Assembly (NCBI RefSeq): GCF_022458985.1
Contig: NC_061770.1
Coordinates: 37,243,599 to 37,307,598, forward strand
Direction: 5' to 3'
Origin: Mugil cephalus
Taxonomy: Eukaryota > Chordata > Actinopteri > Mugiliformes > Mugilidae
DNA length: 64,000 nucleotides
Notes under the pieces: model-generated
The model's input: only the letters and a program-made list of their open reading frames with translations
Told to the model about the DNA's origin: nothing
Databases searched by the model: none
Position numbers and translations under genes: made by a program
In this document: piece after piece, positions 1 to 64,000 of the stretch
Position numbering within the stretch: the stretch's first letter is position 1
How the letters are laid out: each line of letters starts with the position of its first letter

Positions 1-2
1 AT

Positions 3-1052
3 AATGGCGAGGGCCATTTCACCATAGCTCCTTCTCCTGTCTCCTATATTCCTGCTCCAGGAAGTGAACTTGGGGATGAGATGGATTTTCTGGAAAGGAC
101 CAAGAACATGTTACATTATGTCTATAGTGCTGTGGAACAGCACTATTTAATTAACCCTGTCTACTCACATCTGTTAAAGCGACACTTCCCTCCTGGAACT
201 GATTTGTTGTCTTTGCAGCTTGCAGCTGATATCTGGCTGCTGAGGACGGATTTTGTCTTTGAGTTCCCTCGGCCCACTATGCCTAATGTGGTTTACATAG
301 GGGGGTTCCAGTGCAAAGAAGCCCAGCCTCTTCCTGCTGACCTTGAGGCATTCATGCAGAGTTCAGGGGAACACGGGGTGGTGGTCATGTCTCTGGGAAC
401 AATTATTTCAGCCTTGCCTCGTGAACACACAGAGGCCATTGCTGGGGCTTTTGCTCAACTCCCTCAGAAGGTGATCTGGCGGTTCATGGGTGAAAAGCCT
501 TCAAATCTGGGAAACAACACCCTGCTGGTGAGCTGGCTACCTCAGACCGATCTCCTGGGACACCCCAAGACTCGTGCATTTGTAGCCCATGGAGGCACCA
601 ATGGCATGTACGAGGCCATCTACCACGGCGTTCCTGTCCTGGGCTTGCCCCTCCTTTTTGATCAGTTTGATAACCTACTCCGGCTGAAAGTGCGTGGTGC
701 AGCTCGCGTTGTGGAGCCCACATCACTGACTGAGGAAGTATTCTTGGAAGCTCTAAGGGACATCCTTGAGAATCCCTCTTACCGCAGTAACATACAGCAT
801 CTCTCCCAGCTGCACCGCGACCAACCAATGTCCCCTATGGACACCGCCATCTTCTGGATTGAGTATGTCATCAGGAACAAAGCAGCAGCCCATCTGCGGT
901 CAGCAGGTTTTAGTCTTCCTTGGTATTCCTACTTTTGCTTGGATGTGGCTGCTTTTATTATGGCCATAATTGGAACATTCATCTGGGCTGCAGTCCTAGT
1001 TTGTAGGATTCTCTGCTGCCGGAGGTCCAGGAGAAAGACAAAAGCAGAGTAA
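3..1052 (+). CDS. UDP-glucuronosyltransferase, UGT5-like, 5' end outside window
   Basis: This enzyme moves a sugar from a UDP-sugar to small lipophilic acceptors; family members sit in the ER membrane facing the lumen. The frame is open from the window edge, so the N-terminal acceptor domain is missing and the ATG at 81 is internal. The UDP-sugar binding domain is complete. The family signature runs from about 534 to 665, with WLPQTDLLGHP, then FVAHGGTNG and the closing DQFDN. A single membrane helix follows (about 921-1020). The short basic tail ends KTKAE, which fits a KxKxx ER-retrieval signal. The whole visible part is one exon, as in fish UGT5 genes. Family assignment is firm; the exact member is not, because the N-terminal half is not seen. 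Confidence 0.93.
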   Translation, partial: NGEGHFTIAPSPVSYIPAPGSELGDEMDFLERTKNMLHYVYSAVEQHYLINPVYSHLLKRHFPPGTDLLSLQLAADIWLLRTDFVFEFPRPTMPNVVYIGGFQCKEAQPLPADLEAFMQSSGEHGVVVMSLGTIISALPREHTEAIAGAFAQLPQKVIWRFMGEKPSNLGNNTLLVSWLPQTDLLGHPKTRAFVAHGGTNGMYEAIYHGVPVLGLPLLFDQFDNLLRLKVRGAARVVEPTSLTEEVFLEALRDILENPSYRSNIQHLSQLHRDQPMSPMDTAIFWIEYVIRNKAAAHLRSAGFSLPWYSYFCLDVAAFIMAIIGTFIWAAVLVCRILCCRRSRRKTKAE

Positions 1053-2650
1053 CTGATCCAAACATTACTTATTCTTAGCACCCAACTAATCAATGTCTAA
1101 TGGAAACACTACTCCTATTACTATTTACAATAATTTCTACCTCATATTCTAACTTTTCCTCAAACAAGTTCTTTTGATATCCATTGTTGTGAAATCTTTA
1201 GTTAAGACCATTAAGTGATAGCAACAATTTTGCTGTTGCAGAATGACAAAGTGAAGAGACCTAAAGAAAATATGTCAGTTTTGGGGAACATCTCTTGTCA
1301 TTTAGTCCTGCATTCTTCATATTTTGACATCATTAATGAAACGACTTTCTAAAGGTTGCAGATATTTAAATTGCAGGGATGCAGCAGGGATCATTTCACT
1401 GTTGATTGAGTTGCCAATTGACATTAAAAAACACATTTACCGCGAACTGTACGTCTAAACAGATGCTAATTGTTGAGAATGTTGAATTGAGTGAGTTGTT
1501 TTGAAATGTTTATTTCTAACAATTAGATAATAACAATGCATCGGGATAGATGCAGGAAAGATAGTTTATGCCTTACCCCGGAAAAAACTATATACTGAAA
1601 ATCCATGTATAGTATTGTTAGCTTTTAAAATCATGATGAAATGTTATGTAGTTGTTTCGTTCCATTTTCGGAATTGGGTACAATTCCTGTTGCTTTCCTT
1701 ACACTAGATTTTTTCTGGGGAATCAGCAAAATTTTAAATGTCAAAAAAGTCTTTCATGTCTTTGGTGTAGTTAGTGATTGCTAGGAATATGTAACTATAA
1801 CATGTCATGTATAATTTGCAGAACTCTTTCAACCTAGTACTTGGCTCCATGCCAATGTTTCTATGTGCATACAATATGCACAACATGAATATAAAGAGCC
1901 AGAAACAGAGAGATTCCTGTGGTATGTAGCAAGCTTTCTACAGGAACACCCTATCATGTTGACCCCTGTGCCAAGAACTTCTCTGGGACTTTCATACTTG
2001 GTGCCAAGAGTCTGATGTCTAGGCACCATACAGTTTGATACCTGCACCCTGAAGACCTTTATGCAGACCCCTCGGGTGCTTATTGTGGTAGTACATTCTC
2101 AGGGGACTTCTTAATTTACTAACTCTTGCATATTTTAATAAATCAAAGATTTGTGAAATTATAAAGGAAACAAAGTGAATGATTGGACCCTCCTCCTTTT
2201 GAAATCCTGTCGTAAAAATACTGACTAACACCTATTGTTTCAATAAACCCATTCTTCACTCAAACAATTTCAATTGTGTAAGATTTTTTTTTCTCCTCCC
2301 TGTGGTGGCTGAGAAAAGTTCCCCACAGTTCAATTTAACTCATTCACTCTCTACAAGACTGTTTTAAATTAATCAGTTTTGGGTAGGAGTACTTTATTTT
2401 ATATTTTAGTCTGCAGTACTGCAGTTTTAATCCTCTTGCAAACAACTCTCAATCGTAAATTATAAATGCTTGTAAATTCACACGCGTGCACAACTGAACA
2501 CTGTACTGTTATGGAAAACAAAATGAATGCTACTAAATACAGTTCTAGCATATTTACTTAAGAGAAACAATAATGTGTTTAATATTAAACTGTCTTAGAC
2601 ATTAGCCAAGAATCTAAAAGGACCTGAGTGACACTTCACATCAGTTCCTC
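1053..2650 (+). other. 3' flank of the UGT gene and intergenic DNA
   Basis: No supported coding region. AATAAA at 2242-2247 is a plausible poly(A) signal, which would give the UGT gene a long 3' UTR of about 1.2 kb. The rest is AT-rich and unremarkable. Confidence 0.4.
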
Positions 2651-3263
2651 CCCTCGCAGACCCCTGTCCATCGACTGATACTGGGATATTAAAGAGGGAG
2701 GCACAGAAAAAGAGCAAGTGTATGTTTTTGTTCTGGGGCAGAAAGGCGTTCTCCTGCCTCAGGATGTTGCCTTTAAAGCTGAAGAAGTGGGTTTCCTGAG
2801 GAGGAAACGATCACAGAACAGACAAAGCTCGGTCAAGACACCGTGTTCCCAACATTTCTTGAGCACAGGTCGCCCGGCTGCAGGGTGGGCAGCACGTTTA
2901 CGCTGGAGTCGGTGAGTGAAAAGCTGCTTCATTTAAAAATATAGATTAATTCTTCATGCACCTGCTGATGATGAACCTATGATAGTGACCTTGCCATCTG
3001 CTTTGCAGGTGTTTCTTTCCGGTGATGGATCCAGCTTGCTTTGAACACTGGTTGACTGACGGAATAAAAAAGGAGTCTGATTATTTTCATAGAGGGCATT
3101 TATGAATAATACACAAGAGACAAATGAAAGCTGACAAATGACAATTAACTTTTCCTATGCCTTGAATGGGCGATTCTAAGGCAAGTCATCATTCCTTGAG
3201 TATATCAGTGTCTCACTGAGGCCTCCTCTAGTTTCCCATGCCAGGTGCTTTACAAACAGAGAC
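2651..3263 (+). other. Probable 5' UTR and leader intron of the GPR132-like gene
   Basis: A donor (GTGAGT at 2912) and an acceptor (TTTGCAG ending 3008) frame a likely 97-bp intron in the 5' UTR. The second UTR exon would contain an upstream ATG at 3025 with a 26-codon reading frame ending at 3105, before the main start at 3264. Such an upstream frame could lower translation. Transcript ends are not visible. Confidence 0.4.
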
Positions 3264-4595
3264 ATGTCCAATGACACCTGCAACCTCCCTCTGAACACGG
3301 ACACATTTGGCCTGACCTGCATCTATGGCCTCATCTTCTCTTTGGGTCTTCCAAGCAACCTGCTGTCTCTCTGGGGATTATACCAACTGGGGCGATCAGG
3401 TGGGGGAGGCTGTCAGCTGGTCTACATCCTCAACCTGCTACTGTCAGACCTCCTCCAGCTGCTCACCCTGCCGCTTTGGATACTTTACCTCCAAGGTGCG
3501 CATCAGTGGCCCTATGGTCAGCTAACCTGCGAGCTGGTCGGCTATGTGTTTTACGTTAACGTCTATGCCAGTGTCATGTTCCTGTGCCTAATAGCGATGG
3601 ACCGCTGCCTGGCCATCGTGTACCCACTGAGCAGCCGTGGGGTGCGGACCGTCAAGGTGGCAGTGGTGTCAGGTGTAGCCGTGTGGTCCCTAACGTTCCT
3701 GTTCTGCTTGAGCGGCCTGCTGCCGTCTGTGTTTGATGCTGACAGAATGCTGTGTCTGGAGCAGTACCCTGTCAGCCCCAGATATGCTCACTTTAAGATC
3801 ACCACTGTGGTCCTAGGCTTCTTGCTGCCATGCACCATACTTGGGTGAGTTAACCCCAGGATCTCTGCATGTTTGTCTAATGCATGTGCTGTTATCTAAC
3901 CCTAACCCTAACTGTAACCCTAAACCTAAGTAAATAACCTTAAGCTAAAAAAATACAATAAAAATGTGTGGTGCTGTCTACAACATACAGTATTTCAAAA
4001 TGTAAAATGTACTTTGTACAATGCATATACTCAGCTATTGAGATATTTTCCTTATTTATGAGTGGTATAGGAAAACCCAAGTAACCTAAGATTTTACTGA
4101 TGACATTATACCATTCTTTGTATTTGATGAAAATGTTAATTTCTCATCTTCAACTCTGTTTCCTTGTTCAGCTACACTTCGGCCCATATTGGTGTGACAC
4201 TTCGACGGTCTCCTTCCCTCTCTGACCACGAGCGGCACAAAATTGTCGGAATCCTGGTGGTGATCACTGTCAACTTCATTGTTGTTTTTGGACCCTACCA
4301 CCTCGTCGGCGGATACAGGTTCGTGTCCTTGCTACTTACAGATGAGCCATGCGGACTAGAGCAGTCCATTTTTCTCGTCTATCGCCTGTGCTACGGCCTG
4401 ACCAGCCTCAACACCTTGCTGGATCCCCTCTTCTACATCTTCCTGTGCCCTGATGCTCGTCTAGAGCTACAAAGGTCCCTGCCCTGTTTAGGAAGAGGGC
4501 AAAGCACGAGGAAAAACATGAATCTCAGCATCAGAGCTTACAAAAACACCAAGAGGGATAGTGCAACTGGACATAATAATCTTCTAGCAGTATAA
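3264..4595 (+). CDS. gpr132: G protein-coupled receptor, GPR132 (G2A)-like
   Basis: Class A 7TM receptor of the plasma membrane. GPR132 and its relatives GPR4, GPR65 and GPR68 respond to protons and lysolipids or oxidised fatty acids; the ligand here is inferred only. Two coding exons, 3264-3844 and 4172-4595, join in phase 2 (CTTGG, intron GTGAGT...CAG) to give 334 residues. Seen: DRC in place of DRY at residues 113-115, the TM3/ECL2 cysteines at about 89 and 164, FGPYHL in TM6, a CGLEQ stretch in ECL3 as in GPR132, and DPLFY in TM7. The segments TLPLW, FYVNVYASVMFLC and SRG after TM3 also follow GPR132. The intron lies just after TM5 and holds telomere-like repeats. A truncated second copy of the 3' part follows at 5352. 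Confidence 0.85.
3896..3930 (+). repeat. Telomere-like CCCTAA repeats in intron
   Basis: Imperfect CCCTAA units inside the GPR132-like intron. The same patch recurs at about 5447-5484 because the region was duplicated, and an independent run of about four units is at 31038-31061. Confidence 0.7.
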
Positions 4596-5351
4596 TTTGA
4601 ATCACTCACTTCTGACTGCTGACTGTATTTAGTTAAAGCAATTGTGCCACCCAGTGGATATGTATGTGCTCAGTCTATGTCTTGTGTAGGAGTTTCAGTT
4701 CTCATTGATTACATGAATATGGCTCGGAGTGCTTCACCTTTTCATCTAAACAATTCACAGTTTTAGTTTCTCGTAATGATCTAAATACTGATTCAACAGT
4801 TCACATGGGAATATTTTAATGCAAAAAATCTCAACGTGCATGGAGCTTGAACCGCTGCCGTGAATTTCATACCATATAGCTCCAATCCATTGTGGATTCA
4901 AGAAGAGATACAGAGACGAATAAAGGTAATCCAGGAAATGATCTTATCATTAACAGTGTGAACAGTAGAAATGATTTACTGTGGGCTACTCATGCTTCAA
5001 ACTATTTTTTTGTTTGTTTACACTTTTAAGTTGTTCAATTAAAATGTATGTTTTAATCACTTGTTTGACGTCAGTTATTTTAGAAATGGAACCGGTGCTT
5101 CTTAGTTATTTTTTATTAATATTTAGAAATGTCATCTTACGCTATGAAAAAGAAAGGGTACATAGAGAGGGTCAAAAGACATTCGAAGGCATTAGTTGTA
5201 AGCCTTGAGCTCATTCATTACGATAGCAAAAACGTGCATGTCTCTACGTGTATCTATGTATCTCTAAAATCAGCACGTGTGAGCACTGTGAAACTGTTGA
5301 TAACATATTGTGGGAGACACCTCATGCATCTGCAACATACTTCTGAGAGAA

Positions 5352-6148
5352 ACCACTGTGGTCCTAGGCTTCTTGCTGCCATGCACCATACTTGGGTGAG
5401 TTAACGCCAGGATCTCTGCATGTTTGCATAATGTGTGTGTGTTGTTACCTAACCCGAACCCTAACTGTAACCCTAACCCTAAGTAAAACAGAATTTAATA
5501 ACCTTAAGCTGAAAAATTCCACTAAAACGTGTGGTGCTGCCTACAACATACCCACAATATTAACTAAAGCCAGTATTTAAAAATGTAAAATGTACTTTGT
5601 ACAATGCATATACTCAGCTATTGAGATATTTTCCTTATTTATGAGTGGTATAGGATAACCCAAGTAACCTAAGATTTTATCTGATGACATCCTACTATTC
5701 TTTGTATTTGATGAAAATGTTTATTTCTCATCTTCAACTCTGTTTCCTTGTTCAGCTACACTTCGGCCCACATTGGTGTGACAATTCGACGGTCTCCTTC
5801 CCTCTCCGACCACGAGCGGCACTAAATTGTCGGAATCCTGGTGGTGATCACTGTCAACTTCATTGTCGTTTTTGGACCCTACCACCTCGTCGGTGGATAC
5901 AGGTTTGTGTCCTTGCTATTTACGGATGAGCCATGCGGACTAGAGCAGTCCATTTTTCTCGTCTATCGCCTGTGCTACGGCCTGACCAGCCTCAACACCT
6001 TGCTAGATCCCCTCTTCTACATCAAAGGTCCCTGCCCTGTTTAGGAAGAGGGCAAAGCACGAGGAAAAACATGAATCTCAGCATCAGAGCTTACAAAGAC
6101 ACCAAGAGGGATAGTGCAACTGTACATAGTAATCTTTTAGCAGAATAA
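5352..6148 (+). pseudogene. Truncated tandem copy of the GPR132-like gene
   Basis: The sequence from 3801 onward is repeated from 5352, starting in the last 44 bases of exon 1, running through the intron (with its telomere-like repeats), the last exon (5756-6148) and the 3' flank to about 6640. The first five membrane helices are absent. In the copied last exon, a stop replaces Lys at 5823-5825. A 31-bp deletion at about 6024 shifts the frame just after TM7, although the tail is still well conserved at the DNA level. It cannot make a receptor. Identity to the parent is high, so the duplication is fairly recent. Confidence 0.88.
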
Positions 6149-7156
6149 TTTGAATCACTCACTTCTGACTGCTAAATGTATTTAGTTAAAGCAATTGTGC
6201 CACCCAGTGGATATGTATGTGCTCAGTCTATGTCTTGTGTGAGTTTCAGTTCTCACTGATTACATGAATATGGCTTGGAGTGCTTTCACCTCTTCATCTA
6301 AACAAATTCACAGTTTTAGTTTCTCGTAATGATCTAAATACTGATTCAACAGTTTGACGTCAGTTATTTTAGAAATGAAACAGGTGTGAATCATTGCGGA
6401 AACCAAAGCATCAGTTCTTTTTTATTAATGTTTACAAATGTAATTTTACACTATGAAAAAGAAATATATATATAGAGAGAGAGGTTCAAAGACATTTTCT
6501 CATTCATAACAATAGCAAAAACATGCATGTCTCTACGTATATCTATGTATCTCTAAAATCAGCACGTGTGAGCACAGTGCAGAACATGATAACATCTTGC
6601 ATGAGACGCCTCATGCATCTGCAACATGTGCTTACAAAGCAAAAAAATTTAATAAAAACTTACCAAGTATTCACTTTTATCAAACACTCAAGTCAAAATA
6701 AGAAGATTAAATGAAACACTGCACATTCTTTGCTGGGATAAGTGGTGAGTACATAAAGGGCCAAGTGTGTGCGCTCGGCTTGTGGCTCTCATTGTAAATG
6801 TGAATAATGAACATGTCCATTCTGTTAATGAGACGAACTTGAGTGGACGCTGTCGTCCTCTGAAAATGAGGAAGTCCATGCAATGAAATGTAATACAACT
6901 TGCAAATGTTTCAAATTAAAAGCCTTGCAGGAACTGGATGGATTGTGTCAAGTGTATTGCTTGAACACTTTTAATTTGAAATGATTAAAAAAATAATAAT
7001 AATAAATGAAGGAAATGGCATCAGGAATAATGAGAGCTTGAATATGAGACCTTCTTGCTAAAATATCACATGCCTGATATGAGGCAGAAAAGGAGACGCT
7101 CGGAAACACAGGTGACGTAAGTGCTCAACGTGTGACATTACTACAGAATGCACGCA
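6149..7156. other. Duplicated 3' flank and spacer before ptgdr2
   Basis: 6149-6640 repeats the flank of the GPR132-like gene (compare 4596-5340). 6641-7156 shows no supported gene and should contain the 3' UTR of the minus-strand ptgdr2 gene; no clear poly(A) signal on that strand was picked out. Confidence 0.5.
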
Positions 7157-8290
7157 TCAGTTCTGACTTGAGCTTTCACCCAGCTCCTGCTCCTCTGTTT
7201 TTGAGCTTAACATTGGGACGGAATTCTTCTTCCTCGACGCATTGTCCGTCATGCTGATAGAGCTGCGAACAGTGCTGCGGCGGCGGGCCAGCTCGAGCAG
7301 GTCCTCAGCCAGTACACTCTCCATCACTGCACCCATAGAATGTCTGATCTTTTTGCACAGGTCAGGGCAACTGAAGACGTACAGGATGGGATTGAGGACA
7401 CTGTTAAGGAAGCCGATCGTCGCTGACACTGGGAGGGCCTTTGTAATAAATGTCTGCACAGGATGCGTTTTAGGGGCCATGACCTCTATGACGATGAACA
7501 GGTGGTAGGGAGCCCAGCAGACTACGAAACTCACCACCACCGCCATCACGAGCCGGACAAAACGGAAAGGCCTTCGGCAGTTTCTGCGGGCCAAGGCAGA
7601 ATTCACGGCAACGTAGCTGAGGATGATGAGTGCCAGAGGAATGAGGAAGGCAAAGAAGAGCTTCATGAATGCCAAGCCCTCCTTGCGCTGCTTACATAAA
7701 GATTCCAGCCATTTCTTGTTGTAATTCTCCTTGTTAGGGAATCGAGCGTAGTTGTAGTAACAGAGAACCTTGCCGTTGGGCAGCTGAATGGTGTCACGGA
7801 ATATGTAAAAGGGAATGGTGCAAATCACAGCCATGATCCAAATCACCACACACACCTTCCCCACTAGTGCGGGGTTCCTGTGGTTCTGGGCCCACACCGG
7901 TCTCATCACCACCAGGCAACGGTCCACAGAAATGGCCGCCAGCAGGAAGCCGCTGACAAACATGTTGAGGAAGAAGATGGAGGAATGCATGCGGCAGAAG
8001 GTCGTACCCAGCGTCCAGGTGTTCCTGCGGGCCATGTAGGCGGTGAAGACGGGCAGGGAGGCGGTGGCTAGGAAGTCGGAGGCTGCTAGGTTGAGAATCC
8101 AGATGCTGAGGACGGAGCGGCGGACGCGGAAGCCCACTACTCCGAGAATGAGGAGGTTTTCCAAAATGCCAATAGTAGAGAACAGGCCATGGAGGGTGAT
8201 GGTGAAAATATTCAAAGAAGACAACGGCTCTGTTTGGTTCTGTTGGATCTCAATGGCCCTTGAGCTCTGGTTAAAAGGACAGAGTACCAT
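7157..8290 (-). CDS. ptgdr2: Prostaglandin D2 receptor 2 (CRTH2/GPR44)
   Basis: Class A 7TM receptor for prostaglandin D2, in mammals a Gi-coupled chemoattractant receptor of Th2 cells, eosinophils and basophils. The 377-residue product has two N-terminal glycosylation sites (NQSS, NQTE). It has HSSIFFLNMF and DRC (residues 123-125) in TM3, followed by the RPVWAQNHR stretch that is nearly identical in mammalian PTGDR2. FRDTI and a CYYN motif lie in ECL2 (disulphide Cys about 99-177), then CWAPYH in TM6, NPILY at 300-304, and a Ser/Thr-rich tail after CPDLCKKIRHS. The frame is open further upstream, but a good acceptor (TTGTAG, ending at 8367 on the plus strand) makes the ATG at 8290 the likely start. 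The coding part is then one exon, with a 5' UTR exon upstream not located. Confidence 0.93.
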   Translation of the reverse strand: MVLCPFNQSSRAIEIQQNQTEPLSSLNIFTITLHGLFSTIGILENLLILGVVGFRVRRSVLSIWILNLAASDFLATASLPVFTAYMARRNTWTLGTTFCRMHSSIFFLNMFVSGFLLAAISVDRCLVVMRPVWAQNHRNPALVGKVCVVIWIMAVICTIPFYIFRDTIQLPNGKVLCYYNYARFPNKENYNKKWLESLCKQRKEGLAFMKLFFAFLIPLALIILSYVAVNSALARRNCRRPFRFVRLVMAVVVSFVVCWAPYHLFIVIEVMAPKTHPVQTFITKALPVSATIGFLNSVLNPILYVFSCPDLCKKIRHSMGAVMESVLAEDLLELARRRSTVRSSISMTDNASRKKNSVPMLSSKTEEQELGESSSQN

Positions 8291-9312
8291 CTTGGAAGGC
8301 AAAGCTCTTGATGTCTTTCTGAGTGGTAGCAGTTTGAGTTTTTCCTTCACGCTGCAGAAGGGACCTACAACAGAGATTAGAACATGAAACTGAGCAATTA
8401 GTCCAAATAACAATTCGCAATCCACTGAAAAGTACAATTTTGCAAAAGCTGCTTTTAGGATAGAATATATTTTCACATAGTTACATGCAGTAACCGCAGC
8501 GTTAATTAGCATATTGTCATACAGAGCAGAGGTGCAAAGAAGATGGGTGTTGTTGTTGCAACTTAACCAGACTTCTGCATGCAAATTACCTGTGAATGTT
8601 TCTCTGGCATATTCAATTGAAAATCCATTTTTATCAGATTATCTATTTCACTGCACAGGACGCCAGGGTTGATCCACAGTTAAAACTCACTGATGAGACT
8701 CTGTAGGAAAACATTAAGGTTGGAGGATGCCCCCCATTTTCTGGATGACGAGCAGTAATCCCAACAGTGCTTTCCCAGCCGTGACAAATTAAAAATAAAA
8801 GTAAAATTCCAACTGTGGTGCATTCATTGTATGATTTTTCTGCAAAAGAAAACGGAAGTGTTTTTTTTTTTTCAATTTAAAAGCAGCGCTGAAAAAAAAT
8901 ATTGCATTTGCAGCATCTGTGCTTGACATCTTCGCAAGTCTTTATCTGACACATGTCCCACATCTGTTAACGCTTCTCAAGTCCCCTTCTTATAAGCCCA
9001 TTTGATCTGACCATGCATCACATCTGCATTTAAATAATTTCTACATGGTGAGCGACGCAGAAACCGTGAATTCAGATCAAAACAAAAAAATTTAAAGCTG
9101 ACAACCGTTAGAAAGATGCAAGTTTACCTCATACTATAAGATACTGATAGTGATACTAAAACTGGTTTATGCGGTAGTGTTTAAACCCCTTGTACTAACC
9201 CCTAACGCACAAATGCAGCCCACCTCTGGCCAAAACTATCACTTACCTCTTTGTCTGTGGAAGGTCTACTGAGCTGTGTGTCTTGCTATGCTACTGCATG
9301 ACAAACTACACA

Positions 9313-9350
9313 ACACCCATCACCCCGTGTTACCCTGGGGTGATGGGTGT
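9313..9350. other. Perfect hairpin, 14-bp stem and 10-nt loop
   Basis: ACACCCATCACCCC is followed after 10 bases by its exact reverse complement. It lies about 1 kb upstream of the ptgdr2 start. Role unknown. Confidence 0.75.
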
Positions 9351-10251
9351 AAATCAATAGGAAGCGTAAACCTCAAAAAGGAACTCAGACTAAAAAAGAA
9401 AAGACAAACTCAACACGCAAGTCAAGCTGCAGAAGAAAGTAAAGCTTGCTACTAGTTCCTGAAAAATAAACTCTTTATGCACAAATAAGAAAAACTCCTA
9501 GTGTGGATGTGATCTTCTGTTCTCAATGCCATATGCTGCCACTTTTTATTTGTCTGTTCTTGCATGTTTTATCAAAGCCGTTGTAAGAAATTCATCAGAT
9601 ACCTTTAGTTAAGTTTCACACCACTAAAGTCAAGATAAAATCTTCTCGCCTTCTTACTTTTATCTGTTCTTCTTGTTAAAATATTAACAGATTATGGTAG
9701 GAAACAGGTGACTGGGAGAGCTGAGTTAGCGCCATTAAAAAATTCATTACATACATAAACAACACCAGCGTTGTAGTCACTAATCATATGAGTAATCGGA
9801 AACGGTATGATGTTATCGCCACATCTGTGTTTTCAGGTCTGTCTCTGTGTGAGAAGGTGGCACACTAGTCAGCAGCTTTCTTCCAATAACTATTTCACAG
9901 GATATGTCACCTTTAAAAGACTAACTCTGAACATGTTAAACATTTATCATGTTAAACATTTATATACATTATACATTGAAATATAAGCTGAAACTAAAAT
10001 CAGGTTCACCAGGAAGCCTGCAGAGTTTCTTAAAACTGAAGTTGAGGTTAGGGCTTATGGTCAAGCGAATGTTCTAGCTACTTTTGGTAATTTTCTTGAC
10101 TCAATGGCCTCTGAGGTGTCTGCAACATGTGCGTGTGTGTGTAATTGTATAACTACCCTTATGAGGACCAGTGGGTTCAGTAACACATGTTTCTGACGGT
10201 CGTCACAATGTTGTTAAGGGCTAGTGCTTTGGTTTTAGTTTTGGTTATGCA

Positions 10252-10253
<2 letters not shown>

Positions 10254-10299
<46 letters not shown>
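10254..10299 (+). repeat. (GT)n microsatellite
   Basis: About 23 uninterrupted GT units. Confidence 0.95.
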
Positions 10300-10300
<1 letters not shown>

Positions 10301-11303
10301 TATGTGTTTTGGGGGTGTGTGTTTGTGTGCTTACATACAGCTGTATTGTTCATGATAATCTACTGAATTTACTGCCACCATAGGCACATTTTTACTTTTA
10401 TAGGAAATCATTAGAACAGAAGAAAAATGTAAATACACTCGGCTGAAGGTGCTTTACTACTCTTCTTTAGTAGTTCACAGTGTGCTTGCACAAGGGTGTG
10501 ATAATGCTGAAAGAAAAAATAAAGACGAGAAATAAAGCAGAAGACACCAGCAAATGAGGATGTCACGTGGTGAAACATAAAAAGCCTCACCCAACACAAT
10601 CTTGTGCACATGCAACATTCTTAAGTGTTCAAATGTTCAAATAAAAAAAACGTTTAGGCTTATCTCTTATCCAGTGTGTAAAGCTAAACCTAATATGCGG
10701 TTTTGTTGTTCTTTAGGTTTATACTGACACCTGCTGGTCGACTGGGCCATTGACATACAGCATAAAGTATTCTCAACATTTTCAGTTCCTCTGTGCGAGA
10801 GACCCTCAAAGTGCTCAATTTATCATACATACTTATTCAGTGATGCAACTGTTACATCTGTATTTCGTTTTTTATCTTACAAGTGATGACACTTGGTGTT
10901 TAAAAAAACAAAAACGACAGGGGTCTTTTGATAGTGATTGAGCAAGATGCAAATTGTGAAACAGTACTGTTTTTTTGTTTTTTTTTGTGTGTGTGTGTGT
11001 TTTGTTTTGTTTTTTTGCCTTGGGTGTGGTGTGAGAGGGGTGAGAGGGTGTGCTCTGCCTGAAAATGCTCTTCGCACATCGAAAGTGTGACTGAAAGGCC
11101 GAGCCTGTGTTATTTATAAACTGTTGAAATACATATTTTTACAGGAAGTAAAAGAGCAAGACAGTTTTGACTGTGTTTTCTCAGATGGGGTCAGTTTCAA
11201 CCAATACAGATCGGATAGTCCTGCAACCGACCACCATCCCTCATTCATTTCGCTGTTAACAAATCCAATAAATAAAACCACCGAGTAATGAATTAGAAGA
11301 ATA

Positions 11304-14300
11304 GGTAACACTTTCTATGAAGGTTGTATTTATAATGCCCTATGAATGCACTCATAACATTTTATAAGGTGTCTATAAAGCATTATAATGGTCATTATTA
11401 CCATCTATGCATATTCACAAGTCGTTATAACCAACTTCATGATGCATTATGACAACTGGTTACGAATGATTATAATTTTAATCTGAATAGAGCATTATAA
11501 ATATGTCAATATCTGCCTAGTCACTTGTTCATTTAATGATGCATCATAACTACTTTGCTTTGCTAAATGTGTATAGTGATGCATAATGACTTTTGACTTC
11601 GCCTATAGTGCTTTATATCTGTAGTTATAAGTCTATGTAATAAAGTTATAATAATGAATACATCTCCCTACAGCACACTGTTATAAACAGCTATGCAATA
11701 TCATAAGTGCTATTTGTCAGCGCTAAGTAAAGTGACAAGAATATGACACTATTATTAACAGATATAAGTTACTATGAGTAATTAAAAGGTGCAATGAACT
11801 AAGTCCTGAGTCTGGCATCTTTACCCCATATGCACAGTGTTAATATCATAGGTGTTATTTGTCAGCTTTAGGTAAATTAGAGCAAATGAAATGCCTGGAC
11901 AGTAAAGACAAAAGAAATGCATTTAGTTCACTTTATTTTCATTTAAACCAACACACATAATCAGAATGATTATCAACGCTCTGAGCACATTACACAAACA
12001 CATGAAACAGGCCACAAAAGTGGCACGGCGTGGTCCTAGAGATGTGGCTCTTAAAAGTGCCTTTGGGTTGGTGACGTGATTCAGGGTCAGAGGTCAGGAG
12101 ATGGTTTGACAGCAACTACAAGAAGAACAGAGGCAAATCTTTAGTGCTCTAGCTGGGTTTGTTTTTATGCAGAAAGGTTTGATTGAAAACACATAAGCAG
12201 ATCACGTTTTTTGTTTAAAGCAGCCTAATGAGACATTGTGTTACCGCATATCGTGCAGGCAGCGCAGATTACCCGTAGGTGACTTAAGCTAGCTAGACGA
12301 AAGTTACCAGACACGGCTAGTTTTAACTCACAAGTTAGATCGTTTTCATATTCTTGCGTTTAATGATTGAAACCATTCGAAATCATTGCTTTAATATGTA
12401 AACGATGTGTTTCATGTAAGCAAAGTAAGGCATTAGCTCACAAAACACTAGCAGGACAGAGAGACAACATACCTGTCCTGGACAGGACTCAGAGGAGAAA
12501 GGAAAGAAAAGCTGCTTTACGACTAGTACATACAGTCAATGCTTTACGACAGTGGGAGGAACTGGGGACGGAAGTGGGTGGGTGGGGTCAGAGGTCAGGG
12601 GTCATGGACTAAAGACTGACATTTCTACAATAATAATAATATAAAATAAAAACGATATCAAAATAATATCTGACGGCATTCAATAAAGGCGGACTTTTCT
12701 AGCGATCCTGTATAAGAGACCGATATAACAAATAACCATTAATTTTTTTTCGAATCTCAAAGCGCCGAATCCTGCAGCAAAATTGACGTTACATTAAAAA
12801 CCGAAATAAGACCATTACAAATCTAGTCTAAACTAAATGAAATTAAATCAAACCTCTTCATTGCGCAGTGTCCCATTGACAGTCGTCCTCACGAAATAAC
12901 TTCCAATTGAAATACATCAGTTTGAAATTCGTTTCGAGCGGCATGAAAATTTGAGAAAAATCGGCAGGCACCAAACAATAGATTAATTTTCGTGACAGTT
13001 TCACATCCACTGTGACACCGGGTTGGCATTTAAGCGCTTCTTTATACAGGATCGCTAGAAATGTCCGCCTTTATTGAATGCCGTCAGATATTATTTTGAT
13101 ATCGTTTTTATTTATATTATTATTATTGTAGAAATGTCATTCTTTAGTCCATGACCCCTGACCTCAGACCCCACCCACCCACCTCCGTCCCCAGCTCCTC
13201 CCACTGTCGTAAAGCATTGACTACGGGTTTTCTTTCCTTTCTTCGCTGAGTCCTCTCCAGGACAGGTATGTTGTCTCTCTGTCCTGCTAGTGTTTTTTGA
13301 GCTAATATCTTACTTTGCTTACATGAAGCACATCGTTTATATATTAATGCAACGGTTTTGAATGGTTTCAATCATTAAACGCAAGAATATGAAAACGATC
13401 TAATTTGTGAGTTAAAACTAGCCGTGTCTGGTAACTTTCGTCTAGCTAGCTTAAGTCACCTACGGGTAATCTGCGCTGCCTGCACGATATGCGGTAACAC
13501 AATGTCTCATTAGGCTGCTTTAAACAAAAAAACGTGATCTGCTTGTGTGTTTTCAATCAAACCTTTCTGCATAAAAAGCAAACCCAGCTAGAGCACTAAA
13601 GATTTGCCTCTGTTCTTCTTGTAGTTGCTGTCAAACCATCTCCTGACCTCTGACCCTGAATCACGTCACCAACCCAAAGGCACTTTTAAGAGCCACATCT
13701 CTAGGACCACGCCGTGCCACATTTGTGGCCTGTTTCATGTGTTTGTGTAATGTGCTCAGAGCATTGATAATCATTCTGATTATGTGTGTTGGTTTAAATG
13801 AAAATAAAGTGAACTAAATGCATTTCTTTTGTCTTTACTGTCCAGGCATTTCATTTGCTCTAATTTACCTAAAGCTGACAAATAACACCTATGATATTAA
13901 CATTGTGCATATGGGGTAAAGATGCCAGACTCAGGACTTAGTTCATTGCACCTTTTAATTACTCATAGTAACTTATATCTGTTAATAATAGTGTCATATT
14001 CTTGTCACTTTACTTAGCGCTGACAAATAGCACTTATGATATTGCATAGCTGTTTATAACAGTGTGCTGTAGGGAGATGTATTCATTATTATAACTTTAT
14101 TACATATACTTATAGCCACAGATATAAAGGACAATAGTAGAAGTCAAAAGTCATTATGCATCACTATACACATTTAGCAAAGCAAAGTAGTTATGATGCA
14201 TTATAAAACTAACAAGTGACTAGGCAGATATTGACATATTTATAATGCACTATTCAGATTAAAATTATAATCATTCGTAACCAGTTGTCATAATGCATCA

Positions 14301-14436
14301 TGAAGTTGGTTATAACGACTTGTGAATATGTATAGATGGTAATGATGACCTTTATAATGCTTTATAGACACCTTATAAAACATTATGAGTGCATTCATAG
14401 GGCATTATAAATACAACCTTCATAGAAAGTGTTACT
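11304..14436. mobile_element. 3.1-kb foldback (palindromic) DNA transposon
   Basis: Two long arms are near-perfect reverse complements: 11304-12715 and 13042-14436, around a 326-bp unpaired spacer. Termini are GGTAACACTTT and its inverse. The 8 bases GAAGAATA are repeated exactly at both flanks (11296-11303 and 14437-14444), a target site duplication. The outer 500 bp of each arm are full of short palindromic units such as CATTATAA and TTATAATG. No transposase is present; the mirrored short reading frames in the two arms do not resemble a protein family. It is thus a non-autonomous element. The 8-bp duplication is found in hAT, P and Merlin groups; the termini do not settle which. The left arm carries a small insertion at about 12510-12531, so the arms have diverged slightly. 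Confidence 0.92.
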
Positions 14437-14519
14437 GAAGAATATTGTATATGTAAAAGCCAGGGTACATGAAGTTATGTGACGAATATGTTATCATGCA
14501 TATCTTCCTGTTTTGAAAC

Positions 14520-14735
14520 TTCTTAGAGCGTAACGACCACATTGTCTTGATTGGTAATTACTACAAAACATATAGTGTTCCCCAAGGGTCAATTCTTGGA
14601 CGTCTTCTCTTGAAAAGCCTAAGTCAAGAGAATGGCAAAAATCTATGTGGATACAATATCACGCAGTTATGCTGCTCTCATATTATTACCCAAAAAGAGC
14701 CTTTAACAAATCTGAATATCCAGACGTTCCTCTGA
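14520..14735 (+). mobile_element. LINE reverse-transcriptase fragment (CR1/L2/Rex-like)
   Basis: A short stretch reads YSVPQGSILGRLL, the conserved PQGS motif of non-LTR reverse transcriptases. Beyond it the match fades quickly. A decayed scrap only. Confidence 0.6.
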
Positions 14736-15862
14736 AAATTTGGTGTATTCATTCAGTTAGTCACACACTCTTTATATTGACATGAGGTCATGATTTACAT
14801 TTACCACGTAAGCTACTGCATTTCTGCCAGTATTTTGCAAAACTTATATTTTTAGTCTTTACAATGACTCACTCAATCAAACTGGAGCTAAATTAGAACA
14901 TTTTAACACTGTTACATTCCTGCCAGGTCTGAAAAGTGCAGCATGTATTTCAGTTTCTCAGATCTTGAGCTTGGTGTTAGTTCTGTGAGGTCACATAGTC
15001 AGGCCTAAATTAATTGTAACACCAACATCCTCAGCTGACATCCTCACAGCCTCCCATTGGCCAACTGCTTTCAGTGCACCCTATTTAAATACGCCCTACC
15101 TTACCCACTTCCTCTACCAGCATTTCGGCAGCCCACCTCCACCCCAGCACCGTCTCATTATCATTATATCTTGAATCTACATGTTTGCTTTAGTCAGATG
15201 ATAGATGTATATTTATCTAGTTTCTCCTGCTGTTTTCTTCTCTCTGTTCTCAGTTCTACCAGGCCATTTTTTTTTCTAAAGCATCTCGTTTATATTTTTG
15301 GAACTATATAAATAAAACTGAACCTCTGCTTCTCTGGTTCTGCCAGGTTGTTCTTTGCGGCTGCGGACCCCACTGTCGCCCTTCATGACGGCTCGTGAAG
15401 GCCAGAAAGATGTGCTCTTCCTGGCTTTCCACGCAAGCGCATAGCAGGGGATAAAGTTTCATTTTGACTGAACCCCTTTTTAACCCTATAATGGCAAAAG
15501 ATTAGTTATTTATGTAATATTTCAATGTGACCTAATGTTGCAGAGGTTCACTCGTCTTTTGTCTATCTTTGTGGATTTCCTTTTTTCAAATATGTTATAA
15601 AAAGATCCTGCTTGATACAAGCAAACTAATGGCAAGGTGACATGTAATGTTTTTGTCTTTTGCCTGAAAATTTCCAATAAAAAACTGATAATGTTCAAAC
15701 TGAGAAAAGTTAATGTATGTGGTATCATTAAGATGCAGAATCTGTCTGTTGCACCTGAAAACACATCTAAACCACAAAATTTAAAATAAAGTTAAAGGCC
15801 TATATAAACTTGGTGGTGTGTTCCTTTAAATTTTGTGTCTGGCCTACTGTGCAGAATGTTGG

Positions 15863-15876
15863 CCAGCAGGGGGCAG
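15863..15876 (+). promoter_or_regulatory. CTCF-like motif
   Basis: CCAGCAGGGGGCAG fits the vertebrate CTCF core (CCASYAGRKGGC). It lies between ptgdr2 and the receptor cluster, a sensible place for a domain boundary. Occupancy is not known. Confidence 0.4.
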
Positions 15877-16580
15877 CAGCCCATCAATAATGGATCTTGC
15901 ATACAGTAAGTGCCGCATCATGTTGCTGAAGTTCAACGACCAATTCATTATGCTCAAGTGATCTCACAACGCTTAGATGTGGTTATCACCGCGAGGTAGT
16001 TAAGTTTGGAGCGATACTTTATTTAAAGCAGAGACACAGATTCAAGAAGTGTATCTGAATATTTCAAAGCCGGACGCTTGTGAAGCGTGTCCTGTTTGTT
16101 CATAAAACGTAGGCTTCCACCCACACTGTCTTTAGATGCATTGCTTTGGTCAGGTGACATAAGAAGCTTCATTCCGCTTTTTGTTCAAGACCCCAAAGCA
16201 AAGTGAGGACCGTGACTGGAACTTTTAAGGTTTTTAGCAAAGGACTTTGGTCTTGTCGATGCAATGAAATGATCAACATGCACATTTTTCCCAAATTAAC
16301 GAATTTAAGTTCAGCACATTGTGATCAAATACGGCAAAATTTGACATGATTTCAAACCAAACTGGAAAGTAAAAGTTGAGATTTACAAGACTTGGTTGTT
16401 TTTCTGCTTCTTATGTGTAACTTCTTGAGGACAGTGATGTGAGTTTCAGGTGCGGCAGCTAGGTGACTGAGATGAGAGAAAAAAACAAAAAAACAAACAA
16501 ACAGAAAAACATTTCTCGCTTCTTAGTTTCCACTCTGGTCAAACTAGCTCACACCAAGTTTAGTCCCAGTGGTTTTGTCA

Positions 16581-16597
16581 CCCCCCCCCCCCCCCCC
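16581..16597 (+). repeat. Poly(C) tract
   Basis: Seventeen C in a row, followed by further C-rich sequence. Confidence 0.95.
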
Positions 16598-17496
16598 AAC
16601 CCCCCACCCACCACTGCCGCTCTTCGCATCTGACAGGATGTCTGTGTGGTCGATGCTGTTTGTGCGTTCCAGTCACTTCACAATAACGCCTCTGTGTCTT
16701 ACCCGTCATTCTCACGTATGAGTTCACGACTTAAAAAGTCACAGTTTGACCTTCGCATGAAACAGAAGCGGAATAATGAGAAGGCATCTGCGCCGCTGCT
16801 GCAACACACCAGAAGAGGAGGGCCATTATGACAGTGTTAATGTGGGCCTGGCCTAACTTTCTTTTCTCTGCATTTCCTGTTCTGTTCTCGCTAAACGGTT
16901 CGATGGACAAACAAATAGGAAAATGCTGTTAAAATGACCCGAGGTATTTGGCAACAACAGTTGCTGCACTTTTTGGAAGCTCTTGAAGTGTTAGTTTGAC
17001 TTTGGGTAGCTCATTAAAGTTTTAAAATGAAAGAATACGGTGTCTCCTACAACTTAAATCAATATCATGTAACTAGTGTTAATGGTCACATCACTAGGCC
17101 TCTTTACTTACAGCACGCACTTATTTTGCAGGGAAATTTTGGGGATTAAATGGGTTTTAATAGAGTAGAGGTGCATTTAAAGTTTATTTGCCCTTCACTA
17201 ACCTCAGTACACTTAATACCACAACCACAGTGGAAACAAACAAACAACAACAAATTGAGTACTACCACAACATGCGTCTACTGCTCTCAGTGGTCGTCTG
17301 GTACACAACTCACCGGGTCTCTATGACCTATTTTTCAACGAAGAAAAAAATGACTAGAGGAAACAAAAAAACAACTGATACTCTTTAATAGCTTTGGAAC
17401 ATTCTGGTAGCAAACTACTACCAAGTAGTAGGAACAGGGAAATGAGTATGAGGAGATTATTTTGCAAGTTCAAAAAATGTATGTAAAGAAATAGAC

Positions 17497-17823
17497 ACTT
17501 CACCAGGCATAACATTATGATCACCTTCCTAATATGTATGTGTAGGTCTGTCTTCTGCCCCAGAATGCTGTTAGTGCGGTCCTGTTGGTTGAGGGGAGGG
17601 GCGTCATCATGTTTTTTTTGTTTGTCTGTGTCAGGCTGCATCCTGTTGCCACCAAGGGGTGTCATTGCTATGGGGTCAGGCTGCGTGGTCTGGTCTAGGT
17701 GGGTGGTAACATTCACACGAATGTCAGGTCCAAAAGTTTCCCAGCAGAAGAGTCAATTGTCACAAGACTGTCAATGTTATCTCCTTTCCATCATGGTCAT
17801 AATGTTATGCTTGATCGGTGTGT
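17497..17823. mobile_element. Tc1/mariner deletion derivative
   Basis: Inverted ends: CAGGCATAACATTATGA at the left and TCATAATGTTATGCTTGATC at the right, the terminal repeat of a common fish Tc1-like family. The inside keeps only small pieces of the transposase gene, read on the minus strand, so it is non-autonomous. A related remnant with what looks like the same internal junction is at about 36993-37410. Confidence 0.75.
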
Positions 17824-19210
17824 GTTGTGCTTTTCTTATTTCAGCGTAAAGCAGAGGCCTTTTTATGCGTATATTAAGGTTCCAAACCTGTTTGCTCCTA
17901 GTGGCTTAAACCTTACCAATGGATGATCTAAGTAAAAAGAGTCCACTCATTCATTTGTGGGAGGTGCAACAGAATATTATAGCAGCAATGAGCACTTATT
18001 TCCAAATAACGCTGAAGTCAGACAGAGTCTGACAAGCAGCCCAGCAACAAGCCAACATGTCAAAACCACAGTAAAAAAAAAAAATCTTCTCAATACACGT
18101 TGCTGCTTCTCCTTCTTCTCATTGTTTGACCACATGGCCTGACTCACACCCACTGAAAACAAGGGCGACAAGATCCTTTTTCATTTGAGGGCCGACTCAT
18201 ATGATAAACACTACATTGTTGAGACACATTAGGCCATCCTCCTGTCATTTTGAACAACTCAGGAAGTGTGGGTTCGTCAGTAAAGGCTCGACTCTACTGA
18301 GTCAACAGCCGTAGAAGTTTTACCTTCAGGTTTTGACGAAGCCTGTTCATTCAGACCACAGAAGACGTATGTGACATATGTGACTCACAGGAAGTAGACT
18401 GTTCGTAAAGATCTACTGCTATTAAACGTGCTTAGGCTTAGCTAAAGAACATACTAGAAGCATACTACATGTTTCGTGAAACGCGGGAACAGATAATAAT
18501 GCCCGAACAGAATATCAAGCTCCTACACACTTGTGCATGTAATAACCAAACACAGACATCATTTAACCACATGGCACAATCTACGTAGCTCCATGAGCCC
18601 TTTATACAAAGCAAACCTAGGCCTACTCTTGTTAGCTACTGTTGAAAGGTTATCACTTCTATTTTCTCGGACTGCCAATAGTGCATACATTCATAAGTCT
18701 CTATGACTCAGAAAAGGATGTTTCAGGATGTTGATGATTTACTGATCCCATTTCTGTGGTAGAAAATGTGTATAAAATGATGAAGTGAAACTAACATCTG
18801 TCAGTCCAAGGCTCAAAGCATCTGCCAGGCTTAATTTTTTTTAAATTTTTTTTTATGTGCAGTACAAAAACCTAAATCACTATGGTCATCTTAGCATGAA
18901 GTGATATATTTTTCATATTTGGTTTACTTATTCTATTGGGTCCTGCCAAATGCAAAAAAACAAACAAACACAAAAACATCCCAATATTGTGCATGAAGGT
19001 TTTTTCTATAAATACAGAGAGGTCTGAAGCTGCTGCTGCACTACTAACATGAGTCATGCTACGCCTCCTCTTTAGACACCTTAGAATGATACTAGCCTGG
19101 AGGCCAGCACAGACTTTTTTTTTCTCAGTATGGTTTGGTTCGTGCGTGTAATGAAATGCAAAATGTGTGTTGCCAGACTCATACTGTGATTGTGTGTGGC
19201 TATACTAGGC

Positions 19211-20610
19211 TAGAATAGAATATAACCAGGTCTGTACACCTCCGCCAGCTCAAAACCACAGGCTGTCGACTGGAGCAGCTGTGCAGAAAGGCTGGAGTCA
19301 CTGTACTCACCCAAATGAACTTGTATTACATTCATCACTACAAGAAGCCCTCTCCTCTGCCAAATCCTCCTACCACTTCAACCTCATAAATACCCATACA
19401 GACAACAACAGAGTCCTCTTCTACACAGTCAACCACCTACTTCAGCCTCTCAAAACCCTCCCTCCACTTCAACCGAACAGTGCACTGGCTTCCTGCAACT
19501 CTTCAGCTTGAAAATCCCCACCATTCACCAACAGTTGGCGTCATCTTACACCTCCCCAACAGACCCGATCTGGATGGTTTCCTCTGTCAAACCTCACACA
19601 AGCTGTCTCACCAACTTCACCCTGGCATCAGAACACGTCATCTCTGACCTCATCCGTAAAGCTAAAACCACCATTTGTCAGCTTGATCCTCTTCCCACCA
19701 CCCTCACCAAAACCTGCCTGCTGTCCATTTTCCCCATGATGACTGCCACAGTAAACTCCTCGCCTTAAAAAAAAAAACAAAAAAAGCCCATCTCCAACCT
19801 TCCCTTCATCTCCAAGATTCTTGAAAAGGTAGTCGATGCATAGCTACAACCCCACCTTGACACTAACAACCTCCACGAAACCTTCCAATCTTCCAATCTT
19901 TCCGCCCTCAACACAGCACCAAAACAGCACTGCCGACTACTCACCATCCTCATCCACTACTCCTGGGCTAGCTGGCCCTAGCTAGCTGAAATTGGGATCA
20001 CTGGTATTGCAATTTCATGGTTTACTTCCTAACTCATAGACAGACAGCTCATACAACTTGGTAACAACAAATATCTGAGATCTGGTGTGTCACTGGTTTT
20101 CCCCCAAGGGTCTGTTTTAAGTCCCCTCCTCTTCATCATCGACCTCCTCCCCCTGGGCAAAATGTTTCGTCATCATGGGATCTACTTCCACTGCTATGCC
20201 AACAACACACAGGTCTGTACTTCCTCCATACCAACCACCACGCTGCCTCCCACCTCCCTCACCACCTGCCTGGAGGACATCAGGAGCTGGATGAGCAGGA
20301 ACTTTCTCAAACCCAGTGGCAGCAAAACCGAGGCCCTACTCATTGGCTCCAAATCCACCCTTACCAAACCACACCCATTGTCATTGACGGATTCCCAGCA
20401 CCCTCTCATTTGCTCGTCATATTAAAAATGGAACCTTTAACTGCACTCTTCCACCTCTGTAACATCTCCAGACTTTGCCCATCACTTGCCTAGTACGCCG
20501 TTGAAATCATGTCCCATTCATTTGTCACAACAGCACACCAAATCATCGGACCATATCACCCCTATCCCCTTAACTTATAAAGCCCTCCACAATCTGGTAA
20601 TCTGAGGTAA
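19211..20610 (+). mobile_element. L2-type LINE fossil
   Basis: Translated pieces on the plus strand follow the order of an L2 ORF2: linker region (SSLQEALSSAKSSYHFNL, about 19330), the STFHQQL-like and CQLDPLPTTL segments (19508-19768), SNLPFISKILEKVV (about 19793), then FPQGSVLSPLLFI (about 20095) and YANNTQ in place of the catalytic YADDTQ (about 20196). The 3' part continues to about 20600. Several frame changes and stops and the lost catalytic Asp residues show it is dead. There is no visible 3' tail or target duplication. Confidence 0.85.
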
Positions 20611-21588
20611 GAAGGCTCCTTGAGGGTAAAATGACCTTTTAGAAGAACATCCTGTCCAAGACTGGATAAAGAAAAGCCTGTGAGTCGAATGCACCCTGCG
20701 CACAAGTATAAAGGTGGTAACGCTGATGAACAATAGACAATGTCTAACGCACAATGGCAGATGTAGCTGTTTGTTGTTGAGTATTTAGCAATTACAAGAC
20801 AAATTTTAGCACATAACTACTGTGGTGCAGTACCTCTCAGATATCAACTACGGTTACCGCAAGTGTCCTGTAGTTACTACAAGAACCTGCAGAGGCCACG
20901 TTACATGCATATGGAAACTGGGTCATCTCAGAGCATGGTCCTTGAGATGTTATAAGAGGCCATCTACCATTGTTACCTTCTTTTTGAAGATTGAGCAATA
21001 AGAAAAGAGATTTTTCAACTTAGTCATTGAAAACTAAACATAATACCTAAGGAACAACAAATGGAGAGATTAGAGGGAAGTAACGAGGATAATATAGTAT
21101 TAAACAATAACAGAAATGTAAAAGCACTGACTATGGGACTTATTTTTTGACATTTTTACATATGTGGCATGTTCTAAAGGTGCTCTCCCATCTAGAAGTA
21201 TTATATCGTAGCCATTAAAAATAAGCAATAATATCAACATTTACTTCAAGGTAGGATCTAAAGAACATGACTCCATCACACACTTTAACCTTCTTAAATA
21301 AGCACATACACCCCTATACTTTTTTATGCTACTAACAGAGTGACGAATTTGTAAAATAGGTGAAAAAGACAACTCAACAAACTGCACATTTTGAGAACAA
21401 ACGACCTCTACGCCTCCATTCAAAACTTTCCTTTCCATAGCATGCAGGTTGCCACACGTACCGTCCCTCTCTGTTCAACAGCAGTGATGCAACCGAAAGG
21501 ATTCGACCCCAATTACGCCTCCTGTCACCTGATCATCTTTTCGACAAGAAAAAATCGTAAGTGTGACTTAAGACTGTGTGTGAAGTAA
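20611..21588. other. Spacer before the NITR cluster
   Basis: AT-rich, no supported gene or repeat family. Confidence 0.4.
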
Positions 21589-21595
21589 CCAATCA
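21589..21595 (+). promoter_or_regulatory. CCAAT box, NITR gene a
   Basis: AACCAATCAC lies 60 bp before the start codon, the same position as in the other NITR genes of the window. No clear TATA box. Confidence 0.5.
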
Positions 21596-21654
21596 CAAGC
21601 AGCCTTCACGTCCTATAAGAGTTAATCCGTCAACACACAGGATACAGACTGCAG

Positions 21655-23158
21655 ATGATGTTGAGATGTAATCAATCAGAGATGATGTCACTTTTCATCT
21701 TTCTTGTGCTTGTTCATAAAATCTGTGAGTATTTTCTGTCACATTTTTTTTTCTGTGTGCATGGGTAGCAATTTGTGCGAGAGTGAAGCGGATTTAAGAA
21801 CTGAAAAAAATGCTTATGTGCTTCTGTGCAGGTCAGGTGCTAGCTGTTTACAAGGACTCAAGTGTTGTTCAGGAGAGTGGGCTCAAGACAGCTATGGTTG
21901 GGGAAACGATGACTTTACGGTGCGTTTGTGAAGATGATGCCGTAACTTTCCTTTCTTGGTACCAGCAAAGCCTGGATGGCAAACCTCGAATTATATCAAC
22001 TCGGATGAGGCACGAAACAACAGCCGTCATCTCCCCTGGGTACGAAGGAAGGTTTAGGGTTGAAGCAGCTCACGACACCATCAATAATCTCATAATCAAA
22101 GACCTTCAGTTATTGGATTCAGCAACATACTACTGTGGGATTTTGGTGTTCAATGCCATAGAATTTGGTCAAGGACTTTACCTTCACGTTAAAGCGCCAC
22201 TGTCCGACATTCGAGCTGTTGTCACTCAGTCACCCCTGGAGCCGACCGAACTGCGACTGGGAGACTCTGTGAATTTAAACTGCACCGTATATGTGGAACC
22301 CTGTGAAGGAGAGCTTAGCCTCTACTGGTTTAGACATGGTGCACCTCAGCCTTCAGTTGTCTTCCCCAGCAGTGGACAGTGTACAAACTTCTCAGATGAA
22401 AACCCTTCCAGCAAAAATTGCACTTCAAACCTGGCAATAAAATCTGTGGCTGCTACTGATGCTGGGATCTACTACTGTGCCCTGGCCTCTTGCGGGGAGA
22501 TTGTTTTTGGAGATGGAACAAAGTTACAGATTGTAGGTAGGTGATAATGGCAGGTACTGATATTACCATCGAGGTCAACCTGTGACAAATTGTGGTTGCA
22601 ATTAAAATGATTAATACAAATACGTGGAAGTGATCTTTCTTGTGTGTGTTAGGTCCCAAGAAATCCCACTCTCTCTTGGTGTACTGCCTGAGCGCGGCAT
22701 TGGCGCTTTCCTTTATTGTTCTCCTTGTCCTGGCTTTCGTCATGTACAAGCTAAAAAAGAAGCTGTGCTCTGTCTGTGAAGGTGAGGTTTCCAAAATCAA
22801 TATGAACACGCTTTGTTAAACTGGCTGGCGTGCTCATTTGTTCAATTGTTCCATTTGCAGGAAGTGATTCTCACCTAACACACTCTGCACCAACAGATAT
22901 TACGGTGAGTGCAAACGAATCCGTATAAAATACCTATACATATAGTAGATGCCATGATATGACTACTTCCTCTTTTATGTTTTCATTGCTTTCTTTCACA
23001 TGTTCTCTCCATTTTTCATTTGTTATCATTAGATATCAGATGCACACGATCTCCATTACGCCGCTCTGAGTCTGAAGAAGAACAGTGGACGACGTCATCA
23101 AGAGGACAACATAGAGAGTGTTTGTGTGTACTCAAGAATAAAAAGCAGAAAGGAGTGA
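21655..23158 (+). CDS. nitr: NITR gene a: two-Ig-domain inhibitory immune receptor
   Basis: Novel immune-type receptor: a surface protein of fish lymphoid or NK-like cells that signals through ITIMs; ligand unknown. Exons 21655-21724, 21832-22536, 22653-22781, 22861-22904, 23033-23158 encode 357 residues; introns 1-3 are phase 1, intron 4 phase 0. Exon 1 is the signal peptide (a second ATG follows at 21658). Exon 2 holds a V domain (LRCVC, WYQQ, DSATYYC, J-like FGQG) and a second domain (LNCTV, DAGIYYC, FGDGT) with extra cysteines. Exon 3 is the membrane helix. The tail has the ITIM LHYAAL (Tyr325) and CVYSRI (Tyr349). Its V domain is the most divergent of the nine (SWYQQ rather than WYKQ). 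A poly(A) signal lies at 23250-23255. Confidence 0.92.
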
Positions 23159-24680
23159 GGAACTGTGTTCCTGTCTAGTAACCGCGCGACTGATTCAACT
23201 GCTTGTAAATGAACATAGCAATGTAAAATGCTAAATGAAGTTGAAAGAAAATAAAAAGAAGATTTTCTCCGCATTCTTTTTTTGTATGTGGTATAAATGC
23301 ACCGCAGTCCCATGGTCAAGCTTTTTTGTGTACACAACACTGGATATAGATACAGAAAAAAACATCTCATGAGACCCCCACCCCTATGATCTATTAATAC
23401 CTCGGAGTGTAAGCGCAGGTGGCACCTTTCAATCTACAGTCGCATAAGGCTGTTTACCTTTCATGAGTGCGGTGAAGGTGGTGTGAACAACAGAGAATAA
23501 GTTTCCATTGGTGGAAACATCAGTCCTTGCAGAGCTTACACACAGGAAGACTAGCCTGCAGCCTGCAGCCTTCAGGCCACAGGCCTTTCACCTAGACAAG
23601 CCTATCTTTGCAGGGCTATCTGTGCACGCAATATAAAAACAAAAGGCAGGCGGAATGGAATTATAGTGAAGGTAATGGTATAGTTGTACATACCTTTATC
23701 TTCAGTGGTGTGGGTTTTTCTTAACTCACGACACGGTGCTTCTGCCCGGAGTTCTCATTTCAGTATGCTTAATAAATCAGCTTAGTCATGGATAACTGTT
23801 AAACTGTTTCAGTTCCTTAATAAATGTTTGCCCAAGCTTAACCCAAAGATGTGCTCTTCAGGAAACTTGTGAGAAAGGCCTTTTTTTTCTCTCTTCTTTT
23901 TCAAATGAAAGGGAAATTACATGTAAAGTGAGTCCATACGACATTTTGGTGGCTGAAGATGTAGACCATGCATCAGAAAACAACCACCGGTCTAAACAAA
24001 GACTTTATATGTTGGGCTCCAAAAAAAAACAACAAAAAAACAAAAAACAGAACACCACTGTGCACAAATCCATAAATAAAAATCACCACAGTGAATAATG
24101 CAGAGCGGAAGGGACAATAATATCTTCAGTGTGATTTAAATATGTCTCTCAGTCCCTTATTGTTTGCATAACCACAACGGCTGTAAGCATCAGGCACACA
24201 TCATTACTTTTTGTGTACTGTGCTGTGTACTGTGTAGTGTTTTTCCTCCATAGGAGCACTAGTAGAAAGTCAGAGGTCAATGCTAAACTAACTGATGGAT
24301 AAAGAAAAACACACAATATTGGGCGCATACCAGACAACAGTGGGATGGGGGAGTCAGTCTGACTTAGCTCACCCTTCCTTCCACCTCCTCCTCCTTCACA
24401 CGTTCCATAAGAAACTCACACGTTCCATAAGGAACTAGCTCCATCCAGTAAAAGACACTCAGACATGTCTCGCCATCTTATTTTAGTGCATTCGACAAAG
24501 GCAACGTTTACAAGGGTCCTTTATTTCAAGGTCAGATGATTCGGAAGCTCCTTCATATTCTCGACAGCAAACCTCTATTACAAACCTCGTTTCCGACTGT
24601 GCTCTCACTTCTTTCCGTGCAAACCTTCTCACATAGGGGGCACTGAACATGTGATCACTCAGTCATTTCTGATTGGCCGA
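23159..24680. other. Spacer between NITR a and b
   Basis: No gene. 23460-23560 resembles 32780-32880 upstream of gene d (shared core around GGTGGAAAC and ACACAGGAAGACT). This marks an old duplication of gene plus upstream spacer. Confidence 0.5.
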
Positions 24681-24684
24681 ACGA

Positions 24685-24692
24685 GGCCAATC
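24685..24692 (+). promoter_or_regulatory. CCAAT box, NITR gene b
   Basis: GGCCAATC, about 65 bp before the start, with an inverted copy (GATTGGCC) at 24671-24678. Upstream, GGGGGCACTGAAC near 24637 is shared with gene d (about 33215). Confidence 0.5.
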
Positions 24693-24755
24693 TTTTCTCT
24701 GAAAACTAGAGAACGCGAGGGGATTCTCTCAATGGACCACAGCAATTTCAGCATA

Positions 24756-25998
24756 ATGACACACCCAATGTTTGCTTTCTACGTTGCATGCCTGCTTTTG
24801 GGAACATTGGGTAAGTTGGCCATATCCTTTCGAGTGTTTATGATTTTGGAAGCTTCAGCATGCATAATTGTGCATTTGCTTGTCTCCTCCATTTCCTCCG
24901 TAGATCTTTTGACAACTCAGGAATTATCATCATCTTTACAATTTCACTCAGTTGATATTGGTCGAGACGTGACTTTGGAATGTTTATATGAAGACAATGT
25001 TGCAGTTATGTTGTACTGGTATAGGCAAACTCTGGGACAGAAACCACAGTGGCTGTCTAAATTCTACAAGCACGAGCAGAGCGGCACTTTTAATGATGAA
25101 TTTGAGGACAATCCACGGTTTAAACTGGAAACTGGCCATGGTAAAAATCACTTGAAGATCTTAAACGTGCAAACATCAGACTCTGCCATTTACTACTGTA
25201 TTAGTGCCTTTTCATATTCGTATACATTTCTGGAGGGCTATGTGATAGACGTGAAGGGTTCGGGGTTGAACATTCGCACTTCAGTCCATCAGTTGTCAAA
25301 TGAAACCGTCGAGCCAGGAGTGTCCTTGTCACTGAACTGTACAATACACACTGAACCCGGGACCTGCGATGAAGAATACAGCGTTCACTGGTTCAAAAGT
25401 TCTGAAGAATCATTTCCAACTATGATTTACACCCATGGAGGGAGGAATGATGAGTATTGTGAGAGCAATCTCACCATACAGTCCCACACCTGCAGATACA
25501 ACTTGCCGATAAAAAGCCTGAATCGTTCTCATGATGGCACCTACTACTGCGCTGTTTCCTTGTGTGGACACATACTGTTTGGAAATGGGACGAGGGTGGA
25601 CGTTAATGGTAAGTAACATTAAAGTAAAGATGGACGAATTTGAAAAACAGTGGCGGATAGCCTCTGACCAACCATTCGGCTCTCGGCAGATGAAGTGGGG
25701 TCTCGTGTTTTGCTGTACGTCTTGAGTGGAGCGTTGGCATTCACCACCATCCTGCTGCTTTTCTTGGCTTACATGGCGTGTACGTTGCACAAGAGAAAGA
25801 ACTGCAAATGTACAGGTAGGACACACTTATTCTTTTAATCTCATAGAAAGTATTCATCTTATGTGACACTGAAGGGCACCAACAAATTAAATGAGCTACT
25901 GGCGACACATCCATCTACCAGTGACATACTCATATATATAATTGTTTATTCAATTTGATATTAATATGAGTAATACATTTGTAAAAAAAAAAAAAAAA

Positions 25999-26034
<36 letters not shown>

Positions 26035-27049
26035 CAAATTATATAAATTCATCAGCAAAAACCTAGTTAGTGTTGAACTAGTACCAAAATATTGCTATTC
26101 AAAAGTAGAGTGGTAGAAGTGTTAGGGCAACTGGTTCGGGCAACTCTTTGTAAAATCTATGTGACCCAACTGGTTTTCCTTTTACTGTGAAAGGATCCTC
26201 TTTAAGCCAAACCATAGGCCTAGGTTAGTTTCCTAAACACAAATCAGCTGCTGAAAATGAAAAGAAAAATCCAAAAAGAGAATAATCAGCAACCTGTCCA
26301 GAGTCTATTACAGCTGGGATGGGCTCCAGCACCCCCCCGTGACCCTAGCGAGGGTGAGCGGTAGTAGAAGATCAGATGAGATGAGAATAATAAGTCAACT
26401 ATTTGAAAAAGTCGCAGTCCGACCTCGAGTCCTGCAATTGACTCACCATCTACACCCTCCTTGTCTGAAAGCAGACATGGTGGCCTTTCAGATGACATCA
26501 CCTGCGCTCAAATTTGTGAGCATTCAAGTGTGCTGTTTTGGTATCAATGGCAATTTGTCGCTCATTTAAGTGGATAAGTTGGCTCTGGCCATGGTTCTGC
26601 GAATGTCACATTTGAATAAAAGGTAACAAGTTCCTTACTTTTTGTTGAAATGATTCCACTGTAGGTTAAAACAATCATCTCAGCAAGCTCAAACAATCAT
26701 TATTCTTTGTTGTTTCTTTCATGACCAACCTCAAGGGAGATCTTCAGCTGCCTCAACTCAAAATACCGTAAGTAGGATATTGCACTTGACAGTAACTCAC
26801 GTTACAGCACAGGCAGAGGAAGCTAAGAGCAATATCTACACAATATACAAGTTGTTGTTGTGGTGAATGGGCATAATAGTTGACTATTAGACTAATGAGA
26901 TCAATAACTCGTTTGTATTTCATAACCAGGGTCACCAAGATGCCGATAGTCTCCATTACGCTGCTTTACGAGAAACCAGGGTCGCCAGACCAAGAAGTCA
27001 GAGGGACAACACCATGACTGAATGTGCGTACTCTGCTGTGAGGAAGTAG
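24756..27049 (+). CDS. nitr: NITR gene b: two-Ig-domain inhibitory receptor
   Basis: Exons 24756-24810, 24904-25608, 25690-25815, 26736-26767, 26930-27049; 345 residues. The start was chosen by alignment with the MT-P/S leader of the other genes; an in-frame ATG at 24732 lies upstream. Exon 2 has a V domain (LECLY, WYRQ, DSAIYYC; J-like motif altered to FLEGY) and the six-cysteine second domain (LNCTI, TYYCAVSLC, FGNGT). Exon 3 is the membrane helix with a basic edge (HKRKN). The tail has ITIM LHYAAL (Tyr316) and CAYSAV (Tyr340). Odd points: intron 1 (93 nt) has no stop in frame; intron 3 has grown to 920 bp by an AT microsatellite and a repeat tail; exon 4 has lost the usual acceptor and appears to use one nine bases downstream, in frame. 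Confidence 0.88.
25983..26033 (+). repeat. Poly(A) and (TA)n microsatellite in NITR b intron 3
   Basis: Eighteen A followed by about fifteen TA units. Confidence 0.95.
26285..26390 (+). repeat. Dispersed repeat tail in NITR b intron 3
   Basis: The stretch with CTGGGATGGGCTCCAGC and GTGACCCTAGCGAGGGTGAG is a very common teleost dispersed repeat 3' end, probably LINE-derived; the family was not resolved. Confidence 0.55.
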
Positions 27050-28550
27050 AGCTGGACTTGTTTCTGTGTGAGCAGACTTTGTCTGAGATCACTCCCCCGG
27101 ACGCTGAACACGATTGAACGTGTGCCTTTAGCTGCAGTCAGAACATTCTCCTTTGATGTCGTCCGAGTTGTCTAAAGGTGTTATATTTCCACTCTTGCTG
27201 TACCCGTCATTTGCAGTGTACAAACACACAACCACATATAGCTGAACCTTATGATACTTGTGGTACTGAAAATGCAGTGAGTGCTCTCCTGTCTACGTGT
27301 ATCCGCCTCTCAGTGCTGCGGTGGTGAAAGTGTTGACACCACTTTAACTCGTGAGGCAAAACCTTTACCGCTCAATATCTGTACATGCACTGCCTTAAAC
27401 AAGCCCTCCAGCAAGACAGACTGTTTGGTTCTTGTGTAGTTACTTAATCAAAAGGTCTTATACTTTGACACTTATAATCAGAGGGGCACAAAAGGCATGG
27501 CGTTGCACTCATGATGAATACAGAAACTACTCCTTCCAGAGGTGGCAGCGTGCTCGGACAGAGGCAGCCATCTCACAGCATGGTGACAACACAACCCGAC
27601 AACCTGATAAAGTCCACACATGGCACAAACAGATCAGTCAGGTTGTGAGCACCTGCCCTGTTGATAATACACAGGTTATTTACCGTAAATGTCTCAATTG
27701 TACACCACAAGCCAAGAGATTTGAGATATAGTCCTATATGTTGTTCCTTTCAAGGACCCTCTGTGCTCTTTGTGGTCTCAAACAGGAAGTCGCTGCAGTG
27801 TTTTCATGCACTGCAGCCACACAGTCTAATGCCCAGACCTCTTAAAGACTACACATTATGTAGGCAACAGGTTATAGAATTAATTTCCTTCCTACTGTTG
27901 ATTTGTCAAATAATGCGTGGTAACTTTATGAAATTGTGATGTTTTGTGTAACACAGACATACAAACATAGCCAGAGGCCCTATGGAACAACAGCACTGGG
28001 GGAGTTTTCCATTCACGGAAGTCAGGCCAGATAAACAATTGCGCAAACACACAAGTAATATACTTGCCTGAGCACTAACAAACAAGTATCTATGGTGTGT
28101 TTGTCTGTGGCATCGCAAGTGAAGCAATAAACGGCCCTGTTTGCAGAGCTCTACTTTTCTGGTGTTACTTCACAACAACACATCAACATCAGTGTCCTTT
28201 TACATACTGGACAAAATCTTACAGTACAGAATAACAGGAACTAGGTACTATGGAGTTGTTGATTCCATTGCTGACATATGCAAGTTTGAAAATAGCCAAA
28301 ATGACAAATTCAGTGGCTAAATCCAATTCACTGCAAATTAAATCTATTTTAAGGTTAGACACCACATTATGGGAAAAACCTTAAATATTAGATGGATAAT
28401 CTGGAAATAGTTGTCACATAATTCAGTGAAATGGAACATAAAATCGTCATTCACAGAACGTGAGCAACAAAAGGAAGATACGGTAAGTTATTTATCCCAA
28501 CACATGTTAAATGGAACGTCAGTTTACTCTCAGGCGTTACCCTTCGTCAG
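27050..28550. other. Spacer between NITR b and c
   Basis: No gene. 27760-27835 is homologous to 31445-31530 and more weakly to 35165-35250, the matching positions behind genes c and d, so the spacers were duplicated with the genes. Confidence 0.5.
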
Positions 28551-28557
28551 CCAATCA
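28551..28557 (+). promoter_or_regulatory. CCAAT box, NITR gene c
   Basis: CAGCCAATCA, 80 bp before the start, followed by GTCCTCTCTCT as in gene d. Confidence 0.55.
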
Positions 28558-28630
28558 AAAAAGAGTCCTCTCTCTGATGAGAAGATAACGCACTGAGATT
28601 CAGTTCATTCAACACAGCGATTGGGACACC

Positions 28631-30712
28631 ATGACCCCCCACACGTTGGCTCTGTGCCTCTTTTGGCTGTACCTGGGCAGTTCAGGTAAGCTGTCTACTA
28701 CAAATGCTTTTGATGCAATGTCTACACATTTTTTAAGATGATATACTATAATCTTTGAAGTAAACCTGATTTCTTTTCAGCTCAGAAGACTGGTCACAAG
28801 TCATCCAGATACGTGAATCAAAAAGGTGGTCTTTATTCAGCTGATGTTGGGGGCAGCGTGACTTTACGGTGTTTCTACGAAGGTGATGCTGTGATGTTTT
28901 ACTGGTATAAACAAACCCTGGGACAAAAGCCAACGATCCTCTCCACCTTCTATAAACACGAACAAAAGGGCATCTTTCGTAACGAATTCAGGAACAGTTC
29001 ACGTTTCACGCTTGATACGGGAAATGGTAAAAATCACCTAACAATCTCTGACTTGCATACATCAGACTCGGCTACTTACTACTGCATCGGTGTCTTTTTA
29101 AACGATTTTGAATTTGGAGAGGGCGCCATGGTCAGTGTGAAGGGTTCAGGTTTGAACCTCCAAGCTTTAGTCCATCATTCAGACCCTGAGACCGTCCAGC
29201 CAGTGGTCTCCATGACTCTGAAGTGTACAGTCCTCACTAGGAGCTGTGACGGAGAACACAGTGTCTATTGGTTCAAAAAAGAAGAAGAATCCCATCCGGG
29301 ACTCATCTACACCAGTGGAGGCACAAATGATCAGTGTAACAGAACAACCAACATACAAACGCACACCTGTATCTACAACGTGCCGATGAATAACTCGAAT
29401 CAGCCAGACACCGACTCTTGTGCAGTTGCCTCATGTGGACACATATTATTTGGAAACAAGGAAAAGTACAATGAAGAGCGTAAGTAAGAATAAAGCAAAT
29501 GATTCATGTATTCTCTAATAGTGATTTTTACCTACTCCATCTTGTTTGCTGGTGTCTGGATTTGCAGATAAGGCTGAACCTCTTACCCTGGTGTATTTCT
29601 TGAGTGGAGGTTTGGCATTTAACATCATCCTGATAGTTTCACTGGGACACGCAGTATATAAAACCAGAAAAATCTACCAATGTAAAGGTAGGTTACACTT
29701 TCATTATTTCATATGATGGTGTGGTAAACATTGGAATTGAATTGGCTTGTGCTCTATATGAACTATGAAGTCAACGAAAGTCAGAAAACAGCATATTCCA
29801 CAATTACTTCTGTTGTAAAACTCATCGGCTGCGAAAACTAGTGAATAACAGATTGTTCTGGTATCAGTTTGAAGGTAGCTGAGGCTGTCAGCACCAATAT
29901 GAACCAAAAAGGCCAAATATTGATGAAACGTTTACAATCTATGATGCAATGTTTGGTAGCACTTTTTCTATCATGTGTAAGTATTACAGTCAACTAAAAT
30001 CTGTCTCTCTGACCTTATTTCACACCACAGGCTCTAAAGCCACATCTACAGCTGCCTGCAATCCAAATGCAGAAGTGAGTACTACTATGCCAACATGCAG
30101 ACAACACAAAATCCCCTATTCAAATGCATTTCACAACCTCTGGAATACATTTTGCCACTAATAGTGGTTGGACCTTACTGGCTGTATTTATCTTCATCAT
30201 CATCAAAATATCCAATTTTTTAGTACTTATGCACATACCTACGTATGGTGTACCCATAACATGATGTAACATGGTTAAATACAGAAAATGGCCAAACACA
30301 ATCCTTTGATTGCCTAAACCTAAACCAAAGTACGCTTTATATACTCAGCATCAAACCCAACTACCTGCTACATAATCATTGCAGCCATATGAGACAGTAA
30401 TTTCATTCAGGCTTGGTATAGCTGTCACGGGAATACATTATGTAAAAATAAAATAGATATTTACCCATGAGTCTTGAAATAACTGAAGTGAAAACATTTC
30501 AAAGCACAATAGTATCACAGCTACTTTAAGTGTATTTACAGAGTGTGTGCATCAGACAAGTGATAAATGCTAAAATTACATGTTATTACCAGGGTTGCCA
30601 AGATTCAGACAGCCTCCATTATGCTGCTTTAAGAGGATACAAGGTCAAAAGACCTGCAAGGCAGAGAGACAACACCGCAAGCGAATGCGTCTACTCCGGT
30701 GTCAAGCAGTAA
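28631..30712 (+). CDS. nitr: NITR gene c: receptor with a degenerate second Ig domain
   Basis: Exons 28631-28685, 28781-29479, 29568-29687, 30031-30074, 30593-30712; 345 residues, all junctions GT-AG, frame open throughout. The V domain is canonical (LRCFY, WYKQ, DSATYYC, FGEG). The second domain keeps LKCTV and the cysteines, but the F-strand YYC is changed to DSC with two codons lost. The J-like FGNGT becomes FGNKE and the last strand is no longer recognisable. The membrane helix and the tail (ITIM LHYAAL, Tyr316; CVYSGV, Tyr340) are intact. Either the domain is decaying while the gene is still expressed, or it has been freed for another role. Confidence 0.87.
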
Positions 30713-33265
30713 AGCGGGACTTTCCATTTTTATCATGTTATTGGGTAAGAAGAAAAAAAATGTATCCACTGTAGACCACTGCACATTTTCTGAACCAACG
30801 CTGTCATATTTCACTTAATAAAAATGTTATTTCACATGAGTTGTCTTTACATTTTGCACTGATGGTGAATACTTGAAACTGAGACATCATAAGGTATATA
30901 TGTGTCCACTACTTTAAATCATCGACTAACATCAACACAAAATTCAAAAGGAGTGCGTGGTGTTAATTGCTACTTCCTGCATTGAAAAACAGGAATTGAT
31001 GTGTAGAGAGAACACATTAAGTTTCACAATGAATCGGAACCCTAACCCTAACCCTAACCCCCTCCTTACCATTTTCTTTCATTAAAAAATAAAAATCAAG
31101 CTTCTAGTAAGCACATGATATACGAACATAATCAAGCCCCTGCAAACACAAAGCTGCGTGGCTGAGAGATGTGACATCTTCTGGACATGACTACGTGCTC
31201 AGAAACGGAAGGGGACGGCCTTCTCATAGCAAGACAGAGCAACACATCAGTTCTGTTGAACAACCTGTGTCTGTGTTTGCCCTGTGCGTGCTGTCAAACC
31301 TTCTCTTCAAAATGTTTTTGCAAGTTGTTTATTGCTAAACACTGGGCTGATGTACACATCAAACCATACACATGAGAATCTTTTTTTAGCCTGTGTGTGG
31401 TTAACAGTATAAAGCTCTCAGTATACTTTGGTAGTGTCTTTTGCAGCGACCCTTTGCTCCCTTTGTGGTTTCAAACAGGATGTCTCTGCAGTGTTTTCGA
31501 GAACTGCTGCGCCACAGTAACTCCAATGCCTGGACTGACTATATCAATAAATCAGAATTATAATGCTAAAACAAGATGAGAAGAAATGATACATACATAG
31601 CCACTCTGTAACATTATGCATATGCAGTCAATTATTACATTGTTTTGGAAGAAAATGTTTTGAGTTTATCTGTTAATCTCAAAGCTCACCAGCTTCTAAG
31701 CTTCTTGCAATGCCTGTGAGTAAACCTTCAAACTGAAGCCACAGAATGGCAACATCAAGCAGTCGGAAAGTTCTTGACTTTCCTTTACGCTCAAATACTT
31801 AATAGTTACTGGACATATTCAGATGTAATCTTGAAGTCACATTCCCCAGAGACTGAATGATATAAGTCTGCGCCCTCCAGCTCCCACGTGACATTTCTGC
31901 ATCAGTGCATGCCATTTTGTACAAATGTCCATGGCCTTTAGAAGATGGTGGTTGGTAACCAAAGCATTTTCTCCCCTCTAAGCGTGAGTGTCCTACAACT
32001 TTGCCAACAGCCTAGAAAAGTCACCTTTACTTGTGCTACAGTATGTCATCGCATGGTAATGTGTACTGCCAAGCAGGAAGCAGAGGGTGGAGCTACCAGG
32101 GGAAACACTGATGAGTATGTGCCACACAAAATGGAAGCTGAACACCAAAGCTGGGAAACAGTTTTGGATTATGTGCTAGTGGAGTCGTAGGCTGGCAGGT
32201 GGTTCATTACTGTCATAAATAATGACTGACAAACTTGAGCACTTGCGGCATGCCAAAGATACCTGGATGACATACTACACTGACCAAAACTTGGCGAGAT
32301 TATCATTCAGCTTCACTTCAGATAAACCTTTTTTGTTTTTCAGGCAAAGAAGAATCTAAAAATAGTATGTCATTGCCATTGGGAACATGCAGATAAGTTA
32401 GCTAGGTGGTAACCAACAGGTCAACCAACTGCAAAATGATTTCACAGGTTATATAAACCATAACATTCATGAACATTGTTGTCAGCTGTCAGGTGATTGT
32501 TCTCACGCGATCTTAAAATGCTGTGTTCATGCTTGCCCAGCAAAGACACCAATAGGCCCTAAATCATTTTACTCACAACAAGATGTTACACAACTCCATA
32601 GTAAAATATGATGGTGAGATGTATAATATTGACATGTCTCACCTAAGGTTGAGAATCAGCTACATGTACCTTTGATACCACATTAAAGTCAATTATCTCA
32701 ACAAAAGCACAAGTGATTCTAAGATCTGTCAAACAACCAGGAAGACACCAACTGTTTCACCGTTTCTACCTTTCAGATCTCAGCTTTTCCACACTTGTGG
32801 CAAAGGTGGCAACTGATTTTTCATCGGTGGAAACTTCATACTGCATGAACACAGGAAGACTGACCTCTGAATATACATGCAGTTGAGCTGAACTTTTTCT
32901 CAGGTCACCGCAAACAAAAACCTTGGCCAACATTGCTTTATTCAAGAAAAGTTTCACTTGACTTGAGTTTGTTCAACTTTTTCATTTTATGCAAATAATG
33001 AGTATGTTATATAATCTTCTTTTCTATCTTAATCCAAAACGTTGCAATTTTTTATAGTCATATTACGGAAAATGTATACGCTCAAAAATCTAGTTAAGCA
33101 TCACTATTCTCAATTTACCAGGTAAATCTTCATTTTATGATCTTCAATACCACTTGGTATTATATAGCTGTCAGTCGACAAGTCTTGTCTTGAGAGCCAA
33201 ATCTAGTAATGGAGGGGGCACTGAACGTGTGTTTCCAAAATAGGACAGTCAGTGTCACTCCTTGT
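30713..33265. other. Spacer between NITR c and d
   Basis: No gene. Contains AATAAA near 30818 for gene c, CCCTAA repeats at 31038-31061, and two segments homologous to other spacers of the cluster (31445-31530; 32780-32880). Confidence 0.5.
31038..31061 (+). repeat. Interstitial telomere-like repeat
   Basis: About four CCCTAA units. Confidence 0.85.
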
Positions 33266-33268
33266 TAG

Positions 33269-33275
33269 CCAATCA
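33269..33275 (+). promoter_or_regulatory. CCAAT box and conserved upstream module, NITR gene d
   Basis: AGTGTCACTCCTTGTTAGCC then AATCA; the GTGTCAC-to-CCAAT spacing matches genes f to i. The start lies 78 bp downstream. Confidence 0.6.
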
Positions 33276-33346
33276 AATGCCGTCCTCTCTCTAAAAGCAG
33301 TCAACGTACAGTGGTCCTCTACATTCATCGAGGCATTTTCATCACA

Positions 33347-34789
33347 ATGACATCTCTGAAGTTTGCCTTTTATCTGACTGGTCTGTTCTTGTGGAGATTA
33401 GGTAAGTGGTGGAGACTTTTGCATTCTTAGAAACATGTATCCATTGCTGTGGTCATTTCTAATTTGTATTTGAATGTTTATGGGAGTTACGAAGTGGTAT
33501 TACCTCCTTCTTTTTTTTTCTCTTCAGCTTTGACCAATAATGCAAAGGACCATGTTCATCTGCGTCAAGAGAGTGGTTTTATATCAAGGAACGTGGGAGA
33601 AAACGTGACTTTGCGATGTTTCTATAAAAGTGATGTTGCAGCTATGTTTTATTGGTACAAGCAAAGTGTGGGAGATAAGCCCAAGCTCGTCTCTTCCTTC
33701 TATAAACATGATCCACATGGCACTTTCATTGGTGAATTCAAAGGGAATCCAAGGTTCTCGTTGGAAATTCAAAAGGGTAACAACCACTTGAAAATATCTG
33801 ACTTAGATATTTCAGATACAGCCACTTATTACTGTGTAAGCTGCTATGCATACAAATTTGAATTTGCCGAGGGCGTTACAGTCAGTGTAAAGGGTTCTGG
33901 ATTGAACCTTAACGCTTCAGTCCATCAGTCTCCATCTGAGACCGTCCAGCTAGGAGACTCTGTGACTCTGAACTGTACAGTATACACTGGGACCTGTGAT
34001 GGAGAACACAGAGTTTACTGGTTCAAAGACTCTGAAGAACCTCATCCAGGACTCATTTACACTCATGGAGATGCAAATGATCAGTGTGAGAGGAATCCCC
34101 ACATGCAAACACAGACTTGTGTCTACAACTTGGCAATACAGAGCCTGGACCATTCTCACAATGGAACCTACTACTGTGCTGTTGCCTCATGTGGATACAT
34201 ACTGTTTGGAAATGGGACCCAATTGGAATTAGCAGGTAAATATAGTTTAGCAATTTAGCAAATATTTACATAAACACAGAGATGATGGCTCAAATTTCTA
34301 TAATGTCTTCTAACGTTTGGCTCTGCAGATGACTTCACATCTTCTGACTTTCTTGTGCATTTCTTAAGTGGAGTTCTGGCATTCACCATCCTCCTGAGTA
34401 TTGTAATGGCTTTCCTAGTGTGCAGGATGTATAAAAGTGACCACTGCCCGTGTACAGGTAACTCACATTGCTGTGTCAAACCGATCGGATTCACTGAAGA
34501 TGGCTTTTTTATTAAATAACTTTTTCTCTCTTACGCCAGAATCTCAAGGGAGATCTTCAGATTCCTCCGGCGCTAATGGAGAGGTAAATTTTCAATCCAG
34601 ATATGACTTAGGGAACATTTCTAAATTTCATTTGCCCAATCACGATTTGCGATGTATTTTTTAAATCAGGATTACCAGGATGCAGACAACCTCCATTATG
34701 CTGCTTTGAGGAAACAAAATTTCAACCGATCACGAAGACAGATGGATGACACCTACAATCAGTGTGTGTACTCTACTGTAAGACACTAG
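33347..34789 (+). CDS. nitr: NITR gene d: two-Ig-domain inhibitory receptor
   Basis: Exons 33347-33401, 33528-34235, 34329-34457, 34540-34583, 34670-34789; 351 residues. V domain: LRCFY, WYKQ, DTATYYC, J-like FAEG. Second domain: LNCTV, an SC/TC pair (GTCDGE), DQC, QTCVYNL, GTYYCAVASC, FGNGT, so six cysteines. Membrane helix in exon 3 without charged residues inside. Tail: ITIM LHYAAL (Tyr322) and CVYSTV (Tyr346). This is the tidiest gene of the diverse group and a good reference for the exon pattern. Spacer similarity pairs it with gene b. Confidence 0.93.
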
Positions 34790-35914
34790 AGGGGTTTTAT
34801 CTGTACTCTAAGGAAGTATAGATGAAAGCATAGATGAGTATATGAGATTCTATGGGCGTTTCTCAAACACATTCTTCAAGGCCGGCTGTGAATGATGATG
34901 ATGATGATATTTACTTGTCTTGTTCTGAAAATAAATTACTTCCATCATATATCTTGTCCTATCTCTCAGTGCTACAGTACATTTCACAGTGTATGTAAGC
35001 ATCACAGAAGTCAGAAGCTTCTTCTTTTTTTTTGATGCCACAACAAATCAACGACAGCGCGATGCAGTACGTCTTTTTATAGTATCCCTTGCGGTCCGCT
35101 GTAACAGATAATATCTGTGTGCGTGTTGCTAAGAGTCGGCTAACTGCTTATCTACAAACCTCCACAGTCTTTGTGCTTGTGTCTGTGTGGTTTGAAGCAG
35201 GAAGTCTTCACAGTGACACTTCATCTTCTACCACAGCAGCTATGCAATGATAATCTTTTGATTCTTGTCGTACGTAGCACAAATTATTTTTATCCATGAG
35301 GCCATTACGTCTAAAAGGAAATGCTTTATGATTCAGTACTACGATATCTGAAATGATATCTGTATCTGAAATGATCTATTCGTTTCTGAGCCAGTCACGT
35401 TATGAATACACTGTCACAAACAAGTTACTGATATGATGCAATGCGATGTGATATGATACGATACGCGTACAGCCTCTAGAAGCATCATCTCAAAGATGTG
35501 TTTGGGCGCCATTGCCTTGATGGTGGGTCAAAAGAAATGGCAAGTCATTTATTCCAGACTGGAGATGTGTTCAAAAATAAATGGAAAAGAAGCTGCTGCC
35601 AATAGAAATATCACATTTAGACAAAGATGGTTTTTCAAGATGTTTAAGAAATAAAATGAAAAGTGTCTTGACTCTCAACAGTTACACTAGATATGGCTTA
35701 TGGTCTCAATATAGCCAAACATTGTTTTAATGAGACCTGTGAATCTGAATCTTGTCTATGGATTTCAGCAGAGTGTAGAGGTGTACAGACACATGGTCAA
35801 TCTAAAAAGCGCATAAAACCACATAAGGGGCATATTGTTCAGGTAGTCTGACTTGTCACAGAAAACAACTACAACTCTAGAAATTGTTCTAGTCATCCAA
35901 TAAGGCAGACTGCC

Positions 35915-36225
35915 TTGGTTCTCATCTCATCTTCTACAACCTATCCTCACCATGGTTGCTGCAGCCCACCCAGCTGTCAGGCGAAAGTACAGCCTGGACA
36001 GGTCGCCAGTCCATCACAAGGCCAATATAGAGACAAACAACCATTTGCACTCATGGTCATGCCTAGGATCAATTTAGAGTCACCAATTAACCTAACAAGA
36101 ATGACTTTGAAGGTGGGAGGAAACCTGAGTACCCGGAGAAAACCTATGCAAACACAGGAAGAACATGCAAACCCAGAACTTCTCGCTGGAAGGCATCAGT
36201 GCTAACCACGGAGACACTGTGCCGA
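35915..36225 (+). repeat. Dispersed teleost repeat
   Basis: Contains AGTCACCAATTAACCTAACA, GGTGGGAGGAAACC and AGAACATGCAAAC, a widely spread vertebrate repeat end usually tied to LINEs; exact family not resolved. Confidence 0.6.
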
Positions 36226-36300
36226 CCAAACCTTGGTTCTTTAGGCAGGAATATGTACAAAGAATACACTGACAACATGTACTGTCTAAGAGGGATTTTT

Positions 36301-36740
36301 TGTCAGGACTGAGTGGCGTTGAAGTGAGGACATAAAACACAGGACAACAAATGAGGCAGGGAATCCAGGGAAAAAAAGGGTATTTAATGAAAACTAATGG
36401 GAACAAAAACCGCTGCAGAAGGCAGGAAGATCCAAAACAGGGAACAAAAGGAAGGCAGGCCTATATATACACATAAGAGGGCACATGGCAAGACATAGGG
36501 GAAACTAATGAGGGCAATCAAACCAGGAAAAACCAATAAGTAATCAACAAACAATGAGGCACAAGAGACAGGAAATCCAGAAACTTAACAAAATAAAACA
36601 GGAAACACAAAACAAGACACAGACAGACATCATGACAGAAACACAAGGCACCACAGACAGGACGTTATGAAACTAAACAAAACAAAACAGGAAACTCAAA
36701 ACCACGATCACAAAATAAAAGACAAACATAGAACCATGAC
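36301..36740 (-). mobile_element. Possible solo LTR of an LTR retrotransposon
   Basis: Read on the minus strand it begins TGTCATGG-like, has a TATATATAGG box in the middle, a poly(A)-type region and ends CCTGACA. This is the build of a solo LTR of a gypsy-type or related fish element. No clear target duplication was seen, so the call is tentative. A fossil with no coding part. Confidence 0.4.
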
Positions 36741-36923
36741 GTGTTTGTGCATTTTGTCTGAGATTTTAGTGAGTCCAGTTGGCTTGTGAATGTGGGACAG
36801 TGACCGTCTTTTAACTGTTTACCCAAATACTGTTAAGCCTCTGCAGCTGACTGTATGGCTAGCTAGCTAACAGACTGATCCATAGAAGCACACATGTTGA
36901 TCCCTAAAACACAAAACGTAATC

Positions 36924-36992
36924 TATATATATATATTTTTTTATTTTTATTTTTATTTTTATTTTTATTTTTATTTTTATTTTTTTATTTTT
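36924..36992 (+). repeat. (TA)n and (TTTTTA)n tract
   Basis: Short TA run followed by about nine TTTTTA units. Confidence 0.9.
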
Positions 36993-37410
36993 GCCGGAAG
37001 CCGACTGCTTTGCCATCCTCTCTGCACTGCCAGACTGGCTGCGTTATTTCACAGGATTCAGCTTTGGGTTGAGGGGAGGGGCCTCTGTGGATCAGACATC
37101 TTCCAGTGGATCCCACAGATACTTGATCAGTTTTGGATCTAGTGAATTTGGAGACGAATTTAAACGCCTTGTACTATTTTTCATGTTTTTGAGTTCCCTT
37201 CCTTTCACCCCCACCCCTTAATCCTTGCTATGGGATGGGGGTGCCTGGTCTGGTCTAAGTGGGTGCTACATGTCAAAGTAAAATCCACACAAATGAATGC
37301 AAGGTCCAAAAGTGTCCCAGCAGAACATCGTATTGTCACAAGACGGTCAATGTTATTCACTTTACCTGTCAGTGGATTTAATATTATGGTTGATCGGTAT
37401 ACATTACAAT
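36993..37410. mobile_element. Tc1/mariner remnant
   Basis: Pieces of a minus-strand Tc1 transposase gene are recognisable at DNA level (GATCAGACATC...CCCACAGATACTTGATC; GTCCCAGCAGAACAT). The right end resembles the terminal repeat (AATATTATGGTTGATCGGTAT). The left terminal repeat is lost. It shares the GGTCTGGTCTA(G/A)GTGGGT junction with the copy at 17497, so both come from one deletion subfamily. Confidence 0.7.
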
Positions 37411-37744
37411 GCAACAAGTAAAAGAGTTGAGTTGCCTGACAGATTCTATTGTCCACTGCATTGATGCAGCATAATAAAATTAAAACATATAAAATGTATC
37501 TTGCAAAGTGTGCCATTCTGTATGATTGTGCTGTATTTGGCAAGTTATAATTACTTTGAAATGTCTACCACCACAACTCTACTATATCTTCATAATTGCT
37601 TGTATGCCTGAAGGTCATTCTTTTTCTTAGTGAGTTTAGGGGTGTGACGAGACTTTGGGTCCTTCAGATAGCTCTCTACGTGTGATTCTTTATGAGGAGT
37701 AGCTGTAGGTGGCAGTTAACTTCAACCTCATGTTAACTTGTTGG

Positions 37745-37751
37745 CCAATCA
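37745..37751 (+). promoter_or_regulatory. CCAAT box, NITR gene e
   Basis: TTGGCCAATCAGC, 77 bp before the start codon. Confidence 0.55.
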
Positions 37752-37821
37752 GCACAGTCTTGTGTCTGAGGAGTGTAGATGCATCAAAGTGCTTTTCATT
37801 TACCAAAGCGATTTCGACAGG

Positions 37822-39272
37822 ATGACACCTCCGATGTTTGTTGTCTACCTTACATGTCTGTTCTTGTGGAAAATGGGTGAGTTGCGCTTCTATTAAAGCT
37901 GTTAATTTAATGTGTAGCCTGTCTGAATATAGATATTTTTTTTTTCTGATTATGTTATATTTCAGCCAGGTGATATTAACTGTGCTTTTCCATTTCATTT
38001 CAGCTGAGATGAATAATTCCAAAGAGCGCACAACAGTGCACCAAGAGAGACGCTTTATTTCGGCTGATGTGGGAGATACCTTAACTTTGCAGTGTAGTTT
38101 GGAGGATGATGCTGCAAAGTATTACTGGTATAAGCAAACGCTGGAGCAGAAGCTACAGCTTATCTCTGTTGCCTATAGGTTTGACAAAAAGGGCACTTTT
38201 CATGGTGAATTCAAGGACAATCGATTCTCACAGAACACTGAACCTGGAAAAAGCTACTTAATCATTTCAAATTTACAAACTTCAGACACAGGTACGTACT
38301 TCTGTGCAAGTGGGCTTTCATTTGTGTTTGAGTTTGGTGATGGCACAAGAGTCAGTGTAAAGAACTCAGGTACACACATCAAAGCCTCAATTGATCAGTC
38401 AGCTTCTGAGACCGTCCAGCCGGGAGGATCTGTGACTCTGAACTGTACAGTGCATTCTGGAAGCTGTGATGGAGAACACAGTGTTTACTGGTTCAAAGAC
38501 TCGGAGAAGTCTTATCCAAAAATGATTTACACTCACGGAGGTGGGGGTGATCAGTGTGTGAGGAAAAACAACACTCAAACAATAACCTGTGTCTACAACC
38601 TGCTGATGAAGAGCCTGAATCGATCTCACGCTGGGATTTACTACTGCGCTGTCGCCTCGTGTGGACACATACTGTTTGGAAATGGGACCAAGCTGAACTT
38701 TGAAGGTAACATTTATCATTTTCGGCAGGAAAAATCTCACCACACTTTGTTAGATCTGAGAAAAAGGCTGAAAGATCTGTTTCTGTATTTTCAGGTGAGG
38801 TGAAACCTCATGTCTTGGTGCATGTCTTGAGTGGAACTTTGGCATTCACCATCATCCTCTGTGTTTCACTGTCTTTCTTACTGTATAAGATTAACAAGGG
38901 AAATGGCAGCCATTCTAAAGGTAACTGGTCCTTTGTATAACCCCGCTAATCTTAATTGTATTTATTTCAAACCGGAATAACGGAAACTCTCTGTTTCACG
39001 ACTAGAGTGTCAAGGAAGATTTTCAGCTCCCTCCACAACAAATGCAGAGGTGAATGTTACACTGTGTGGTAGCTAAATGGGATAAACCTATAAATAATTG
39101 TTCTGTAGGCAGAAATCATATCTTAATCTACTAATATGTCTTTTGTCACCAGGGTTACCAGGATGGAGACCACCTCCATTATGCTGCTTTAAATGTCAAC
39201 CTGCCCAACAGGTCAGGAAGAAAGAGGGACAACACCGACACAGAATGTGTTTACTCCAGCGTAAAACAATAG
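37822..39272 (+). CDS. nitr: NITR gene e: two-Ig-domain inhibitory receptor
   Basis: Exons 37822-37876, 38004-38705, 38795-38920, 39006-39049, 39153-39272; 348 residues. V domain: LQCSL, YWYKQ, DTGTYFC and a clean J-like FGDGT. Second domain: LNCTV, GSCDGE, DQC, ITCVYNL, GIYYCAVASC, FGNGT. Membrane helix in exon 3. Tail: ITIM LHYAAL (Tyr319) and CVYSSV (Tyr343). Of the nine V domains this one has the fullest J-like ending (FGxGT), the form expected if NITR V regions descend from a V joined to a J. Confidence 0.93.
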
Positions 39273-40049
39273 ATGGGACGTACTTCATTTGGACATTCCT
39301 TGAAAGAAAAAAGAAGCCATTTCATAAGAGACGAGCTAATGGGCAATGTTCAAATGGAACAAGAAGGTCATTTACAGAAAGACGCCAGCGATGTGTCTAA
39401 CTGTAGAAGTAACAATATTTGGGAAGCTCTGTTGGCCTAACCAAATCACAAATGGGCCACATGCTGTAAACTCTGCACTGCGACATGGCAGCATAAATTG
39501 TTGTATGTCTTTCATCGCGACTTCTGTTCCACAGTTCCAATGAGGCGCACATGAACCCTACACCAAATTAAGCATTTCCAGTTGTGAGACAGCATCTGAA
39601 ATGAACAATCTCCTGTCGAGTGCTCCCCAGCTCTCCACAACTTATATGTGACTGTCTGTCTTCAGTTGCTTTATTATGTGTATTTTTAAGAAAACATAAT
39701 TAGTAATGTGTTTAATCCCTCTGTCTTACTTAGAATTTTGTCTAGTTTTGCACCATGAATATCCGTACAGTGTCCATTTGCACAAGGGAGTCAATTCTTG
39801 TCATTTACCGCTATAATATCATTTTTATGTGAATATTATTGAAATAAACTGAATCTAATTATGAAACACCTCAAAATGTGTGCATGTGAGAGTGCAGTTA
39901 TTCAACCTCAAGCATAAGATGGTCCTCGCTCACTGTTGGTCAACACTAGCATTAAGAGTGCCATGGTGACTCCAGCAAAGAACAGCATTAGTCATGTGAG
40001 CAAGTGTCCTTAAAGAAACATACCATTCCATTTAAGAAACAACACCTGC

Positions 40050-41195
40050 TTTCCTTCTTTGGATAGGTGTCATAATGGTTATATGAAAAGTTTCTTGAAG
40101 ATTTTTGACCACTCATCCAAGTGACTTTGTCGGCATGTTAGCCAGAAAAGACGGATGGTTTGAAAGAGGAAATTGGAACATCCGTCTCTTAACAAGGTAG
40201 GTCGACTTAGATATTGTTATGGATGCAGCCCCACTCTTCCCACTGACCCTCCTTTCCCTCCTGATACAGCCTGTCTTCACTCTGCTGGGCCCCTCGACTT
40301 CGATGTCTAACTAATCCTAGCCCAACAGATGGGACATTGGTATAAAAGTCTTGACTTCCTGTTACTAGGGAGTGATGGCTGTCCGCCTAGGGGTACACCT
40401 GTTGTGTATTCCATGGCCTTTCTGTGTTGGCCTTAAGCCTAGTTTTCGTTATTGTCATGTTGCCTGCACCAGGTCTTTTGAGTTAGCTCGTTTGTTTAGT
40501 AGGACTTTAGAAGGGCCCTTCGTTGTTTTTGTTGTTGTTACATGGCCCGGTGGGGTTATTCTGATTATCCTGGTGTGATCTTTGGTGGGACCCTAAGGTT
40601 TTGAGAAGTAGCTGTATCTTTTGTTAATTACTAATTAATTGTTACTATTTTCTTTGTCACTTCAAGAAATTGAGCTCTGTTCGAGCCCTCGAATTTTTCT
40701 CCTTCACCATTTTCGGCCAACATTTAAGTTTTGTATTATGTCCACTAAACGCCTGTCAATAAATAACTTTTAAGTTCTTACAAACTGTATATTGTGTTGC
40801 GTCTCTTTTCCCAAAGACGACCAGTGTCATAACAGATATAATCTGCCATCAATCCACTATGTAGTCTTAACATCTGTCCTCAAGAAGTTTCACACATTCA
40901 GATTGGAGCCTCTGACTGACATTGTGTAGTAAGAGGACCATTCATTGGAGACAGAAGACGGGGTCAAACAGTCTCCTCCAACAGCAGGCAAGTATCTAGC
41001 CATTAACAAGTAACTAGTCAAATGAGTTTATCATAGGTAACCCCCACATATGTGTTTAAACCTCAACTCCTCACCAGTCCTTCAGAAGTGAAGAAGACAC
41101 ATGGAAGAGTGGTGAAACGTCTTCAAGAATCCCTACAAGTCCATTTACCTTTCTTTAGCAATTCATGGGTATACCATGACCTGGATGAGAGAGAA
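40050..41195. repeat. Dispersed inverted-repeat element, split by an LTR
   Basis: Left part 40050-40209 and right part 40840-41195 line up with the uninterrupted copy at 63219-63640 (shared AATCTGCCAT, CAAGAAGTTTCA, ATTTAAACCTCAACT, GTCTTCAAGAA). The break is filled by the LTR at 40215-40834. Confidence 0.65.
40215..40834 (+). mobile_element. Solo LTR (gypsy-like LTR retrotransposon)
   Basis: Ends TGTTATG and CATAACA are inverted repeats of each other, and GATAT is repeated exactly on both sides (40210-40214, 40835-40839). Inside are a TATAAAAG box near 40341 and AATAAATAA near 40759. This is the single LTR left after recombination between the two ends of an element. It inserted into an older dispersed repeat. 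The intact target duplication suggests moderate age. Confidence 0.78.
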
Positions 41196-41689
41196 CCTTC
41201 AAAGACATGTTCCATTTTGATACTGCCCTTTATTATGAATGCCTCTATGATGTCTATGTGAGATAGAGCATCATTGAGAGGAGGTCAAAGTTGATGGATG
41301 ACGTAACAGAATACCAGACTTCATAGAAACAAAGGTTGCTTCCTGTTTCCATCCAACAGTCAATGTTTAGTATTACAAAGACTGATAAGGAAGTGGTCAT
41401 TTTAACACAATCCATGTCATTTTGTGAATTAAGATGGTTGTCAGAAACTCCTTCCATAGGTTATCCCGAAGGGCACAGTTTGGTCGTCTTGTTTTCAGGC
41501 CTGGAATTTCGTCATTTTATGGGCAAGGGCACTTGGCTTTTTGTGTTGTCAATTTTTTGAGGGCACAAAAGCCAAAGGCCAGGGCAACAAGGCCATAAAA
41601 TAACCAGAATTTTAAGTTAACACCTATAATGACAAAGATTGGAGTTTCAGTTGAAACTATTAAGCAGATAAAGAAACATTTCCTACACC

Positions 41690-41830
41690 TGAACTGAAGA
41701 AGCTACTCGGATGAGTGACAAAACGTCTTCAAGAAATTCTACAAGTCCAGCTGACCTTATTCAACGCTTTTTTGGATTACCATGACCTGGATGACTGAGA
41801 ACCTTCACAGACATATCCTACACTATTATG
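41690..41830. repeat. End fragment of the same dispersed element
   Basis: Contains GAACTGAAGAAGCTACTCGG, then GGATTACCATGACCTGGATG and ACCTTCACAGAC, a complete terminal inverted repeat of the family also present at 40050-41195 and 63219-63640. Confidence 0.7.
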
Positions 41831-41916
41831 CATGAAGATAAGAAAATATTGAATATATCTAGTCTTAGCAATCCATCACTCACTTCAAAAACTGTAAAAC
41901 TTTTTAAACATATATC

Positions 41917-42586
41917 CAGTGTTGGGTGTAATATGCTACAAAGTAACACATTACTGTAATCAGATTACTTTTTCCAGTAACGAGTAGAGTAAGGCATTAC
42001 TCTACGGAAAATAGTAATCATATTACAGTTTTCCAAGCTCGTTACTTGCCTTACATTGTTAGTAGCAACTTCATCAAACATGCATCACACAGAACAGAAG
42101 GGAGGGGGACGTGAATGCAGCAGTGATTGGTTGGGGTTTGGCACGAGGTATCATTTACCATCACCAATTGGTCGCCACCTGGCAGCCGGCACCCACAAGG
42201 ACAGATGGAAGAGTCAACAAGCCCGGAGCATGCTGCTGCAAGCTCTTGTTCTGAAGAAGGTTCCCAGCTGCAAAAAGCTACTTTTGACGGGTGGAGATTC
42301 AGTCATTATTTTGAATATGTGCAACGAAAGGAAAATAACCTGGTGGTACAGTGCACACTTTGCCTGGGGAGAAAGATGCTCTCCACCGCTTCTAACATCA
42401 CCTCCAACTTGAAAAAACACTTGGAGCAACAGCACGGACACAAACTCCATACCTTTACCAGTAATAGCAAGGCCAGTCTATTGTTGGCGTAATATAACTA
42501 GCTAATATAACTAAATATAACTAACTAACTGGCGTAATATGCAATGTGTAATATATTACTTTTTTAAGTAATGAACCCCAACACTG
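41917..42586 (+). mobile_element. hAT transposon derivative with BED zinc finger remnant
   Basis: Ends CAGTGTTGGG and CCCCAACACTG are inverted repeats. Flanking 8-mers CATATATC (41909-41916) and CATATAGC (42587-42594) differ at one base, an 8-bp target duplication as made by hAT elements. Inside, a plus-strand frame ending near 42492 reads FEYVQRKENNLVVQC, then C-x2-C-x18-H-x4-H (CTLC...KKHLEQQH), the BED-type DNA-binding finger at the start of hAT transposases. Almost the whole transposase behind the finger is missing, so the element is non-autonomous. Confidence 0.85.
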
Positions 42587-43647
42587 CATATAGCCATAAT
42601 TTCAGCCAAGCTCTGCGCTGTTATAGTTTATTTAATATAAAGTAAACCTCCCTGCTCAAAAGTTAATATAATACCACAATATATCCGGAGGAGTGTGAAC
42701 AGGGTGTTGGCCCTTGCTGATTTGTCTGACCCTGGATATACACTGACTCACTAAAATATTCACACCGAAGCAGTTTTGGCATTGTTCCTACTCTGAATGC
42801 AGAAAATAAAACGAGGAAGTAACTGCACTGACCCCTGTGCTGTCACTTTCAATCTCAGCAGCTACTGCAGTTTATGTAGAGGTGGTATCACTCCCACATC
42901 CAAGACCCCTAAAACATCCAATAATACTAAAATATTCATACTTAGGTGATCATGTTGACGTTGGTCACTGTTAAGTCTTATTGTAAGAGTAGCAGTAATG
43001 GACTGCCTTAGTAAATAACAACTTTATGTTCCAAATAGTAGATAAAAATCGAGATTTAAAAATGATCACTAATGAAAATCAATTAAAAAAATAAATAAAT
43101 AATGTATGACATCTACAGGCATTGTGCAATTTTGAGGGTTTTGAGTTGTATTTGGCCGACGCCCTTTTCACTGTTTCATTTCCCCTGCTTGAAAGTAAAG
43201 CTAAGAACTAAAAAGTGACACATTTCCAGACACAACTCCCTACTGATATCATTTACAATTAGATTAGTTTGGAGAGGAGTAGATGATCCCCTCTACCAAA
43301 AGGTTTAAATAAATGCGTAGGATTTATCGTCCATTTAAATTGTATTTGGTAAAACTGCATGCGCTCCATTACTAAAGGTGGAGCACACATATTATCTTAT
43401 CTTCAACATCAGATGGACATAAGACTCCATTTAAAACTGTTGCTAGTATGTAAACTATGTCAATGTAATTTATGTTCCCATAGTTTAATAAAAAGCAAGA
43501 TAAAAAGCCTTAAGGTTGTTCATGCAGTATATCTGTCACCTTGCTCTGCACCATCTTCTCAAGTACCAAACTTGTCACCATAGGTTGAAGAGAACATGTG
43601 ATAAGTTTCCTAAGTAGGACGTACTGTATAGTGTCACCTCAGACTAG

Positions 43648-43654
43648 CCAATCA
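43648..43654 (+). promoter_or_regulatory. CCAAT box and upstream module, NITR gene f
   Basis: GTGTCACCTCAGACTAGCC then AATCA, preceded by an Ets-like TTTCC near 43607. The start lies 76 bp downstream. Almost identical in g, h and i. Confidence 0.6.
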
Positions 43655-43723
43655 AGCTCAGTCTTTCCTCTTAAGAGTAGAGATAGGGTTGAGGTGTTTT
43701 TTCTTTCAACAAGGGAATTGAAC

Positions 43724-45209
43724 ATGACGACACCTGCAACGTTAGTCTTTTATCTGACGTGTTTGTTCTTGGGGAAAATGGGTGAGTTGTGTTTCTGTTT
43801 GTATCCTTTACTTTGTAGTAACTCTCTTTAGGACTAAATGAGCAAAAATTATGTTCTCTGATGGTTAATGTAGTTTCTGACAGACTTTTGCTTATTGTGC
43901 TTTTCCCGTCCGATCTGATTTCAGCCCAAAACAGTGATGTGAAATCTTCCTCATTCGTTCATCAAGAGAGTCGTTTCATTTCAGCTAATGTTGGTGAGAA
44001 CGTGACTTTGCAATGTTTCCATGAAGGTGATGATTCTGCATGGCTCTTCTGGTACAAACAAACGGTTGGACAGAAACCAAGGCTCATATCCACCTTCTAT
44101 GTGTTTGATACAAGAATCAGTTTTCATAATGAATTCCAGAACAACCAACGCTTCACAGTGGATACAAGAAAAAGTGTATATCACTTAATGATCACAAACG
44201 TGGAAATTTCAGATTCAGCTACCTACTTCTGTGCAACTAGCTATAATTTTGTCTTGGATTTCGCAGAAGGGACTATTGTCAGTGTAAGAAGTTTGGGTTT
44301 GAATACTAAAGCTTCAGTACATCAGTCAGCATCTGAGACTATGCAGCTCAGAGACTCTGTGACTCTGAACTGTACAGTACACACTGGAAGCTGTGGCGCA
44401 GAACACAGTGTTTACTGGTACAAAAAGGAAGAGGAATCTCATCCAGAAATCATTTATACACATGGAGTCAGGAATGATCAATGTGAGAGGAAAGACAACA
44501 CACAAACACATACCTGTGTCTTCAACCTGCCGATGAAGAGTCTGAATCAATCTCATGCTGGTACCTACTACTGTGCTGTTGCTGCATGTGGAATCATTGT
44601 GTTTGGAGAGGGAACCAAGCTGGATTTTTCTCGTGAGTGATCAATATGATTTAAGTTAATTATAAATCAAAAAGTGCATGAAGAGTAATATGAGTTGTGT
44701 GTCTGGTACCTGGTTCTCAGGAGATGAAGTGGAGTCTCTTGCCTTGGTGTATTACTTAAGTGGAGCATTGACATTCAGCACCATCTTAGCTATTGTACTG
44801 GCCTTCAGAGTATACAAGATGTTCAACAGAAACAACAGTCAGAGTGAAGGTAAGTGATGCTCTTTGTTCTAGGTTAAATTTGCTATTCATAACTTCTGAA
44901 CAAGAGCTTATTCTGTGTTTCATCACCAGAGCCTGAAACAAAATCATCAACCCCCTCCACATCAAATCAGGTGAAACATAACTTTATTACATGCAATAAA
45001 TTACATTTAATTATGCATCTATAATTAAGGCTAAATGTTCTCCTGTCAGGACTGCCATACTAATCCTCCATCATTTTTAGCAGGGTTTTCGAGATGCAGA
45101 CAGCCTGCATTATGCTGCTATAAATGTTAAGCAGCCCTACAGATCAAGAAGACAGAAGGACGTTATGGACAGTATGGGTGAATGTGTGTACTCTAGCATA
45201 AAACAATAA
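43724..45209 (+). CDS. nitr: NITR gene f: full-length V domain, Arg in membrane helix
   Basis: Exons 43724-43781, 43925-44632, 44721-44849, 44930-44970, 45084-45209; 353 residues. V domain Cys50 to Cys122 (72 apart, normal for a V set), with WYKQ, DSATYFC and FAEGT. Second domain with six cysteines and FGEGT. Tail: ITIM LHYAAI (Tyr322) and CVYSSI (Tyr348). It is the close relative of g, h and i, but keeps the 19 residues they lack. Arg285 (AGA at 44807) replaces the Ile of g, h and i in the C-terminal part of the membrane helix. Exon 5 has a tandem acceptor (TAGCAG), so one Gln could be added. Followed by LINE copy A1. Confidence 0.93.
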
Positions 45210-45807
45210 AAACTAGCATGTAGTTTAGGAATAAAATTTAATTTTGTTGTATTTTATGTGTAATTTAATGTAGATTTAGGTGGAAATTTTAAAATGTACT
45301 TGTGCGTCTTCCTCATGCAGTGTGGACATGGTAGAAAAATCCATCCACACCCCAAGTTCATCCAGAAATGTATATGGCAAGGAGAAAGGCAGATTAAGGA
45401 TCTTTAGTGGTTTATGGCTTCGCATATTGTCATTGGACTGTAGATGACTTTACTGTACCTTAAGTGGAGCTTTATTCTGTTTTGGACAATAAGGATATTA
45501 TAGAGAGGCATCCTGCTCATCCCTGAGTGGGATGAGTGTTTCGATATTTCAATCCATGTGTGATGACTACCTTGTGTGACTTTTCCTTTACTAAAGTGAT
45601 ATATCTGTAATTATTTCTGTGAACTAGACATACACAAATAAAGCTATTCTGCACGAATTAAATGCTGTTTAAGTGTTTTTTACTTTTTTTTTTTTTTTTT
45701 GTCTGGAATACTCATATCTCACTTGTGAACATGCCTGCAAAATATCTGCATGCTGGTGTAACAGGGTAGACTTGTATCAATTTTGTTGTTGGTTGGGTTG
45801 ACTAGAT
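45210..45807. other. 3' UTR and flank of NITR f
   Basis: AATAAA signals near 45229 and 45638. The stretch is repeated behind g, the orphan exon, h and, diverged, behind i. Confidence 0.6.
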
Positions 45808-47845
45808 CAAATGAAATCAATTTAGATCAAATCAAATTGGGACATCCTTTCTCAGCTTTCTATAGAGATCGGTTTAGATTTGGGAAGTCATTATTTGGTA
45901 AGGAAAAGAATGGCAGCCTGATGGTAACGAAACAGGAACTGGAGGAGTACTTGGATGAGGTATATAAAGATGAGGAAAGTTTTAGGAAGATGGCACTCCT
46001 CTCTGATATTCCACCAAATGGGGAGAAAGGTAGTCAATGCGATGACAGCCAACTGAGGTGGAAAGAGATTCAGGAAGTGGTGAGGCGCAGAAGAGCCTCT
46101 TCAGCCCTGGGACCTAATGGAGTCCCTTATCGGCTATTTAAGAGTGCACCAGATGCACTGAGCTTTCTTTGGGAGTTGATGAAGGTAGTATGGTAGAAAC
46201 AGGTTATTCCCAAGACATTGCGCAGAGCAGGGGGGATTTTTATTCCCAAAGAGAGGGGCTCGTTAGAGATAAGTCAATTTAGACCGATCAGTCTGCTTAA
46301 TGTTGAGGGGAAGGTGTTCTTCGGTGTTGTGCACAGAGGTTGTCCAGTTACTTCGAGAAAAATGAATGGATTGAAACATCGGTTGAAAAGGCTGGAATCC
46401 CTGGGTTTTTTGGATGCTTAGAGCACACAAGTATGATCCAATAGGGTGTACAATCTTTTATAATGGCAATGGAGGTGATTATTAAGGTCTCGAAATGGAT
46501 GGTAGGTGGAGAAATGCTGCGTTGTCTCCCTCCAAGAAGGACCTACATACATGACATGACAACTGTGACGCCAACTACAGAATAAGCTAAACAGAAACCT
46601 GTAGTGGGCTGGGATAAAAGTGAAGCAGAGTAAATCTAGTATCAAGTATTTCAGTTGTTAAAGGAAAGGTAGTAGATAAGAGTTATGATATAAATGAGGA
46701 GGTGGTTCCCACGGTACTAGAGAAGTCAGTGAAGAGTTTGGGAAGGTGGTATGATGCAAGTCTAGTGATAAAGCGCAGTTTGAAGGATTGAGGCAGGAAA
46801 TGATTCAAGGTATTTTGAGCATAGATCGGTCAGGGTTCCTAGGAAAGTTAAGGTTATGGTATTTGCAGTTTGGTTTATTGCCCCAACTAATGTGGCCACT
46901 GACACTATATGAAGTTCATCTGTCAAAGGTTGAGAAGCTTGAATGGATGATTTATTCATCTATCCAGAGATGGCTTGGTGTCCCACACTGGTCAAGCGGC
47001 GCAGCCTTGTATGGAAAAAGCATACTGGAGCTCCCAGAAACTAGTCTAACAGAGGAGTTTAAGTGTGCTAGGGCTAGGCTGGCGATGACTCTCACTCAGT
47101 TGAAAGATCCAGTAATTAGGTGTGCAGCACCCATGGTTAAAACAGAGAGGAAGTGGAATCCGAAAGACGCAGCACAGCAAGCACAGGCTGCCCTCAGGCA
47201 TAGGGATATGATGGGTCATGTACAATAAGGATGTGGAGGTTTGGGGCTGTCTGCATGGAAACCTCTGTAGAGCAAGGCATCAGTAGGAGAAAAGAGAAAG
47301 ATGGTAGTGGAGGAGATTCATAAGCAAGAGAAAGCAGTAAAATGTACTAAGGCAGTGTCGCAGGCTAAGCAAGGACAGTGGGTGAACTGGGAGAGTGTAG
47401 TGAAAAGGAAGTAAGAAGTAAATTCCTTATCTGCTAGAAAGGAGATCAGGCATATTATGTTTGAATGGGAGGGAGAAAAGGCCAGACAGGTGAGGATCAG
47501 GCATAGCGCAGGTCAGCTAAGGGTAAGCGGAGCCTGAGAGCTGAGGGACGGCTTACAAGGATAGCTGATTGTCCCAGTGCCAATAGTTAGCACCTGACTG
47601 CGGCTGGACCTGTTGTTGTGGTTAAACGTAGAGAAGGTAGTGTATTTTACTGAGCTTACTGTCCCATGAGTGAGCAAGTGAATTGCTGTGGCTAAGGAGT
47701 AAACATGCTAGCTAGGGAGCATGCTAAAGGTAAGATTAGTTGAGTGGTTTTAGTAGTTAGTGGTAGGGCCAAGCTAATCTCGCTAGTTGGTAGCCGACGG
47801 ATAGCCTCCTGGTCAGTTTTTCAGTTGGACTGGGGACAGAAAACC
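45808..47845 (+). mobile_element. LINE copy A1 with restriction-like endonuclease (R2/NeSL-type)
   Basis: Broken plus-strand non-LTR retrotransposon lacking its 5' half. In order: FRFGKSLFGKEKNG and ELEEYLDEV, RRASSALGPNGVPYRLF (the start of reverse transcriptase), FIPKERGS...FRPISLLNVEGK, CLEHTSMI, MAMEVII, the thumb region WYLQFGLLPQLMWPLT and WLGVP. The catalytic box reads YIHD instead of YMDD. The part between CLEHTSMI and MAMEVII is deleted, and stops interrupt the frame. The 3' end has lost part of the endonuclease. Wording such as YKDEESF marks subtype A, shared with the copy at 53148. Flanks are identical in all four copies, so it inserted once and was then copied with the genes. Confidence 0.82.
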
Positions 47846-48800
47846 TTGAGGCTTCCAGTTTCCAACCAGCAGTCAACTTTTGATATTACAAAGACTGATA
47901 AGGAAGAGGTCATTTTAACCAATCGTTTTGTGAGTTACGATCGTTGTCAGAAAATTCTCCTATAGGTCATCCTGAAGGGCATGGACAAACAACATTTGAT
48001 TATATTGTCAAATGTTATAGTCTTGTTCTGTTGCATGGAAGGACGTGCTACCTTCCAAGTTCCCAGAGAAGTCACGCAATGAAGTGTCTGTGTGTGAAGT
48101 TACTATCTACACACATTTAAGTCTTTTTGACATTGTTCCTACTCTGAATGCAGAAAATAAAATGAATAAGTACACTTAGACCTCTATGCTTTTACTTTCA
48201 GTCTTTGTCATGTAGTGGCTACTGAAGTTTATGTAGAGTTGGTTTCACTCAAACATCCAAGACCTTTAAAACACCCAATAATACTAAAATATTTGCCTTT
48301 AGGTGATCATGTTGACTTTGATCACTAAGTCTTATTGTAACAGTAGTAGTAATGGACTTCCCTAGTATATAACAACTTTATGTTCCAAACAGTAGATAAA
48401 TGTCGAGATTATAAAATGATCACTAACAAAAATCAATATTAAAAATAATATATGACAGATGGACACCTCTACCAGTGGGTCCAAATAAAAACATAGGATT
48501 TATGTGTATTTGAAATGTACATGGTAAAATATCAAGCATAGATGTTACTAAACCACATGTGGTCCATTGCAAAAGTGGAGCACATGTTATCTTCAACATT
48601 AGATGGAGATGAGACTCCACTTAACACTGTTGCTAGTGTGTAAACTAGATCATGTAATTAATGTTCCCCTAGGTTTAGTATAAAGACAAGATGAAAATCC
48701 TTCAGGTTATTCATGCAGTACCAAACTCGCGATGATAGGGTGGCAATAACATGTGATTAAGTTTCCTTAGTAGGACGTACTATTCAGTGTCACTTCAGAC
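47846..48800. other. Spacer upstream of NITR g
   Basis: No gene. The same spacer occurs upstream of h (55187-56140) and i (60233-61200), and in pieces upstream of f. Confidence 0.6.
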
Positions 48801-48803
48801 TAG

Positions 48804-48810
48804 CCAATCA
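48804..48810 (+). promoter_or_regulatory. CCAAT box and upstream module, NITR gene g
   Basis: GTGTCACTTCAGACTAGCC then AATCA, 75 bp before the start; Ets-like GTTTCCTTAG further up. Confidence 0.6.
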
Positions 48811-48878
48811 AGCTCAGTCTTTTCTCTTAAGAGTAGAGATAGAGTTCAGGAGTTTTTCTTTCAACAGGGGTATTGAAC

Positions 48879-50303
48879 ATGATGACACCTACAAACTTAG
48901 TCTTTTATCTGACTTGTTTGTTCTTGGGGAAAATGGGTGAGTTGTGTTTCTGTTTGTATCCTTTACTTTGTAGTAACTCTCTTTAGGACTAAATTAGCAA
49001 AAGCGATCTTCTCTGATGGTTAATGTGGATTCTGACAGACGATTGCTTATTGTGTACCCTTTAATTTGTTTTCAGCCCAAAAGACTGATTTGAAATCTTC
49101 CTCATCCATTCATCAAGAGAGTCGTGTTATTTCAGTTAATGTTGGTGAGAACGTGACTTTGCAATGTTTCAATGAAGATGATGATTCTGCATGGCTCTTC
49201 TGGTACAAACAAACTATCGGACAGAAACCGAGGCTCATATCCACCAACAAAGTGGTTACAAAAAAAAGCGTATATCACTTGACAATCACAAACGTGCAAA
49301 TTTCAGATTCAGCTACCTACTACTGTGCAACTAGCGATTATTATGTCTTGGATTTCGCAGAAGGGACTATTGTCAGTGTAATAAGTTTGGGTTTGTATAC
49401 TAAAGCTTCAGTACATCAGTCGGCATCTGAGACTATGCAGCTCGGAGACTCCGTGACTCTGAACTGTACAGTACACACTGGAAGCTGTGGCGCAGAACAC
49501 AGTGTTTACTGGTACAAAAAGGAAGAGGAATCTCATCCAGAAATTATTTATACACATGGAGTCAGGAATGATCAGTGTCAGAGGAATGACAACACACAAA
49601 CACACACCTGTGTCTACAACCTGTCGATGAAGAGTCTGAATCAATCTCATGCTGGGACCTACTACTGTGCTGTTGCTGCGTGTGGAGGCATTGTGTTTGG
49701 AGAGGGAACCAAGCTGGATTTTTCTCGTGAGTGATCAATATGATTTAAGTTAATTATTAATCAAAATGTGCATGAAGAGAAATATGAGTTGTGTGTCTGG
49801 TACCTGGTTCTCAGGAGATGAAGTGGAGTCTCTTGCCTTGGTGTATTACTTAAGTGGAGCCTTGACATTCAGCACCATCTTAGCTATTGTACTGGCCTTC
49901 ATAGTATACAAGATGTTCAACAGAAACAACAGTCAGAGTGAAGGTAAGTGATGCTCTTTGTTCTAGGTGAAATTTGCTATTCATAACTTCTAAACAAGAG
50001 CTTATTCTGTGTTTCAACACCAGAGCCTCAAACAAAGTCATCAACCCCCTCCACATCAAATCAGGTGAAAAATAGCTTTATTACATGCATTAAATTAAAT
50101 TTAAGTATGCATCTATAATTAAGGCTAAATGTTCTTCTGTCAGGACTGCCATACTAATCCTCCATCATTTTTAGCAGGGTTTTCGAGACGCAGACAGCCT
50201 GCATTATGCTGCTATAAATGTTAAGCAGCCCTACAGATCAAGAAGACAGAAGGATGTTATGGACGGTATGGGTGAATGTGTGTACTCTAGGATAAAACTA
50301 TAA
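48879..50303 (+). CDS. nitr: NITR gene g: shortened V domain
   Basis: Exons 48879-48936, 49076-49726, 49815-49943, 50024-50064, 50178-50303; 334 residues, two ATGs in tandem at the start. The V domain keeps LQCFN, WYKQ, DSATYYC and FAEGT but lacks 19 residues after LIST, so its cysteines (50 and 103) are only 53 apart instead of 72. The lost part corresponds to strands C'' and D. Second domain (six cysteines, FGEGT), uncharged membrane helix and tail (LHYAAI, Tyr303; CVYSRI, Tyr329) are intact. The 57-base deletion keeps the frame, and all splice sites are good. NAGNAG acceptor at exon 5. Nearly identical to gene h. Confidence 0.93.
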
Positions 50304-50909
50304 AATCTAGCATGTGGTTTAGTAATAAAATGCAAATTTGTTGTATTTTAAGTGTAAGTTAATGTAGATTTAGGTGGAAATTTTAAAATTTACTTGTGCA
50401 TCTTCCTCGTGCAGTGTGGACATGGTAGAAAAATCCATCCGCTCCCCAAGTTTATTGAGAAATGTATATGGCAAGGAGAAAGGTAGATTAAGGATCTTTA
50501 GTGGTTCATGGCTTCGCATATTGTCATTGGACTGTAGATGACTTTATTGTACCTTAAGTGGAGCTTTATTCTGTTTTGGACAATAAAGATATTATAGAGA
50601 GGCATCCTGCTCATCCCTGAGTGGGATGAGTGTTTCAATATTTTTGACTATTTCAATCCATGTGTGATGACTACCTTGTGTGACTTTTCCTTTACTAAAG
50701 TGATATATCTGTAACTATTTCTGTAAACTAGACATACACAAATAAAGCTATTCTGCACGAATGAAATGCTATTTAAGTGTTTTTTACTTATGTATATATA
50801 TATTTGTCTGGAGTACTTTTATCTAACTAGCAAACATGCCTGCAAAATATCTGCATGCTGGTGTAAGAGGGTAGACTTGTATCAATTTTGTTGTTGGTTG
50901 GGTTGACTA
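50304..50909. other. 3' UTR and flank of NITR g
   Basis: Copy of the f flank, with AATAAA near 50328 and 50740. Confidence 0.6.
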
Positions 50910-52303
50910 GATCAAATGAAATCAATTTAGATCAAATCAAATTGGGACATCCTTTCTCAGCTTTCTATAGGGATCGGTTTAGATTTGGGAAGTCGTTATT
51001 TGGTAAGAAAAAGAATGGCAGCCTTGTGTTAACGAAACAGGAACTGGAGGAGTACTTGGATGAGGTACATGAGGATGAGGAAAAGTTTAGGAAGATGGCA
51101 CTCCCCTCTGATATTCCACCAAATGGGGAGAAAGGTAGTCAATGCGATGACAGCCAACCGAGGTGGAAAGAGATTCAGGAAGTGGTGAGGCGAGAAGAGC
51201 CTCTTCAGCCCTGGGACCTAATGGAGTCCCGTATCGGCTGTTTAAGAGTGCACCAGATGCACTGAGATTTCTTTGGGAGTTGATGAAGGTAGTATGGTAG
51301 AAACAGGTTATTCCCAAGACATTACGCAGAGCAGGGGGGATTTTTATTCCCAAAGAGAGGGGCTCATTAGAGATGAGTCAATTTTGACCGATCAGTCTGC
51401 TTAATGTTGAGGGGAAGGTGTTCTTCAGTGTTGTGCAAAGAGGTTGCCCAGTCACTTTGAGAAAAACGGATGGATTGATACATCTTAGGAAAAGGCTGGA
51501 ATCCCTGGCTTTTTTGGATGCTTAGAGCACACCAGTATGATCCGACAGGGTGTACAATCTTTAACAATGGCAATGGAGGTGATTATTAAGGCCTCGAAAT
51601 GGATGGTAGGTGGAGAAAAGCTGCATGGAGGGCGTTCTCTCCCTCCAATAAGGGCCTACATGGATGACATGACGACTGTGACGCCAACTACAGAATAAGC
51701 TAAACAGAAACCTGTAGTGGGCTGGGATGAAAGTGAAGCAGAGTAAATCTAGTATCAAGTATTTCAGTTGTTAAAGGAAAGGTAGTAGATAAGAGTTATG
51801 GTATAAATGAGGAGGTGGTTACCACAGTACTAGAGAAGTCAGTGAAGAGTTTGGGAAGGTGGTAGGATGCAAGTCTAGTGATAAAGCGCAGTTTGAAGGA
51901 TTGAGGCAGGAAATGATTCCAGGTATTTTGAGCATAGATCGGTCAGTGTTCCCAGGAAAGTTAAGGTTATGGTATTTGCAGTTTGGTTTATTGCCCCAAC
52001 TATGTGGCCACTGACACTATATGAAGTTCATCTGTCAAAGGTTGAGAAGCTTGAATGAATGATTTATTCATCTATCCAGAGATGGCTTGGTGTCCCAAAC
52101 TGGTCAAGCAGCGCAGCCTTGTATGGGAAAAGCATACTGGAGCTCCCAGAAACTAGTCTAAGAGAGGAGTTTAAGTGTGCTAAGGCTAGGCTGGCAATTA
52201 CTCTCACTCAGTCGAAAGATCCAGTAGTTAGGTGTGCAGCGCCCATGGTTAAAACAGAGAGGAAGTGGAATCCGAAAGATTAAGTGCAGTGGGTGAACTT
52301 GGA
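50910..52303 (+). mobile_element. LINE copy B1, cut short at a duplication joint
   Basis: Same LINE as at 45808 but subtype B (HEDEEKF, ALPSDIPP). The catalytic box AYMDDMTT is preserved at about 51656-51679. Stops and frame changes remain. It ends abruptly near 52303, where LINE sequence (GTGAACTTGG) runs into the last bases of a NITR exon 4 and its donor. That is the joint of the tandem duplication. Confidence 0.82.
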
Positions 52304-52549
52304 AAATCAGGTGAAAAATAGCTTTATTACATGCATTAAATTAAATTTAATTATGCATCTATAATTAAGGCTAAATGTTTTCCTGTCAGGACTGCCATAC
52401 TAATCCTCCATCATTTTTAGCAGGGTTTTCGAGACGCAGACAGCCTGCATTATGCTGCTATAAATGTTAAGCAGCCCTACAGATCAAGAAGACAGAAGGG
52501 CGTTATGGACGGTATGGGTGAATGCGTGTACTCTAGCATAAAACTATAA
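52304..52549 (+). pseudogene. Orphan NITR exon 5 with end of exon 4
   Basis: Seven bases of an exon 4, its donor, a complete intron 4 and a complete exon 5 (52424-52549, GFRDADSLHYAAI ... CVYSSIKL, stop TAA) stand alone, with no exons 1-3 before them. The intron and the first part of the exon look like gene g, the end of the exon and the 3' UTR like gene f, so it is a mosaic. Its TAGCAG acceptor is intact, so it could in principle serve as an alternative last exon for gene g. Confidence 0.9.
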
Positions 52550-53147
52550 AAACTAGCATGTGGTTTAGGAATAAAATTCAATCTTGTTGCATTTTAAGTG
52601 TAATTTAATGTAGATTTAGGTGGAAATTTTAAAATGTACTTGTGCGTCTTCCTCTTGCAGTGTGGACATGGTAGAAAAATCCATCCACACCCCAAGTTCA
52701 TCCAGAAATGTATATGGCAAGGAGAAAGGTAGATTAAGGATCTTTAGTGGTTTATGGCTTCGCATATTGTCATTGGACTGTACGTGACTGTACTGTAACT
52801 TAAGTGGAGCTTTATTCTGTTTTGGACAATAAGGATATTATAGAGAGGCATCCTGCTCATCCCTGAGTGGGATGAGTGTTTCAACATTTCAATCCATGTG
52901 TGATGACTACCTTGTGTGACTTTTCCTTTACTAAAGTGATATATCTGTAATTATTTCTGTAAACTAGACATACACAAATAAAGCTATTCTGCACGAATGA
53001 AATGCTGTTTAAGTGTTTTTTACTTATTTATTTATTTTTTGTCTGAAATATTCATATCTAACTTGCGAACATGCCTGCAAAATATCTGCATGCTGGTGTA
53101 ACAGGGTAGACTTGTATCAATTTTGTTGTTGGTTGGGTTGACTAGAT
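52550..53147. other. 3' UTR and flank of the orphan exon
   Basis: Copy of the f-type flank (45210-45807), offset 7340 bp. Confidence 0.6.
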
Positions 53148-55186
53148 AAAATGAAATCAATTTAGATCAAATCAAATTGGGACATCCTTTCTCAGCTTTC
53201 TATAGAGATCGGTTTAGATTTGGGAAGTCATTATTTGGTAAGGAAAAGAATGGCAGCCTGATGGTAACGAAACAGGAACTGGAGGAGTACTTGGATGAGG
53301 TATATAAAGATGAGGAAAGTTTTGGGAAGATGGCACTCCTCTCTGATATTCCACCAAATGGGGAGAAAAGTAGTCAATGCGATGACAGCCAACCGAGGTG
53401 GAAAGAGATTCAGGAAGTGGTGAGGCGCAGAAGAGCCTCTTCAGCCCTGGGACCTAATGGAGTCCCTTATCGGCTATTTAAGAGTGCACCAGATGCACTG
53501 AGCTTTCTTTGGGAGTTGATGAAGGTAGTATGGTAGAAACAGGTTATTCCCAAGACATTGCGCAGAGCAGGGGGGATTTTTATTCCCAAAGAGAGGGCCT
53601 CGTTAGAGATAAGTCAATTTAGACCGATCAGTCCGCTTGATGTTGAGGTGAAGGTGTTCTTCGGTGTTGTGCACAGAGGTTGTCCAGTTACTTCGAGAAA
53701 AATGAATGGATTGATACATCGGTGCAAAAGGCTGGAATCCCTGGGTTTTTTGGATGCTTAGAGCACACCAGTATGATCCGATAGGATGTACAATCTTTTA
53801 TAATGGCAATGGAGGTGATTATTAAGGCCTCGAAATGGATGGTAGGTGGAGAAATGCTGCGTTGTCTCCCTCCAATAAGGGCCTACATTCATGACATGAC
53901 AACTGTGACGCCAACTACAGAATAAGCTAAACAGAAACCTGTAGTGGGCTGGGATAAAAGTGAAGCAGAGTACATCTAGTATCAAGTATTTCAGTTGTTA
54001 AAGGAAAGGTAGTAGATAAGAGTTATGGTATAAATGAGGAGGTGGTTCCCACAGTACTAGAGAAGTCAGTGAAGAGTTTGGGAAGGTGGTATGATGCAAG
54101 TCTAGTGATAAAGCGCAGTTTGAAGGATTGAGGCAGGAAATGATTCAAGGTATTTTGAGCATAGATCGGTCAGGGCTCCCAGGAAAGTTAAGGTTATGGT
54201 ATTTGCAGTTTGGTTTATTGCCCCAACTAATGTGGCCACTGACAGTATATGAAGTTCATCTGTCAAAGGTTGAGAAGCTTGAATGGATGATTTATTCATC
54301 TATCCAGAGATGGCTTGGTGTCCCACACTGGTCAAGCGGCGCAGCCTTGTATGGGAAAAGCATACTGGAGCTCCCAGAAACTAGTCTAACAGAGGAGTTT
54401 AAGTGTGCTAGGGCTAGGCTGGCGATGACTTTCACTCAGTTGAAAGATCCAGTAATTAGGTGTGCAGCACCCACGGTTAAAACAGAGAGGAAGTGGAATC
54501 CGAAAGACGCAGCACAGCAAGCACAGGCTGCCCTCAGGCATAGGGATATGATGGGTCATGTACAGCAAGGATGTGGAGGTTTGGGGCTGTCTGCATGGAA
54601 ACCTCTGTAGAGCAAGGCATCAGTAGGAGAAAAGAGAAAGGTGGTAGTGGAGGAGATTCATAAGCAAGAGAAAGCAGTAAAATGTACTAAGGCAGTGTCG
54701 CAGGCTAAGCAAGGACAGTGGGTGAACTGGGAGAGTGTAGTGAAAAGGAAGTAAGAAGTAAATTCCTTATCTGCTAGAAAGGAGAACAGGCATATTATGT
54801 TTGTATGGGAGGAAGAAAAGGCCAGACTGGTGAGGATCAGGCATAGCACAGATCAGCTAAGGGTAAGCGGAGCCTGAGAGCTGAGGGACGACTTACAAGG
54901 ATAGCTGATTGTCCCAGTGCCAATAGTTAGCACTCGACTGCGGCTGGACCTGTTGTTGTGGTTAAACGTAGAGAAGGTAGTGTATTTTACTGAGCTTACT
55001 GTCCCATGAGTGAGCAAATGAATTGCTGTGGCTAAGGAGTAAACATGCTAGCTAGGGAGCATGCTAAAGGTAAGATTAGTTGAGTGGTTTTAGTAGTTAG
55101 TGGTAGGGCCAAGCTAATCTCGCTAGTTGGTAGCTGACGGATAGCCTGGTGGTCAGTTTTTCAGTTGGACTGGGGACAGAAAAACT
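53148..55186 (+). mobile_element. LINE copy A2
   Basis: Subtype A (YKDEESF, ALLSDIPP, YIHD box), a close match to the copy at 45808 with an offset of 7340 bp, including the same internal deletion and the same loss in the endonuclease part. Broken. Confidence 0.82.
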
Positions 55187-56140
55187 TGAGGCTTCCAGTT
55201 TCCAACCAGCAGTCAACTTTTAATATTACAAAGACTGATAAGGAAGTGGTCATTTTAACCAATCGTTTTGTGAGTTACGATGGTTGTCAGAAAATTCTCC
55301 TATAGGTCATCCCGAAGGGCATGGACAAACAACATTTGATTATATTGTCAAATGTTATAGTCTTGTTCTGTTGCATGGAAAGACGTACTACCTTCCAAGT
55401 TGCCAGAGAAGTAGGGCAATAAAGTGTCTGTGTGTGAAGTTAGTATCTACACACATTTAAGTCTTTTTGACATTGTTCCTACTCTGAATGCAGAAAATAA
55501 AATGAATAAGTACACTTAGACCTCTATGCTCTTACTTTCAGTCTTTGTCATGTAGTGGCTACTGAAGTTTATGTAGAGTTGGTTTCACTCAAACATCCAA
55601 GACCTTTAAAACATCCAATAATACTAAAATATTTGCCTTTAGGTGATCATGTTGACTTTGATCACTAAGTCTTATTGTAACAGTAGTAGTAATGGACTGC
55701 CCTAGTATATAACAACATTATGTTCCAAACAGTAGATAAATGTCGAGATTATAAAATGATCACTAACAAAAATCAATATTAAAAATAATATATGACAGAT
55801 GGACACCTCTACCAGTGGGTCCAAATAAAAACATAGGATTTATTGTGTATTTGAAATGTACATGGTAAAATATCAAGCATAGATGTTACTAAACCACATG
55901 TGGTCCATTGCAAAAGTGGAGCACATGTTATCTTCAACATTAGATGGAGATGAGACTCCACTTAACACTGTTGCTAGTGTGTAAACTAGATCATGTAATT
56001 AATGTTCCCCTAGGTTTAGTATAAAGACAAGATGAAAAGCCTTCAGGTTATTCATGCAGTACCAAACTCGCGACGATAGGGTGGCAATAACATGTGATTA
56101 AGTTTCCTTAGTAGGACGTACTATTCAGTGTCACTTCAGA
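55187..56140. other. Spacer upstream of NITR h
   Basis: Copy of 47846-48800; no gene. Confidence 0.6.
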
Positions 56141-56144
56141 CTAG

Positions 56145-56151
56145 CCAATCA
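56145..56151 (+). promoter_or_regulatory. CCAAT box and upstream module, NITR gene h
   Basis: Identical to the gene g promoter core; start 75 bp downstream. Confidence 0.6.
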
Positions 56152-56219
56152 AGCTCAGTCTTTTCTCTTAAGAGTAGAGATAGAGTTCAGGAGTTTTTCT
56201 TTCAACAGGGGTATTGAAC

Positions 56220-57655
56220 ATGATGACACCTACAAACTTAGTCTTTTATCTGACTTGTTTGTTCTTGGGGAAAATGGGTGAGTTGTGTTTGTGTTTGTAT
56301 CCTTTACTTTGTAGTAACTCTCTTTAGGACTAAATTAGCAAAAGCGATCTTCTCTAATGGTTAATGTGGATTCTGACAGACGTTTGCTTTTGGATAATTG
56401 TCTTTTTACCATTTTGTTTGATTTCAGCCCAAAAGACTGATTTGAAATCTTCCTCATCCATTCATCAAGAGAGTCGTGTTATTTCAGTTAATGTTGGTGA
56501 GAATGTGACTTTGCAATGTTTCAATGAAGATGATGATTCTGCATGGCTTTTCTGGTACAAACAAACTATCGGACAGAAACCGAGGCTCATATCCACCTAC
56601 AAAGTGGTTACAAAAAAAAGCGTATATCACTTGACAATCACAAACGCGCAAATTTCAGATTCAGCTACCTACTACTGTGCAACTAGCGATTATTATGTCT
56701 TGGATTTTGCAGAAGGGACTATTGTCAGTGTAATAAGTTTGGGTTTGTATACTAAAGCTTCAGTACATCAGTCGGCATCTGAGACTATGCAGCTCGGAGA
56801 CTCTGTGACTCTAAACTGTACAGTACACACTGGAAGCTGTGGTGCAGAACACAGTGTTTACTGGTACAAAAAGGAAGAGGAATCTCATCCAGAAATTATT
56901 TATACACATGGAGTCAGGAATGATCAGTGTCAGAGGAAACACAACACACAAACACACACCTGTGTCTACAACCTATCGATGAAGAGTCTGAATCAATCTC
57001 ATGCTGGGACCTACTACTGCGCTGTTGCTGCGTGTGGAGGCATTGTGTTTGGAGAGGGAACCAAGCTGGATTTTTCTCGTAAGTGATCAATATGATTTAA
57101 GTTAATTATTAATCAAAATGTGCATGAAGAGAAATATGAGTTGTGTGTCTGGTACCTGGTTCTCAGGAGATGAAGTGGAGTCTCTTGCCTTGGTGTATTA
57201 CTTAAGTGGAGCATTGACATTCAGCACCATCTTAGCTATTGTACTGGCCTTCATAGTATACAAGATGTTCAACAGAAACAACAGTCAGAGTGAAGGTAAG
57301 TGATGCTCTTTGTTCTAGGTTAAATTTCCTATTCATAACTTCTAAACAAGAGCTTATTCTGTGTTTCAACCCCAGAGCCTCAAACAAAATCATCAACCCC
57401 CTCCACATCAAATCAGGTGAAATATAGCTTTATTACATGCATTAAATTAAATTTAATTATGCATCTATATTTAAGGCTAAATGTTCTCCTGTCGGGACTG
57501 CCATACTAATCCCCCATCATTTTTAGCAGGGTTTTCGAGACGCAGACAGCCTGCATTATGCTGCTATAAATGTTAAGCAGCCCTACAGATCAAGAAGACA
57601 GAAGGACGTTATGGACAGTATGGGTGAATGTGTGTACTCTAGGATAAAACTATAA
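56220..57655 (+). CDS. nitr: NITR gene h: shortened V domain, twin of gene g
   Basis: Exons 56220-56277, 56428-57078, 57167-57295, 57376-57416, 57530-57655; 334 residues. Only a handful of residues differ from gene g in exon 2 (Tyr for Asn after LIST, Ala for Val in ITNAQ, KH for ND). It carries the same 19-residue V deletion (Cys50 to Cys103), FAEGT and FGEGT J-like motifs, uncharged membrane helix, ITIM LHYAAI (Tyr303) and CVYSRI (Tyr329). The donor of exon 2 is GTAAGT where f, g and i have GTGAGT. The offset of 7341 bp from gene g is that of the whole duplicated block. Confidence 0.93.
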
Positions 57656-58251
57656 AATCTAGCATGTGGTTAAGGAATAAACTGCAATTTTGTTGTACTT
57701 TAAATGAAGTTAATGTAGATTTAGGTGGAAATTTTAAAATGTACTTGTGCATCTTCCTCATGCAGTATGGACATGGTAGAAAAATCCATCCGCACCCCAA
57801 GTTTATTCAGAAATGTATATGGCAATTAGAAAGGTAGATTAAGGATCTTTAGTGGTTCATGGCTTCACATATTGTCATTAGACTGTAGATGACTTTATTG
57901 TACCTTAAGTGGAGCTTTATTCTGTTTTGGACAATAAAGATATTATAGAGAGGCATCCTGCTCATCCCTGAGTGGGATGAGTGTTTCAACATTTCAATCC
58001 ATGTGTGATGACTACCTTGTGTGACTTTTCCTTTACTAAAGTGATATATCTGTAATTATTTCTGTAAACTAGACATACACAAATAAAGCTATTCTGCACG
58101 AATTAAATGCTATTTAAGTGTTTTTTACTTTTTTTTTTTTTTTTTTGTCTGGAATACTCATATCTAACTTGCGAACATGCCTGCAAAATATCTGCATGCT
58201 GGTGTAACAGGGTAGACTTGTATCAATTTTGTTGTTGGTTGGGCTGACTAG
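57656..58251. other. 3' UTR and flank of NITR h
   Basis: Copy of the f/g flank with AATAAA near 58081 and a poly(T) run near 58129-58147. Confidence 0.6.
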
Positions 58252-60232
58252 ATAAAATGAAATCAATTTAGATCAAATCAAATTGGGACATCCTTTCTCA
58301 GCTTTCTATAGGGATCGGTTTAGATTTGGGAAGTCATTATTTGGTAAGGAAAAGAATGTCAGCCTGATGGTACTGAAGCAGGAACTGGAGGAGTACTTGG
58401 ATGAGGTACATGAGAATGAGGAAAGGTTTAGGAAGATGGCACTCCCCTCTGATATTCCACCAAATTTGGAAAAAGGTAGTCAATGCGATGACAGCCAACC
58501 GAGGTGGAAAGAGATTCGGGAAGTGGTGAGGCGCAGAAGAGCCTCTTCAGCCCTGGGACCTAAGGGAGTCCCTTATCGGCTATTTAAGAGTGCACCAGAT
58601 GCACTGAGCTTTCTTTGGGAGTTGATGAAGGTAGTATGGTAGAAACAGGTTATTCCCAAGACATTGCACAGAGCAGTGGGGATTTTTATTCCCAAAGAGA
58701 GGGGCTCGTTATAGATAAGTCAATTTAGACCGATCAGTCTCTTCTGTGTTAAGCACAGAGGTTGTCCAGTCACTTTGAGAAAAATGGATGGATTAATACA
58801 TTGGTGGAAAAGGCTGGAATCCCTGGCTTTTTTGGATGCTTAGAGCACACCAGTATGATCCGACAGGGTGTACAATCTTTTACAATGGCAATGGAGGTGA
58901 TTATTAAGGCCTCAAAATGGGTGGTAGGTGGAGAAAAGCTGCATGGAGGGCATTGTCTCCCCCCAATAAAGGGCCTACATGGATGACATGACAACTGCGA
59001 CGCCAACTACAGAATAAGCTAAACAGAAACCTGTAGTGGGCTGGGATGAAAGTGAAGCAGAATAAATCTAGTATCAAGTATTTCAGTTGTTAAAGGAAAG
59101 GTAGTAGATAAGAGTTATGGTATAAATGAGGAAGTGGTTCCCACAGTACTAGAGAAGTCAGTGAGGAGTTTGGGAAGGTGGTATGATGCAAGTCTAGTGA
59201 TAAAGCGCAGTTTGAAGGATTGAGGCAGGAAATGATTCCAGGTATTTTGAGCATAGATCGGTCAGGGCTCCCAGGAAAGTTAAGGTTATGGTGTTTGCAG
59301 TTTGGTTTATTGCCCCAACTAATGTGGCCACTGACAGTATATGAAGTTCATCTGTCAAAGGTTGAGAAGCCCGAATGGATGATTTATTCATCTATCCAGA
59401 GATGGCTTGGTGTCCCACACTGGTCAAGCGGCGCAGCCTTGTATGGGAAAAGCATACTGGAGCTCCCAGAAACTTGCCTAACAGAGGAGTTTAAGTGTGC
59501 TAAGGCTAGGCTGGCAATGACTCTCATTCAGTTGAAAGATCCAGTAGTTAGGTGTGCAGCGCCCATGGTTAAAACAGAGAAGAAGTGGAATCCGAAAGAT
59601 TCAGTGCAGTGGATGAACTTGGAGAGTGTAGAGAAAAAGAAGTACGAAGTAAATTCCTTATCTGCTAGAAAGGAGAACAGGCATATTATGTTTGAATGGG
59701 AGGGAGAAAATGCCAGACAGGTGAGGATCAGTCATAGCGCAGGTCAGCTAAGGGTAAGCGGAGCCTGAGAGCTGAAGGCCAACTTACAAGGATAGCTGAT
59801 TGTCCCAGTGTCAATAGTTAGCACTCGACTGCGGCCGGAACTGCTGTTGTGGTTGAAAGCAGAGAGGGTAGTGTATTTTACTGAGCTTACTGTCCCATGG
59901 CAAGACAAAGTCAAGGAGGCTAATGAGCCCAATCGAGCTAGGCATGCAGAGATGGCAGCAGAAGCTGAGCAGCGAGGGTGCATCCGTGTGCGGCCCGGCA
60001 GAGGTGAGTTGCTGTGGATTTGCAGTAAACACTATGTCCCTGTCAGTGGAGTGAGCAAGTGAATTGCTGTGGCTAAGGAGGAAACATGCTAGCTGGGGAG
60101 TATGTTAAATATAAGAGTAGTTGAGTGGTTTTAGTAGTTAGTAGCAGGGCCAAGTTAATCTCTGGGTTGCTAGTTGGTAGCTGACAGCTAGCCTCCTGGT
60201 CAGTTTTTTATTTGGACTGTGGACAGAAAACC
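58252..60232 (+). mobile_element. LINE copy B2, the one with the endonuclease end
   Basis: Subtype B (HENEERF, ALPSDIPP, YMDD box at about 58976-58987). It has the B-type deletion of about 220 bp behind KTEKKWNPKD, but alone among the four copies keeps the 3' coding end at 59808-60062: STRLRPELLLW, ELTVPWQDK and RHAEMAAEAEQRG. This is the restriction-like endonuclease domain of R2/NeSL/Utopia-type LINEs, with Glu where the first acidic residue (RPD) is expected. Broken by stops elsewhere. Confidence 0.82.
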
Positions 60233-61200
60233 TTGAGGCTTCCAGTTTCCAACAAGCAGTCAACTTTTAATATTACAAAGACTGATAAGGAAGTGGTCAT
60301 TTTAACCAATCATTTTGTGAGTTACGATGGTTGTCAGAAAATTCTCCTATAGGTCATCCTGAAGGGCATGGACAAACAACATTTGATTATATTGTCAAGT
60401 TTTGTAGTCTTGTTCTGTTGCATGGAAAGACGTATTACCTTCCAAGTTGCCAGAGAAGTTGGGCAATAAAGTGTCTGTGTGTGAAGTTAGTATATACACT
60501 CATTTAAATCGTTTTGACATTGTTCCTACTCTGAATGCAGAAAATAAAATGAAAAAGTACACTAAGACCTCTATGCTTTTACTTTCAGTCTTTGTCATGT
60601 AGTGGCTACTGAAGTTTATGTAGAATTGGTTTCACTCAAACATCCAAGACCTTTAAAACATTAAAAAAAAAACAAAAAAACATTTAAAATATTTGTCTTT
60701 AGATGATCATGTTGACTTTCATCACTAAGTCTTATTGTAACAGTAGTAGTAATGGACTGCCCTAGTATATAACAACATTATGTTCCAAACAGTAGATAAA
60801 TGTCGAGATTATAAAATGATCACTAATAAAAATCAATATCATATAATTTTTTTAATAATGTATAACAGATGGACACCTCTACCAGTGGGTCCAAATAAAA
60901 ACATTGTTTATTTGAAATGTATATGGTAAAATATCAAGTATAGATGTTACTAAACCACATGTGGTCCATTGCTAAAGATGGAGCACATGTTATCTTCAAC
61001 ATTAGATGGAGATGAGACTCCACTTAACACTGTTGCTAGTGTGTAAACTATATCATGTAATTAATGTTTCCCTGGGTTTAGTATAAAGACAAGATGAAAA
61101 GCCTTCAGGTTATTCACGCAGTACCAAATGTGCGAAATTGTGGCAAGAACATGTGATTAAGTTTCCTTAGTAGGATGTACTATACATTGTCACTTCAGAT
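60233..61200. other. Spacer upstream of NITR i
   Basis: Copy of the g/h spacer, more diverged, with a short A-rich insertion near 60661-60685. Confidence 0.6.
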
Positions 61201-61203
61201 TAG

Positions 61204-61210
61204 CCAATCA
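61204..61210 (+). promoter_or_regulatory. CCAAT box and upstream module, NITR gene i
   Basis: TTGTCACTTCAGATTAGCC then AATCA, 75 bp before the start. Confidence 0.6.
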
Positions 61211-61278
61211 AACTCAGTCTTTTCTCTTAAAAGTAGAGATAGAGTTCAGGAGTTTTTCTTTCAACAAGGGTATTGAAC

Positions 61279-62702
61279 ATGATGACACCTATAAACTTAA
61301 TCTTTTATCTGACATTTTTGTTCTTGGGGAAAATGGGTGAGTTGTGTTTCTGATTGTATCCTTTAGTTTGTAGTAACTCTCTTTAGGACTAAATGAGCAA
61401 AAATGATCTTCTCTAATGGTTAATGTGCATTCTGACAGACTTTTGCTTATTGTGTACCCTTTAATTTGTTTTCAGCCCAAAAGACTGATTTGAAATCTTC
61501 CTCATCTGTTCATCAAGAGAGTCGTTTCATTTCAACTAATGTTGGTGAGCAAGTGACTTTGCAATGTTTCCATGAAGGTGATGATTCTGCATCACTCTTC
61601 TGGTATAAACAAACTATCGGACAAAAACCAAGACTCATATCCACCTACAAAGTGGTTACAAGAAAAAGCATATATCACTTGACGATCGCAAATGTGCAAA
61701 TTTCAGATTCAGCGACCTACTACTGTGCAACTAGCAATAATTTTGTCTTGGATTTCGCAGAAGGGACTATTGTCAGTGTAATAAGTTGGGGTTTGAATAC
61801 TAAAGCTTCAGTACATCAGTCGGCATCTGAGACCGTGCAGCTCGGAGACTCTGTGACTCTGAACTGTACAGTACACACTGGAAGCTGTAGCGCAGAACAC
61901 AGTGTTTACTGGTACAAAAAGGAAGAGGAATCTCATCCAGAAATTATTTATACACATGGAGTCAGGAATGATCAGTGTCAGAGGAAAGACAACACACAAA
62001 CACACACCTGTGTCTACAAGTTATCGATGAAGAGTCTGAATCAATCTCATGCTGGGACCTACTACTGCGCTGTTGCTGCATGTGGAGGCATTGTGTTTGG
62101 AGAGGGAACCAAGCTGGATTTTTCTCGTGAGTGATCAATATGATTTAAGTTAATTATTAATCAAAAAATGCAGTAAGAGAAATATGAGTTGTGTGTCTGG
62201 TACCTGGTTCTCAGGAGATGAAGTGGAGTCTCTTGCCTTGGTGTATTACTTAAGTGGAGCATTGACATTCAGCACCATCTTAGTTGTTGTACTGGCCTTC
62301 ATAGTATACAAGATGTTCAACAGAAACAACAGTCAGCCTGAAGGTAAGTGATGCTCTTTGTACTGGGTTATATTTGCTATTCATAACTTCTGAACAAGAG
62401 CTTATTCTGTGTTTCATCACCAGAGCCTCAAACAACATCATCAATCCCCTCCACATCAAATCAGGTGAAAAATAGCTTCACTACTTGCAATACATGACAT
62501 TTAATCATGCATCTGTAATTAAAGCTTAATGTTCTCTTGTCAGTACTGGCAAACTAATCCTCCATCTTTTACCTTCTAGCAGGGTTTTCGAGATGCGGAC
62601 AGCCTGCATTATGCTGCTATAAATGTTAAGCAGCCCTACAGACCAAGAAGACAGAAGGACGTTGGCATGGGTGAATGTGTGTACTCCAGCATAAAAAAGT
62701 AA
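61279..62702 (+). CDS. nitr: NITR gene i: shortened V domain
   Basis: Exons 61279-61336, 61476-62126, 62215-62343, 62424-62464, 62583-62702; 332 residues. V domain with the same 19-residue gap as g and h, but with some f-like wording (CFHEGDDSAS, SNNFVLDFAEGT), so it split from g/h before they split from each other. Second domain with six cysteines and FGEGT, uncharged helix (LVVVLAFIVYK), ITIM LHYAAI (Tyr303) and CVYSSI (Tyr327). Exon 5 lost six bases in frame (DVGMGE). No LINE of the A/B kind is seen behind it within the window. Confidence 0.92.
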
Positions 62703-63042
62703 AAACTAGCATGTGGTTTAGGAATAAAATGCAATTTTGTTGTATTTTAAGTGTAATTTAACGTAATTTAGATGGAAATTTCGAAATGTACTTGTGCGTC
62801 TTCCTCGTGCAGTGTGGTTCCTACAGAAGGAATCTGCATCCCAGGTTCATCCAGAACTGTATGTGGCAACTAGAAAGGTAGTTTAAGGGTGTGTTATTGG
62901 TTTATGGCTTCATGTACTGTCACTGGACTGTAGATGACTTCACTGTACCTTGAGTGGGGCTTTCTTCTGTTGTTGAAGATCAAGACATCATAGAGAGGAG
63001 GTCTTGGTAATCCCTCAGTGGGATGACTATTTCAAATGATGG

Positions 63043-63043
<1 letters not shown>

Positions 63044-63076
<33 letters not shown>
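63044..63076 (+). repeat. Poly(T) tract
   Basis: Thirty-three T in a row. Confidence 0.95.
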
Positions 63077-63079
<3 letters not shown>

Positions 63080-63218
63080 AAAGCTATATTATATGTGTAA
63101 TCATTTCTGGGAACGAGACATACACAAATAAAGCTATTCTGCATGAATGAAACGCTATTTTCTTAATTTCTTATTATTCTCTCTGGAACACTCTTATCTA
63201 AACTTTCCTGCTAAATAT

Positions 63219-63640
63219 GTCTGTGAAGGTTCTAAGTCATCCAGGTCATGGTAATCCAAAAGGTGTTGAATAAGGGCAACTGGACTTGTAATCTGCCATG
63301 TATTTACAATTCAGTCTTGACTTCTATCCCCAAGAAGTTTCAACACCATTCACACCTTCAAACGGGAGGCTCCCACTGACAATAGCATTTTTAGAGCACC
63401 ATTCGTAGGACAATTAGCCTAGGCCTAGGAACACAGTCCCCCCTCATAACGACGGGTAAATACCCAGCCATTATAAAATAGTGCCTCCAATTTCTCGTCA
63501 AGCAAGTTTCCTATTTAAACCTCAACTTCCCACTAGTCCCCCAGAACTGAAGAAGCTACTCGAATGAGTGGCAAAACGTCTTCAAGAAATTCTACAAGTC
63601 CATTCTACAAGGCCTTTATTCAACGCCTTTTGGATTCCAG
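63219..63640. mobile_element. Dispersed inverted-repeat element, near-complete copy
   Basis: Begins GTCTGTGAAGGTTCTAAGTC and ends GCCTTTTGGATTCCAG, an inverted repeat of GGTAATCCAAAAGG near the start. Flanking CTAAATAT (63211-63218) and CTGAATAT (63641-63648) look like an 8-bp target duplication with one change, and the NITR flank reads on across the insertion. No coding part. The right end is shorter than the copy at 41690-41830. The family was not identified; 8 bp would suit hAT. Confidence 0.65.
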
Positions 63641-64000
63641 CTGAATATCTGCATGCTGGTGTAACACGGTAAACGTGTATCGGTATTATTGTTGATTGGG
63701 TTGATTAGGTGCAAGTGTAATTGTGTGTAGACTCCTGCCTTCCAGCTGTACTTACCTAGCCAAGTACAAACTGGTGAATCAGTCTGTGATTATCTTCTGT
63801 GCAGGTATGACTGTTGACTGCTACCTTCATGCAAAAAGCCTTTGTGTTTTGTATTGTGCCACTATTTTTGTGTTGATCAGTCAGCCTGTGATTATCCTCT
63901 GTACAGTGCGTGTGTTGTGGCTGCTGTTGGTTTCCTGATGACTTCGCCTATTGAGCTTGCTTGGTTCTTGGAGAGCTGTATGGTTCAGAGTGGTGGCTGT

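Follow-up and report, generated by a model that had tools for sequence, protein, structure and literature searches.

Three intact NITR genes of Mugil cephalus share a V domain shortened by an in-frame 57-base deletion

Can a V domain that has been cut to C2-like size still belong to a working receptor, or do the genes that carry it lie on the way to decay? This question is raised by three genes in a NITR array of Mugil cephalus. We analysed a window of 64,000 nt (NC_061770.1, positions 37,243,599-37,307,598), to which all coordinates below refer. Nine NITR-like genes, designated a to i, lie within the window, all on the + strand. The V and I parts of each gene share one open frame, with the I part of c looking damaged, and matches to transmembrane and tyrosine-motif exons were found downstream of all nine. 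Gene c (28780-29487) is a possible pseudogene: its I domain has a broken D-G-T-Y-Y-C motif and, past FGN, an end that is off pattern; its V domain and the matches to later exons are still present. Exon-by-exon models were made for f, g, h and i, and each of these genes consists of five exons with GT/AG splice sites and open frames. A first-pass annotation had placed three genes with intact splice sites and reading frames at 48879 to 62702; the models bear this out, with the ATG of g at the first position and the stop codon of i ending at the second.

Gene g (48879-50303) is an intact inhibitory NITR composed of a leader exon (48879..48936), an exon for the shortened V domain and an I domain with six cysteines (49076..49726; exon model, Pfam and AlphaFold), a transmembrane exon in which, by eye, a mid-membrane charge is absent (49815..49943), a cytoplasmic exon (50024..50064) and a last exon with LHYAAI, CVYSRI and the stop codon (50175..50303). 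The intact five-exon inhibitory NITRs h (56220-57655) and i (61279-62702) have leaders at 56220..56277 and 61279..61336, shortened V plus I domains at 56428..57078 (exon model, Pfam and cysteine positions) and 61476..62126 (exon model and Pfam), and exons 3 to 5 at 57167-57295, 57376-57416 and 57527-57655 in h and at 62215-62343, 62424-62464 and 62580-62702 in i. Exon 5 of i has lost 6 bases in frame. The closest undeleted copy by exon model, alignment and identities is gene f (43724..45209), which has a full-length V domain with its cysteines 72 apart; the protein of its V plus I exon is 87-88% identical to those of g, h and i.

In g, h and i, Pfam recognized an N-terminal V-type (V-set) domain, and six I-domain cysteines follow the V pair; an I domain with six conserved cysteines is given as a NITR criterion in the available text of PMC2442602. 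J motifs are found in both domains, FAEGTIVSV (J-like) in V and FGEGTKLDF in I. Both cytoplasmic tyrosine motifs are kept, as had been reported: LHYAAI, which fits the ITIM consensus, and CVYSRI or CVYSSI, which has C at -2 and is no more than a variant of it. With ITIM/itim and no charged mid-membrane residue, the transmembrane exon being judged by eye, the three genes fall into the inhibitory class.

Compared to f, the V plus I exons of g, h and i each contain a single gap, which confirmed the clean loss of 57 bases after LIST described in the first-pass annotation. The 57 bases, present in f and absent from the three others, amount to 19 codons in frame. A single-gap scan of all placements against f gave six tied positions within 7 bases, running from 44094-44150 to 44100-44156, so that the affected region of f is delimited to 44094..44156; with one tied placement, the residues lost are exactly FYVFDTRISFHNEFQNNQR. 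In f, CTTC opens the lost stretch and occurs again just past its end, which suggests that the deletion arose by slippage. The V cysteines are indeed 53 residues apart in all three shortened genes versus 72 in f, a domain of C2-like size. In genes a to f the spacing is 69-72 (gene a has two candidate first cysteines, giving 69 or 71), and the deletion is therefore the derived state. WYKQ, DSATYYC and FAEGT are all present in g, h and i, as are both V cysteines and the J-like motif.

Named by V-domain convention, the lost part comprises CDR2, C'' and the beginning of D. The conserved Arg that forms the salt bridge typical of V domains is gone as well, a point against a working receptor. The DNA of the old D strand is partly kept: FTVDTRKS of f corresponds to N/Y-K-V-V-T-K/R-K-S, and right after the gap all three shortened genes have N or Y for F, K for T and V for D. 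Protein alignment paired the retained NKVV with FYVF of f, whereas the DNA scan paired it with FTVD; the DNA placement was preferred.

In the AlphaFold model of g, the V blocks showed pLDDT of 81-90, and a long C' runs directly into E with no strand between; there are two A strands (11-13 and 17-21). A structure prediction had been proposed as a check, and the V domain of g is predicted to fold, in a good model. Gene i was modelled with alignment rows from g, h and i only, to avoid bias from the placement of NKVV; this model is poor (pLDDT 52.5) but has the same strand pattern as that of g. The earlier statement that strands C'' and D were lost is thus supported at the level of the model. Both are absent from the model of g and, at low confidence, from the pattern of i; because part of the old D sequence remains in the DNA, the absence of a D strand is a prediction of the model.

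Despite the shortening, the V domains of g, h and i scored 49.4, 49.0 and 44.3 as Pfam V-set (cutoff 26). V-set was the best score for g and h; the V domain of i scored slightly higher as I-set (45.8), the sole such case among the nine genes. We considered this shift toward I-set as an adaptation after the deletion and dropped the idea: the V domain of f, when deleted in silico, scored 45.8 as V-set and 36.9 as I-set, like g and h, and reproduced most of the shift, so a later adaptation toward I-set is not evidenced. Swapping junction residues of f into g or i moved no score by more than 2 bits. When the PDB was searched by sequence, f and g returned thousands of antibody and TCR matches (the best 60 listed). 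In a VIA-align search of the PDB, no VNAR or NITR was named among the 50 of 998 chains listed, which excludes nothing.

To place the deletion in the history of the array, we compared the copies by self-BLAST and trees. A tandem duplication of 7.34 kb copied 44964 to ~52303 into 52304 to ~59623; the copy begins with the final exon of f, continues through the spacer and includes h, which is the copy of g. This second unit, ending with h, starts with 52304..56038 (+), which is 97.5% identical to 44964-48697. Only 16 coding changes separate g and h, and i is 88-89% like either by self-BLAST. A tree on the region spanning the 5' flank through exon 2, with the long branch of e as root, grouped g, h and i with support of 99/95. 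With the same root and region, derived shared sites numbered 15 for ghi, 10 for gh, 5 for fgh, 5 for fi, 3 for fgi and 1 for each other grouping. Exon 2 by itself was little informative: the V part gave ghi 4, fgh 3, fi 3 and gh 5 and the I part ghi 3 and fgh 2 when e alone was the root; with e, d and b as the root, the counts were ghi 0 and fgh 1 in V and ghi 1 and fgh 2 in I. Neither the tree of V only (85 codons, junction excluded) nor that of I only (111 codons) could sort out the relationships of f, g, h and i. The grouping of g, h and i in the longer region fits best with a deletion that occurred once, before two or more duplications, and the tandem copy together with this tree agrees with the earlier count of duplications.

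From about the transmembrane exon on (44754-45680 and 62215-63160), f groups with g and h, and i is the outlier. This points to sequence exchange between copies of the array, so that the genes are mosaic. Spread of the deletion by conversion is conceivable too, though a single event in the ancestor is the simpler account. Downstream of g, at 52421-52549, lies an orphan tyrosine-motif exon, a copy of the last exon of f, with an AG acceptor and an open frame; it could be an alternative last exon for g.

The closeness of g and h, with their few coding changes and the 97.5% copy at 52304-56038, is what would be expected if the array were in part an assembly artefact, with copies or alleles of a single gene set in tandem. 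This is very improbable: i is much less similar to g and h, and if h were an allele of g, two loci would still carry the deletion. It would also be conceivable that the V domain misfolds and that g, h and i are early pseudogenes still lacking stops. Based on the noncoding divergence among the three genes, neutral drift should have produced 5.4 stops and, roughly, 3.5 frameshifts (estimated from 3 noncoding indels in ~576 bases), whereas neither was found (P 0.005 and 0.03). Omega over the whole CDS was 0.16 for g-h (p 0.0004), 0.49 for g-i (p 0.005) and 0.55 for h-i (p 0.017), with pairs that share branches, small counts, and transmembrane and cytoplasmic exons that fall in the mosaic part. 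The damage in the I domain of gene c indicates that genes do decay in this array, and the neutrality tests use small counts. Nevertheless, zero stops and frameshifts, omega below 1 in all three pairs and the good model for the V domain of g render early pseudogenes improbable.

The V domain alone is a different matter. For this part omega was 0.23 in g-h (p 0.11), 0.55 in g-i (p 0.10) and 0.46 in h-i (p 0.035), and for the I part 0.14 (p 0.015), 0.35 (p 0.06) and 0.42 (p 0.13), respectively. V dN between g and i was 0.070, near the divergence of the 5' flank and intron 1 (0.077), and I-domain dN was lower (0.022). The proposed comparison of dN/dS, and with it the earlier view of the genes as functional rather than decaying, therefore holds for the genes as wholes and is weak for the V domain taken by itself (p 0.03-0.11). 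Such values would fit a V domain that is a disabled remnant without ligand binding, in genes that persist because they are young or through the I domain, membrane part and ITIM; NITR genes undergo birth and death, with ~10% pseudogenes in medaka according to the accessible text of PMC2442602. On the other hand, WYKQ, the V cysteines, DSATYYC and the J-like motif are retained in all three genes, and the V domain of g is predicted to fold. Amino-acid changes are also concentrated in loops: with the limits of CDR1, CDR3 and the junction set by convention (25 sites versus 77 elsewhere), they numbered 8/25 versus 6/77 in g-i (p 0.005) and 7/25 versus 7/77 in h-i (p 0.039). A disabled V domain thus appears rather unlikely. 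f-g showed a similar excess (9/25 versus 11/77, p 0.039) and f-i none (5/25 versus 12/77, p 0.76), so the clustering is not peculiar to the shortened genes. The changed ligand face suggested in the first-pass annotation is plausible because CDR1, CDR3 and the junction hold a disproportionate share of the g-i changes, but the weak constraint on V alone counts against it.

We consider the best explanation, with a probability of roughly 0.55, to be that g, h and i encode genuine inhibitory receptors whose ligand face lacks CDR2, derived from a single ancestral deletion. The three genes stayed intact despite the deletion, and their receptors may thus still function with a reduced binding face. In their ancestor, 57 bases were lost in frame from the V plus I exon, in what the tree supports as a single event, and with them went the CDR2 loop, C'' and the beginning of D (strand names by convention). 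In the model, the leftover D sequence prolongs C', which turns straight into E, and the V-type framework, with its J-like G strand, is predicted to take on a C2-like order of strands. At least two duplications followed, with the genes kept open as inhibitory NITRs, and the statistics argue for selection on the whole receptor. With CDR2 gone, ligand would most likely be bound via CDR1, CDR3 and the newly formed turn between C' and E, and the inhibitory signal would pass through LHYAAI.

Like the NITRs of medaka, pufferfish and zebrafish, g, h and i have a V domain and a six-cysteine I domain, J-like motifs, and an ITIM with a variant. They share the single V plus I exon with pufferfish and part of the medaka NITR genes; the available text of PMC2442602 gives this arrangement as the pufferfish type and one of two medaka types. 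They differ from known NITRs by lacking CDR2, C'' and the beginning of D. In the literature on NITRs and CDR2 that we searched, outside which the main subscription NITR papers probably fall, no published description of a CDR2-less NITR was found. Relatives in viral contigs numbered 0 (22 pattern stretches).

The shark VNAR is a V domain without CDR2 and C'' in the accessible account of PMC8470474, and that of PMC8151367 describes it with CDR1, CDR3, HV2 and HV4. CDR2 and C'' are missing in g, h and i too. However, VNAR is an antibody domain that undergoes rearrangement and retains D along with a short C' (PMC8470474, in the part available), whereas the model of g predicts that a long C' leads to E without a D strand, and g, h and i are germline genes with V, J-like motif and I in one exon, followed by transmembrane and ITIM exons, without rearrangement. 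By this comparison, g, h and i are not VNAR members but may work in a partly VNAR-like way. According to the accessible part of PMC8470474, I-set domains have no C'', and C2-set domains lack D as well and have a GFCC' sheet. Loss of C'' is common to g, h and i, and gene i fits slightly better as I-set; the C2-set pattern (no C'', no D, C' joined to E) is seen in the model of g and, at low confidence, in that of i. Possible differences from I-set and C2-set domains are that g and h fit best as V-set, that the model of g has two A strands, and that a J-like motif stands at the end. NKp30 was tried as a parallel among NK receptors and set aside, being described with a C1-like topology in the available text of PMC3972465.

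Tentatively, the three genes may represent a germline innate receptor lineage in a bony fish, with a V domain that turned CDR2-less and C2-like and diversifies CDR1, CDR3 and the new C'-E turn; shark VNAR would then have lost CDR2 independently, in parallel. Gene f versus g, h and i forms a natural before-and-after pair for studying how a V domain that loses CDR2 and edge strands can continue to serve in an immune receptor. The pair is relevant to how V domains relate to those of the I-set, C2-set and VNAR types and to where the NITR V domain touches ligand.

For synteny with known NITR clusters, seven stretches outside the NITR exons were scanned with Pfam: two matched 7tm_1, one RVT_1 and one zf-BED, and three were blank. 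The two 7tm_1 matches belong to receptor genes to the left of the array, at 3180-4595 (+; 4140-4595 outside the scan) and 7157-8638 (-). The RVT_1 fragment (20033-20422) and the BED zinc finger fragment (42127-42489) are likely remains of mobile elements. Open frames that look LINE-like by eye occur in the duplicated units, at 45762-47228 and in copies after g (within 52304-56038) and after h; two scanned pieces of these frames gave no Pfam match. Two nested inverted repeats at 11305-14435, with arms of 862 nt (98%) and 304 nt (96% complementary), are perhaps a fold-back mobile element.
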